A DNA stretch of 64,000 nucleotides. Source: Hyaloperonospora brassicae (taxonomy: Eukaryota; Oomycota; Peronosporomycetes; Peronosporales; Peronosporaceae). The notes below the pieces were generated by a model that was not told where the DNA came from, did no database searches, and was given only the letters and a program-made list of their open reading frames with translations. The position numbers and the translations under genes are program-made. Positions 1-64,000 of the stretch are shown in pieces. Position 1 is the stretch's first letter; each line of letters begins with the position of its first letter. The DNA lies in NCBI GenBank assembly GCA_947650285.1, contig CANTFL010000272.1, positions 1-64,000 on the forward strand. The letters are read 5' to 3'.

Positions 1-437
1 GCCTGGGCCTAGGCCACTGGGCCTGAGCCTCGGCCTGGGCCTGGGCCTGAGCCTAGGCCTAGGCCTAGGCCTAGGCCTAGGCCTAGGCCTAGGCCTAGGC
101 CTAGGCCTAGGCCTAGGCCTAGGCCTGGGCCTAGGCCTGAGCCTAGGCCCTAGGCCTAGGCCTGAGGCCTGGGCCTAGGCCTAGGCCTAGGCCTAGGCCC
201 TGAGCCTAGGCCTAGGCCTGGGCCTGAGCCCTAGGCCTAGGCCTGAGCCCTGGGCCTGGGCCTAGAGCCCTAGGCCTGAGGCCTAGGCCTGAGGCCTGAG
301 GCCTGAGCCCTGGGCCTGAGGCCTAGGCCTAGGCCTAGAGCCCTAGAGCCCTAGGCCTGAGCGCCTAGGCCCTAGAGCCCTAGGCCTAGGCCCTGAGCCC
401 TGAGGCCTCAGGCCTAGGCCTAGGCCTAGGCCTAAAC
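1..437. repeat. Degenerate TAGGCC hexamer satellite, telomere-adjacent type
   Basis: The stretch is a tandem array of the 6-bp unit TAGGCC. It is nearly perfect from about 55 to 125 and elsewhere varies as CTGAGCC, CTGGGCC and CTAGAGCCC. The core CCTAGG is its own reverse complement, so the array reads alike on both strands. It ends at about 428-440 in CCTAAACCCT, which is 1.4 units of the CCCTAAA/TTTAGGG telomere repeat known in oomycetes and plants. A subtelomeric satellite or degenerate telomere variant is the likeliest reading. Whether the window starts at a contig end cannot be seen. Confidence 0.85.
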
Positions 438-439
438 CC

Positions 440-2131
440 TACCACATAAATCGTATCCTTTTCTCTCGCTACGCTGTTGTAACAATTTATTACGAACGGT
501 CTTTGTTCAAAACGCTTTGTAGTGATTTCGGTTGATCTGGTCATTGCGACCCTACGCTAGCATAATTCTTTTTATAAGTCATCGATATGACGTAACTTTA
601 TTGAATTATCGTACGATAAGTGAGCCTCCTTTAAAATGGCCGAATAAATGCACTATTTTTATAAATTAGTCGATCTTCTGTAGAGTTGAGACCTATTAAT
701 CAATCATATTATAAACCTTTCTCAAGAGAACAAGTGTTTTTCGCCCCTATCGCTTCGGTCTCTCCGCATCCTTTTTTCTGCGCCTCCCGCTCACATCTCA
801 TTTACCTTCATCATTCGCCTACTCTCTACGCCCTCCTCCAAACATCCTATACTCTATATTCTCTACCCTTATTTGAGTTAAACGTCAGAGCAGATGTGCT
901 GAAATATTATATGAAAATAAGAAAAAATATAATTTTTTCATAAAAACAATCACAATATTATATAAAATATCAGCCTCATATAATTAGGAGATCACAAAAT
1001 GAGCCACGTCATAGTATATTTAAGTTTATTAAGTACAACTGCAACTCCACGTCTTTGTTCATTTTTATTCCCATTGAATGGCCGTGCCTAAGCGTTGTCG
1101 TGTTTTAGAAGTCGCAGAGGTGTTCTCCCGCGGGCGTACTGTTATTGCAGCCACTAGTTGCGTGCGCACAAGCCCAATGTGAGGTGTGAACGCATCTTCG
1201 TATCATAGGCCGCGTCCGTAAACACAGTCAGTCGGTGGTAATGTGGTTAATGCTAGCCATAGATGTTACGGTTGCACATGTGAAAAAAAGGATGAAAGTG
1301 AGAGTAAATATAGTCAGCGTTAACTACTCCTCTGGTTAACTCTACGTTGCGCATTAACCAAAACAAAACTGCAACTAGACCACGTCCAGTTGCTCATCGT
1401 CTCCGTCTCTCCATATGACATGTGTCAACCTGTCACATGGCTTCCTCTATCTTTTTCCTATGTGTTAACCTGTCACATGGCGTCCGTCACATCTGTCAAC
1501 CGTCACATTTCGTCCGTCTCTCTTTGTTCCATGTGTCAAACCTGTCACAATAAAAAAAACTTTAAGATGAGGTCGGACTTAATGCAACAGGAAATGCACT
1601 TATACTGCATAACATTTTGACCTTTCAGAGAGATTATATTTAGAAATTCCTCCTCAACGTCATCTTGAATGGTTTTCAACTTTAACAACCTGCGCAAGTC
1701 CACAATCTTTAACATATCTGCAATCATATCACCAGACTTCACAGTCTTTGCTTCATGATCTTGGCTTAAGCGTAGTGGTAGATGAACTCGAAACGTAGGT
1801 CAACATGCTTTGCGCTGTATGTACGTTTCCCGCTCTCTAATTGCCTAATTGCAGCTCATAACTCGAATTTGTAAAAGCTGAATAGAATGTTTCTAGATGT
1901 TGCGCCTGAATCGCGGTTGATAACAAACGCAAGAATCACCTTCTCCCACTTTATGTATTATCGGTCATCTAGACTGGTTTTGAACTGTTACAAGGTTACG
2001 AGGCTGCAGTCGAGCTTCAAAAACGAGAAATTTCAAGCCATACCCCATGACATAAATACGATCAGTTGCGGACTTAACTGGAAGTTTAGTCGCGTTGCAC
2101 AAGAGTAAGGAATTACTTATCAAAATAAGAA
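440..2131. other. Gene-poor stretch, nothing recognised apart from a small repeat
   Basis: AT-richer DNA with only short reading frames, none showing a motif I recognise. The one visible structure is the imperfect tandem repeat at 1,400-1,552, listed separately. Confidence 0.6.
1400..1552 (+). repeat. Imperfect tandem repeat, unit about 30-40 bp, four copies
   Basis: The phrase ATGTGTCAACCTGTCACAT recurs four times with small changes (at about 1,421, 1,460, 1,490 and 1,531), separated by pyrimidine-rich GTCCGTCTC-like spacers. No function is evident. Confidence 0.6.
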
Positions 2132-2333
2132 GATTCATAGGTACACACACACCCTTCTATACGTGCATACCCACCTGAAATAGATGACCCTCCTTAACCC
2201 TCGTAACCTTCCTAACTAGGCACCGCACACTTATAGATACACTATGCGATATAAATACTCATTGCTTTGTACACACCCTCCGTAATACAGGCCTCTTTCG
2301 TGGCAGCACACAGCCTTGCGTATGAAATTCGCT
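2132..2333 (+). repeat. Left inverted arm of the 2.1 kb element
   Basis: Pairs with 4,019-4,222 in inverse orientation. The inner 60 bp, from the ACACACCCTCC block to GAAATTCGCT, is almost identical between the arms. Confidence 0.75.
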
Positions 2334-4018
2334 CTTATAATCCGGTACACCCCCTATGAGTACCCATTATACTGCCATTCCCATGTTCAAAGATCCTTAA
2401 TCTTTTAGATCAAGTATTGGTCATACGTCTATCTGGTTCTGAAAAATACAGTAAGATGTTCCACTGCTTGCTGCCATTTCTTTCGGTCTTTAGTCTGGCA
2501 ATCGATGATGCTACCTTGCGCTGAGGCTAATACCAAGTTTTTGATATTGTTGGATTCCGATTGACTATACATTAATGTGACTGAAGTCGAATAATTTAAC
2601 AGCTCTATTCACGTGCTTCTCGTCAGGCATTATACATTCATGAACCGATTCTATTCTATGATGAGTATGCGTACAATTTCAGGGGACCATTTTAAGAGCA
2701 TGGGAGCGACTCAAACAGCGTCAAGATAGCCCAAGGCAAAGACGGTGGTAAAAATTCGGAAGGAGGGTTGTAGTCATGGCAGTGAAACCGACGTATCATA
2801 GCCGTATGGCGTCATTAAGGTCATCGAGCTCGCTAAGCAAGCGACAACCCGTTCGGATTTTCTTCGGTCGTCCCTCCTTTAAGACCAAGGCGATATGCTC
2901 GAGCTAACGTCTTGTCCATCATCTGTCGCTGTCCTAGGCTCCGTTTTGCACTATTATTTACGTCTTGCTATCAAAATGTAAGGTCCGTCCGTAGCATAGA
3001 TATTGTATGCCCGAACGTGTTGCTGTGACACGCTCGTCAACGCTACAATAGATGAACATGTACATTGTTTGCCTGGGCAAGTAGCCACTACATTTAAGGT
3101 ACTAGGGTGACAATCTCGTCAATCGTTACAGTGCTCGTAAGAGGGCTGAGTCATGATCCAACTTTTGTAAGTCACTGCTTAAATTATTAGCTTTTTAAAT
3201 GTGAGTTTACGATCTCAGTGTTGCAGAGTACGTTCCTTATGGTTATGGCGTACGTACTAGCCTGATTTCTCTCAAGTCATAGCGTGTATCTTGTCTACCG
3301 ATCGCCCTTGTCGATCAGTATAATGATGTCTCGGGCAGCATCGTCAACGTTGGCAGCAGCATGTATCGCGGGAGAGAATAATTATTTAAACACATTACGA
3401 CGCACACCTTGACCTTTTCAAACGTAATCCTCTACATATCCAGATGAACCTCTATAGCTGGTTGCTCACACCATGGCTGCACCTTCAAGGAGCAGCAACG
3501 GTTTCTAGTGCTGGTTGATCCATCTACGAATGCTAACATAGCCATACAATTCGAGCGGCTATTCGAGAAATAAAGGGCTACCTGCTTTAACCTGACTGCA
3601 CTGCTGGCATCAGCTTGACTATGCTGCAATAGACGGGACACCTTGTGCACTTATTTTGATGCGTTTGTCCGCAAATTATTCGCACCGTAGTTTAGTACAA
3701 GTAAAGTCTGCAGCATTGGGTTTAGACAACGCAATCAAAATCCCATTCGCAGCAGTTGTATAAGCCATTTACTTGGTCCACCATTGAATGTGAGGGAGTA
3801 CAGACTGTGTCAGCTAAGTATTACAATTCGTGCTCAGAATGACAAAGGCGGTCTTAAAGCGTGCGTAAGTGTCATTACGACAGTTGAAAGACGGGCTTCA
3901 TTAAGTACCACTTCGGACATGCTGCGTGTCTGCAAACCAAGGAGAATGTCATGGTGTAAGCTCTTTTATGACATCGACCGATATTTAAAAATAATTTAGG
4001 GCGGTGTGCCAAATAATG

Positions 4019-4222
4019 AAAGCGAATTTCATACGCAAGGCTGTGTGCTGCCACGAAAGAGGCCTGTATTATGGAGGGTGTGTACCAAGCGAAGAATATT
4101 TATATTGCACAGTGTATTCATAAGCGTGCGGTGCCAAGTCAGGAAGGTTTCGGTACTTGAGGATGGTCATCTATTTCAGGTGGGTGTGTACGTATCGAAG
4201 GGTGGGTGTGTACCTGTAAATC
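4019..4222 (-). repeat. Right inverted arm of the 2.1 kb element
   Basis: Reverse complement of the left arm. The outermost shared motif is GTGTGTACCT at 4,207-4,216. Similarity fades within about 20 bp on the outer side. Confidence 0.75.
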
Positions 4223-4989
4223 ATCTAAACTAATTTACATTCATATTATAATAATTACTTAAAAATGCGTTTTTTTCAAATTTTATTAAATGATCAATGC
4301 TTCTTATTGGCTCGTGACTATCTCATCCGTCACACATGCTGATAAAAGAAGTTCCGAATGTCCCGACGTTTCAGGTCGTACTGCAGCAGGCCATGACAAA
4401 TGTTCGAAAGAATTAATTTTCGACTGTAGTCCGTGAGACGATTGCCATGGTGGCAAATATATACCGAATTTTGGAATGTGCACCAATTGAAACTCGCAAG
4501 TTCTCCTTCGGCATCACATTGAGGCAGATTTGACGTCTAGAAACTGCGATTCCTGTGAGATTTTGTATCTTGCGCATCTTATATTTAATTTGATATGGAT
4601 TTCTAGCAAATTATCACCTATTTTTATCTTTAGGTTACCCGAGTTCGCTACCCTGACCAGCTACCCTCCATGTCATCTGCGTCCTGATACAATCTGCCTG
4701 GACTGGATGAGTATATGCGCCGGTCCATCTCCGGAGCAAGACGCGCCTTTCGAGGTTTTCCGCAAAAGTTGGGAGGCATAAATTTAGTATCTCCATATTG
4801 TGTGCTGGGCTCTCGTTTCACTTCTTTGTGGAGCGGGAATGTCACCATCAGGTATGCGGCGTGAACGCGTTTTGGGGGTAAAGCTGGTCAAGCGTCATTT
4901 ATCTGAAAGTAGAGTGTGCTCCTTTTGCGAGCAATGGACCAAATATACACGAAAGGGTAAGTGTGTATTCTATTATTTTTAATTCCCTT

Positions 4990-5400
4990 CGTTATATGCG
5001 ATTTTTTGTCACAAAGGTATTTTCGCCGCCGAGGACGAATCCGACTGGGCTACGTACATTGTTAAAAAGCTAGATATTTACTGGGGCAATCTAAAGTCCG
5101 ATGTCTCAAATTTTTCGAACTTGGCGCTTGCGGCGACGATCTATTGCCCGCATAGCGCAGGGTACGGAAAGTCACGGTCCTATATTGCTGCCCCACACAC
5201 CAAGAGCAGGAATCGCCTAGGCATTATAACATGTGAAAAGATAGAGCGAATGTAAATGTTTTACCACGCCCGATCAAATGACCATCTCAGGGTGGCTTAT
5301 CAGAATCGGATGCTTGCACGTAATTATCCGGTGCCGGTTTCAATTGATTTACTGGAGGACGAAGAAGGGAATGCGCTGGAAGCAGATACTAGTCGGTAGG
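4990..5400 (+). pseudogene. hAT-like transposase C-terminal fragment, decayed
   Basis: One plus-strand frame from about 5,010 to 5,254 reads through FAAEDESDWATYIVKKLDIY and then a segment with SNLALAATIYCPHSAG followed by HTKSRNRLG and CEKIERM. The order (an alanine/serine stretch, then HTK-RNRL, then EKI) resembles the C-terminal dimerisation region of hAT transposases. A stop follows, and a further open piece (VPVSIDLLEDEEGNALEAD, to 5,397) lies in a shifted position. Upstream, at about 4,900-4,960, CSFCEQW could be a remnant of the N-terminal zinc finger. The assignment is by remembered pattern only. A host gene fragment is possible. Confidence 0.35.
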
Positions 5401-6200
5401 CATATATTTGCAGTACAAGGTAGATGAAAGTGAGACTGACTAACCACGGTTTGTCTGCCAAATCGTTATATTCAGACTCGTCGACTGACTCGGACTCTTT
5501 TTCTGGTACTTGCACAATGTTTTGAGTTCGATGCGCAAACAAATGTTACCGAAGATGATGGGATTGAGGCCGGCGAGGAAAACACTGTCCGCGAAGACAA
5601 TTTTATAACTTTTGCTGACATGATAGGTGCTTCGCCAACTCCTGCACCGGAGCGTGTATTGTGTATGCAGATCTCTTGCATTCTATCTATTGATCTGCAA
5701 GATCCCCCTTGCATGATTTTTTTATCACAATTGATATTTTCTTAACCGGCCGGGTCGCATTATATACCGAGAACCTGCTTTGTGATTTTATCTCCAAGGT
5801 GTTAAAAGTGGTTGATTTGATAACAACTATGAAAAAGGTAAAAAACGGTAAAAAATTACAAGCTGGTAAACAGTATTAAGGAGTGGTTGTGGAGAAGCGC
5901 AGAATAATAATGATGGAAATTGTGGATCATGCAATCTGCATTAAGGGCGATCACTTTTGGTTGGTGGAGCGCGCTCGGAGATATGCCTGTTGACATAAGG
6001 AATGTGAGTAAACGACTGAGTGAAAGAAAACTATTGTTAGAGCTGCAGATTGATCTGCCTAAAGTCAAGAAGAAATTTAGAAAGGATCGACGACTGACCG
6101 ACCACGATCCGCGATTAAGGGCTTGGATAGCCAAGCTACAAGGACCGGATCAATCAAGATGTGATCAACATCTGGAGTACTGGATATCTAATGACAATGG
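5400..6200. other. Unassigned stretch between the hAT-like fragment and the gypsy complex
   Basis: A GT-to-AG interval with a CTGACTAAC branch-like motif lies at about 5,422-5,476, followed by an open plus-strand stretch to about 5,740 containing EDDGIEAGEENTVREDNF. This could be a further broken exon of the same gene. From 5,740 onward there is a 95-codon plus-strand ORF (5,920-6,207) without recognised motifs. It overlaps the start of weak similarity to the E-family leader, so I do not call it a gene. Confidence 0.3.
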
Positions 6201-6399
6201 TATATAGGTGAATATAAAAGCAAGCTGGAAGAGTGGATCGTCATGATAATCAAGTATGCGAAGTTTCGGACGTGACGGCGATCCAACCTTCAACGCCCGA
6301 TCGAAAACGCAACCAATTGACCAATATCTATCTTGAGTGTGTACCGCTGGGTGGCATAGACACATAATTGGCGTGGATACACAATTGGTGTCGATCACA

Positions 6400-6525
6400 A
6401 ACTGCGATCCACTACCCCGCGATCAACTACCTCGCGATCCACTAACTCGCGAACCAATACCTCGAGATCCACTACCCCGCTATCCACTACCCCGCAATCC
6501 ACTACCCAGGAATCCTCGACGGAGT
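6400..6525 (+). repeat. Tandem repeat, unit about 15 bp (CGCGATCCACTACCC-like)
   Basis: About eight imperfect copies of a 12-15 bp unit reading C-GCGATCCACTACC. The same motif recurs in the other two leaders of the family (about 11,640-11,770 and 19,490-19,660) with different copy numbers. It is therefore an expansion-prone part of the family leader or LTR. Confidence 0.75.
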
Positions 6526-6861
6526 GTCTGATGTGGACCACATGATGCAAGGATCTATTTACATAGATAGGCGATTTGCTACAATTGACTAAGCGAACAC
6601 ACAGGCATATTTATATGTTTTGGACTTGGTTGGTTGGCATTAAACAGAATTGAATTTGCAACGAAAGACACGCGTCGACATCTCCCGGGCAGGATGTTTG
6701 GCCTCCCGTTGAACAGAGAATCACCCACGTCGAAGCCAACTTCGCCCTTGGATTGTTTGGCCAGGCGGAAAGTCAATTCTCACCGCCACCCCCTCAACTA
6801 CGATAGGACGCAGTGAACCCTACGGTTCAGATTCAAGATCTCGAGACGGCTCAAGTGGCCG

Positions 6862-9221
6862 ACACATACTATAAGTATTCCACCACCAACGGTGAAGGAA
6901 GGTGAAAGTCTTTTGGTGGTCAGTTTATTGGATCGGCCTGAACCAAACGAAATATTGGGGCGTATTGTGCAATAGTGTGAAAGCTCCCGGAATGGAAGAT
7001 CGTGAATGTCGCAGCCGAATACGCAACAGACCTGACAGCAAACGAAGCCGAATATCGTGGTCTGCTACTAGGTTTCGATATCCTGGCCTATCAGGCGCGG
7101 GGGTGCATCATCATTAGTGGCCATTCTAACTTAGTGGTCCGGCCAATGCGCGGAGAAATTGACTGCAAGGCGCCCGGATCACAGTTGCTACGTCACAAAG
7201 CTATGGAGAAACTCCGATCGTGGCCGATCCACGAATTTTTACACATGAAGAGGGACTGGAATCACAGTGCCGATCGACTGGCAAGCAACGCTTTACAACA
7301 AGAGAAAGGCACGATGACTGTATCCGATCAAGATCGTCATACTTTACATTCGTTGAACCGGTTGGACACGTTATTGACACCCAAAATGGTCGATCGGGTC
7401 GTGAAAATATCTGCCGTTACTAGATCAGTCGTAAGGAGACGACGGTCACCTGAAGTAATGCAAGAGGAAGTCGTTCAGAGGATCAGAATCGAACGAATCA
7501 AGCAATCACAGAAAGAAGAGAGTTGGATCGCCAACCTGAAGGAATTCCTGATCGGAGACATAACGAAGTTGAGTATTGAAGAAGCAAAGTTATTTGCTCG
7601 GATCGCGTTCGATTATGAAGTTGACGAAAGCAGACTACCGTTTTTCTGCCCGCGATCTACGGAAGATCCCGATAGCCGCGTGAAATTGATTCGTTTGGTG
7701 GTACCGGAACTACTGCAGCAAGATTTCCTGCATCATAATTAGACAATTCTGGAGGGCGGACACCATGGTGTTGGAAGAACATACCAACGAGTCCGATCCA
7801 AGTTCCACTGGATAGGACTCTATCGGAGTGTCCAGCGTTATGTAGGAGAATGTGTTGATTGCATGACGGGAAAAGGTAAACCTATACTGCGCGGCGAATC
7901 GCCGGGGAATGTCCAAGCCACGTATCCGTTTCAGATAATTGCTATGGATCACATCCCATCGTTGCCGCGATCTTTAAATGGAAACACTGAGTTGTTGCTG
8001 TGGGTAGATTATTTCTCAGGGTACGTAATCGCCAAGGCGAGTTCCTCCAGAACTGATCAAACGATCGCTGAAAGTTACGAAGAGTGTGTGTTTTGAAGAT
8101 TTGGAGCCAGTGAAGCGATCCGCCATGATCGAGAGCCAGGATTCATGTCCAATTGCGTCCGAGCGTTCAACCGGACCGCGGGGCAGAAACAGCGTGCTAC
8201 TATGGCATATCGACCCCAAGCGAATGGAACAGCAGAAAGAATCGTGCAGACCTTGACGAGGGCGTTGAAGATGTACGTTACAGATATGGATCAGAAGTAT
8301 TGGGACGATTACGCTGAGAGGTTGCTGTTCGCCATCAACACGGCACAGGATCGCTTGCGAGGAGATAAGTCATTCTACCTGATCCACAGTTGGGACCCAA
8401 GATCGACGCTGGAAGCGACTTTGCCTTTGGGAAGCACCAAACGATGGGACCAAGATCCACGAAGATGGCGTTACCATATGCGACGTCATTACCAGATAGC
8501 TAGAGAAGCCGTTAACGATCTTCTACGGATCGCGATCCAAGATCGGGACGACCGACACAATACTGAGGACGGATAGCATGATATCGAAGTTGGATCGCAA
8601 GTATGGCTCTATTTGGATCGAGTGAAAGAAGGATACACCCGAAAGCTGGCACATATGTGGCATGGGCCATTCCGGGTTAAAGAACTTTGCGGGAGACACG
8701 CAGTACGTTTCGAGATCTCGAATAAACCTTATCGATCATTCCCGTTGGTACATATATCCAAGCTGAAGCGGGTGAAAACCTTCCCGTATCGGCGAAAAAA
8801 ACTGTTGAACGTTAAAGAGGCGGATCGCTTGGATTCTGAAGAATCCCTGCTGCCAGAAGATAGCCGGAAACGCACATTGGATGAAGATGAATTTGAAGTC
8901 GATAAGATATTGGATGTGCAATCCGGCAGACGGACCCGTTTTGGCAGAGTGCAGCGCCAGTATTTAGTGCAATGGAAGGGATCGGTCGATCCGACTTGGA
9001 TAGATGAGGTCGACTTGAACTGTGGGGCCTTGATGCAAGAGTTCGATCGCGATCGAGTCAGCAAGAATCGTTTCGAGGTGATGCAATTACACGGAGCAGC
9101 GGTGGATGAAAAACCGATGTGTCGAATCGGAAGTTGCCTGCAACGAGGTTGCAGATGTGGACAAAGGGAAGGGTTGTGTGTGGCGATCCAGGTATCAAAC
9201 CCAATTGCAGTGAGTAATTAG
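6862..9221 (+). pseudogene. 3' pol of element F: second RNase H, integrase, chromodomain; three in-frame stops
   Basis: From 7,002 to 9,221 there is one continuous reading frame with no frameshift, broken only by TAG at 7,740, TGA at 8,094 and TAG at 8,574. Domains in order are as follows. First is an RNase H of the second (archaeal-like) type, with TANEAEYRGLLLGFD; its usual GDS aspartate is replaced (GHS) and the late ADRLAS aspartate is kept. Next is the integrase HHCC zinc domain (GGHHGVGRTYQ ... ECVDC). The integrase core follows, with Asp in AMDHIP, Asp in RHDREPGF and Glu in NGTAERIVQ, all present. Last is a chromodomain (YLVQWKGSVDPTWIDE). Dual RNase H gypsy elements are known from plants and oomycetes. 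The enzyme set would convert and insert element cDNA, but this copy cannot make a full protein. Confidence 0.85.
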
Positions 9222-9418
9222 AAAAGGCAAATGAGACGAATTCAAGTGATGATCGAGAAGGAAGTAAAGATGAACACATATATATATTGATAGTTTAAAC
9301 GTACTGTCGGATCGCTTCGTACTACTTTGAATAATATTTACTCGACTAGCGAGCGGTCGACGACCCGTGATGGTCCTTGATGCAGGGTCGAGATTGGTTG
9401 CGCTAGGGTTCATCTGGA

Positions 9419-10925
9419 TCAAAACGAGCCAACGCGGAGATCAGGTTGGGAATTTTTTTCTGAGAACCGCACAAACCCGGGTACCATGGACGCATCTCGA
9501 CCGGTGACGGAGGATGCATGAAGAACGGACCCCCCCAGGAACGGATTTAAATCGCAGTGTCCGTCGATCATCCCCTGAATGATAAAGCGCAATACGATTT
9601 TTATCGGGGTCCGGATCGAGATCGCCGCTGTTTGCGCTGCTGGTAAATCCTCGCCAGCTCCGGATCGCGATCGCGCTGCTCGGCCGGCAAATAAATGGCG
9701 TGAATTGCTTCCCACAGAGCCTGTAGATGCCGGGTCTCGAATTCTTGGTAAGCGGATGCCACCTCTGCGAACCAACCAGTCACGTGAAACGAGACCGGTG
9801 TGACTTGGCCAAGTAATTAATTCCAAGGCTCTTGTCGGTACAACGCTAACACTTGAGCCGAAGTAACCAGCCGTGGACTCCACTCAGATTCAGGCGGAGC
9901 AGCGTTGGATCGAGGCGCGGTGGGTGCTGGGAAGATGTCTCCTTTCGGCCTTGTCAGGTGCTTGAATAAGGTATCCACGTCCAGCTTCTTTACGCAGGTC
10001 AAGCTGAGCCGACGGGCTGATTACGGGTGTACGCGTTATTGGGACCAGGTTACTCGATCGCAGTACCCGGGAAACCATTCAGCGCGAGGTACCCGGGTCT
10101 TAGCTAAACGTTCGTATTCCGCGGGCGGAAGCAAGGCATTTTCGGCATCCCGCGGACTGCCGGTCATGCTGAACAATCCGTCGGAGTCACTCAATGCTTC
10201 GCCAAAGATATCCACTTACAAGACGCGGTACTTTGCAGGTGGTGCGAATGCACTCGAAAGTGGAGGCGATTCAGACTTGAGGCGGGGGGAATCCACTAAA
10301 ATTGAGGCAGGCACCGATCCGGCAGAAGGTGGAACATTGCTCTACGATCCACGGGTCCGCAAAAAAGAGCGCGATCAAGACAAGGCGTCCAGAGTATTTT
10401 CTTCAGAAAGCTTAAACGCTTCTGTATCGGAGAGCGGTGGAACGCTATTTGGAAGCTTCTGGGCCAATATATTTTGTGTTTGGGAGGCGAATCGTTTTCT
10501 ACCCGAGATGACTGGAGTTGTTGGAGTCCGTGCTTATCCTGACGTAGCTGTGGACCCGTCCGAGCGAGTTGATCTGGAAGGCCGCGTAGAAACGCGTGGT
10601 AAATACATCAGATCCGAAAGATTTTGCAGATTGCACTGGTCCAGTAAATCGGGGAGACTCACCGTCTGACTTGCCCTTAGGGGTATCTACCGATTATGAT
10701 ACAGCACGCGTCAGATTCGCAGTGCGAGGACGCTTGGTCGGAAGACCAGACCCGTAGCCCTGTATCATTTGCCGGTTGATGCGGTAGCGGAGGTCGTAAA
10801 CAGTACATTTGAAGGAAGGCGGAGCGATACAGAAGCCAATTGAGCCAGGTGAGTCCGGATCGTGTCGCGATCGCGGACGGCCAAGAGAAACTGTGTGGTG
10901 GAGTTAAGATCACAATTTTCTTGTG
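9419..10925 (-). pseudogene. Gag N-terminal region of an E-family element, broken
   Basis: Read on the minus strand, short frames from 10,974 down to 9,419 give gag-like pieces in order: PLVGRPGASGESGSQENCDL, then AERRHLPSTHRAS, then RLVTSAQVLALYRQEPWN, then EFETRHLQALWEAIHAIYLP and GMIDGHCDLNPFLGG. I recognise this combination as the N-terminal half of a gag polyprotein of oomycete gypsy elements. Frameshifts and stops separate the pieces. The sequence ends abruptly at 9,419, where it meets the 3' end of element F in the opposite orientation. The capsid and zinc-knuckle part is missing here. The plus-strand 254-codon ORF over 9,905-10,669 is taken to be a shadow. Confidence 0.65.
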
Positions 10926-12050
10926 ATCCCGACTCTCCGCTGGCGCCCGGACGACCGACTAACGGAGAAGGCAACCCGATTCCGTGTTCAGTATGTTCCT
11001 GCTCACCTTGTGGACCCGTCGGTGGGGCGGGTTGCGCTCTTCTTGGTGGACTTGAGCTGAAGCTGAACTTGACCGTCTTAGGGATAGGTGTTGATCGGGT
11101 AGAAATGCTTCACCCGGTCAAACGTATGTGCGTATCACGTGGAAATTCTTCACTCGATCGCTTGCAACTTGGGCGCTATCCCAGTGTCGCCTATATCTGA
11201 ATGTGATGCTTGAGCCGCGAGCCTTCTGACCACTTGAGCCGTCTCGCGATCTTGAATCTGAACCGTAGGGTTCACTGCGTCCAATCGCAGTTGAGGGGGG
11301 GGGGTGAGAATTGACTTTCCGCCTGGCCAAACAATCCAAGGACGAAGTTTGCTTCGACGTGGGTGAATCTCTTTTCAACGGGAGGCCAAAGATCCTGCCC
11401 GGGAGAAGTCGACGCGTGTCTTTCGTTGCAAATTCAATTCTGTTTAATGCCAACCAACCAAATCCAAAACATATAAATATGCCTATCTGTTCGATAGGTC
11501 TGCTGTTGCGTGTCGCCTGTCTATGTCATTCACATCTTGCACCATGTGACCCACAGCAGATAATCCACAGTGAATCGCCCCAGACCGGATCTCCCCATAC
11601 CGGATCGCGGTATGTGATCCACACCAATTACGTGATCCATGTCAAGTAGGTGATCCATGCCAATTTTATGTCCACACCAATGACGTAGCCGGTGGATCGC
11701 GGGGTAGTGGATCGCGGTGTAGTGGATCGCGAGTCAGCGGGGTGGCGGATCGCGGTATGCGATCCACGCCGGGTACATGATCCACTCTCCCAGCTTGCTT
11801 CCATGTTCACCTACATCCCATTGCCTCTATCGATCCAGTACTTCACTTGACTTTTACCCCTTGAATGATCCAGTTCTTGTACCTCGGTGATCTAAAGCTT
11901 CGATTGCAGATCGCGATCGGACAATTATCGATCCTCGGCTATACTCCTTCTCGACCGTTAAATAGATCCATCCAAATAACTTCAACAGTCATTTTCTATC
12001 ACTCATTCGTCTGATTCCATCCTGCGTCCCAACACCACGGTTAAATCTCG
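10925..12050 (-). repeat. E-family leader/LTR region, minus orientation (inverted-repeat arm 1)
   Basis: This is the reverse complement of 19,201-20,326 at very high identity; only scattered differences were noted. It contains the GCGATCCAC tandem motif, a G10 run at 11,297-11,306 and the stretch that also begins element F. It lies directly upstream (minus sense) of the gag remnant at 10,925-9,419 and directly downstream of the 3' end of element E. It would therefore be the LTR plus 5' leader if E and this gag share one LTR. Exact LTR ends could not be set. Confidence 0.75.
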
Positions 12051-12055
12051 TGACC

Positions 12056-13063
12056 ACTTTACCACAATCATCCCCTGCACCGTTAGTCGACAAACGGTGT
12101 CGCCCTAGCTGTGCATCCTCTTGCATATTGACCTCTATTAACTTTCAGACCTCCTCAGTACTGCAATCTGGCTGGTCATGCCTCATCGTATCGATACCCA
12201 CGTTCTTCATTATCGTGTGGACGCCATAGGCGTTCTTTTGGATCGTCGATCGTCCTAGTCGAGCGGTTCTTGCAACCCCATATCTTCGGTTGGGCTCGCG
12301 TCTTGCTGATTGTTGGACCAGTATTGTGCCCCACAATCCTCAACCATGATCCCATCTAGATGATTGGTGGACTGTCCATGAACCCGACCAGACTCATCAG
12401 GATTGCTGTCATGGATAACATTCGACTCGCAAACTAGTTGCTTAGAACGGTGCTGCGCTTGATGGTTTCCCTTTCTGATTCCGATTAATTAGATCACCGC
12501 CAGTGAATTTACCTTCTCCTTCCTTCAAACACGTCGTCGGTTGTTTATGGCCACAAATTGATAGACCTGTCTGCTTCACCATCCTTGACTCCACAATCCT
12601 CAACCATGATCCAGTCTGGGTGACGGGTGAACTGTCTATGAACCTGACTAGCCTCATCAGAAATGCTGTCATTGATAAAATTCGACTCGCAAACTAGTTG
12701 CTTAGATCGGTGTTGCGCTTGATCGCTTCCCTCATAGGTTCCGATTAAATACACATCCGCCGGTGACTTTACCTTCTTCTTCCTTTCAAAATGTCATCGG
12801 TAGTCATCACCGCAACTCTTTTGACCTTTTTTCTGGATCATCTTTGTTTCTTAGAACCCTCAACCGTGATCGCGTCTGCCTGATGGGTGGACCATCTATG
12901 AATCATATCAGCTATCTCGTGATATGCATCCTCGATTGCAATGACCTCTTCAACACCGACCACTTCACTTGATCAATCACGCGCTCTAGAGCCTTTAAAT
13001 ATTTCTATTTCAGTATCGATCAACAAAACCACCTCCATTCATCAAAGAGCTTCCATCGTTTCT
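12056..13063 (-). other. 3' untranslated region of element E, with tandem repeats
   Basis: Lies between the chromodomain stop of element E and the leader/LTR arm. No reading frame with recognisable content was seen. It contains a 260-bp tandem repeat, listed separately. Confidence 0.6.
12331..12945. repeat. 260-bp direct tandem repeat, about 2.4 copies
   Basis: Anchors CCACAATCCTCAACCATGAT at 12,331 and 12,591 and the variant TTAGAACCCTCAACCGTGAT at 12,851 give a period of exactly 260 bp. CGACTCGCAAACTAGTTGCT recurs at the same spacing. The last copy is partial and more diverged. Confidence 0.85.
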
Positions 13064-13104
13064 TCTTCGTCGATCATCACTTGACTTCGTCTCATTTGCC
13101 TTTT

Positions 13105-15324
13105 CTAATTACTCACTGCAATTGGGTTTGTTACCTGGATCGCCACACACAACCCTTCCCTTTGTCCACATCTGCAACCTCGTTGCAGGCAACTTCCGAT
13201 TCGACACATCGGTTTTTCATCCACCGCTGCTTCGTGTAATTGCATCACCTCGAAACGATTCTTGCTGACTCGATCGCGATCGAACTCTTGCATCAAGGCC
13301 CCACAGTTCAAGTCGACCTCATCTATCCAAGTCGGATCGACCGATCCCTTCCATTGCACTAAATACTGGCGCTGCACTCTGCCAAAACGGGTCCGTCTGC
13401 CGGATTGCACATCCAATATCTTATCGACTTCAAATTCATCTTCATCCAATGTGCGTTTCCAGCTATCTTCTGGCAGCAGGGATTCTTCAGAATCCAAGCG
13501 ATCCGCCTCTTTAACGTTCAACAGTTTTTTTCGCCGATACGGGAAGGTTTTCACCCGCTTCAGCTTGGATATATGTACCAACGGGAATGATCGATAAGGT
13601 ATATTCGAGATCTCGAAACGTACTGCGTGTCTCCCGCAAATTTCTCTAACCCGGAATGGCCCATGCCACATATGTGCCAGCTTTCGGGTGTATCCTTCTT
13701 TCACTCGATCCAAATAGAGCCATACTTGCGATCCAACTTCGATATCATGCTATCCGTCCTCAGTATTGTGTCGGTCGTCCCGATCTTGGATCGCGATCCG
13801 TAGAAGATCGTTAACGGCTTCTCTAGCTATCTGGTAATGACGTCGCATATGGTAACGCCATCTTCGTGGATCTTGGTCCCATCGTTTGGTGCTTCCCAAA
13901 GGCAAAGTCGCTTCCAGCGTCGATCTTGGGTCCCAACTGTGGATCAGGTAGAATGACTTATCTCCTCGCAAGCGATCCTGTGCCGTGTTGATGGCGAACA
14001 GCAACCTCTCAGCGTAATCGTCCCAATACTTCTGATCCATATCTGTAACGTACATCTTCAACGCCCTCGTCAAGGTCTGCACGATTCTTTCTGCTGTTCC
14101 ATTCGCTTGGGGTCGATATGCCATAGTAGCACGCTGTTTCTGCCCCGCGGTCCGGTTGAACGCTCGGACGCAATTGGACATGAATCCTGGCTCTCGATCA
14201 TGGCGGATCGCTTCACTGGCTCCAAATCTTCAAAACACACACTCTTCGTAACTTTCAGCGATCGTTTGATCAGTTCTGGAGGAACTCGCCTTGGCGATTA
14301 CGTACCCTGAGAAATAATCTACCCACAGCAACAACTCAGTGTTTCCATTTAAAGATCGCGGCAACGATGGGATGTGATCCATAGCAATTATCTGAAACGG
14401 ATACGTGGCTTGGACATTCCCCGGCGATTCGCCGCGCAGTATAGGTTTACCTTTTCCCGTCATGCAATCAACACATTCTCCTACATAACGCTGGACACTC
14501 CGATAGAGTCCTATCCAGTGGAACTTGGATCGGACTCGTTGGTATGTTCTTCCAACACCATGGTGTCCGCCCTCCAGAATTGTCTAATTATGATGCAGGA
14601 AATCTTGCTGCAGTAGTTCCGGTACCACCAAACGAATCAATTTCACGCGGCTATCGGGATCTTCCGTAGATCGCGGGCAGAAAAACGGTAGTCTGCTTTC
14701 GTCAACTTCATAATCGAACGCGATCCGAGCAAATAACTTTGCTTCTTCAATACTCAACTTCGTTATGTCTCCGATCAGGAATTCCTTCAGGTTGGCGATC
14801 CAACTCTCTTCTTTCTGTGATTGCTTGATTCGTTCGATTCTGATCCTCTGAACGACTTCCTCTTGCATTACTTCAGGTGACCGTCGTCTCCTTACGACTG
14901 ATCTAGTAACGGCAGATATTTTCACGACCCGATCGACCATTTTGGGTGTCAATAACGTGTCCAACCGGTTCAACGAATGTAAAGTATGACGATCTTGATC
15001 GGATACAGTCATCGTGCCTTTCTCTTGTTGTAAAGCGTTGCTTGCCAGTCGATCGGCACTGTGATTCCAGTCCCTCTTCATGTGTAAAAATTCGTGGATC
15101 GGCCACGATCGGAGTTTCTCCATAGCTTTGTGACGTAGCAACTGTGATCCGGGCGCCTTGCAGTCAATTTCTCCGCGCATTGGCCGGACCACTAAGTTAG
15201 AATGGCCACTAATGATGATGCACCCCCGCGCCTGATAGGCCAGGATATCGAAACCTAGTAGCAGACCACGATATTCGGCTTCGTTTGCTGTCAGGTCTGT
15301 TGCGTATTCGGCTGCGACATTCAC
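13105..15324 (-). pseudogene. Element E pol 3' part: second RNase H, integrase, chromodomain
   Basis: Nearly identical to element F in inverse orientation, with the same three in-frame stops (TAG 14,584-14,586, TGA 14,230-14,232, TAG 13,750-13,752) and the same GHS in place of GDS in the RNase H. Only a few codons differ; for example, the chromodomain segment reads FRVREICGR here and FRVKELCGR in F. The integrase zinc domain, DDE residues and chromodomain are as described for F. Shared disabling mutations mean the two copies come from one already broken ancestor. Confidence 0.85.
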
Positions 15325-15350
15325 GATCTTCCATTCCGGGAGCTTTCACA

Positions 15351-17060
15351 CTATTGCACAATACGCCCCGATATTTCGTTTGGTTCAGGCCGATCCAATA
15401 AACTGACCACCAAAAGACTTTCACCTTCCTCCACCGTTGGTGGTGGAATACTTATGGTATGTTTCGGCTGCTTCCTGGGGGCGATCGCAATGAACATCTC
15501 GTCAACCTCTTCGCGTGGGGTAATGCTGACGGCAAGCGTGCCAAGTATTTCATATTCTCCTTTTTCACCCTCCTTGGTCTCCAGTGTCCAATTTGATAGC
15601 AACGCCGCCCATCTCCCAGCCACCCATTCAAGCCTGAAGATTGTACCAGCCAGGCCAACGTTGAATGACGTGTGAGTACCTTGATCTCTCGTGCAACTTT
15701 CATGTTGTAGCCGATATCCAGGATGCGCAGCAGAGCTAAAACTTCTTTCTCCATCATTTCATAGTTAATCTCGTTAGATTTTAGCGTTCTACTAGTGAAC
15801 TTTCCAGGCCAGTATAATCTATCGTGTTCTTGTAGCAAAGCTGCAGATACTGCCCATTTGCCAGCATAGACCACGATCACTGGAGGGCAATCCGGATCAA
15901 AATATTTAAGAATTGGAGTCTTAGCGAAGTTATCCTTGAACATAGTGAACGAAATCATCGCCTTATCCCATCGACTTCTGCCCGTACAGGTAGGATCGAC
16001 CCCAGCAGCACTGGAAAACATTGGATCGCCCCCTGTAACACTAGAAAACGCTGGATCACCCCCTGTAACACTGTTACGTTTGGATCGTGATCACCAAGAC
16101 ACTTCCTGTCGTCAGCTCTCTTTCCATTTCGTGTTGACGATTCCGCCTCATCCATACGTCAAATCTCATGGAAGTTGGCTTCGCGTAATTCGTATAGCAC
16201 TGATGCATATATCGCAAAGTCTTCAATGAATCGGCTTTAGTAATCCAAACTCCCCAAAAAGGACTGCATCTACCGCAGCGGTCGAGGTAACGGAATGTTG
16301 ACCAGCGATCCGAGATCCTTCGGGTGGGCTTCCAGCCCAGCGAGTGATACTTGATGACCGAGATATTCCGCCTTGCGTCTTTTTCAAAAACTTTTGGTCA
16401 GGCTGATCGACAAATTTCACTTGTCGCATGCACGTAGCAATCTATCCACTCTTTCGTACAAAAAGACCCACGATGTAGCTGGAATCAGTATATATTCGAT
16501 GTATGGTCTTTGACCTAGCCCAGATAATGTATGACTTGTGTCCGGCTCTCCTTCTGTAAACACGTCGATCCGTTTGGACGATTCCGTAGAGGAGATTTCC
16601 GGATCAGCGCCGATTTTTATATATTCATACAATGCATTGTCGATCAGGCGTTGATAAATTTGTGGATCGTTTTGAAACCCAAACGAAATCCGTATCCATT
16701 CAAACACGCCTGACGGCGTAATGAATGCTAAAATTATTCTTGCCGCTTCGTCATCTCCACCACCCAAAATCCGCTTGCCATATCCAGTAAGCAGTACCAC
16801 ATCGCTTTGTCCATGTCTTGTAAAAGTTCATTGATCGATGGCATTGGGTACACCATAAGCCTTGTCAACTACTTAATCCGCCGATAGTCGATGCACAATC
16901 GATTATCCTTGCCATTCTTCTTGATGGCAACGACGATCGGCAAGACCCAATGTGATGTGGAAGGTCGAATAATCTTGGCCGATAGCAGTCCTTTAATCAA
17001 ATATGCTAATTTTTCGAAAAACTTGGTGCTACTGGCCGTACGCTTTGCGCGATCGGGCTA
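15351..17060 (-). pseudogene. Element E reverse transcriptase and first RNase H, broken
   Basis: The minus strand near 16,900 gives KKNGKDNRLCIDYRRIK, the start of the RT fingers. 16,800-16,417 gives FITPSGVFEWIRISFGFQND and then YIEYILIPATSWVFLYERVD. The catalytic Y-I-D-D expected before ILIPATSW reads Y-I-E-Y, so the RT active site is lost. 16,021-15,452 gives an RNase H of the gypsy type (WDKAMISFTMFKDNFAKTPI, then LLQEHDRLYWPGKFTSRTLK and NYEMMEKEVLALL). Several frames are needed to read through. A 30-bp unit (ending in GGATCnCCCCCTGTAACACT) is duplicated at about 16,016-16,075. Confidence 0.75.
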
Positions 17061-17202
17061 GCTCCTCACACGTTAATATCGCATATCCCCCCTCGTGCGG
17101 CTGGAGGGAGTGCGTTTCCTATACCTATATGAAGGTGCTTGTTTCTCCAGATTTGTTGTCGTAATCGTTCTCGGTTATCAGTCAGCGGTACACCTGAATC
17201 GT

Positions 17203-18562
17203 CTACCTGAATATAGTCGATCGCAACTTCGGCAGTGGGAAAACAATGTCGGGCAGTACCGCCATGTGCTGATTCACATCCTCCGCGTACAACTCCTCAC
17301 TTACATGACGATAGGTAGCGACGTCCAATTCTCCTGCGATCCGGTCATTATCTCGAATGAGCTCTTCGTCGATCGTCACACCTGGTGAAGACCCGGACTT
17401 TTTCTTCGACTGATCCCCTGCTTCATCGTTCGTCGTGCGTTCGTAGATCGAATGAACCATGGGAATGACACTTGTAGGTCGGTGATCCACTTGTCGATCG
17501 CCCATCACGTCATGAGATTTGTCATGTGATCGATCGGAATCCATGTCTTTATCCATCGCGACCTCTTCCATTGACCTCCCGGGTGCTCGAACGCTTCCGC
17601 TCTTCTCCTTGATTGTGTTGACGACGCGTGGCAGTCCGTCCACATTTGGACCCACTTTCTCGTCTCGGGTCGGGCTGACCTTCGATACAATATTCCCCGT
17701 AGGCCGAATTAAACCTTCTTTGGTGTGGGGTAAGTCGGGTGGTTTACCAGCGGTCCCGCGTATGCGGGCGGCACTTCTTACTCTTATTCAGTCGTATCTT
17801 CAAAGGTTAGTGTCTGCCACTCGTTGTACCGTCGCGATCCAACCGAGACATAGCCGAAGTATCGAGGCACCATGTCGGCAGCCATAATTCAGCTTGAGGT
17901 CGGTCCGCGGCCGAGAGTTACTACCTTATCACTGAGATTTGTCAGCTGCAAGACTTGATCCGACCTATCCCAGTGGTTACGGTGGGTACCCACGTAGGAA
18001 CTCGCCTCAACCAAATCTTGTCGTTAAAGTGGACGTTGCCGATCTTTACCTCCGTCGATCTACCGACCTGCAGCAACAAGTGATGTTCTGCGGTTATGAT
18101 CGGCTCCATGGATGATCCGTACAGTGGTCTGCGTCTTTCCGGATGAATCCTTACTTTATCTGTCAATACCAGAGTCCCGTCAGCCAAATCCGGACGTATA
18201 CCTGCGGTTACCATGAAGCACATACCCAGGATCACCTTTTGACCGACTTGATCACCCACTCACACATCAATATAGTATACCAGCAATCCATTGAGGGTGA
18301 TCTTGATCTTAATGCGTCCTTCGGTCATGTACGTGTTCTCATATATTCCCACACACTCTTGTTTCTGATTCTCGTCAATGACACATCCTATCTTACGAGC
18401 AAAGGCGGTGTCCACGATCGAGATCTCAGCGCCTGAGTCCAGAAGCATTGTGGCCTTTTTGTTGTTAATCTTCCCAACCAATTCAGCTTGCTTGAACCAT
18501 TTTCCTGGTGTATGGTAAATCCAGTATCTCCTTGACTCGCCCGGCGCTAAGACAAGTTCCAT
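17203..18562 (-). pseudogene. Element E aspartic protease and linker
   Basis: Minus-strand 18,562-18,260 contains MLLDSGAEISIVDTAFARK, a retropepsin-type active site (DSGA) that looks intact. One in-frame TGA at 18,260-18,262 separates it from the continuing frame 18,259-17,942 (VGDQVGQKVILGMCFMVTAG ... LADGTLVLTDKVRI), the rest of the protease domain. 17,655-17,203 is an acidic, charged linker toward the RT (MDSDRSHDKSHDVMGDR). The enzyme would cleave the gag-pol polyprotein. Confidence 0.7.
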
Positions 18563-19200
18563 ATTGGTGGGCGATCGGGCGTACTCATTATATCTTCTAA
18601 CACTCGAAATGGAACGGAGACCGTTGGAAAATCACATGTATTTTGCCGATCATACTGCTTGTCCTCGCTTCCGTCGAACTCCTTTCTCTGCACAAATGCA
18701 TATACGCAGAGCCTAAAACTCTTGGCTCGTACCAGGTTGCAAGCTGGCGAGCGTCCTGATTTAGCATCTTCTCGGGCCGTTCCTGCAACATTCCTGCATG
18801 CTTGGTAGGCACATACCACTGACGGATCATGTTGTAAAACTGTTCCATCGTGCACTTTCCTTCCTCGTGAACGTCCTTGCATACGGAAAACACGTAGTAG
18901 CACTTGTCCACAGGATAACCTTACGTCCATACTTCTGACATGTAAGTCTCTTTCAACATCCGCGATCGTCATGTCTCTTCGACACACGGTGCGTACACAC
19001 TGTTTGAGGCTTTCCACGATCGCGGTCGACTTACTCACTTCGAATGAGTGGGTCTCCCGTGTACTGAGCGCGATCCGCAGCGGTAGCCATGTACACATTG
19101 TGTCGATTCGGCTTCTGAGCGCGATCCATAGCCGTGGTTATATACCCGTTGCGTCGGTCCGAGACGGTTTCCGATCCACAAGAGTGGGGGATAGTGCTCG
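18547..19200 (-). pseudogene. Element E gag C-terminal region with zinc-knuckle remnant
   Basis: A minus-strand frame around 18,911-18,597 gives DKCYYVFSVCKDVHEEGKC followed by EQFYNMIRQWYVPTKHAG. This is a signature I recognise just after the zinc knuckle in gag of oomycete gypsy elements. The knuckle itself is broken by a frame change. Upstream, 19,150-18,970 shows gag-like DRAQ and DRGK segments. The capsid half is absent. Confidence 0.65.
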
Positions 19201-20326
19201 AGTGATTTAATCGTGGTGTTGGGACGCAGGATGGAATCAGACGAATGAGTGACAGAAAATGACTGTTGAAGTTATTTGGATGGATCTATTTAACGGTCGA
19301 GAAGGAGTATAGCCGAGGATCGATAATTGTCCGATCGCAATTTGCGATCGAAGCTTTAGATCACCGAGGTACAAGAACTGGATCATTCAAGGGGTAAAAG
19401 TCAAGTGAAGTACTGGATCGATAGAGGCAATGGGATGTAGGTGAACATGGAAGCAAGCTGGGAGAGTGGATCATGTACCCGGCGTGGATCACATACCGCG
19501 ATCCGCCACCCCGCTGACTCGCGATCCACTACACCGCGATCCACTACCCCGCGATCCACCGGCTACGTCATTGGTGTGGACATAAAATTGGCATGGATCA
19601 CCTACTTGACATGGATCACGTAATTGGTGTGGATCACATACCGCGATCCGGTATGGGGAGATCCGGTCTGGGGCGATTCACTGTGGATTATCTGCTGTGG
19701 GTCACATGGTGCAAGATGTGAATGACATAGACAGGCGACACGCAACAGCAGACCTATCGAACAGATAGGCATATTTATATGTTTTGGATTTGGTTGGTTG
19801 GCATTAAACAGAATTGAATTTGCAACGAAAGACACGCGTCGACTTCTCCCGGGCAGGATCTTTGGCCTCCCGTTGAAAAGAGATTCACCCACGTCGAAGC
19901 AAACTTCGTCCTTGGATTGTTTGGCCAGGCGGAAAGTCAATTCTCACCCCCCCCCCTCAACTGCGATTGGACGCAGTGAACCCTACGGTTCAGATTCAAG
20001 ATCGCGAGACGGCTCAAGTGGTCAGAAGGCTCGCGGCTCAAGCATCACATTCAGATATAGGCGACACTGGGATAGCGCCCAAGTTACAAGCGATCGAGTG
20101 AAGAATTTCCACGCGATACGCACATACGTTTGACCGGGTGAAGCATTTCCACCCGATCAACACCTATCCCTAAGACGGTCAAGTTCAGCTTCAGCTCAAG
20201 TCCACCAAGAAGAGCGCAACCCGCCCCACCGACGGGTACACAAGGTGAGCAGGAACATACTGAACACGGAATCGGGTTGCCTTCTCCGTTAGTCGGTCGT
20301 CCGGGCGCCAGTGGAGAGTCGGGATC
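19201..20326 (+). repeat. E-family leader/LTR region, plus orientation (inverted-repeat arm 2)
   Basis: Reverse-complement partner of 10,925-12,050. Corresponding points sum to 31,251 along the whole arm, so there is little or no net indel. It carries the GCGATCCAC tandem motif (19,490-19,660) and ends at GAGAGTCGGGATCAC near 20,326, where the gag start would begin. Sequence of element H follows instead. Confidence 0.8.
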
Positions 20327-20700
20327 ACTAGGAATTGAAATAACCACTTCACCACACACAAAGAATTGAGAATTGTCGTAACTCGTAGATTTTGCCTCAT
20401 CGGTCGCTCGGCGTCTTTTTTCGCAACTCGACGAGTCTTTCTGGCCGTCACTGACATCTAAATGCATGGGTTATTTCGTTGTGCGGATAGCTCGACTCGA
20501 AGGGTCGTCATTTGTCGATTCTTGGCTCGTCGAGCCTACCATCTTTGATTCTCCCATCGTTGAGCCTTCGCTCCTTGAGTCTTCCGTCGTCCACTTATGC
20601 AATTTATTAAAGTAATTTGTTTTCTTTCTTTCATGTACATTGTGCAAAAATAACGCAAGTGCTTGTTCAATCATCTCTGTCTGCTTGGTATCACAGAGAA
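20327..20700 (-). other. 3' end of element H, possible LTR
   Basis: Non-coding. Contains spaced CTCGACGAGTC and TCGTCGAGCC motifs resembling the repeats at 53,855-54,000. If H has LTRs, this is the position expected for the 3' one. No exact repeat ends were found. Confidence 0.3.
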
Positions 20701-22889
20701 TAGATAATTGTTGACAGTGGTGCGTATACTAGTACCCATCTTCCACCCTCAACATCTTTAGCCGATTCTCTCGCTTCGTCTGCCGTAGGTAATCATACAA
20801 CCAACCTTCGCACGACAGATTAAATAACTGCTTTAGTGTCAATGTGTCATTCTCTTTTTACTTCACCCAGAACCGTCGCGGAGTCCTGCCGATGCTTGTC
20901 AAGAGTGGTAAGTCATCATCCACGATCGCTTCTACTTATATCTACAACTTGCTTCACCTGTCTCCCAAATACTCTCTGGTAAAAATTTATCGTCTAAATC
21001 GAAGCGGTCAGTCTCATGATTCCAGTTTCCAACCTCCTTGTAGGTCGTTCACCTTATTTCCTAACCTTCTTTAAGCGTGACACAGGTACGACAGGAAAAA
21101 TCTCTAACCGCTCCTGTTTGATAACTCTAACCCGAAAACAAATTTCTCCACTCCTCGCTTAATGTGGGACGGTTCATTCCATCGATGATCCTCCTTTTTT
21201 ATCAGTCTAGGCGTCAATTTCCTTATAAACTGCCATACTTGATCTCCTTCGCCGAACCTGGTCTCAATTGGCTTTTTCTTTCTTCATCTTGTTGACTTGC
21301 GTATTGAGCATGACATAATTTTTTGTTCGTGAGAAGGTTCGTCGTTTCGCCAACCTTTATCCTTCATTGTAGTCTTTTGCTCGTCAAGCTTTCACACTCA
21401 CCTGGTGTTCCGACGAGAGCTTAAGCGCTATCTCTCGTTGCCGTTTAGACTTGAGGCGCCTCAAAATCTGGTATGCTGAGTCTATCACTATGCGCGCCCC
21501 GGACGGAGTCCGCCGGATCGACTCGTCCATAGCTTTTAGTGTATAGTTCGGGTACCACTAATGAACTAGGTAGAGGGGAGTCTTATAAATTTTAGTCTAG
21601 AGTTATTGATTGCATGTAAGAATCGCTCGGTGATGTCGTCTTAGTCAGCTTGAGAGGATCTTTGACATACACGCGCACTGCATGTATCATCATCTATACG
21701 CTGCGTTCTTGTTGTCCGTGAGATTGGGGTCTATAACTTAATGTAGCTTGCGTTTTAGTCTCCATCATCCCGGCAAAAGTTTGAAACACCTTACTCATGA
21801 ATCTTGGGTCGCTATCATGACAAATGAAGATGGGAGTCCTGAAACGACAAAATGTGTTCTATTCGAATGCTTTCACAACTTGTGATGCCCTGTCGCACTG
21901 ATGGCCTTGTCAATCATAAACCCCCTCGAAGTGATCTTGATACAGGTGCAGCGTCGTATTCTCTCGTCAATTTACTGGAAAATTAATAACAAAGTCCACT
22001 GAGACCGCCTGATAAGACCGGTCGGATATGACGTTACCCGATGATTGTCCTCTTAAGTAAGTCGCGTTATTGCTCTTACTGAATATATCACATGATTTTA
22101 TGTGTTTCCTCCCTATGGCGTTTCCCGGTCCAGTGTAAGTCGGACTTCACTCGGTGAAACGTCCTACGATCCCTTGGTTTCCGCCTTCCACAGAGTCATG
22201 GCACTTTAGCGGATATCATCGATCCGAGTACTTGGAACTTCCAATCGTAAGTATAGGTCTCTGTCCAGCAACTCCCTCGACTAGCGACGCCGTCCTATGT
22301 AGTCGAGTTTACCATCCTCGCTCAGTACGAAACAGTCCACAATTTTTCCCGCGTATTTCTTTTGTTCATGGTTCAGCTTGTCGAACTCTCCTCTAAGAAC
22401 GTTGCCCACTCCTCTTCTCCATCTTAAGATTGTAAAATTTAATTTTCTGCGCTCGGCTTGTACAACTAGCGGATCGATGTCTTCAAAAATCGGTGGTTCT
22501 CGGCACTTAGGCGCTATATTGGCTGCTTTGGTATTCGTTGAGGCTCGGATAGTCGAGTGGGACTCTCGAATTTATCTTGCATGTCTGCTTCCTTGAACGA
22601 CTCTGGCGCTTGACCGTTCTTGTATTGGCGGTTTCTCGCGCCCATTAAAGCGTCATGTCTTTTTCGGGTTGGTTGAATAGAAATTCGGACTCGTCTAGTC
22701 CTACTCTACGTGGTTGTAGTAATTGGTAGCGGTTGTTTCTCTTCTTTCAACGAGGGAGGCTCATCGAGTAATCTCTCTAGTATTCGTTTAAGATTCTGCA
22801 GCTCGTGAGACCTTCCTTGGTCTAAATTCTTGCCCGATTTGGCGTATAACGCTTCGGTGGATAGTGAATCTGCTGCCGCGTTGTAGAAC
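20700..22889 (-). pseudogene. Element H integrase and chromodomain region
   Basis: The minus strand at about 22,020-21,700 reads SYQAVSVDFVINFP and then PIFICHDSDPRFMSKVFQTF and ATLSYRPQSHGQQ. The first two catalytic aspartates of the DDE core are kept. Upstream (22,350-22,060) is a broken zinc domain. 21,300-20,850 gives GDQVWQFIRKLTPRLIKK and FGLELSNRSG, the integrase C-terminal region preceding a chromodomain. It is interrupted by many stops and frameshifts. Its 5' end stops exactly at the target duplication of copy A and the frame resumes at 30,861. Confidence 0.75.
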
Positions 22890-22894
22890 CGTAT
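22890..22894. repeat. Target-site duplication of copy A (CGTAT), left
   Basis: CGTAT directly before the 5' LTR and again at 30,861-30,865 directly after the 3' LTR. Joining the host sequence at one copy restores an open RNase H frame of element H. Confidence 0.9.
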
Positions 22895-23286
22895 TGTGAC
22901 GGGGCAGCCCGTTACATGAAATTTTCACTTTAAGGAAAGTGACAATAAAGAATATAAAGATGGATATTCTTTAAACAATATCACCAAAGTGGTGATATTG
23001 AAGGGTCGACCAAAGGGTCTGTTCATTGGTTGATGTCTTGATGATATCAACCCACCAATCGCCGCAAGACGCGCGCAATGAGTGGTGACGAGACGTCACC
23101 ATACATCCAGTTATATTAGTATAGTTAAACTAAGTCAAACGAAGAGACAGTAGTTTAAAGACTTAATTATATTAATATAACAGTTCTACTTTTACCCTAC
23201 CTACGCTTCCTCGCTTGCCACGTGTACGTCCGTCGGGGCACTCCAAAACCCTTGCGTTAAGTTACGCAAGGGTGTGCCCCGTTACA
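22895..23286 (+). repeat. Copy A 5' LTR
   Basis: 392 bp, begins TGTGACGGGG and ends CCCCGTTACA. Tiled with hairpins, including the terminal 22-nt one (one mismatch here). Confidence 0.95.
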
Positions 23287-23329
23287 CCTGGTAGCACTTG
23301 TAGTCCTTCCAAGGACCACATCATCCAAC

Positions 23330-24483
23330 ATGAACATGTTGGATGAAGAAGAAACCTTTCACGCCACGCGTGAAGGGTTTAACCATTTGAGTGACATCGA
23401 ATGGAGTGCGGTAGAACGAATGAGTTCTACCGTAGGCGAACTCGTCGTTAGCGCCATGTTGGAGTCTCTAGACAGAGACCAACAACATGCCGCTATTGCC
23501 AAGTTCATTCAGAATGAACTTGCTCTCGAGAGGGAGAAATGGCCTTGCTTCACCAGCAAGGCTCTCAACAGGCCGAGCAGTTGAGAGAACTCGGTGCTCA
23601 ACAGACGGAGCTGTTGAGACAGCAGCAATTCCATGCTGCTGTGGGCGGGACGGCGCATGCGCGTCGTCCCGAAGTCATGAAAGTTGACATCTCCAAGTAA
23701 AGTGGAGTACCGGAGGACTCCCTGTTACTATGGTTTGTCGAACTCGACAGAGCCCTAAGGGCTCGTCGCGTCGAAGATGAGCAAATGAAACTCACATTTG
23801 CTCAGACCCACTTGGCAGGGCGTGCCAAAACTTGGTCCCTGGGACTCGAGAGTAGCGACCCAAACGTGTTTAGGTCGCTAGATGACTTCAAGTCCCGGCT
23901 CAGACAAACGTTTGAGCCGCCACGGGCTGAGTTCAGGGCTCGTTCAGAGCTCCTGAAACTCAAGCAGGGTAAGCGTGATGTGCACGCTTACGCACACCAT
24001 ATACAACTCCTTGCGAGTAGTATAACTGCTAACCCAGTACATGAACACACGTTGATTACGGTGTTCATGCAAGGGCTCGCAGAAGGGCCCGTCAGGAGCC
24101 ACCTGTTCCGCCTTGAGCTGAATACGCTTGAAGAAGCGATATCAGCCGCGGAACAGGACGACTTTAGCATGAGACAGGCTCATGCTAGCTCAAACTCTTA
24201 TCGTCCACCGAGACGACAAGAGATCGGAGGTCCAGAACCAATGAACCTCTGCTATGTTGAGAGCGAGAGACCTCGCTCTTCGAACAACAATCGATTGCAG
24301 AGGTGCAATCGCTGTCAGAAGTTAGGGCACTACGCATACGAGTGTAGTGCTCCACGCCCAGTACCAAACAGTACTGAGCGAAATGGACGACCATTTGCCA
24401 GAAAGGGCAATGGGCGTGGGTCCAGCGCTGTTGCGAAGCCGCAACAGCGAGACGGACCATCAAAAAATGGTCGGGGTCAGTAG
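23330..24483 (+). pseudogene. Copy A gag, broken
   Basis: Same protein as the 384-residue gag of copies B and C. A small deletion near 23,539 (GAGAAATGG against GAGAAAGTAG) shifts the frame after residue about 70, and a stop replaces a tyrosine codon at about 23,698. The reopened frame 23,785-24,483 carries the capsid-like part and the CCHC knuckle CNRCQKLGHYAYEC. The last codons contain the frameshift heptamer. Confidence 0.9.
24462..24468 (+). promoter_or_regulatory. Predicted -1 frameshift slippery site, copy A
   Basis: A AAA AAT in the gag frame, followed after about 9 nt by the stem-loop CAGTAGGGGCG/CGCCCTACTG. Identical in B and C; described fully at copy B. Confidence 0.7.
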
Positions 24484-24563
24484 GGGCGGAGCGCCCTACT
24501 GATCCAGCAACCTCAAGAGAATTTGCAAATCTCTTGACTAAAGTTGCTCCAGATACACAATAA

Positions 24564-27500
24564 TTGTGTGTCTCTGCACCTGGTGATGACGTTTCGCTCA
24601 TCACCTTGAAGTTGGAAGCGACAAATGACTTGTCGCTTCGTGCCCTAGTAGACTGTGGGGCGTCGAACAACTTTGTTCGACGCCAGTCACTAGAGGTTCG
24701 TAGGCTCAAGTTCGTTGAGCGCGACATTCCCCTCACAAGGATGACGGTGTGCCTTGCAACAGGCGCATCGATAAATGTTGAGAAACGTGTAGTAGGAATC
24801 CACTACACGTTAGAGGGCGAACAGTACGATGATGACTTCATCGTACTAGATCTGGATGACAAATTTGATGTCATCCTGGGATTACCTTGGCTCAGAAAGT
24901 ACGAGCCAAGGGTGAGCTGGCAGCATCGATCCGTGAAGATGCCTGCTGCTTGTTCATCAGATGGCCATCTGATGAACATCTTGGAGCGTCCACAAGCGTG
25001 TGGATGTTCTGCGAGTGAGTGCGATGGCCTCACTTGCGGTACGGTCGTTAGCACGACTGCACAAGATCACAGTGTAGTTGATCACTACACTGTGGAGCAA
25101 GCTCCCGGCGGCTGTACAGATGTACAGGCTGCGCCGAAGGTCCACCACTCGAATAAGTCGAGTGGACCGGGACATGGATGCATGCCTAGCGGGCAGCATC
25201 TTAGAAGAAAGAAACCTGTTGCCCCCAAGGGGCAACATGAAAATCCTAGGTCAACTGGAGAGTCGACCGTAGAGGATCGGTGCCTGACTGTGGTTGCACA
25301 GCCACAGTCGGAAGACGTCGAGGGAATAAGTCCCCACGTACTTGAGGAAGGAATTCCTCAAGAGTCACTTGCTGAGATTCCAAGCCCTCAGCAACCTGTG
25401 GAAACAAGTTCCCAGGAAGAAACCGAGACGTTGAACGTCTTAGTTAATGACGGATCAAGCGTAGGCGCTTATACGCTTGATCTGATTGTGCCTCCGAAGT
25501 TAACTTCGGAGATAACTCAGTTGCCAACGCTAGAACCGAAACGGTTCTTGCGTGATCTGCGTAGTGGCAAAGTCAAGCGGATCTGCATACTCGTCACAGA
25601 GGATGAGTATGTGACCGACATTCGGTCGGCAACAGTATTTGCTGAGAACGAACGGGTTCTCAGCAGCTCATCGATGGACGAAAGTGTCCTCGATGAGAAG
25701 ACTCGTAATGAGCGATACACGTCTCAATCCTGGGAGTCACTTCAGGCAAATCCTTTGTATAAGGATTTGATCGAATCCAGGGATGTATTCCCTGAATCCG
25801 TACGTTGCGAGTTGCCTAAGGACAAAGGCACTCGACACGAGATCGAGCTCTCACGGGCTCGAAGTACTGTGTCATGAAGCAGTGGCCACTGCCTCGTGAA
25901 CAAGTGATAGCGATCGACAAGTTCTTTGCCGATCGCTTAGCAGCGGGCCATGTGAGGGAATCAACATCCCCTCACAGCTCTCCGACCTTCTGTGTGCGAA
26001 AGGCCACAGGAGGGTGGCGGATAGTGCACGCATTCAACAAGTTGAATGCTGCAACGGTACCGGCTCAGACGCCGATACCGAGGAAGGACGTAATCATAGA
26101 TGGTATGTCAAAGAGTACCATCTTTTCGTCCATGGATCTGATGGATGGATTCTATCAGATCCTGATGCGTGAACGGGACGTCCCGTTCACAGCAGTGAGT
26201 ACCCCCAGTGGGATGCTGTGGGAGTGGCTAGTGATGCCACAGGGGCTGAGTAACACCCCTGCAACATTCAACAGATGTGTAACAAATCTGTTGAGACCGG
26301 TGCGAGACTTCGCACCGAGTTACTTCGACGATGTGTTCGTCCATAGCCGGGCTATGGACGGGAAGACGGACGTTGAAGTTTACAGAACTCACGTTCGTCA
26401 GGTTCTTCAACTTATGCGCAAGTATAAGTTGTACGCCAACCTCAAGAAGTGTATATTCGCGGCTAGCGAAATACCACTTCTTGGGTGCATCGTGGGTAAA
26501 CACGGCGTACGCCCTGATCCCGAAAAGATCAAGGCGATCACCGACTGGCCAGTGCCAGTCGATGTCAAGGGACTACGGAAGTTCCTTGGTCTTGCGGCTT
26601 ACTTGCACAAGTACTCGCGCAACTACGCCGAGATGACTGTTCATCTTTCTTGTCTGCTCAAGAAAAATGTCAAGTGGTCATGGAACGCTGAGTGCCAGCG
26701 TTCCTTTGAAGGTATCAAGCAAAGCTTGATGCAATCGCCGATCTTGGCGATTGCAGATCAGGACAGACCATTTCATGTGGTCTGTGACGCCAGCGATTTC
26801 GCAATCGGCTGTGCGTTAATGCAGTTCGATGCAGATGGCGCGGAGCGCGTCATCTGTTATCAGTCGCGTCAGCTGCAAGCATCTGAGCGTAATTACCCAG
26901 TGCATGACAAGGAAATCCTTGCCATGAAATACGCACTGGCTAAGTTTCGCGTCTATCTCTTGGGAGATAGACCGTTTGTTGTCTACACGGACCATGCATC
27001 ATTACGCACGGCCGTAAACAGCCCACACCTCTCGCAAAGAATGGCGAGGTGGCTGTCTTTCTTCGCGGAGTATAACTTCTCCGTGGAGTATTAACCGGGA
27101 CGACTCAATGTCGTCACTGATGCGCTATCACGTCGACCCGATCTCGAGCCGACAACACGAGCCAACAGTGAGGCTTAGCCCACTGTTGCGGCACTGTCAG
27201 TCAGTGTGACGTCATCGCCTTTACTCGATGACGTGCGGAAGGCATGCGCAAGAGATATGATTCTCCTTCGTTTGATGGGTCACCTGGAGAACCCATCCCG
27301 GAACCTTGTCGGATTAACCGGCTCCATACCGTTCCTCGTTGGATCGGTATACAATACACAATGGCCTGCTGTACTACACAGCAGTTGCCGACGATACACC
27401 TCGTGTCGTCGTTACCGACCATGATGACTTGCGTTTACGCATCATGTTCGAATGTCACGATGCGCCCTCAGGCGGACATCGTGGCAGAGAAAAGACCTAC

Positions 27501-28393
27501 CTTACGTTAAGTCGCAACTTTTACTGGCCCCGCCAATATCAGTTCGATCGCAAGTACATTCGTTCTTGCGAAGACTGTCAATGAGTGAAGCCCAATCCTT
27601 CATCCCGTGCCCCTTTACAGACTCTACCGGTCCCGGCAGAGTGCTGGCAGTACGTTTTAATGGACTTCGTCTTCGGGGAAACCGAAGACGCTCACAAGAA
27701 TAATGGTATTCTTGTGTTTGTTGACCGATTCAGCAAGATGGTCCATCTTGCTGCTGTCCCTGAGTCAATCAAGGCTCAAGGTTATGCTCGTGTCTTTCTA
27801 GACACGGTCTTTAGACTCCACGGGTTACCCCGTGAACTCGTATCCGACCGTGACCCTCGGTTCACGGCGGCATTTGGCAAACCGTGTTCCGTACTCTCGG
27901 AACACGATTGAAGATGTCCACTTCTGACCATCCAGAAACAGATGGTCAGACGGAACGTGCGAACCGTGTCCTCGAAGAGATCCTTCGAGGATATGTCCAC
28001 TCGTTTCCGAGTTGGAGCGAATTCCTACCCATGGTGGAATTCGCCATCAATAATTCGGTGCATGCCTCAGCACAGCACACACCGTTTTGCGTGAATGGCT
28101 TACGCCATCCACGTGTGCCCACACTTCTAGAGTGTGACTCTTGGATAAGGGGGGAGGGACTCGCTCGAGCAAAACCCGTTTTGGCTCGTGTTCATCACGT
28201 GTCGACGCTAACGTCGTCACGTATGATGCCGATGTCGATCAGGTCGACATCGATGAAGAAGATCACCTCAATAATAGCAACGACGCTACTATTCACTCGG
28301 ATGATGATGACGATGCTGGTATATTCAGCATCGTCAACGATTATGCCAGTGAGGAAGAAGACAACCTCGCTGAAGAAGAGAGAAATCTCTTAG
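24564..28393 (+). pseudogene. Copy A pol (protease, RT, RNase H, integrase), broken
   Basis: Pieces 24,564-25,877 (protease with VDCGASNNFV and linker), 25,874-27,094 (RT with SYFDDVFVHS and RNase H with VCDASDFAIG) and then shorter pieces to 28,393 (integrase, NGILVFVDRFSKMVHLAAV, VSDRDPRF, DGQTERANRVLEE). Breaks are a frameshift near 25,860, TAA at 27,092-27,094, TGA after CEDCQ near 27,584 and a frameshift near 27,880. The catalytic residues seen are intact, so decay is by stops and indels after insertion. Confidence 0.9.
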
Positions 28394-29373
28394 CAGTGCG
28401 CACGAAGCGCACTGAAAGACAAAACAAAGAGTCAGCAGAGAAATTCCTGCTGACTCGAGAGGCGATAGTCCGTTTCGTTCAGGACTCCATCGCAGATGCG
28501 GTGAACCGTCAGAAACGGAACGCAGACAAGAATGCAAGAGCGAATGTTCTTTCATTCAAGGTTAACGACCTAGTACTACTGGCTACGGTAAACTTACCTG
28601 GACATGCAGTCACTAGTGTCGGCAGTAGTAAACTACTGCCGAAATACATTGGGCCATTTCGAGTGTTGCATCGCAAGGGCAATGCACACACGATCGAATT
28701 GCCACGTAAGATGCGCACGCATCCTACGTTTTACGTGGGGAGGCTTAGGTCGTACTGTCAGTACGAGCCTTCTTCTTCCGATGAAGATAGCCCCCACGTT
28801 CAAGAACATCCATCAAGTTCTTTCGTTCGCGCTCCAGACGATCCGTCTGGTCGCGCAGATATGATACCTCGGAACTCAACCGAGATATCTCCCCACGAGC
28901 TGTCGCCAGCTCGCCGAATAGGGAGCGGACATCCCGCTCGACCTGAAGCTGCGCTGTGGCATAATCGGCGCGATCCCTCGCCCGATCAGCCTCGTGACCC
29001 TTGCGGTTCTTCCGCACGGTATCGGTCAAAGCGTAGCGTCTGTCGCGCTCGTGATTCAAGTCATCGCGCAATTCATCGATTGCGCGATCCATCTCGTTAG
29101 GGTCGAGATGGTGAACCGAATCATCTGGAGGAGGTCTTTCCTCCTCCACCACATCCTTTGGTGGATGCGCACGGTGATCAACGCTTTCTAGTGGAGCGTA
29201 TCTTGAATCACCGTGACGATTCAGGATCAAGGACGAGCTACCTCGTCCAGTGGAGGGGGTATCCACCCTCTTGGAACAGCTGGGAGCCCCGCTCTCAGCT
29301 GTTGATGGATGTTGAAGGTCTCGTCCGCCAGTATGACGAGACCCATCCGATGAGTCCTGTGGCCCATCGGTGA
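28141..29373 (+). pseudogene. Copy A pol C-terminal linker and chromodomain, broken
   Basis: The acidic linker ([10 protein letters not shown] ... [11 protein letters not shown]) and integrase C-terminal part ([37 protein letters not shown]) run in the -1 frame relative to pol, entered at the G6 run 28,149-28,154. The frame stops at 29,100, and the chromodomain ([20 protein letters not shown] ... [15 protein letters not shown]) is only open from 29,158 in another frame. Confidence 0.85.
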
Positions 29374-30338
29374 CACGCGCCCTAGGCGCTTGTAGACGGA
29401 TTGCAAGTTTGCAATCGCGTCACGCATCTCAGCCGAGATGTGTGCCCTTCCCCAGGGCGAATCTAGGGAATACACATCCCTATGTGCACGCTGCGAGTTG
29501 TCAACACAACTCGCACAAGGGTCTCCCCATGTGAGGCAAGGAATGCCAAACAATGCAACCGGTACCTAGCACCGGTTGGCGTTCGCCTTTCGAACCTGAG
29601 GCGTGTCGCCTCAAGTTTCTTGAGCCACCCTTCCCGTCCAAAATTCTTTACGTTTTGGACGAACGCGTTCCACGCAGCCAAAAGCGAGGCCTTGTCACGC
29701 TTTTGGTTGCTGTTGTACCATCGATGTCTAAGGAAGACATCGAGATAAAAGTCTTCCTCAGCGCGAAAGTTCTTCGCGCTGGAGCTCAAGCCGTGAAGCT
29801 CGGTTGCATCGAATAAGGGTATTCGATGGTGTTGGCCTGTCTCGTGAGACAGGCTATTGATGAGTTGTTCGGGCAAACGCCACGGCTTCAACTCATCACG
29901 CTTCACAGTGGTACCCTTGTCGGTACCACGGCTCCCAGATTGACGACGGCTCACGCCATCGTCATCACGCTCGTGCGAAGACGCACGAGCCGGCGGTGGT
30001 GAGGAATAGAATTCCTCACCACCCTGATCATCGTCATCACTGCCGAACATACTGTGATGTAAATCACGAGTTCGTTCGTTCGGCAGTGGTCTTGGCGAAT
30101 ACTGAGGCGTCGCCGGTGAGCGGGACGCTTCTGGAGCATTGCCCGAGTCAGACACGTCTGACTCGCCAGAGTAGATGACCTCTACATCAGGGTCATCGTG
30201 CGCACGCGGGGTGATACCGCGTGCACCTGCAGCACCTGTTGCTGCAGGCGAAGAAGGGGCGGCAGACGACGAATCGTCTGCCGCAGAGGCTTGCACAGCA
30301 CCGGGCTGTGTGGGTCTTGAGTCACCTCGCATAGACAT
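28745..30338 (-). pseudogene. Copy A antisense ORF, broken
   Basis: Homologous to the 534-residue antisense protein of copy C. The N-terminal 250-odd residues are open (30,338 downward). A 13-bp deletion relative to B and C near 29,547 shifts the frame inside the conserved core. The rest continues in 29,553-29,227 and 29,266-28,745, where the coiled coil and the basic tail [12 protein letters not shown] are kept. Confidence 0.8.
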
Positions 30339-30469
30339 GTTAACTATGCGAGGTCAAGCGGAAAGTGAATGGAACGGACCCAACAAGTGCTCCCTGTCCC
30401 AATGGTGGCCAACGGGTGGCCTCCATATTTTCGATAGTCACACGGTGACTATCAGTTAAGGGGGGGTGA

Positions 30470-30860
30470 TGTAACGGGGCAGCCCGTTACATGAAATTGT
30501 CACTTTAAGGAAAGTGACAATAAAGAATATAAAGATGGATATTCTTTAAACAATATCACCAAAGTGGTGATATTGAAGGGTCGACCAAAGGGTCTGTTCA
30601 TTGGTTGATATCGTGATGATATCAACCCACCAATCGCCGCAAGACGCGCGCAATGAGTGGTGACGAGACGTCACCATACATGCAGTTATATTAGTATAGT
30701 TAAACTAAGTCAAACGAAGAGACAGTAGTTTAAAGACTTAATTATATTAATATAACAGTTCTACTTTTACCCTACCTACGCTTCCTCGCTTGCCACGTGT
30801 ACGTCCGTCGGGGCACCCAAAACCCTTGCGTTAAGTTACGCAAGGGTGTGCCCCATTACA
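30470..30860 (+). repeat. Copy A 3' LTR
   Basis: 391 bp, preceded by the polypurine tract AAGGGGGGGTGA at 30,458-30,469 and followed by the CGTAT duplication. Confidence 0.95.
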
Positions 30861-33010
30861 CGTATAACGTGCAAATATCGGGCAGAGTTGAGCCAGGCGG
30901 CTAATTCGTTGCGATGCGCTAACATCAATTGCAACGATTCTTTTTTGCAAGCAATCTCTTCCATGATTTGCTGGATTGCGGGCCTTGAGTAACCCACAAT
31001 TAAGTCGGACAATCTGTGTTCTAATGCTGCATGTCGCATGTTATTCACTCCTGTGCACTCTTCCAAATTTACTGTCGTTGCCTACAGGTAAGCTTTAGCA
31101 GCGATCGCACTGGTCCATTCTGAAAATTACTTAAGTATCCACGAACAATTTCCAAAAAAACCATGCTTACCGGTCTTTGTAACCATCGAGCAAAAGGCCA
31201 AAACCAATAAATGTCGGAGGGACATGCGCATAGAGAAGGGCCAAATCCAGCCGAACGTTCACAGAGTGTTTGGCATGTGGAGCTATGTATCATACCGACT
31301 CGTAGTGGCCGATAGTCGGCGTACGGACGCTTGCAACAATTGAGCGAAACCCACATCGCGCTCGCTCACTCTATTGATCTTTCGATGATACGAAGAGAGT
31401 AAGACAGCAAAACTGACGGCTATTCCTGTACAATGCCTTAAATGTGAAGAGCAATTGCATCGTATAGAATCGGGTGTATACGTAGATGATTTTTTCAGCA
31501 AGGAGGTTATGCGAAAACCTTAGCAATTAAAGCAGCACTAGCACTTCGCGCTTCGTAACGAGGATAATTTATTTCGCTTTCCTTCAACACTCGACCACAA
31601 AATCCGTACGGGGTTTTGGAGATTCCGTCGTTTCTTTGCATTAACGTATTGATCAGCGCCCAGTCATTAGCAAAAATCACATGGACGTCGGCTGACGCGT
31701 CAAAGATTAACGGAGAACTGAAGCTTTGACGTTATATTGATGCATTATAGCAAGGATGCACGCTTGCCGACCATGTTTGCTTCTGAAAACAAAACTTTCT
31801 AACTTTAGTTGATACAGTACTAGTCCGTCCACCGAGATGTTCTTATAAATCGGCTGTAATCGTCAATCGCTCTGAGAAACGCTTGCTTACCCTTTTTGAC
31901 TCTGGGAACGGCCGCTCAGTGAGTATCACCAGTTTTGTCAGATAGGCTACAATGCCATTTGCTATCACTTTGTGCGACAGGTTGTCTACTCGAGGTTGCA
32001 CAAAGATGCTCTCGGTGAATCTGGTGCAAATTCAACACTCCGTGATAGGTATCGACAACCGGTCGAGATCGCTAGACATTCGTCGTACCTTTTACCTCCA
32101 AAGCAGATATTATACACAAACGATCGACGACGGAATACTCTGAAAACTGTCGATTCATCGATTTCATCCGTGATAAACATTTTGATCGCCAGGTCATAAA
32201 CGAAGCGTTGCAACAAATGAGACTCGTCGAGTCCTCGGTAGTCGGCTTCGAATTTGTCAACGCCGGCCCACCAGTGCCAAACCTGTTGACCTCTGTGGAT
32301 TTCGGTTGCACGTTTGCACGCTGTTTTGTCTTCAGCAACGTTGACTTAAATAACAATGTCTTGCTACCCATCTTTCGGCTAGACACATCCCACTACGCGT
32401 TGTCGACGTGTTGTTAATACATCATGGGAGCATTCTAAAGTCGAAACGGCAGACGCAACCACTCGAAATACCTAAAAACACAAACAAACGTTGACACGAG
32501 ACGCACTCGTTCTATCTTTAATACCCGCTAAAATCGAGTGGCCGCGTCGAGTGAGTAAAAGCGTTGATATCTATTAAGCTAGATCAATTGATTGTCTACT
32601 GAGGGCATTGAGGATTCCATGCTGGCCGTGACGGCGTTGAGGAGTTTATAATTGATGCATAACCGCGTGCCATCGCCATTCTTCTTTGGAACAATCACAA
32701 CGAGCGACGTTCACGGAATCCGTGAAAAGAAATCAGTTTTGCTTTCAAAAATTCTTTAATCATCTCGTACAGCTTCGACAGATCGCGTAAAAGAATCCGT
32801 GTAGCCCGTTGCTTAATGGGATCATGACCTTGGAAGTCAATATCACACACTACGCCATAAGCTGGAGGTGGTAACGCGTTACCGCTGGAGATTGTGATCC
32901 CTTCTAGATTCTGCAATAAACCCATTGATTGCGCTCGTTGAAATTCGGTACAGTATGTGCATATCACATTGTTTCCGGTGCAATCCAGTTTGCATGTGAC
33001 TAAGTCAGTG
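30861..33010 (-). pseudogene. Element H reverse transcriptase and RNase H domains
   Basis: The minus strand from 32,967 reads NALPPPAYGVVCDIDFQGHD and KQRATRILLRDLSKLYEMIK, then IVPKKNGDGTRLCINYKLLN, the RT fingers. Near 32,120 the catalytic box reads RRSFVYNICFGGK where FVDDI is expected, so both catalytic aspartates are gone. 31,501-31,283 holds the first RNase H end (DVGFAQLLQASV). 31,066-30,861 is the second RNase H (VGYSRPAIQQIMEEIACKKE), with the GDS aspartate changed to Tyr. Copy A is inserted in this domain, between ARYLHVI and RFYNAAADSL. Confidence 0.75.
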
Positions 33011-34200
33011 GGATCCGGTAATAACGCTAGTTTTTAAGCATAATCTACAAGGCCAACATCGCTTATGACATGCTTGAAATCTGATGTATCAATGGGAGGA
33101 CGTGTAGATGAGACTTCCGTCACCGTCCCATCGACTACATTATATCTACAAAGGCATCGGCGATCTAGGTAGTCAAACTGTAACCCGCTACCGTCTGTTG
33201 TCGTATCGCCTCTATCTTGAGATTGGTCGAGTCGATCGGGTGGAACCGTTCCGGTATCAACTTAATCGTCTGTCGCGCACGACTCGTCAAGTTTGTATGC
33301 TTAGCATATTTTGATACTATCATCATCACCTCTCGTGTATGCTGCTGACCACAATTTGCTCACAAGGGTACTGTTGGCCGAGCATCTCCCGGTGTCCGAT
33401 TCATCGTCCAGTAACTTGTTGTTCGTCGTATCGTGTTCACTACCTAGCTCGGTCTGGGTTGGCTCATCTTCGTTGTATTCTATGGTAATGTTGACTTTTC
33501 CGTCAGAAGAATTTGTTCTTTCATTGCAAACTTGATAGTCCCGTCATTATATTTCCTTAGGCCGTGTGTAAGATTGCTGCTCGACTGAACGGGGTTGTTG
33601 ACTCAATCATTTCGCATTATGTTGTTGTTGTTGTTGTTTCTTAAACAATCATCCTTTCATCACGTTTTCATGTGGTAACACCTGTCAGTCGTGATACTTC
33701 TTACTGTAGCTATAATTTGGCCGTCGTCTCGCATTAGCACCCGTGTGTAGACCATAGCACGACTAGGTAGTGTGCTGGAGAAGACGTAGTCGAAACGTTC
33801 GTCAGTTGTGCTCTCGTTGCCGTTTCTTTCCTATTGCATATCATAGTCGGCACGAGTGTGGGTAGTCGATGGATCCAGAGCTCATGAGGTGATTTGCTGG
33901 GTTGATTTCGTTGCAGCCAGAATTCTTCATATAACCGGCTTTCGACATCCAATCATCTAGCCGGGCCTCCGGCGACTTTATCTCCGTATGTGGTGTTGTT
34001 GACTTTTCTCGCTTACCTCAATATCGGAATGGCGATTTCGTACGGAAGTTTAGCCGTTGCGTTGAGCAAGTCTAGTAGGATACCGGATGGTAAACGAAAT
34101 TTGTCCTTAGGATTAGATCCACCCACGCAAGGCGTGGCATAATTAAATTTTAAATTTTTAATTTACTTTATAGCCTAGAGTGATCGTCACTGTAATTTGT
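33010..34200 (-). other. Element H protease-RT spacer, no readable domain
   Basis: Expected protease end and linker of H. Only short frames are visible. A (GTT)n-like run lies at about 33,620-33,640. Confidence 0.4.
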
Positions 34201-34480
34201 GACGTATTGACGACCTTTGACTAACCAATTCCTTGGACATTAATATGGTTGTCGTTGATGGTGAGTCGTCGTGTCATACCTTCGTAGCGAATGCGTCGCC
34301 AACAGCTGAAACGTTAGCGCCTATATTCAGCAATATTTTGATTCGTTTGTCATTGACAGCGCCCATTACTAGCGCTCCCATCCGTACTTGTCGATCGAAC
34401 TTCCTCGACGACCACCACCCCAATCGTTCTACTGATAGTAGCTTTAATTATTTCGTCCTCTCATTTTAAGACCCGGTCGT
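34200..34480 (-). pseudogene. Element H aspartic protease remnant
   Basis: The minus strand around 34,350-34,280 reads KILLNIGANVSAVGDAFATK. The arrangement matches a retropepsin active site (LLDTGANVSA-like) with the catalytic Asp-Thr changed to Asn-Ile. Confidence 0.55.
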
Positions 34481-34608
34481 CTGTTTGTGTCCATCCTTGC
34501 TATTAACCGGCCTTTGCCATCATCCCTTTGTCTCGTTATATCTCTTATTCTTCACCTCCACACACACACACACTTTGGCCGCTGTGTGTCCCCAACAAAG
34601 GCAAACAA

Positions 34609-36360
34609 TTAGTTCGCTTTCACTGCTGGTTTAACTGACTGTAGTATCCCTTTGTTCACCGATGCAGACAGAGTCAGAGAGCTTTCTTCTTTACATAGAC
34701 CGACGAGTGTATGGCGTGGAGGCTTCTGGTACCGTAGAATATCCACTGAGTTCTTGACAAACTTGACCAGCTTCTCAAATCGTGCAAACAACTGGCACCG
34801 ACCGACATCATGCCCCTGTTTGCAAAAGTAATACCGTCGTCTGGATACATGAGCGTCTTGCCCCGTAGCAACGCACGTGCCACACGGTCCGTATATCCAA
34901 CGCTCTCGTGAAAAATCTGATGGTTCTTGTCGGTCCGATCTTTCACTTCGGCCGTACATCTTGCCCGAACGTGGTAATAGAAGTACGTGGGATCGTGGGT
35001 GACCCTGACGGCCAACTGGGTTTTAAAACTGACTTAACGCTACTTCTGATTTCATCCAGTCCGAGTTAGAGTCGAAGTTGTAATCACTTAGGTGTTCTTG
35101 TACTCTTCCTTCATTCGATGAATCGTACAACTTGGTTTGCAGCTCCCTCTGCGCTAGTTAAGCGCTGCTCGCAGGTCTTCCGTAGATGCCGATGCAAGGG
35201 AGACGCTCCGAATATACTTATTGTGTTAGTTGTTGTTTTAGTAAAATCGACATAGTCGGTTATCACCGTGATTCATTCTGACAATCAGGACGGCCACTTT
35301 GGCGATCGTCGACCTTGACTCACGGGTCAGTTTGCTTCAATATAATCTTCGTCTATATCCTTCCTTCGGCTATCCTGTATCCCTTTCTTATGTTGACTCA
35401 GCTCGTGTACGGTATCCAGTCGTCTACGGTGTTCCTTTCGCTTTTTGCTGATTAATCAATGGCTTATACCATGCTCCACGCGCTGGATATCATCGAATAG
35501 TTGCGGAGAGATCATATTATCAGGGCGTCGTCGCCGGAGTTGAACAGAAAATGCTCGACGTGGTCGGCAGCATTTGCACTTCTTTTTTCTTACTAAATCT
35601 GCGCCGTCCGTGCATAACCGTCCAGTCGCAGTAGAAAATTTCACACGTGTTCGATCTCCCCGAACTTCGCCGAGTGGTACCTCGACCTAGAGGACTGGTC
35701 GAACTGTGAGCAGTAATAGTCCATCAAAGCTTCGCTGAGCAGCTTACGATTCCGCTATGCTTTCTTCGGGAGTTGTCGATATTACCTCTTGGCTGCATTT
35801 CCAGGCACAGCAAAAAAGTCTCGAACAACCCGTCTTGCGGTTGACACGCTACTTTCATCTCGTAGACGAACCGTTTAATCATTGCAAGGCATCGTCAGAA
35901 CGAATACGCTTTCTCTTAAACCTAAAAATCTTCCTGAATGGCGCGCTTGTGCGTGTTTCAATTACGTGATCTCTATCACTTTCAGCATCACCGTAGCTCA
36001 ACTGTCTGTTGAGACTATCTGACCACCAATCGGCCTCTTGATGATCAGTGTACGTATCTTCATATATTTCGTCGTACTCATCACCTGAAGGCATCTCCGT
36101 TGCCTCTCGATACCTTGATCGTTGAGAATTCATCTTCCGTGTAGTGCTCGGTGAAGTGACCATGAAAAAATTAATTTATCACGGCGCGCCTTACACCCTC
36201 GAGAAGAATCAACGATTCGGCTCGGAGTTTTTCGGCAGTGTCGTGTCGCCGGTCCCATGCCTTTGACTTCTCGCACGGCTTGATCATCGATAAATGGTGT
36301 CGTCACTTTTCTTCCACGAATACCATGTCCGCCTTAGTGTGATGGGTTTAAAAGAACGAG
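34609..36360 (-). pseudogene. Element H gag C-terminal half with zinc-knuckle remnant
   Basis: 34,959-34,609 (minus) reads GPCGTCVATGQDAHVS and then YYFCKQGHDVGRCQLFARFE, which I recognise as the double cysteine motif of this gag type. 36,163-35,879 is an acidic, charged stretch (SGDEYDEIYEDTYTDHQEAD). The intervening sequence has only broken frames. Confidence 0.6.
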
Positions 36361-36750
36361 TGTAACGGGGCAGCCCGTTACATAATATTGTCACTTAAGG
36401 AAAGTGACAATAAAGAATATAAAGATGGATATTCTTTAAACAATATCACCAAAGTGGTGATATTGAAGGGTCGACCAGAAGGGTCTGTTCATTGGTTGAT
36501 ATCGTGATGATATCAACCCACCAATCGCCGCAAGACGCGCGCAATGAGTGGTGACGAGACGTCACCATACATGCAGTTATATTAGTATAATTGAATTAAG
36601 TCAAACGAAGAGACAGTAGTTTAAAGACTTAATTCATTAATATAACAGTTCTACTTTTACCCTACCTACGCTTCCTCGCTCGCCACGTGTACGTCTGTCG
36701 GGGCACCCAAATCCCTTGCGTTAAGTTACGCAAGGGTGTGCCCCGTTACA
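36361..36750 (+). repeat. Copy B 5' LTR
   Basis: TGTAACGGGG ... CCCCGTTACA. The first 22 nt form a hairpin with 9-bp arms (TGTAACGGG/CCCGTTACA). Further hairpins follow, for example GGTTGATATC/GATATCAACC. Confidence 0.97.
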
Positions 36751-36752
36751 CC

Positions 36753-36763
36753 TGGTAGCACTT
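36753..36763 (+). other. Putative primer binding site
   Basis: TGGTAGCACTT starts two bases after the 5' LTR. The first eight bases match the 3' end of an initiator-methionine tRNA as found in many eukaryotes. The match does not extend, so the tRNA is uncertain. The same site is at 23,289 in A and 45,761 in C. Confidence 0.45.
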
Positions 36764-36794
36764 TGTAGTCCTTCCAAGGACCACATCATCCAAC

Positions 36795-37949
36795 ATGAAC
36801 ATGTTGGATGAAGAAGACACCTTTCACGCCACGCGTGAAGGGTTTACCCATTTGAGTGACATCGAATGGGGTGCGGTAGAACGAATGAGTTCTACCGTAG
36901 GCGAACTCGTCGTCAGCACCATGTTGGAGTCTCTAGACAGAGACCAACAACATGCTGCTATCGCCAAGTTCATTCACAATGAACTTGCTCTCGAGAGGGA
37001 GAAAGTAGCCTTGCTTCACCAGCAAGGCTCTCAACAGGCCGAGCAGTTGAGAGAACTCGGTGCTCAACAGACGGAGCTGTTGAGACAGCAGCAATTCCAT
37101 GCTGCTGTGGGCGGGACGGCGCATGCGCGTCGTCCCGAAGTGATGAAAGTCGACATCTCCAAGTACAGTGGAGTCCCGGAGGACTCCCTGTTACTATGGT
37201 TTGTCGAACTCGACAGAGCCCTAAGGGCTCGTCGCGTCGAAGATGAGCAAATGAAACTCACATTTGCTCAGACCCACTTGGCAGGGCGTGCCAAAACTTG
37301 GTCCCTGGGACTCGAGAGTAGCGACCCAAATGTGTTTAGGTCGCTAGATGACTTCAAGTCCCGGCTCAGACAAACGTTTGAGCCGCCACGTGCTGAGTTC
37401 AGGGCTCGTTCAGAGCTCCTGAAACTCAAGCAGGGTAAGCGTGATGTGCACGCTTACGCACAACATATACGACTCCTTGCGAGTAGTATAACTGCAAACC
37501 CAGTTCATGAACACACGTTGATTACGGTGTTCATGCAAGGGCTCGCAGAAGGGCCCGTCAGGAGCCACCTGTTCCGCCTTGAGCTGAATACGCTTGAAGA
37601 AGCGATATCAGCCGCGGAACAGGAAGACTTTAGCATGAGACAGGCTCATGCTAGCTCAAACTCTTACCGTCCACCGAGACGACAAGAGATCGGAGGTCCA
37701 GAACCAATGGACCTCTGTTATGTTGAGAGCGAGAGACCTCGCTCTACAAGCAACAAGCGATTGCAGAGGTGCAATCGCTGTCAGAAGTTAGGGCACTACG
37801 CATACGAGTGTAGTGCTCCGCGCCCAGTACCAAACAGTACTGAGCGAAATGGACGACCATTCGCCAGAAAGGGCAATGGGCGTGGGTCCAGCGCTGTTGC
37901 GAAGCCGCAACAGCGAGACGGGCCATCAAAAAATGGTCGGGGTCAGTAG
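36795..37949 (+). CDS. Copy B gag polyprotein, 384 aa
   Basis: Structural protein that forms the virus-like particle and binds element RNA. The ATG at 36,795 is the first in the frame, 44 nt after the LTR. Residues about 50-110 are Gln/Glu-rich and probably helical (REKVALLHQQGSQQAEQLRE). About 130-270 is the retrotransposon gag capsid-like domain (LLLWFVELDRALRARR ... FKSRLRQTFEPPRAEFRARS). A CCHC knuckle, CNRCQKLGHYAYEC (spacing CX2CX4HX4C), lies at about 326-339, followed by a basic Gly/Arg tail. The stop is TAG at 37,947. Pol lies in the -1 frame and is reached through the slippery site at 37,928. The sequence is identical to copy C at the protein level as far as compared. Confidence 0.95.
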   Translation: MNMLDEEDTFHATREGFTHLSDIEWGAVERMSSTVGELVVSTMLESLDRDQQHAAIAKFIHNELALEREKVALLHQQGSQQAEQLRELGAQQTELLRQQQFHAAVGGTAHARRPEVMKVDISKYSGVPEDSLLLWFVELDRALRARRVEDEQMKLTFAQTHLAGRAKTWSLGLESSDPNVFRSLDDFKSRLRQTFEPPRAEFRARSELLKLKQGKRDVHAYAQHIRLLASSITANPVHEHTLITVFMQGLAEGPVRSHLFRLELNTLEEAISAAEQEDFSMRQAHASSNSYRPPRRQEIGGPEPMDLCYVESERPRSTSNKRLQRCNRCQKLGHYAYECSAPRPVPNSTERNGRPFARKGNGRGSSAVAKPQQRDGPSKNGRGQ

Positions 37950-37967
37950 GGGCGGAGCGCCCTACTG
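37928..37967 (+). promoter_or_regulatory. Predicted -1 ribosomal frameshift signal at the gag-pol junction
   Basis: The gag codons TCA AAA AAT contain the canonical heptamer A AAA AAT (37,928-37,934). After a 9-nt spacer comes a stem-loop: CAGTAGGGGCG (37,944-37,954), loop GAG, CGCCCTACTG (37,958-37,967), with one bulged G. A -1 slip enters a frame that is open from 37,928 straight through the gag stop into the protease. Heptamer, spacer and stem are identical in A (24,462) and C (46,936). Confidence 0.75.
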
Positions 37968-37999
37968 ATCCAGCAACCTCAAGAGAATTTGCAAACCTC

Positions 38000-40900
38000 T
38001 TGACGAAAGTTGCTCCAGATACACAATCATTGTGTGTCTCTGCACCTGGTGATGACGTTTCGCTCATCACCTTGAAGTTGGAAGCGACAAATGACTTGTC
38101 GCTTCGTGCCCTAGTAGACTGTGGGGCGTCGAACAACTTTGTTCGTCGCCAGTCACTAGAGGGTCGTAGGCTCAAGTTCGTTGAGCGCGACCATCCCCTC
38201 ACAAGGATGACGGTGCGCCTTGCAACAGGCGCATCGATAACCGTTGAGAAACGTGTAGTAGGAATCCACTACACGTTAGAGGGCGAGCAGTACGATGATG
38301 ATTTCATCGTACTAGATCTGGATGACAAATTTGATGTCATCCTGGGATTACCTTGGCTCAGAAAATACGAGCCAAGGGTGAGCTGGCAGCATCGATCCGT
38401 GAAGATGCCTGCTGCTTGTTCATCAGATGGCCATCTGATGAACATCTTGGAGCGTCCACAAGCGTGTGGATGTTCTGCGAGTGAGTGCGATGGCCTCACT
38501 TGCGGTACGGTCGTTAGCACGACTGCACAAGGTCACAGTGTAGTTGATCACTACACTGTGGAGCAAGCTCCCGGCGACTGTACAGAAGTACAGGCTGCGC
38601 CGAAGGTCCACCACTCGAATAAGTCGAGTGGACCGGGACATGGATGCATGCCTAGCGGGCAGCATCTTAGAAGAAAGAAATCTGTTGCCCCCAAGGGGCA
38701 ACATGAAAATCCTAGGTCAACTGGAGAGTCGACCGTAGAGGATCGGTCCCTGACTGTGGTTGCACAGCCACAGTCGGAAGACGTCGAGGGAATAAGTCCC
38801 CACGTACTTGAGGAAGGAGTTCCTCAAGAGTTGCTTGCTGAGGGATCAGGCCCTCAGCAACCTGTGGAAGCAAGTTCCCAGGAAGAAACCGAGACGTTGA
38901 ACGTCTTGGTTAATGACGGATCAAGCGTAGGCGCTTATACGCTTGATCTGATTGTGCCTCCGAAGTTGACTTCGGAGATAACTCAGTTGCCAACGCTAGA
39001 ACCGAAACGGTTCTTGCGTGATCTGCGTAGTGGCAAAGTCAAGCAGATCTGCGTACTCGTCACAGAGGACGAGTATGTGACCGACATTCGGTCGGCAACA
39101 GTATTTGCTGAGAACGAACGGGTTCTCAGCAGCTCATCGATGGACGAAAGTGTCCTCGATGAGAAGACTCGGATTGAGCGATACGCGTCCCAATCCTGGG
39201 AGTCACTTCAGGCAAATCCTTTGTATAAGGATTTGATCGAATTCAGGGATGTGTTCCCTGAATCCGTACCTTGCGAGTTGCCTAAGGACAAAGGCACTCG
39301 ACACGAGATCGAGCTCAAACCGGGCTCGAAATACTGTGTCATGAAGCAGTGGCCACTGCCTCGTGAACAAGTGATAGCGATCGACAAGTTCTTTGCCGAT
39401 CGCTTAGCAGCGGGCCATGTGAGGGAATCAACATCCCCTCACAGCTCTCCGACCTTCTGTGTGCGAAAGGCCACAGGAGGGTGGCGGATAGTGCACGCAT
39501 TCAACAAGTTGAATGCTGCAACGGTACCGGCTCAGACGCCGATACCGAGAAAGGACGTAATCATAGATGGTATGTCAAAGAGTACCATCTTTTCGTCCAT
39601 GGATCTGATGGATGGATTCTATCAGATCCTGATGCGTGAACGGGACGTCCCGTTCACAGCAGTGAGTACCCCCAGCGGGATGCTGTGGGAGTGGCTAGTG
39701 ATGCCACAGGGGCTGAGTAATGCCCCTGCAACATTCAACAGATGTGTAACAAATCTGTTGAGACCGGTGCGAGACTTCGCACCGAGTTACTTCGACGATG
39801 TGTTCGTCCATAGCCGGGCTATGGACGGGAAGACGGACGTTGAAGTTCACAGAACTCACGTTCGTCAGGTTCTTCAACTTATGCGCAAGCATAAGTTGTA
39901 CGCCAACCTCAAGAAGTGTATATTCGCGGCTAGCGAAATACCACTTCTTGGGTGCATCGTGGGGAAACACGGCGTACGCCCTGATCCCGAAAAGATCAAG
40001 GCGATCACCGACTGGCCAGTGCCAGTCGATGTCAAGGGACTTCGAAAGTTCCTTGGTCTTGCGGCGTACTTGCACAAGTACTCGCGCAACTACGCCGAGA
40101 TGACTGTTCATCTTTCTTGCTTGCTCAAGAAAAATGTCAAGTGGTCATGGAACGCTGAGTGCCAGCGTTCCTTTGAAGGTATCAAGCAAAGCTTGATGCA
40201 ATCGCCGATCTTGGCGATTGCAGATCAGGACAGACCATTTCATGTGGTCTGTGACGCCAGCGATTTCGCAATCGGCTGTGCGTTAATGCAGTTCGATGCA
40301 GATGGCGCGGAGCGCGTCATCTGTTATCAATCGCGTCAGCTGCAAGCAGCTGAGCGTAATTACCCAGTGCATGACAAGGAACTCCTTGCCATGAAATACG
40401 CACTGGCTAAATTTCGCGTCTATCTCTTGGGAGATAGACCGTTTGTTGTCTACACGGACCATGCGTCATTACGCACGGCCGTAAACAGCCCACACCTCTC
40501 GCAAAGAATGGCGAGGTGGCTGTCTTTCTTCGCGGAGTATAACTTCTCCGTGGAGTATAAACCGGGACGACTCAATGTCGTCGCGGATGCTCTTTCGCGC
40601 CGGCCCGATTTCGAGCCGGACGCGCAATCCAACAGTGAGGACAAGCCCACTGTTGCGACACTGTCAGTCAGTGTCCCGTCGTCAAGTTTACTTGACGACG
40701 TACGAAAGGCATACGCGGAAGATAAGGATCTTCTGCGATTGATGGATCATCTGGTGAATCCATCCAGTAAATCCATGAGGGATTTACCGGCTTTGTACCG
40801 ATCCTCATCGGATCGGTATAGTACACGCAACGGATTGCTGTACTATACAGCTGTTGCCGACGACACGCCTCGTGTCGTCGTACCCGCTCATCATGATTTG

Positions 40901-41863
40901 CGATTGCGCATCATGTATGAGTGTCACGATGCCCCAACAAGCGGCCATCGTGGTAGAGAAAAGACTTACCTCACGGTAAGTCGCGACTTTTACTGGCCCC
41001 GCCAGTATCAGTTTGTTCGCAAGTACATCCGTGCTTGCGAAGTATGTCAACGGGTGAAGCCTAGTCCTTCATCCCGTGCGCCATTGCAGCCTCTGCCTGT
41101 TCCGACAGAGTGCTGGCAGTCCGTTTCAATGGACTTCGTCTTCGGGCTTCCCGAAGACGCTCACAAGAATAATGGTATTCTTGTGTTTGTGGACCGATTC
41201 AGCAAGATGGTCCATCTTGCTGCTGTCCCTGAGTCAATCAAGGCTCAAGGTTGTGCTCGTGTCTTTCTAGACACGGTCTTTAGACTCCACGGGTTACCCC
41301 GTGAACTCGTATCCGACCGTGACCCTCGGTTCACGGCGGAATTTTGGCAAACCGTGTTCCGTACTCTCGGAACACGATTGAAGATGTCCACTTCTGACCA
41401 TCCAGAAACAGATGGTCAGACGGAACGTGCGAACCGTGTCCTCGAAGAGATTCTTCGAGGATATGTCCACTCGTTTCCGAGTTGGAGCGAATTCCTACCC
41501 ATGGTGGAATTCGCCATCAATAATTCGGTGCATGCTTCAACACAGCACACACCGTTTTACGTGAATGGCCTACGCCATCCACGAGTGCCCACCCTTATAG
41601 AGTGTAACTCTTGGATAAGGGGGGAGGGACTCGCTCGAGCAAAAACCGTTTTGGCTCTTGCTCATCACGTGTCGACGCAAACGTCGTCACGTATGATGCC
41701 GATGTCGATCAAGTCGACATCGATGAAGAAGATCATCTCAATAATAGCGAAGACGCTATTATTGATTCGGATGATGATGACGATGCTGGTATATTCAGCA
41801 TCGCCAACGATTATGCCAGCGAGGAAGAAGACAACCTCGCTGAAGAAGAGAGCAATCTCTTAG
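38000..41863 (+). CDS. Copy B pol: protease, RT, RNase H, integrase (1,287 aa as delimited)
   Basis: Replication and insertion enzymes, translated most likely as a gag-pol fusion through the -1 slip; the frame is open back to 37,928 and no ATG is needed. Aspartic protease: VDCGASNNFV near residue 40 (Cys in place of Ser/Thr). RT: GGWRIVHAFNKLN, then catalytic SYFDDVF at about 595-601. RNase H: VVCDASDFAIGC at about 748, DKELLAMKYAL, VVADALSR. Integrase: HHCC zinc domain (ECHDAPTSGHRG ... CEVCQ), then Asp in SMDFVFG, Asp in VSDRDPRF and Glu in QTERANRVLEE. The last ~85 residues, from the G6 run at 41,619, are a frame artefact (Met/Ser/Thr-rich). The linker continues in the -1 frame from there. 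Confidence 0.95.
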   Translation: MTKVAPDTQSLCVSAPGDDVSLITLKLEATNDLSLRALVDCGASNNFVRRQSLEGRRLKFVERDHPLTRMTVRLATGASITVEKRVVGIHYTLEGEQYDDDFIVLDLDDKFDVILGLPWLRKYEPRVSWQHRSVKMPAACSSDGHLMNILERPQACGCSASECDGLTCGTVVSTTAQGHSVVDHYTVEQAPGDCTEVQAAPKVHHSNKSSGPGHGCMPSGQHLRRKKSVAPKGQHENPRSTGESTVEDRSLTVVAQPQSEDVEGISPHVLEEGVPQELLAEGSGPQQPVEASSQEETETLNVLVNDGSSVGAYTLDLIVPPKLTSEITQLPTLEPKRFLRDLRSGKVKQICVLVTEDEYVTDIRSATVFAENERVLSSSSMDESVLDEKTRIERYASQSWESLQANPLYKDLIEFRDVFPESVPCELPKDKGTRHEIELKPGSKYCVMKQWPLPREQVIAIDKFFADRLAAGHVRESTSPHSSPTFCVRKATGGWRIVHAFNKLNAATVPAQTPIPRKDVIIDGMSKSTIFSSMDLMDGFYQILMRERDVPFTAVSTPSGMLWEWLVMPQGLSNAPATFNRCVTNLLRPVRDFAPSYFDDVFVHSRAMDGKTDVEVHRTHVRQVLQLMRKHKLYANLKKCIFAASEIPLLGCIVGKHGVRPDPEKIKAITDWPVPVDVKGLRKFLGLAAYLHKYSRNYAEMTVHLSCLLKKNVKWSWNAECQRSFEGIKQSLMQSPILAIADQDRPFHVVCDASDFAIGCALMQFDADGAERVICYQSRQLQAAERNYPVHDKELLAMKYALAKFRVYLLGDRPFVVYTDHASLRTAVNSPHLSQRMARWLSFFAEYNFSVEYKPGRLNVVADALSRRPDFEPDAQSNSEDKPTVATLSVSVPSSSLLDDVRKAYAEDKDLLRLMDHLVNPSSKSMRDLPALYRSSSDRYSTRNGLLYYTAVADDTPRVVVPAHHDLRLRIMYECHDAPTSGHRGREKTYLTVSRDFYWPRQYQFVRKYIRACEVCQRVKPSPSSRAPLQPLPVPTECWQSVSMDFVFGLPEDAHKNNGILVFVDRFSKMVHLAAVPESIKAQGCARVFLDTVFRLHGLPRELVSDRDPRFTAEFWQTVFRTLGTRLKMSTSDHPETDGQTERANRVLEEILRGYVHSFPSWSEFLPMVEFAINNSVHASTQHTPFYVNGLRHPRVPTLIECNSWIRGEGLARAKTVLALAHHVSTQTSSRMMPMSIKSTSMKKIISIIAKTLLLIRMMMTMLVYSASPTIMPARKKTTSLKKRAIS

Positions 41864-42842
41864 CAGTGCGCACGAAGCGCACTGCTAAACAAAACAAAGA
41901 GTCAGCAGAGAACTTCCTGCTGACTCGAGAAGCGGTAGTCCGTTTCGTTCAGGACTCCATCGCAAATGCGGTGGACCGTCAGAAACGGAACGCAGACAAG
42001 AATGGAAGAGCAAATGTTCTTTCATTTAAGGTTAATGACCTAGTACTACTGTCAACGGTAAACCTACCTGGACATGCAGTCACTAGTGTCGGCAGTAGTA
42101 AACTACTGCCGAAATACATTGGGCCATTTCGAGTGTTGCATCGCAAGGGCAATGCATACACACTCGAATTGCCACGTAGGATGCGCACGCATCCTACGTT
42201 TTACGTGGGGAGGCTTAGGTCGTACTGTCAGTACGAGCCTTCTTCTTCCGATGAAGATAGCCCCCACGTTCAAGAACATCCATCAAGTTCTTGCGTTCGC
42301 GCTCCAGACGATCCGTCTGGTCGCGCAGATATGATACCTCGGTATTCAACCGAGTTATCTCTCCGCGAGCTGTCGCCAGCTCGCCGAAAAGGAGCGGACA
42401 TCCCGCTCGACCTGAAGCTGCGCCGTGGCATAATCGGCGCGATCCCTCGCCCGATCAGCCTCGTGACCCTTGCGGTTCTTCCGCACGGTGTCGGTCAAAG
42501 CGTAGCGTCGGTCGCGCTCGTGCTTCAAGTCATCGCGCAATTCATCGATTGCGCGATCCATCTCGTAAGGGTCGAGATGGTGGGCCTGGGGTTCTGGAGG
42601 AGGTCTTTCCTCCTCCACCACATCCTTTGGTGGATGCTCACGGTGATCAACGCTTTCTAGTGGAGCGTATCTTGAATCACCGTGACGATTCAGGATCAAG
42701 GACGAGCTACCTCGTCCAGTGGCGGGGGTATCCACCCTCTTGGAACAGCTGGGAGCCCCGCTCTCAGCTGTTGATGGATGTTGAAGGTCTCGTCCGCCAG
42801 TATGACGAGACCCATCCGATGAGTCCTGTGGCCCATCGGTAA
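41611..42842 (+). pseudogene. Copy B pol C-terminal linker and chromodomain, one-base deletion
   Basis: Entered from pol by a -1 shift at the G6 run 41,619-41,624. Carries an acidic linker ([12 protein letters not shown]), the integrase C-terminal region ([20 protein letters not shown]) and, after a frame break near 42,390 (GAAAAGGAGC against GAAAAGGGAGC in C), the chromodomain to 42,842 ([18 protein letters not shown]). Chromodomains of chromovirus integrases can steer insertion to particular chromatin. Here the domain is out of frame. Confidence 0.85.
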
Positions 42843-43818
42843 ACACGCGCCCTAGGCGCTTGTAGACGGATTGCAAGTTTGCAATCGCGTCACGCATCTC
42901 CGCCGAGAGGTGTGCCCTTCCCCAGGGCGAATTTAGGGAGTACACATCCCTATGTGCACGCTGCGAGTTGTCAACACAACTCGCACAAGGGTCTCCCCAT
43001 GTGAGGCAAGGAATGCCTGCCTCACTAGATAAACAATGCAACCGGTACCTAGCACCGGTTGGCGTTCGCCGTTCGAACCTGAGGCGTGTTGCCTCAAGTT
43101 TCTTGAGCCACCCTTCTCGTCCAAAATTCTTTACGTTTTGGACGAACGCGTTCCACGCAGCCAAAAGCGATGTTTTGTCACGCTTTTGGTTGCTATTGTA
43201 CCATCGATGTCTAAGGAAGACATCGAGATAAAAGTCTTCTTCAGCGCGAAAGTTCTTCGCGCTGGGACTCAAGCCGTGAAGCTCGGTTGCATCGAATAAG
43301 GGTATTCGATGGTGTTGGCCTGTCTCGTGAGACAGGCTATTGATGAGTTGTTCGGGCAAACGCCACGGCTTCAACTCATCACGCTTCACAGTGGTACCCT
43401 TGTCGGTACCACGGCTCCCAGATTGACGACGGCTCGCGCCATCGTCATCACGCTCGTGCGAAGACGCACGAGCCGGCGGTGGTGAAGAATAGAACCCACC
43501 ACCCTGATCATCGTCATCATTGCCGAACAGACTGTGATGCGAATCACGAGTCCGTTCGTTCGGCAGTGGCCTTGGCGAATACTGAGGCGTCGCCGGTGAG
43601 CGAGATGCCTCTGGAGCATTGCCCGAGTCAGACACGTCTGACTCGCCAGAGTAGATGACCTCCACATCGGGGTCATCGTGCGCACGCGGCGTGATACCGC
43701 GTGCACCTGCAGCACCTGTTGCTGCAGGCGAAGAAGGGGCGGCAGACGACGAAGCGTCTGCCGCAGAGGCTTGCACAGCACCAGGCTGTGTGGGTCTTGA
43801 GTCACCTCGCATAGACAT
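42355..43818 (-). CDS. Copy B antisense ORF, 487 aa, C-terminally truncated
   Basis: Same protein as the 534-residue antisense product of copy C, starting with ATG at 43,818, 130 nt inside the 3' LTR. The one-base deletion at about 42,390 that breaks the chromodomain also shifts this frame. The coiled coil therefore ends in a short foreign tail, and the basic C-terminus is lost. The function is unknown. See copy C for the description. Confidence 0.65.
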
Positions 43819-43948
43819 GTTAACTATGCGAGGTCAAGCGGAAAGTGAGTGGGACGGACCAAACAAGTGCTCCCTGTCCCAATGGTGGCCAACGGGTGGC
43901 CTCCATATTTCGATAGTCACACGGTGACTATCAGTTAAGGGGGGGTGA

Positions 43949-44338
43949 TGTAACGGGGCAGCCCGTTACATAATATTGTCACTTAAGGAAAGTGACAATA
44001 AAGAATATAAAGATGGATATTCTTTAAACAATATCACCAAAGTGGTGATATTGAAGGGTCGACCAGAAGGGTCTGTTCATTGGTTGATATCGTGATGATA
44101 TCAACCCACCAATCGCCGCAAGACGCGCGCAATGAGTGGTGACGAGACGTCACCATACATGCAGTTATATTAGTATAATTGAATTAAGTCAAACGAAGAG
44201 ACAGTAGTTTAAAGACTTAATTTATTAATATAACAGTTCTACTTTTACCCTACCTACGCTTCCTCGCTCGCCACGTGTACGTCTGTCGGGGCACCCAAAT
44301 CCCTTGCGTTAAGTTACGCAAGGGTGTGCCCCGTTACA
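43949..44338 (+). repeat. Copy B 3' LTR
   Basis: 390 bp, preceded by the polypurine tract AAGGGGGGG at 43,937-43,945, followed by the ACGAG duplication. Confidence 0.97.
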
Positions 44339-44343
44339 ACGAG

Positions 44344-45365
44344 GGACTTTGATTTTCTTGCACCCCCAAACACTTCCGTCAGCTTATGCTTTCGCCTCAC
44401 CAACTCGCTCCTCAGCAAGCGAGCCTTAAAGTCCGATAACATCTGCTTCGTGAGCACCATTTCGCACTTATACCCTATTACTCGTAGAAGCAGCTCCGTG
44501 ATGTCGACTAGCAGCTCTAGAGACATGCTGTTGAGGGGTTGCATTAGCTCCCCAGATTCTCCCACATCTATTGGTATGCTGTCTTTGTCTCCAACAGTTG
44601 GATATAGCGACTCTTATTTATTTACTCGGCGAGTCCGCAAAGAGCTCGATATCACAGAGGTTATCGACATTTATCGTGGACCTGTGGGCAAGCGGAGGGA
44701 GCTCACTAGGGGTCGCACCTTGACCGTCATTTTAATTCTTCGCCGCGCTCGTGGGATGGACGTCTTTAAAACCTGCGAGGGTTGCTGACGTGGTTCATCT
44801 AGAAGCGAAAGTCCCTCCGCTTCATGGCTGATTAGAACGGTATCGTTGTATTCAGAGTGTTCATATTACTCACCACCTTGGTCACTTGCTTAGAAGTTGT
44901 CGAAATAAATGGCTCCATCCTCCCGCGAGTCCGCGTGGGTGATAACCGATCTCCTCTATTACGACTCAGCACGCGGAGTCCTTCCGGCTGTCGCCGGGGT
45001 CGTCGCCGCTTTCTTTTTCGTTTCGATAATCATTATGCTATATGGGGATCTGGTACCTGCGGAAACAATCCCACGACTTGAAACCCGGGGTCGCGGCACC
45101 GGTTTTGTATAGCAGTTTGTATAATCTATAGCATTACAGTCTCAACGTAACAATACATCAATTTCCGAGCTAGTCGTCGAAGTTGGGCCAAAACGTCGGG
45201 TCAATAATCTTCGCGGCCTGCCTCTTCGAGTATAGTTGTGGCTACTACCTAGCTAAATACCTTCAATCACTCACACTTTTTCCAGAAGACTGCTAACGCT
45301 CAGCAGTTTCTGCTCCTGTTATCTTTTGACCCCGTACCAATGGGTAGACGCCGACGTCTTAAGCC
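44344..45365 (-). pseudogene. Element H gag N-terminal region between copies B and C
   Basis: 44,565-44,344 (minus) gives an open stretch (LELLVDITELLLRVIGYKCE, then LLRSELVRRKHKLTEVFG) that continues across the copy B insertion into SKSLVLLNPSH. Toward 45,000 the minus strand reads KKKAATTPATAGRTPRAE, typical of a disordered gag N-terminus. It is broken elsewhere. The assignment to H rests on position and orientation. Confidence 0.45.
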
Positions 45366-45370
45366 TTTAC

Positions 45371-45758
45371 TGTAACGGGGCAGCCCGTTACATGATATTG
45401 TCACTTAAGGAAAGTGACAATAAAGAATATAAGATGGATATTCTTTAAACAATATCACCAAAGTGGTGATATTGAAGGGTCGACCAAAGGGTCTGTTCAT
45501 TGGTTGATATCGTGATGATATCAACCCACCAATCGCCGCAAGACGCGCGCAATGAGTGGTGACGAGACGTCACCATACATGCAGTTATATTAGTATAATT
45601 GAATTAAGTCAAACGAAGAGACAGTAGTTTAAAGACTTAATTTATTAATATAACAGTTCTACTTTTACCCTACCTACGCTTCCTCGCTCGCCACGTGTAC
45701 GTCTGTCGGGGCACCCAAATCCCTTGCGTTAAGTTACGCAAGGGTGTGCCCCGTTACA
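45371..45758 (+). repeat. Copy C 5' LTR
   Basis: 388 bp, TGT...ACA ends, identical to the 3' LTR by eye. Confidence 0.97.
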
Positions 45759-45802
45759 CCTGGTAGCACTTTGTAGTCCTTCCAAGGACCACATCATCCA
45801 AC

Positions 45803-46957
45803 ATGAACATGTTGGATGAAGAAGACACCTTTCACGCCACGCGTGAAGGGTTTACCCATTTGAGTGACATCGAATGGGGTGCGGTAGAACGAATGAGTTC
45901 TACCGTAGGCGAACTCGTCGTCAGCACCATGTTGGAGTCTCTAGACAGAGACCAACAACATGCTGCTATCGCCAAGTTCATTCACAATGAACTTGCTCTC
46001 GAGAGGGAGAAAGTAGCCTTGCTTCACCAGCAAGGCTCTCAACAGGCCGAGCAGTTGAGAGAACTCGGTGCTCAACAGACGGAGCTGTTGAGACAGCAGC
46101 AATTCCATGCTGCTGTGGGCGGGACGGCGCATGCGCGTCGTCCCGAAGTGATGAAAGTCGACATCTCCAAGTACAGTGGAGTCCCGGAGGACTCCCTGTT
46201 ACTATGGTTTGTCGAACTCGACAGAGCCCTAAGGGCTCGTCGCGTCGAAGATGAGCAAATGAAACTCACATTTGCTCAGACCCACTTGGCAGGGCGTGCC
46301 AAAACTTGGTCCCTGGGACTCGAGAGTAGCGACCCAAACGTGTTTAGGTCGCTAGATGACTTCAAGTCCCGGCTCAGACAAACGTTTGAGCCGCCACGTG
46401 CTGAGTTCAGGGCTCGTTCAGAGCTCCTGAAACTCAAGCAGGGTAAGCGTGATGTGCACGCTTACGCACAACATATACGACTCCTTGCGAGTAGTATAAC
46501 TGCAAACCCAGTTCATGAACACACGTTGATTACGGTGTTCATGCAAGGGCTCGCAGAAGGGCCCGTCAGGAGCCACCTGTTCCGCCTTGAGCTGAATACG
46601 CTTGAAGAAGCGATATCAGCCGCGGAACAGGAAGACTTTAGCATGAGACAGGCTCATGCTAGCTCAAACTCTTACCGTCCACCGAGACGACAAGAGATCG
46701 GAGGTCCAGAACCAATGGACCTCTGTTATGTTGAGAGCGAGAGACCTCGCTCTACAAGCAACAAGCGATTGCAGAGGTGCAATCGCTGTCAGAAGTTAGG
46801 GCACTACGCATACGAGTGTAGTGCTCCGCGCCCAGTACCAAACAGTACTGAGCGAAATGGACGACCATTCGCCAGAAAGGGCAATGGGCGTGGGTCCAGC
46901 GCTGTTGCGAAGCCGCAACAGCGAGACGGGCCATCAAAAAATGGTCGGGGTCAGTAG
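45803..46957 (+). CDS. Copy C gag polyprotein, 384 aa
   Basis: Intact gag, same protein as copy B: Gln-rich helical N-terminus, capsid-like domain, CCHC knuckle CNRCQKLGHYAYEC and basic tail. The slippery heptamer A AAA AAT is at 46,936-46,942 and the stop TAG at 46,955. Nucleotide differences from B are few and silent where checked. Confidence 0.95.
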   Translation: MNMLDEEDTFHATREGFTHLSDIEWGAVERMSSTVGELVVSTMLESLDRDQQHAAIAKFIHNELALEREKVALLHQQGSQQAEQLRELGAQQTELLRQQQFHAAVGGTAHARRPEVMKVDISKYSGVPEDSLLLWFVELDRALRARRVEDEQMKLTFAQTHLAGRAKTWSLGLESSDPNVFRSLDDFKSRLRQTFEPPRAEFRARSELLKLKQGKRDVHAYAQHIRLLASSITANPVHEHTLITVFMQGLAEGPVRSHLFRLELNTLEEAISAAEQEDFSMRQAHASSNSYRPPRRQEIGGPEPMDLCYVESERPRSTSNKRLQRCNRCQKLGHYAYECSAPRPVPNSTERNGRPFARKGNGRGSSAVAKPQQRDGPSKNGRGQ

Positions 46958-46976
46958 GGGCGGAGCGCCCTACTGA
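46936..46976 (+). promoter_or_regulatory. Predicted -1 frameshift signal, copy C
   Basis: Same heptamer, 9-nt spacer and stem-loop as in copy B, with no change. Confidence 0.75.
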
Positions 46977-47007
46977 TCCAGCAACCTCAAGAGAATTTGC
47001 AAATCTC

Positions 47008-50000
47008 TTGACGAAAGTTGCTCCAGATACACAATCATTGTGTGTCTCTGCACCTGGTGATGACGTTTCGCTCATCACCTTGAAGTTGGAAGCGACAAAT
47101 GATTTGTCGCTTCGTGCCCTAGTAGACTGTGGGGCGTCGAACAACTTTGTTCGTCGCCAGTCACTAGAGGGTCGTAGGCTCAAGTTCGTTGAGCGCGACA
47201 TTCCCCTCACAAGGATGACGGTGCGCCTTGCAACAGGCGCATCGATAACCGTTGAGAAACGTGTAGTAGGAATCCACTACACGTTAGAGGGCGAGCAGTA
47301 CGATGATGATTTCATCGTACTAGATCTGGATGACAAATTTGATGTCATCCTGGGATTACCTTGGCTCAGAAAATACGAGCCAAGGGTGAGCTGGCAGCAT
47401 CGATCCGTGAAGATGCCTGCTGCTTGTTCATCAGATGGCCATCTGATGAACATCTTGGAGCGTCCACAAGCGTGTGGATGTTCTGCGAGTGAGTGCGATG
47501 GCCTCACTTGCGGTACGGTCGTTAGCACGACTGCACAAGGTCACAGTGTAGTTGATCACTACACTGTGGAGCAAGCTCCCGGCGGCTGTACAGAAGTACA
47601 GGCTGCGCCGAAGGTCCACCACTCGAATAAGTCGAGTGGACCGGGACATGGATGCATGCCTAGCGGGCAGCATCTTAGAAGAAAGAAATCTGTTGCCCCC
47701 AAGGGGCAACATGAAAATCCTAGGTCGACTGGAGAGTCGACCGTAGAGGATCAGTTCCTGACTGTGGTTGCACAGCCACAGTCGGAAGACGTCGAGGGAA
47801 TAAGTCCCCACGTACTTGAGGAAGGAATTCCTCAAGAGTCGCTTGCTGAGGGATTCAGGCCCTCAGCAACCTGTGGAAGCAAGTTCCCAGGAAGAAACTG
47901 AGACGTTGAACGTCTTGGTTAATGACGGATCAAGCGTAGGCGCTTATACGCTTGATCTGATTGTGCCTCCGAAGTTGACTTCGGAGATAACTCAGTTGCC
48001 AACGCTAGAACCGAAACGGTTCTTGCGTGATCTGCGTAGTGGCAAAGTCAAGCAGATCTGCGTACTCGTCACAGAGGACGAGTATGTGACCGACATTCGG
48101 TCGGCAACAGTATTTGCTGAGAACGAACGGGTTCTCAGCAGCTCATCGATGGACGAAAGTGTCCTCGATGAGAAGACTCGGATTGAGCGATACGCGTCCC
48201 AATCCTGGGAGTCACTTCAGGCAAATCCTTTGTATAAGGATTTGATCGAATTCAGGGATGTGTTCCCTGAATCCGTACCTTGCGAGTTGCCTAAGGACAA
48301 AGGCACTCGACACGAGATCGAGCTCAAACCGGGCTCGAAATACTGTGTCATGAAGCAGTGGCCACTGCCTCGTGAACAAGTGATAGCGATCGACAAGTTC
48401 TTTGCCGATCGCTTAGCAGCGGGCCATGTGAGGGAATCAACATCCCCTCACAGCTCTCCGACCTTCTGTGTGCGAAAGGCCACAGGAGGGTGGCGGATAG
48501 TGCACGCATTCAACAAGTTGAATGCTGCAACGGTACCGGCTCAGACGCCGATACCGAGGAAGGACGTAATCATAGATGGTATGTCAAAGAGTACCATCTT
48601 TTCGTCCATGGATCTGATGGATGGATTCTATCAGATCCTGATGCGTGAACGGGACGTCCCGTTCACAGCAGTGAGTACCCCCAGCGGGATGCTGTGGGAG
48701 TGGCTAGTGATGCCACAGGGGCTGAGTAATGCCCCTGCAACATTCAACAGATGTGTAACAAATCTGTTGAGACCGGTGCGAGACTTCGCACCGAGTTACT
48801 TCGACGATGTGTTCGTCCATAGCCGGGCTATGGACGGGAAGACGGACGTTGAAGTTCACAGAACTCACGTTCGTCAGGTTCTTCAACTTATGCGCAAGCA
48901 TAAGTTGTACGCCAACCTCAAGAAGTGTATATTCGCGGCTAGCGAAATACCACTTCTTGGGTGCATCGTGGGGAAACACGGCGTACGCCCTGATCCCGAA
49001 AAGATCAAGGCGATCACCGACTGGCCAGTGCCAGTCGATGTCAAGGGACTTCGAAAGTTCCTTGGTCTTGCGGCGTACTTGCACAAGTACTCGCGCAACT
49101 ACGCCGAGATGACTGTTCATCTTTCTTGCTTGCTCAAGAAAAATGTCAAGTGGTCATGGAACGCTGAGTGCCAGCGTTCCTTTGAAGGTATCAAGCAAAG
49201 CTTGATGCAATCGCCGATCTTGGCGATTGCAGATCAGGACAGACCATTTCATGTGGTCTGTGACGCCAGCGATTTCGCAATCGGCTGTGCGTTAATGCAG
49301 TTCGATGCAGATGGCGCGGAGCGCGTCATCTGTTATCAATCGCGTCAGCTGCAAGCAGCTGAGCGTAATTACCCAGTGCATGACAAGGAACTCCTTGCCA
49401 TGAAATACGCACTGGCTAAGTTTCGCGTCTATCTCTTGGGAGATAGACCGTTTGTTGTCTACACGGACCATGCGTCATTACGCACGGCCGTAAACAGCCC
49501 ACACCTCTCGCAAAGAATGGCGAGGTGGCTGTCTTTCTTCGCGGAGTATAACTTCTCCGTGGAGTATAAACCGGGACGACTCAATGTCGTCGCGGATGCT
49601 CTTTCGCGCCGGCCCGATTTCGAGCCGGACGCGCAATCCAACAGTGAGGACAAGCCCACTGTTGCGACACTGTCAGTCAGTGTCCCGTCGTCAAGTTTAC
49701 TTGACGACGTACGAAAGGCATACGCGGAAGATAAGGATCTTCTGCGATTGATGGATCATCTGGTGAATCCATCCAGTAAATCCATGAGGGATTTACCGGC
49801 TTTGTACCGATCCTCGTCGGATCGGTATAGTACACGCAACGGATTGCTGTACTATACAGCTGTTGCCGACGACACGCCTCGTGTCGTCGTACCCGCTCAT
49901 CATGATTTGCGATTGCGCATCATGTATGAGTGTCACGATGCCCCAACAAGCGGCCATCGTGGTAGAGAAAAGACTTACCTCACGGTAAGTCGCGACTTTT

Positions 50001-50872
50001 ACTGGCCCCGCCAGTATCAGTTTGTTCGCAAGTACATCCGTGCTTGCGAAGTTTGTCAACGGGTGAAGCCTAGTCCTTCATCCCGTGCGCCATTGCAGCC
50101 TCTGCCTGTTCCGACAGAGTGCTGGCAGTCCGTTTCAATGGACTTCGTCTTCGGGTTTCCCGAAGACGCTCACAAGAATAATGGTATTCTTGTGTTTGTG
50201 GACCGATTCAGCAAGATGGTCCATCTTGCTGCTGTCCCTGAGTCAATCAAGGCTCAAGGTTGTGCTCGTGTCTTTCTAGACACGGTCTTTAGACTCCACG
50301 GGTTACCCCGTGAACTCGTATCCGACCGTGACCCTCGGTTCACGGCGGAATTTTGGCAAACCGTGTTCCGTACTCTCGGAACACGATTGAAGATGTCCAC
50401 TTCTGACCATCCAGAAACAGATGGTCAGACGGAACGTGCGAACCGTGTCCTCGAAGAGATTCTTCGAGGATATGTCCACTCGTTTCCGAGTTGGAGCGAA
50501 TTCCTACCCATGGTGGAATTCGCCATCAATAATTCGGTGCATGCTTCAACACAGCACACACCGTTTTACGTGAATGGCCTACGCCATCCACGTGTGCCCA
50601 CCCTTCTAGAGTGTGACTCTTGGATAAGGGGGGAGGGACTCGCTCGAGCAAAAACCGTTTTGGCTCTTGCTCATCACGTGTCGACGCAAACGTCGTCACG
50701 TATGATGCCGATGTCGATCAAGTCGACATCGATGAAGAAGATCATCTCAATAATAGCGAAGACGCTATTATTGATTCGGATGATGATGACGATGCTGGTA
50801 TATTCAGCATCGCCAACGATTATGCCAGCGAGGAAGAAGACAACCTCGCTGAAGAAGAGAGCAATCTCTTAG
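47008..50872 (+). pseudogene. Copy C pol: protease, RT, RNase H, integrase with one inserted base
   Basis: The protease frame (VDCGASNNFV) runs to 47,901, ending in a foreign tail. The remaining pol frame is open from 47,816 to 50,872. The difference from B is one extra T in GGGATTCAGG (47,851-47,860) against GGGATCAGG. RT (SYFDDVF), RNase H and integrase (HHCC, D, D, E) are intact and match copy B almost residue for residue. Apart from this insertion the pol would be complete; a sequencing or assembly error is an alternative. Confidence 0.9.
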
Positions 50873-51852
50873 CAGTGCGCACGAAGCGCACTGCTAGACA
50901 AAACAAAGAGTCAGCAGAGAACTTCCTGCTGACTCGAGAAGCGGTAGTCCGTTTCGTTCAGGACTCCATCGCAAATGCGGTGGACCGTCAGAAACGGAAC
51001 GCAGACAAGAATGGAAGAGCAAATGTTCTTTCATTTAAGGTTAATGACCTAGTACTACTGTCAACGGTAAACCTACCTGGACATGCAGTCACTAGTGTCG
51101 GCAGTAGTAAACTACTGCCGAAATACATTGGGCCATTTCGAGTGTTGCATCGCAAGGGCAATGCATACACACTCGAATTGCCACGTAGGATGCGCACGCA
51201 TCCTACGTTTTACGTGGGGAGGCTTAGGTCGTACTGTCAGTACGAGCCTTCTTCTTCCGATGAAGATAGCCCCCACGTTCAAGAACATCCATCAAGTTCT
51301 TGCGTTCGCGCTCCAGACGATCCGTCTGGTCGCGCAGATATGATACCTCGGTATTCAACCGAGTTATCTCTCCGCGAGCTGTCGCCAGCTCGCCGAAAAG
51401 GGAGCGGACATCCCGCTCGACCTGAAGCTGCGCCGTGGCATAATCGGCGCGATCCCTCGCCCGATCAGCCTCGTGACCCTTGCGGTTCTTCCGCACGGTG
51501 TCGGTCAAAGCGTAGCGTCGGTCGCGCTCGTGCTTCAAGTCATCGCGCAATTCATCGATTGCGCGATCCATCTCGTAAGGGTCGAGATGGTGGGCCTGGG
51601 GTTCTGGAGGAGGTCTTTCCTCCTCCACCACATCCTTTGGTGGATGCTCACGGTGATCAACGCTTTCTAGTGGAGCGTATCTTGAATCACCGTGACGATT
51701 CAGGATCAAGGACGAGCTACCTCGTCCAGTGGAGGGGGTATCCACCCTCTTGGAACAGCTGGGAGCCCCGCTCTCAGCTGTTGATGGATGTTGAAGGTCT
51801 CGTCCGCCAGTATGACGAGACCCATCCGATGAGTCCTGTGGCCCATCGGTAA
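50620..51852 (+). CDS. Copy C pol C-terminal linker, integrase C-terminal region and chromodomain (410 codons)
   Basis: Entered by a -1 change from pol at the G6 run 50,628-50,633; TTG is the apparent first codon, so this is not an independent gene. Contains an acidic linker (about residues 30-75, [20 protein letters not shown]), a basic integrase C-terminal region ([35 protein letters not shown]) and a chromodomain at about 340-400 ([20 protein letters not shown] ... [17 protein letters not shown]). Its 3' half overlaps the antisense ORF for 629 nt. Intact in C only. Confidence 0.85.
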
Positions 51853-52828
51853 ACACGCGCCCTAGGCGCTTGTAGACGGATTGCAAGTTTGCAATCGCGT
51901 CACGCATCTCAGCCGAGATGTGTGCCCTTCCCCAGGGCGAATTTAGGGAGTACACATCCCTATGTGCACGCTGCGAGTTGTCAACACAACTCGCACAAGG
52001 GTCTCCCCATGTGAGGCAAGGAATGCCTGCCTCACTAGATAAACAATGCAACCGGTACCTAGCACCGGTTGGCGTTCGCCGTTCGAACCTGAGGCGTGTT
52101 GCCTCAAGTTTCTTGAGCCACCCCTCTCGTCCAAAATTCTTGACGTTTTGGACGAACGCGTTCCACGCAGCCAAAAGCGATGTTTTGTCACGCTTTTGGT
52201 TGCTATTGTACCATCGATGTCTAAGGAAGACATCGAGATAAAAGTCTTCTTCAGCGCGAAAGTTCTTCGCGCTGGAACTCAAGCCGTGAAGCTCGGTTGC
52301 ATCGAATAAGGGTATTCGATGGTGTTGGCCTGTCTCGTGAGACAGGCTATTGATGAGTTGTTCGGGCAAACGCCACGGCTTCAACTCATCACGCTTCACA
52401 GTGGTACCCTTGTCGGTACCACGGCTCCCAGATTGACGACGGCTCGCGCCATCGTCATCACGCTCGTGCGAAGACGCACGAGCCGGCGGTGGTGAAGAAT
52501 AGAACCCACCACCCTGATCATCGTCATCACTGCCGAACAGACTGTGATGCGAATCACGAGTCCGTTCGTTCGGCAGTGGCCTTGGCGAATACTGAGGCGT
52601 CGCCGGTGAGCGAGACGCCTCTGGAGCATTGCCCGAGTCAGACACGTCTGACTCGCCAGAGTAGATGACCTCCACATCGGGGTCATCGTGCGCACGCGGC
52701 GTGATACCGCGTGCACCTGCAGCACCTGTTGCTGCAGGCGAAGAAGGGGCGGCAGACGACGAAGCGTCTGCCGCAGAGGCTTGCACAGCACCAGGCTGTG
52801 TGGGTCTTGAGTCACCTCGCATAGACAT
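51224..52828 (-). CDS. Copy C antisense ORF, 534 aa, coiled-coil protein of unknown function
   Basis: Reads against gag-pol, from ATG at 52,828 (131 nt inside the 3' LTR) to 51,224 within the chromodomain-linker region. Residues 1-140 are Ser/Pro/Ala/Asp-rich and probably disordered ([30 protein letters not shown]). About 160-330 is a conserved core with [57 protein letters not shown]. About 420-520 is a charged heptad-like coiled coil ([19 protein letters not shown]). The end is basic (HRKKKAR), a possible nuclear signal. It fills the whole region between chromodomain and polypurine tract. A homologue sits at the same place in element D. The family is unknown to me; an antisense promoter in the LTR would be needed. 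Confidence 0.7.
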
Positions 52829-52958
52829 GTTAACTATGCGAGGTCAAGCGGAAAGTGAGTGGAACGGACCAAACAAGTGCTCCCTGTCCCAATGGTGGCC
52901 AACGGGTGGCCTCCATATTTCGATAGTCACACGGTGACTATCAGTTAAGGGGGGGTGA

Positions 52959-53346
52959 TGTAACGGGGCAGCCCGTTACATGATATTGTCACTTAAGGAA
53001 AGTGACAATAAAGAATATAAGATGGATATTCTTTAAACAATATCACCAAAGTGGTGATATTGAAGGGTCGACCAAAGGGTCTGTTCATTGGTTGATATCG
53101 TGATGATATCAACCCACCAATCGCCGCAAGACGCGCGCAATGAGTGGTGACGAGACGTCACCATACATGCAGTTATATTAGTATAATTGAATTAAGTCAA
53201 ACGAAGAGACAGTAGTTTAAAGACTTAATTTATTAATATAACAGTTCTACTTTTACCCTACCTACGCTTCCTCGCTCGCCACGTGTACGTCTGTCGGGGC
53301 ACCCAAATCCCTTGCGTTAAGTTACGCAAGGGTGTGCCCCGTTACA
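52959..53346 (+). repeat. Copy C 3' LTR
   Basis: 388 bp, preceded by the polypurine tract AAGGGGGGG (52,947-52,955), followed by the TTTAC duplication. Confidence 0.97.
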
Positions 53347-53351
53347 TTTAC

Positions 53352-54180
53352 AGGTCAGGGAGCGCAGTATATGCCTTACAATGTCCTTGGTTAAAGATCC
53401 ACCGGCTCGTCGCTTGACGAGTATTCGGACATTGCCGTCTAGTGGGTCACTGGATCGCCGTTCGCGAGTCCAAGCGCGAAGCCGTCGATTGGTCCACCGA
53501 CTCGACGTGCGACGAGAATAACAACGATGCCGTTTACTGGGTCACCGGCTTGCAATACGACGAGACTGATCTTTCGATGAAAGTTAGTAATGCCCACCCT
53601 GGGCCGATCACACCAGTGGCGCTTTTAACCGAGATCTCTACAAGCTATATCCTTAAGGCTCGACAACAGTCATAATCCAGTCCACATAGGGACTACCCTC
53701 AAAATTTTACACGTGTCTTCGACATGGTAAATTCTGCTCTGTGTTAATTATCATATATTCTCTTCCTGGTCGCGAAAGGACTCTTGAGTGGTTCCCCTTC
53801 ACTATCTCGTGGTCTTCTACTAATATCTAGCGTGCTGGCCCTTAATCATATTGCTCTCTTGTCGAGTCTTGCCTCGCCTTGTCTCGTCGAGTCTTGACGC
53901 GTTAAGTCTTCCTCGTCAATTCTTCACTTTTCGAGCTTTGTCTCGTCGAGTCTTGTCTCGTCGAGGCTTGGCTTGTCAAGGCTTGGTTTGTCAAGTCGTC
54001 CCTGAATATGCAAATTTGTCATTTCGGTGTGCTCCGGATTCTTTCGTCGGGTTAATTACTCCTATAATGAAGTCAAAAGTAGGGAATGTTACTTTTTTAA
54101 ATTCCGTACACCACGGGTGAAACTAGATTTAGCGATAAGATAGCCTGATCATAGATTAACACATATCTGCAACTTCGTGT
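53352..54180 (-). other. 5' end of element H, possible LTR with CTCGTCGAGTCTTG repeats
   Basis: No domain is readable. 53,855-54,000 holds about eight imperfect copies of a 14-15 bp unit (TCTCGTCGAGTCTTG). Similar motifs occur at the other end of H (20,420-20,600). Element I sequence begins at about 54,200. Confidence 0.35.
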
Positions 54181-54199
54181 TATGTTTAATGGGTCGCGG

Positions 54200-55140
54200 T
54201 TATGATGGTTTATAAGGGTGCGTCACTTGCATGTTACGCAGCAATTTATCACGTTCGGATGGGCTTCTTTTACCCGTATCACAGTCTACACATTCACCCA
54301 CATAGCGTTGCACGCTCCGGTCCAGCCATCGCCAGTGGAAACGATTTTTGATCCTGTGGTACGTACGCCCTATTCTTTGGTGACCACCGGTCATACTTGA
54401 ATGATAATGATACACAAATCTTGCTCTAGCAGCATTGAAACTACCACGAAAATCGATTCAATACGATCATACGTTTTAGCCGCTGAGAAGGGTGAATTTG
54501 TGATCCAGTATATTCCTTCATGGTCTAATGCATTTAAGGATCAAACCTTCGCTTACCCCTCTTTGAGATTGAACACGTCCCCTGTATAGATATGTCTTCC
54601 AGTCGGAATCCAACACTATTCATACTAGGCTTGCTTTATCGATTAAATTACATTTTCTGCACGAACTTCTCTTGCAAGAATCGGATGATTGGGCCTTCTT
54701 ACCGCAAATTAAGTATCGATGCCACCTTGACAATTGAATTCTCTGGATCAGGCACCAACAACGCATTCGGCAGGTTACGGCCTGATTGGATCTTAAAGAT
54801 TGTGGTCGATAGCAACCATCGACTCTTTCTCTCCCTGGAGTTACTCGATCGCTACCCTGTCTGCTCAATGGTTCAACTATATCTTCATATGTAGGAAGTC
54901 ATAGAGTATCCGCGATCTGAGTGCTGTCATATCTTTTTGACGCCGTAATTGTAAAACTAGAGCCATGCAGGTAATCTCGTTAAGCATCTGCCTGATCAAT
55001 AAATTTGAAGCACTGCAACTTCGCACTCGTCTTCGGGCTTGATTTGCGAAAATATTAAAGCGGAGTAGCTTACTTCCATATTCCGCCTCGTTGAAGGTAA
55101 GATTAGCGGTGTAATCGAAAGCAGCAGCCACGATCGTCAA
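54200..55140 (-). pseudogene. Element I second RNase H and integrase zinc domain
   Basis: 55,140-54,877 reads TANLTFNEAEYGSKLLRFNI and SNLLIRQMLNEI, the second RNase H of family E; the GDS motif reads SAS, so one catalytic Asp is lost. 54,415-54,200 gives TGGHQRIGRTYHRIKNRFHW and VQRYVGECVDCDTGKR, the HHCC zinc domain of the integrase, intact. Translation then ends before the DDE core. Confidence 0.75.
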
Positions 55141-55149
55141 CTCTGAAAG

Positions 55150-56750
55150 CTTCCATATTATCGCACTGTATTATCCGATCTTTTATTTCACTATTGCCGA
55201 CACGTCGAAGCTGGCTATCAAAGGATTTCAACTACTCCCACCGTGCGTGGTGGCCTAAATATCGGTTGCCTGGTGATGTTGCGTGACGCGATCGCGATCA
55301 ATACATCATCTACTTCTTTAGGCGTATTTACAATCGCCGCCAATGATTATACTAATCATCTTTGTCTTTTTATGACCGACGGACTTATGGTCTAGTTTAA
55401 TAAAATGCAGCCTATCTTCCCAATCTTTAATGGAGGACGGGATATTGTAGTAGCCAGGACAAGGTTATATACTTCGTGAGCATCGATCTCTCCGATATCA
55501 CAGGCGTAGTGTAATATATGCCTAGACTTAGAAAGAGGATCCACACTTTCTTGAGCGCCAATTCGAAATGAACTCTATCGAATTCAGTGTTTGACAATAG
55601 AAAGTGATAGGCCAAGAAACCCATGATAAAATATGCAATAACGCGGCCGATACTTACCACTTACTAGCATAGATCACTAACGCGGGTAGTCGATCTGGGT
55701 CAAAATGATCCAAGATCGGCGTTGTAGCTATTGTGTCAATTAGTAAAGTGAAAGCTATCACCGCTTTGCCCCCACGCATTTTCCCTCATATATCCTGATC
55801 GCCTCTTCTGATCTTGTCCGCATAGCGTTTGCACCCGCTATCATTAACGTGATCACGATTCGGTCCTGTCTACGGCACAGATACGGATACATCTCTTGCA
55901 CGACTTATCGCATAGAAACCTAATCTACGCAGCTTATATAGCACGGACGTACGGATTACAGTCCTCAATATATCTTCTATATATTTTCGACTTTCCAGAA
56001 AAGATTGCATCGATCTTAACGTTCGATCAAACGGAATATTCACCAAGTATCCTAAATCCTAATAATAATCCTCCAAATGTGCCAATACGACCTGATGGAC
56101 CCGATATTCCACCTTACAACATCTCTAGCAACGTTCAGCTAAATTTATCGACAGATATCACCGATAACAAACTTGTAACAATCGCTGTGGCTTCGCATAT
56201 AAGGACAGAAAAGATGTAGCAGATGTCAATATATCGTTTATAAAATATCTCCGGCCTAAGCTTATGGTCGTAGATCCGTATCTGTCTTCCCTTCCGTAAA
56301 TACATCCATTAACTTTGACCTTCGAAATGCGATCGAACCTTGACCTACACTGATATCCAGGTATTAGTACAGATTGTTGTCGATAAGGCGCTGATATATT
56401 TGTATAGCGTCATTTAAATCAAATGGTATTCCCAAAAATTTCTTTCATATATTTTCGTAAGGCGTACGTAATATTACGTCGAGACCGCTCTTGCCCTCTC
56501 TATTATCTTGACCAATCAGAATTTACTTGCTGTGTCTAGTCAACAATACCATACCTATTTATTCATTTCTTGCAACAACTTGCTGCTTCGAGATTTAAGG
56601 TATACATCAACCTTATCATCTTTTTCACCCGCCTTTAATCGATGCACAACCGTATATTTTCACCATTATTCTTGTTGTTGCAGGTGAGGTATATTGAGGA
56701 ACGTTATCGACCAACAATACCCTTCCAGAGAGATTAAACTATCTGGTGTT
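55150..56750 (-). pseudogene. Element I RT and first RNase H, heavily broken
   Basis: The minus strand at about 56,690 reads NKNNGENIRLCID, and near 56,400 reads FDLNDAIQIYQRLIDNNLY (RT). 55,700-55,430 aligns in scattered frames with the RNase H of element E (SAALL, then NSIEF). No full catalytic box was found. Confidence 0.55.
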
Positions 56751-56853
56751 GCTATCTATGATGAGTGAAGTCGCTACCGTGTGAGGAGCAGTTCTCCTGG
56801 CCACCATTAGCTGTGCTGGCAATGCCCTCTCGCGGGTAGTGTGCATGTTGCGA

Positions 56854-57800
56854 TTATTCGATCCACGGTCGAGTTCGACTGATGTCTCGAGCCAGTGGTT
56901 GACGTCGTGCTATATGTGATGCGTGATGTCCGTATAGATGTTCGTATCTGTCAGATCGTGAACTTGAAGAGTTGTCTTCACCATTATTCTTATTGGTCAC
57001 CACCTTTCGTAAATTGCACAGTGTAGTGAAGGGCTGGATGAATTTGGCTAATAATATTTCTGTGGTGAAGTGGCGACCGCTTGTTTGAGGAGTCGATCCT
57101 AATTCTCCACTGGCGATTGGAAGACCGACCAACAAAAATGATACCCCTTTTCCGTTCTGTAAACTTTGCTCACCTTGTGGTTCTGTCGGTAGGGAGAGTC
57201 GCACGCTTCCAGACAGACTCAAGACGACGCAAAATTGACCATGGTTGAATTTGGGCTATAGCGTGGCCTTCACACTACTAGGTTTTACTTGTAGGGTCCT
57301 CGATATGATTCACCTTGACTCTACGACATAGCCTTGTCCAAAGTAGATACTTAATCCGCGAGCCTTCTGACCACTTGAGTTGTCCTGCGATCTTGCACCC
57401 TTCGCCTTTACTTTATGCTGCCTACAATAGTAGTTAGGGATTGTTTTAGAATCCTTGTTCCCTAGCCAAAAAATCACTGAATATTACTCGGTAATTGTAT
57501 GTAGCTTTTCTTGACGTCGAGTAGGCAGAAATCTAACCCGAAGAGAAGTCGACAAATGTACTTATGACCAAATTGAGCTTAGTTTCATTTTAACTAATCA
57601 AACTTTTAACATATCTATATGCCTGCCTGTATCACGGACTTCACGAATTCACGTTTCCAAAAATTCGTTCCCTTGTACACTATGCGGCCTTCACGGGGTA
57701 GGCTCACTCTTAAACGCTGGTGATGTCCACACGTAATCTTTACAAAGCTGCCTCCGGTATAAGGATCTCGTCTTGAGACCGCGATTTCGTGCTAAATCGC
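56854..57800 (-). mobile_element. Displaced E-family leader plus gag N-terminus inside element I
   Basis: 57,222-56,854 reads PTEPQGEQSLQNGKGVSFLL and GLPIASGELG, matching the gag start of the family (10,974-10,900). 57,350-57,620 contains the leader phrases GAGCCTTCTGACCACTTGAG and ATATCTATATGCCTGCC. It lies between the protease and RT of element I, out of order, so it is an insertion or rearranged fragment of a second copy. Confidence 0.5.
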
Positions 57801-57899
57801 AAATTCGTGTTGAGATAGCGGTCTCTGTTGAGTTCCATCTTTAAGTACGTAATTATCCCGATGTAAACGCATTTACCGTACTTGCCGCCATGAGCTTTC

Positions 57900-59420
57900 G
57901 ATCAATGGAAATAGATACACGATCCTGAGCCACCCGTGCCAGATCGTATTATCCGATTAAATCATTTTCGTACTAAACTGACGCTGACATTCAGTGCGCT
58001 CAAAAGACCCAACTCAAAGGTGAAATCTAAAAATTGCTTTGCTACAGAACCCCAGGGTCGCCTGCTTGGATATCATTGATAGTTAAGTTCACTGTTGGGT
58101 CAATCACATCCATTAAAACCGCGAGATGTTGATCCACATCTTCTGCTTATAATGATCCGCTCTTGTCGCAATGATTAATACGGTGGATGACTGCTTCATT
58201 ATAGTTTTTTCTTCAACAGTCGTGTTCTCAGCCTACTCAAACGATATATTGGACTGTTTTTGTAACTTGCAATCCCTGACCCGTATCTTGTCTAGCTAGT
58301 GTCCAAACTGTTTTTGTAGGAAATAAATTGTACAACGATAGATCCCGCAGTCCGCCCTTACCTCCTACACGTCGTTCATCAATAGCATGATCTCCTATTC
58401 GATCTTCATCTTCCTTCCTCTTGATCGCATAATCACAAACAGTGTTTATATTGATCGTCACTCTTCCATGGTAAGGTGTATTTCGGCCTTATTTGGTCTT
58501 AAATGTCGTAATCTGTAAGCTTATATTTTAGTCGGTGTTGGGTACGAAGAGTAATCAACTATTTATCCTGTAGGTTTTTTCTCGTTTCCCGGTAGTATCG
58601 GACGCTGACGACTTCGACACCTTGTGCCTAAGTTATCCGACCGATACATTAATCGTTGATTGGGGCACAACATTTGGCTCTCATTCACTAGTCCAGTGGG
58701 CTCCAGAATTTAAACTTATCGCGATCACTAAGGTTGGCAAGTAACTGATAGTTAAACGTTCCAGTCCCGGCAGTCACAGTTGGCACCCATGCCGTGTCTT
58801 GACGCATCCCAATTTAGCCTTAGAATGGCCGACTACGATATTCATTTCTGTCGATCTTCCGACAGGCTGGATTACATACAAATCGTTCTAAATGATCCAC
58901 TTTATCGTCAAACGGTTAGGCGGTCTCCGACCTGCCAGACCAATGCGAACTTCATCTCGTAAGCTTAAAGTCCCGTCGGCTAAATATAGACGTACACACA
59001 TTAAGACCATGCAGTCTACATTTCCTATGGTGTCTTGGCCGACTTGACCGCCTACCGATACATCAAAGCAATACACTAGCGATCCATATAATGTGATCTT
59101 GATCTCGGTGTATCCTGCAGTAATGTAAGCATTCTCTACGATCCCAACAACTTCTTGAGTTTTTCTTTAGTCTATCGCACAATCTACCTTGCGAGTAATA
59201 GCGGTGTCGATGATTATTATCATCGCCGGATTCAAAAATAATAGTGTTTTTTATGTTTGTCTAGTCTATGCTTTCGCTTGCTTGAACCACTTTCCCGGGA
59301 TGCGATACTTTCAGTTTCCGCTGTCAGTATCAAATTCCAATAAATTGGTTCAAGCAAGCGAAACTTTTTCAAATTTTAAATACGTAATGTATTACTTCTA
59401 GAATCCGTCTTCATCTCGGG
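57900..59420 (-). pseudogene. Element I protease and linker
   Basis: 59,260-59,190 aligns with the protease active site of E; the DSGA motif reads ESGD. 59,076-58,888 (VGGQVGQDTIGNVDCMVLMC and ADGTLSLRDEVRI) aligns with VGDQVGQKVILGMCFMVTAG ... ADGTLVLTDKVRI of element E. 58,150-58,100 retains the DVDQHLAVL-like linker. Confidence 0.6.
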
Positions 59421-59699
59421 CAAGATTGAAATTCATTGTCATTAATGATCGATTATAATCGTCTACTCTTTTCAGAATTGTGCTCGGAGAGATTAAGGTA
59501 CAAATAATCACGTATATTAGCGACAGTATCGATCTAACCATTACACTCTTAATCTCTCGTGTGTCTCAACAAATATAGAAAGTAAGAGCCTAAAACGCTC
59601 GATTCGCACAAATTTTAAACCTGATGTGCTTTAAAGTTTAACATTTCTTCGATACTGGGCGGAAAATTCCGGCATGCTTGCTAGGCACGTAACACTTGC

Positions 59700-60480
59700 A
59701 AATCCAATTGTATAATTCTTAATAAATCATTTACCACCGTCATGTATCTCTCCACAAGCTGCAAACACGTGTCGGCACTTGTCGGACGGATATCCTTTGC
59801 GGTTACATTCCTGACATGTCAGTTGCTTCCAGCACCCACAGTCGTCATGTTACCTCGATATACAGTGGATAAAAGCTCGTGATCGCGAACCGAGTTCACA
59901 TAATTACCCGCGATCACGTAATCCCACCTCATTCCATGTCAATCTGCATCATGTGGTCATCTTGGCCAAAAAACTATATCGGAGGTGTCAGCCGCACAAA
60001 TACGACGCCGATCCGCATTCGCATCTAATCCGCTTCGCTCCGACTCCCATCTACTGCTCTCACGCTTCACCAGGATTGTTTGCATCGCACAAGTCGATTT
60101 GGACGTCAATGGATTAGTGGAGTTAGTCAACCGCTGATATAAATATGCCTGATCCACCTGACTGTATGATTTGTCGAGTATTCATCCGTTATTAAGCGCG
60201 CAAAGTTTCTTCTATGTCGTCGCGGTCCGTCATTTGCAGTAGAGTTATAGGTTTAGCCAGATGGTGGTCATTTAATGCCGAAATGAAATGTTCTATGTAT
60301 TCTAACCGTCTGACCAACAGTGCATCTATAATCGTGATCTTGGCTCTGATCGGTGCGGCGTTTGGCAGATACAATTTTTTTAATTTACGTTTATCCGATC
60401 GCTTTTGCGCTTGGTAATATTGTCTGGCCATCGATTCATCATGACGATCGAAATGCACTAACAAACATTTCAGCATATGT
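59700..60480 (-). pseudogene. Element I gag capsid and zinc knuckle
   Basis: 60,476-60,192 reads ARQYYQAQKRSDKRKLKKLY and NDHHLAKPITLLQMTDRDDI, which I recognise as the gag capsid of oomycete gypsy elements; it is the part missing from E. Near 59,840-59,760 is CQECNRKGYPSDKC, a CCHC knuckle whose His is Tyr, followed by FAACGEIHDGGK and a stop. Confidence 0.7.
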
Positions 60481-60489
60481 TTTCTTGTA

Positions 60490-62350
60490 CGGTGAGTAGA
60501 TAGTCTCGGCTGACTGTATTCGATTGAGCTGGTACTGTCATTTAAATAATAAATTGCCTTCGAATAGACAACTCTCTATCTTCGGTTCTGGATCACGCAG
60601 AAACTTAGACTTTACCTTAGGTTTTCGTCTTCTTGCGCGATCTTCATCTCGGCGTATGCCTTAAAACTCCTTCAGTTCTGTATTCGCCGAGATTCTAATG
60701 CGCTATGGAAGTATACCACCACTCGGTGAAGCTTTTGTGGATAATAAAGACCTCAGACACCCTTGCCTTTGATCCTACGAATAGAGCCTCCTGCGATCCC
60801 TTAGGTCGGGTTTTTTGTGATGCGATCCCAGTAACTCCATCTTGACAAAAGTTAAACACGCATCTTGATTTCTTGGCATCTTATCGAACTTAAATTGGTA
60901 GATTGCTTGACAAGCTTTACTTCTTTGCCTCTGTTGGTATCACTCCATGGCAGTATCGACGTAGGAATGCAAATGGCCTTGGGTGATGTATGCCCCATCT
61001 CTGTCAATGTAAATGAGCGTCAATTGCAATTCGGTCTACATTACTTTGGCGCAATAAAAAAAGGCGTGGCTCCACTTGGACCTTGTGATATCCGCCTGGT
61101 GCCAATCGAGTCTTCGGTTTCGATTTCGGGTGGCGCTGATCCGTGCTGCGACGGTCCGGCGTTGTATACGCTCGGGATTCCGTGATTGTCATATCAGCTT
61201 CGAATCACGGGGTTCAATTTGCCCTCAAAGGAATCCAATCTCATTAAAAAGCAACAAGCGTAGTTTACTTGATCTACTTCACACTCCAAGAACTTTCTCA
61301 CATCACCCATCATGCGGCGAATCCCGCGCCATGTATTAGCTGCATAATTCCCTGTGTCTCGTATGGTGTGATCCTTTTGATGGCTGGGGTGGAAACAAAA
61401 ACCTATAGCGTTCCGATCAACTATAAGTATATTTCTTGGAAACTGAGTCACTTTAAAATAATTCATTGCGTGATTTTTAATGTAATTTCTCCGTCAGCCG
61501 GTATAGTTGCCAAATTTCTAATTTTCCTTCATCTTCAACGAACTGAACCAGTCGTATCGCTGCTTTCGGCGCATTTAATGCTAATCCACATCGTGTAATT
61601 CTTCGTTCACCCTCGTTGTCTTCAATTTCTCTTTTTTCAGCCTTGCGACGGTAATTTCAGATAAGTATTGTTATTATTTTTGAAGGTTATTCATCTCCAA
61701 ATTATGGTTTACACGATTTGCTTTGGTCCTCGGAAGGACCTCAAAAGGAAGTAGAGGTTTCGCTTTCCGATCGATCGGCCGATTTACCCCCTAAATTTCT
61801 GGATATCAAAGGCCCTTCTAAACTCTGATAACCTAGGGAATCCTTTTATTGATATGTCAATGGCGATCACTCTGCCTCAAACGCTTTTATTCCAAATTTA
61901 ATCTTGATCTTGAAATCTTTTCCAAGGGACCCACGGTGAAATCGCGAGTCACCTTAACATCCGGGCAAGCGCGCGTTTGTGATGTAGCGAGGTTTACAAA
62001 ATGAGATGATGAGATAACGCCTCTGCATAGGCGCCCAAGTACCCTGCATCAGAGGGAATACTCCGTTTACGTGATATTATTCTTCAGCACCTTGTGAGCC
62101 CGTAAGTAGGGAAGAATGCAAGATACCAGGTAAACTCGTGTTGATGCCAAACTTGACCGTAATTGATATGGAGGTGAGGGTGACGTATGAAAATATCGAC
62201 TATATCACTAATATGCTTGTTGGGTGCTCGGTATGTGTCACCCTGATCCAAACGAGATTGCCTTATCCAACGTCCGGTACTTGATATAAGAGCCTTCTGA
62301 CCACTTGAGCTGTCAAGGGGCACGCTCTTTCCTGAATAACTGAGCAAGGT
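60490..62350 (-). other. Element I gag N-terminus and leader, mostly unreadable
   Basis: Contains 61,330-61,240 (minus) NTWRGIRRMMGDVRKFLECE, with gag-like character, and at 62,280-62,320 the family leader phrase (AGCCTTCTGACCACTTGAGC). The rest has only short frames. The boundary with the LTR of element D is near 62,355. Confidence 0.4.
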
Positions 62351-62369
62351 CTATAATTGATAACAATAC

Positions 62370-62780
62370 AAGGGCCCGTACGACCGACTTCACGTACACA
62401 TGGCGTGAGGAAGCGCGACCGAGACAATACAGAACCCGAAACATCTATCTTGAGGGAAAAGTAGAACTGTGTTTAATATAAATTTGTCTGTTTCTAAATC
62501 ATCTTCCGTCTTTATCTAACTATATTAAACTACTGTCTCCTATGTGGGGCTTCTGTCCACCACCCATTGCGCGCGTCCAGCAGCAAATGGTAGTTAAATT
62601 GGTTGATGTACAATGTACATCAACCAAGAAGTGGACCCCTCTACGTATATTACCCTTAAAGGTCATATTCCGACAACATCATTCTTCTCGAGTAATGTTA
62701 ATTAAATGTTGTCAAAATAAATAATGTTCAAATATTGATACATTTGTATCAACGTTATGAAACGGGCTCACCCCGTTACA
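62370..62780 (-). repeat. Element D 3' LTR (reverse orientation)
   Basis: About 410 bp, left end uncertain. Contains a hairpin with 13-bp arms, TTGGTTGATGTAC / GTACATCAACCAA (62,599-62,627), at the place of the GGTTGATATC / GATATCAACC hairpin in A/B/C. Confidence 0.7.
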
Positions 62781-62916
62781 TCAACCCCCTCTCGTAACCA
62801 TCAGTCACTACACTGAGTGATTCAATTGGTTGGTAACAGAGTGACCACCGTTAGGTCTCTGTGTGGGAAAGAGATTACTTGTTGGTTCGATCCATATCAT
62901 TCCAATCTGTTAGCGC

Positions 62917-63998
62917 ATGACGATTTCGTCTATGCTCTGCGCGAGCAAGGTTGTCTCTGAAGCGGCTGCAAGGATGCGTGGAGACGGCGAACAGGCAAAC
63001 GAAGACTCGGCAGCAGGCGCCTCTTATACTGCATCTGCTGATAAACAGTCTGCAACACCCAATGTTGCAGGTGCACTTGGTCATCCACGTGCGGCTTCTT
63101 TATCCGCAGCTTCTGCTGCGGGTGGTAGTAACATAGACGTCGACCTCGAATAAGAGGTCGTCGATTCGAGCGAGTTGGACACCCAGTCCTACTCATATTC
63201 TTCCGCAAATTTACGACGTAAAGCTGTGGATGCGGAAATGACAACTGCTTAGGTTCGTGGCAGTCTTTATAAGACTCTGCACCGAGAATTTTTTGGCTCA
63301 TTCGACGATTCTGAGGACTCGTCGCGGGGATCGAGCCGATCGCACTCGTATTCTTATGATGCGAGCGAGAAACATGAGGGCGTTTATCATCGTAATGATG
63401 CCGATGACGCTTCACGGAGTGATCGTAGCCGTACCCGCAGCAATACCATGAATTGCGGCGATCGTAGTGCTAGTACTTAAGTTGGCACTACGCAAGAGGA
63501 TCTAGATCGTAACGCGTTACGATCTGCTCCTGAAAACAAACCATGGGTGCCTTCTCAACGCAATCTGAGATTTATTATAGCTATGTAACTGAGAATCAGC
63601 GGATCCCACTCCTCGGTTCGCCAAGACCCTACGGTCTTGATGTCAGTGCGAGAGATTTTTGCACTGAACCTGATATTTTCATCGATGTCTTTTTCAGACA
63701 TCGATAGTACCACGGCAACCGCAATCGAGCCGAAATTTCGGTGGTGCAGGCATGAAACTCATTTATCGGCAACGTCGAAAAAGTTGGTCGTGACGCTTGG
63801 CAGGACGATCTTGTTGAAGCTCGCAATAGGTTTCAATGGAACTCGCTATGTGATGCTCGGTACAAATTGCACCGATTGTCTCGAGAGGCAGATTTACCTT
63901 GCCTCTCGTGGGGAGAGAAATGTCAGAGTTTTGTTGACAACTCTGTTCTAGCCCCAAGGGAGGCCTTCCTCCCTAATCAGCCCTATTGGAGGGCGCGC
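62917..63998 (+). pseudogene. Element D homologue of the antisense coiled-coil ORF, broken
   Basis: From 62,974 the frame starts MRGDGEQAN and is Ala/Ser/Gly-rich (TASADKQSATPNVAGA), like MRGDSRPTQ and the following stretch in copy C, until a TAA at 63,151. The core reappears in another frame from 63,651: DIFIDVFFRHR, then NVEKVGRDAWQDDL, then YKLHRLSREADLPCLSWG, aligning with [21 protein letters not shown] and [21 protein letters not shown] at 63,705 and TGA at 63,753 each stand where copy C has Trp. The coding strand is opposite to the element, as in A/B/C. The coiled-coil part lies beyond the window. Confidence 0.75.
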
Positions 63999-64000
63999 AT

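What the first reader, a model, noticed from the sequence alone, without database searches (positions are those of the whole stretch)
45371..53346. Whole element tiled with short hairpins, including the coding regions
Perfect or near-perfect inverted repeats occur every few tens of bases through LTRs, gag, pol and the 3' region. Examples in copy C: 28-nt palindrome with 14-bp arms at 47,425-47,452; 11-bp arms and 3-nt loop at 47,089-47,113; 11-bp arms at 47,542-47,568; 22-nt palindrome at 48,645-48,666; 11-bp arms and 1-nt loop at 50,209-50,231; 12-bp arms at 51,183-51,208. By eye I counted about 20 with arms of 6 or more in 47,030-47,870. Codon choice appears bent to make the coding strand self-complementary in small units. 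Elements E, H and I do not show it. Possible meanings: RNA packaging or stability, a foldback-copying mutation process, or strand-symmetric sequence that suits coding on both strands.
Basis: seen in the sequence. Interest (0 to 1): 0.88.

Follow-up and report, generated by a model that had tools for sequence, protein, structure and literature searches.

The report
Jumping genes tiled with tiny hairpins
A group of retrotransposons in a water-mould genome is built from end to end, genes included, out of short perfectly self-matching stretches whose size differs between families, as if each element were kept folded on both strands, possibly to hide from the cell's silencing machinery.

Summary
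Element C (45371-53346) is a Ty3/gypsy chromodomain retrotransposon, probably of an oomycete. It holds 133 perfect inverted repeats (arm >=7, loop <=10) against 4.6 in dinucleotide shuffles. Its pol alone holds 47 against 2.4 with protein and codon usage fixed. The rest of the window, 30 other RT loci and a tubulin gene are near background. Related families share the trait, each with its own unit: 8-11 bp stems (C), 8-9 bp (L041), 5 bp with a 3-nt loop (L045). Stems are strictly Watson-Crick; G.T and A.C departures are about equal. Stems are conserved, show compensatory double changes between lineages, and in C and L045 have regulated stability. Spacer inversions and one-arm copying, marks of template switching, are not in excess. 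Each of four hairpin lineages has a copy with a 433-534 aa antisense ORF before the 3' LTR. My reading: selection keeps both strands folded, most likely so that sense and antisense RNA do not pair or feed silencing. Selection is fairly well supported; that function is inferred. Reverse-transcriptase snap-back copying is the main rival.

The parts
45371..53346 (+). Element C: Ty3/gypsy LTR retrotransposon tiled with short perfect inverted repeats (133 with arm >=7 and loop <=10)
   Evidence: ends TGTAAC...GTTACA, 5-bp direct repeat TTTAC on both flanks
45371..45758 (+). 5' LTR of C, hairpins from its first base on (45371-45392 is a 9-bp hairpin)
52959..53346 (+). 3' LTR of C
45803..46957 (+). 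gag (Retrotrans_gag, Ty3_capsid), 18 inverted repeats with arm >=7 vs 1.3 in codon shuffles
47008..47901 (+). protease ORF (RVP_2); counted to 47815: 15 vs 1.2 in codon shuffles
47816..50872 (+). pol: RT, RNase H, integrase; counted to 50619: 47 vs 2.4 in codon shuffles
50620..51852 (+). integrase C-terminus with SH3_Tf2-1-like domain and chromodomain
51224..52828 (-). antisense ORF, 534 aa, no Pfam match; 11 homologues found (best 86% over half its length, next 48% over nearly all); helical core and long coiled coil predicted with low confidence
47425..47452 (.). 28-nt perfect palindrome, 14-bp arms
49686..49709 (.). 11-bp hairpin; in copy A two of its base pairs are changed on both sides and still pair
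52328..52347 (.). 9-bp hairpin with a compensatory T-A/C-G change shared by several copies
22895..30860 (+). Element A, older copy of the same family (96% to C), hairpin tiled; 3' end approximate
36361..44338 (+). Element B, near-identical copy (99.6% to C), hairpin tiled; flanks ACGAG/ACGAG
62390..64000 (-). Element D (start approximate, assuming an LTR as long as that of C; runs off the window): reversed, diverged relative, about 66% identical to C over the 300 bases matched; some hairpins at the same places as in C

Best explanation
A clade of chromodomain Ty3/gypsy elements in an oomycete genome is kept, by selection, folded along its whole length into short perfect hairpins. Shown: hairpins far above codon- and dinucleotide-matched controls in every part of C tested; a unit size peculiar to each family; strict Watson-Crick pairing with no clear strand preference; conservation with compensatory double changes; stem stability held in a narrow range in C and L045; yielding where the protein is most conserved; decay in diverged copies. 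Inferred: the selected property is that BOTH strands fold on themselves. Each hairpin lineage seen has a long antisense ORF before the 3' LTR, so sense and antisense transcripts probably coexist. The most likely benefit is that the two RNAs fold locally instead of annealing into long dsRNA, and are poor substrates and targets for small-RNA silencing; small RNAs of both orientations map to LTR elements in the oomycete Phytophthora infestans (PMC3522703, passages read).
For: Excess over codon-preserving shuffles in five of five ORF segments of C. Background in 30 of 30 other RT loci (at most 3 hairpins of arm >=8 in 2.6-3.8 kb each), in L052 and in one tubulin locus. Folding-energy excess 44-49% in C gag and pol over codon shuffles, 12-13% in L041 and L058, 2% in L052. 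Sense and antisense strands gain about equally. Single-mismatch stems: G.T 12 vs A.C 13 (C), 8 vs 10 (L054), 6 vs 6 (L041, >=7 pairs), 2 vs 1 (L039), 1 vs 1 (L045). Stem energy varies less than expected for the given lengths: p 0.006 coding and 0.0005 non-coding in C, 0.026 in L045; AT-rich stems are longer. Compensation: both-changed pairs still Watson-Crick in 28 of 46, against 7-13 of 39-43 with slid partners; 10 of 81 pairs changed on both sides vs 1.7 in shuffles and 1-6 when slid. Third codon positions of gag, protease and pol together: variants shared by copies about 35 per 543 stem sites vs 150 per 1130 others; singletons 125 vs 327 (counts worked back from the rates). Hairpin cover falls with protein conservation (rho -0.45, p 0.007). 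Antisense ORFs of 433-534 aa in C, L041, L039, L045/L058, none there in L052.
Against: No expression, small-RNA or structure-probing data of this organism were available. L041 is only 17% covered by hairpins, thin for a shield against annealing. PMC3522703 saw no excess of antisense small RNAs and suggested that processes other than the usual dsRNA-Dicer route may act in P. infestans, which weakens the dsRNA step. Among variants shared by C-family copies A.C departures outnumber G.T (33 vs 16; singletons 98 vs 129), which pure two-strand symmetry does not predict. The stem/non-stem difference at third positions is reversed in the protease part (0.098 vs 0.073 shared variants per site) and absent at first and second positions of pol. 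The antisense ORFs of the three main families do not match each other by BLAST; L041 and L039 do, and a profile of the C group matches L039 weakly (E 4.7e-5). Only one hairpin-free relative (L052, 27% identical in pol) could be compared for the antisense ORF. L041 shows no length-GC relation. Several of the 30 control RT loci have up to 1.9 times the expected number of 5-bp stems. Compensatory changes can also be made by template switching (PMC8794818). The energy test on L048 and L057 is not independent of C. The structure counted was taken from C itself, and the tool warns that related sequences can exceed all shuffles.
Confidence: 0.45

Rival explanations
1. Mutation, not selection: the element's own reverse transcriptase snaps back on nascent cDNA and copies one arm onto the other, so imperfect palindromes are repeatedly corrected. 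The unit size would be a property of each family's RT.
For: Strict Watson-Crick arms without clear strand preference; restriction to the reverse-transcribed sequence, LTR to LTR; decay in diverged copies; template switching is known to create and help maintain hairpins and compensatory changes (PMC8794818) and to homogenise short inverted repeats in coding genes (PMC8604942), and was proposed for nematomorph coding palindromes (PMC6649704).
Against: In L045 stems do not grow: they stop at 5 bp and extend only at about the chance rate (126, 28, 7, 3 for 5, 6, 7, 8 bp); C has a broader range. AT-rich stems are longer in C and L045. Hairpins compared between L041 and L039 have their differences spread evenly over both arms (p 0.56 and 0.69; left/right 73/91 and 47/45). 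Spacer inversions 2 of 78 loop variants vs 1.84 by chance.
Confidence: 0.27
2. Structure selected on the sense RNA only, as in genome-scale ordered RNA structure of RNA viruses or dispersed Gag-binding packaging hairpins.
For: Whole-element folding-energy excess; the hairpins lie in sequence that would be in the genomic RNA (inference).
Against: G.U is not favoured over A.C and the antisense strand folds about equally well. No clear loop motif in the base tables of C and L041; L045 shows a mild preference for a C-G closing pair.
Confidence: 0.12
3. Selection at the DNA level: hairpins or cruciforms in single-stranded cDNA or in integrated DNA, for example protecting cDNA or affecting chromatin.
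For: Strand symmetry and strict pairing; excess of A.C over G.T among shared variants would be G.T on the minus strand.
Against: 5-bp stems are too short for cruciforms in duplex DNA (recalled); the A.C excess is absent in single-copy counts.
Confidence: 0.13
4. Chance, composition or codon bias.
For: None found.
Confidence: 0.01

Closest known systems
[quoted passage not shown]
   Same: Sequence order gives excess folding along the whole coding genome; linked to evasion of RNA sensing (PMC7642675, PMC3950689, passages read).
   Different: GORS is moderate (HCV 7-9%, SARS-CoV-2 15%, highest given there 23.4%; mine 44-49% in C gag and pol, with other shuffles and fragment steps), is measured on RNA and is described there as poorly conserved in pairing positions. 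Here stems are perfect, strand-symmetric, of a family-specific size, partly conserved in place with covariation, and in a retrotransposon.
Coding palindromes in mitochondrial genes of Nematomorpha
   Same: Many perfect inverted repeats inside functional protein genes, accommodated by codon choice and repeat phase (PMC6649704, abstract and passages read).
   Different: Those have arms up to 142 bp, and its authors favour upkeep by repeat conversion. Here arms are mostly 5-12 bp, at a family-set size, tiled every few tens of bases through coding and non-coding parts alike.
Template-switch mutations at short inverted repeats
   Same: Make perfect arms and compensatory changes, also in coding genes (PMC8794818, PMC8604942, passages read).
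   Different: Spacer inversion and concentration of change in one arm are not in excess here.
Plant Retand Ty3/gypsy elements with antisense ORFs between pol and 3' LTR
   Same: Antisense ORF in the same place (PMC11963269, start of abstract and passages read).
   Different: Those mostly encode a TRP28 domain; the C antisense protein has no Pfam match. A hairpin tiling is not mentioned in the passages seen.
Oomycete Chronos elements
   Same: Ty3/gypsy with chromodomain in oomycetes (PMC5348765, abstract and passages read).
   Different: Chronos has dual RNase H; the C pol ORF shows only the gypsy RNase H models. The words antisense, hairpin and inverted do not occur in that paper's main text.

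Membership tests
Ty3/gypsy LTR retrotransposon | LTRs, gag, protease, RT, RNase H, integrase in the order PR-RT-RH-IN | tested here: met
Ty3/gypsy LTR retrotransposon | chromodomain at the integrase C-terminus (chromodomain-bearing subgroup) | tested here: met
   PF00385 E 1.2e-13
Chronos (oomycete) | second, plant-related RNase H beside the gypsy one | tested here: not met
   only RT_RNaseH and RT_RNaseH_2 in the C pol ORF at E<=1e-3
GORS | sequence-order-dependent excess of folding energy throughout the coding genome | tested here: met
GORS | pairing positions poorly conserved between relatives (as described for HCV and sarbecoviruses) | tested here: inconclusive
   6 of 19 hairpins shared between L041 and L039 at 77% pol identity, 0.6 expected, with covariation; 13 of 19 not shared
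GORS | function in hiding RNA from sensors | not testable with these tools
   no expression data
Template-switch conversion | spacer inversions above chance | tested here: not met
   2 of 78 loop variants vs 1.84 by chance, C family
Template-switch conversion | multi-base change concentrated in one arm of hairpins that differ between lineages | tested here: not met
   p 0.56 (39 L041 hairpins) and 0.69 (26 L039 hairpins); shared hairpins included
Template-switch conversion | compensatory changes and perfect arms | tested here: met
Retand | antisense ORF with TRP28 (PF04195) domain | tested here: not met
   no Pfam match at E<=1e-3 in the antisense ORFs of C and A; those of L041, L039 and L045 not scanned

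The most novel reading that the evidence does not exclude
A clade of retrotransposons has evolved two-strand structured genomes: LTR, UTR and coding positions throughout the element are under selection for local self-complementarity on both strands, with a set-point stem energy that each family meets with its own unit (5 bp/3 nt, 8 bp/4 nt, 9 bp/5 nt). It would be a sequence-wide, protein-independent way for a mobile element that makes sense and antisense RNA to avoid dsRNA formation and small-RNA silencing.
Probability: 0.35. Interest if true: 0.93.

Novelty: new variant of a known kind. Interest (0 to 1): 0.85.

Why it matters
If selected, this is the strongest genome-wide folding I found reference to in a coding element, and the first in an LTR retrotransposon that my searches turned up (open-access library only, mostly listings). 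It would show that silencing pressure can rewrite whole coding sequences through synonymous and tolerated amino-acid changes. If mutational instead, it would show that a reverse transcriptase can imprint a palindromic texture of family-specific size on what it copies. Either way, families with 5-, 8- and 9-bp units and a hairpin-free relative in one genome make a natural comparison that allows the question to be settled.

Tried and rejected
Composition and codon bias: rejected. Sense-RNA-only structure: G.T and A.C departures about equal. Loop inversion as a sign of template switching: a strict first search over copy pairs found two small cases; the proper test gave 2 of 78 vs 1.84 by chance. 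One striking case in copy A (GTTTCC to GGAAAC at C 50155-50160) remains. One-arm copying: not seen. Sequence motif in stems or loops: mild preferences only (G...C ends in L045, GC-rich ends in L041). Even spacing: of the sets tested only L041 is somewhat more regular than random (CV 0.75 vs 0.98, sd 0.13). Stem conservation from pairwise identity was set aside because choosing stems perfect in C biases it; one search uses stems perfect in any copy. Relatives outside this genome: one scan each of viral contigs and genome contigs gave none. Antisense protein fold: mean pLDDT 51.5, so no fold search was made. Pfam scan of other RT loci failed on frame errors and was given up. Choice of loci: 20 places were taken by eye for from the 150 scored RT hits (3546 candidates), besides the 30 best fetched with it; 17 of the 20 are hairpin-rich at arms >=8, and two of the other three (L045, L058) at 5 bp. 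The 30 best are a different RT type by hit length; their element classes were not determined. Protein search: antisense ORF 11 hits; gag 278 hits, 120 listed.
Full report
What it is. The window is G000:C112:1-64000 of a 100.6-Mb, 898-contig genome. In the lists of gag (120 of 278 hits shown) and antisense-protein relatives (11 hits), each name that gives an organism says Peronospora matthiolae, so the host is taken to be an oomycete. Element C has LTRs at 45371-45758 and 52959-53346, gag, protease, RT, RNase H, integrase and a chromodomain, and an antisense ORF of 534 aa at 51224-52828. B is 99.6% and A 96% identical to C. A fourth, reversed relative D runs off the window end from about 62.4 kb; 300 bases of its 3' region match C at about 66%.

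The observation. C holds 133 perfect inverted repeats with arm >=7 and loop <=10; 100 dinucleotide shuffles gave 4.6 on average and 14 at most. Against 200 permutations of synonymous codons (same protein, same codon usage), arms >=7 number 18 vs 1.3 in gag, 15 vs 1.2 in the protease ORF, 47 vs 2.4 in pol, 18 vs 1.7 in the integrase end with chromodomain, and 26 vs 1.7 in the antisense ORF. Loops peak at 4-5 nt, arms at 8-10 bp, and the units follow each other with little overlap from the first base of the LTR on. They cover 39% of C (arm >=7, loop <=12).

Family-specific units. Of the 20 places fetched, 17 are hairpin-rich at arm >=8. They fall into the C family (75-99% identical to C in pol, by segment) and a second group 57-60% identical to C, made of L041 and of L039/L040/L042, which are 72-77% identical to L041. 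L041 has 8-9 bp stems with loops near 4 nt; L039 has spans of 22-23 nt. L045 and L058 (99% identical to each other, 58-59% to C) look empty at arm >=8, but have 126 and 119 stems of exactly 5 bp (loop 3-8) against about 25 in shuffles; in L045 the numbers then fall by about the chance factor (126, 28, 7, 3). Their units are mostly 13 nt long. L052 (27% in pol), 30 other RT loci and a tubulin gene are near background, though several of the 30 have up to 1.9 times the expected 5-bp stems. So the strong trait belongs to a clade, not to the genome.

Size of the effect. Folding energy of 351-base pieces exceeds that of codon-preserving shuffles by 49% in C gag (3 pieces), 44% in C pol (7), 38% in the antisense ORF (4), 12% in L041 pol (14), 13% in L058 pol (12) and 2% in L052 (11). 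For comparison, PMC7642675 gives 7-9% for HCV, 15% for SARS-CoV-2 and 23.4% as the highest recorded in vertebrate RNA viruses, with a different shuffling method and step.

Strand. If sense RNA were the selected molecule, G.U should be tolerated better than A.C. Stems with one mismatch have G.T 12 and A.C 13 in C, 8 and 10 in L054, 6 and 6 in L041, 2 and 1 in L039, 1 and 1 in L045. In L045, internal G.T is 5 against 11 expected, A.C 8 against 9. The antisense strand gains about as much folding energy as the sense strand. Against strict symmetry, variants shared by two or more C copies show A.C 33 and G.T 16, singletons 98 and 129, and overlapping-window counts lean to A.C in L041 and L039. I have no firm explanation; a minus-strand DNA effect is one.

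Selection. (a) Across 16 C-family copies, at third codon positions of gag, protease and pol together, variants shared by copies are about 35 per 543 sites in stems and 150 per 1130 outside, while singletons, mostly decay, are 125 and 327 (counts worked back from the printed rates). Gag and pol show it, the protease part does not. (b) L041 and L039 share 6 of 19 hairpin places in a pol segment, 0.6 expected. Pairs changed on both sides still pair in 28 of 46, against 7-13 of 39-43 with slid partners (hairpins perfect in both lineages are counted from both sides). (c) In a 458-column alignment of 11 copies and D, 10 of 81 pairs have a change on both sides, 1.7 in shuffles (0 of 500 as high) and 1-6 when slid (the structure was taken from C). 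(d) Stem energy in C varies less than lengths and composition allow: sd 2.99 vs 3.47 in coding (91 stems, p 0.006), 2.32 vs 3.52 in non-coding (33 stems, p 0.0005); L045 1.96 vs 2.20 (p 0.026). L041 shows no such effect. AT-rich stems are longer in C (rho -0.34). C and L041 reach about the same mean stem energy, -17 kcal/mol, with different lengths and GC; L045 sits at -10. (e) Hairpin cover drops where the protein is most conserved (rho -0.45, p 0.007, 35 windows).

Mutation as the rival. Template switching can make perfect arms and compensatory changes (PMC8794818) and homogenise short repeats in genes (PMC8604942). Its marks are not in excess here: spacer inversions 2 of 78 loop variants vs 1.84 by chance; differences in hairpins compared between L041 and L039 are spread over both arms; in L045 stems stop at a set size instead of growing. 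A snap-back bias of each family's RT would still explain strict pairing, strand symmetry and confinement to the reverse-transcribed sequence, so I keep it at 0.27.

Antisense gene. C, L041, L039 and L045/L058 each have an antisense ORF of 433-534 aa between pol and the 3' LTR. In other loci of the same call it is cut short (L046 and L057 227 aa, L054 183 aa, L040 167 aa); L042 shows none of 150 aa there; L052 has none there. B has 487 and A 291 aa. The C protein has 11 relatives found, one at 86% identity and ten at 32-53%. L041 and L039 proteins are related to each other (43%); between the three main families only a weak profile match of the C group to L039 appeared (E 4.7e-5). Antisense ORFs at this place are known in plant Retand elements (PMC11963269).

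Mechanism. I take the shown facts to mean that self-complementarity of both strands is selected. With an antisense gene in each hairpin lineage seen, the likely danger is annealing of sense and antisense RNA. Phytophthora infestans has small RNAs from LTR elements in both orientations, though that paper saw no antisense excess and suggested that other processes than the usual dsRNA-Dicer route may operate (PMC3522703, passages). Local hairpins on both strands would slow annealing and reduce accessibility. This last step is inference; thin cover in L041 speaks against it. Overall confidence 0.45.

Noticed in passing
51224-52828 (-), and loci L041, L039, L045, L058: Long antisense ORF between pol and 3' LTR in each hairpin lineage seen; the C protein has no Pfam match; C-terminal coiled coil and helical core predicted at low confidence.
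   Followed up: partly
1-434: Array of the palindromic hexamer GCCTAG, about 68 copies, at the start of the window.
   Followed up: no
6858-9272 and 13054-15468 (approximate): A 2.4-kb stretch present twice in opposite orientation at 99.4% identity, with ORFs matching an RVT_3-type RNase H and a chromodomain (Chronos-like), without the hairpin tiling; a second 1.2-kb pair at 98% nearby.
   Followed up: partly
62390-64000: Reversed, diverged relative of C running off the window; a hairpin at 63681-63705 matches C 52214-52236 in place and stem with a different loop.
   Followed up: partly
50155-50160 in C, matching place in A: In copy A the inner segment of a 10-bp hairpin is replaced by its exact reverse complement (6 bases, 4 differences), a possible single template-switch event; such cases are not above chance overall.
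   Followed up: yes
A, about 27000-27700: A patch of element A is only 83-88% identical to C while its surroundings are 95-98%, suggesting recombination between lineages.
   Followed up: partly
C-family copies: Among stem variants shared by copies A.C mismatches outnumber G.T two to one, the reverse of singletons; unexplained.
   Followed up: no
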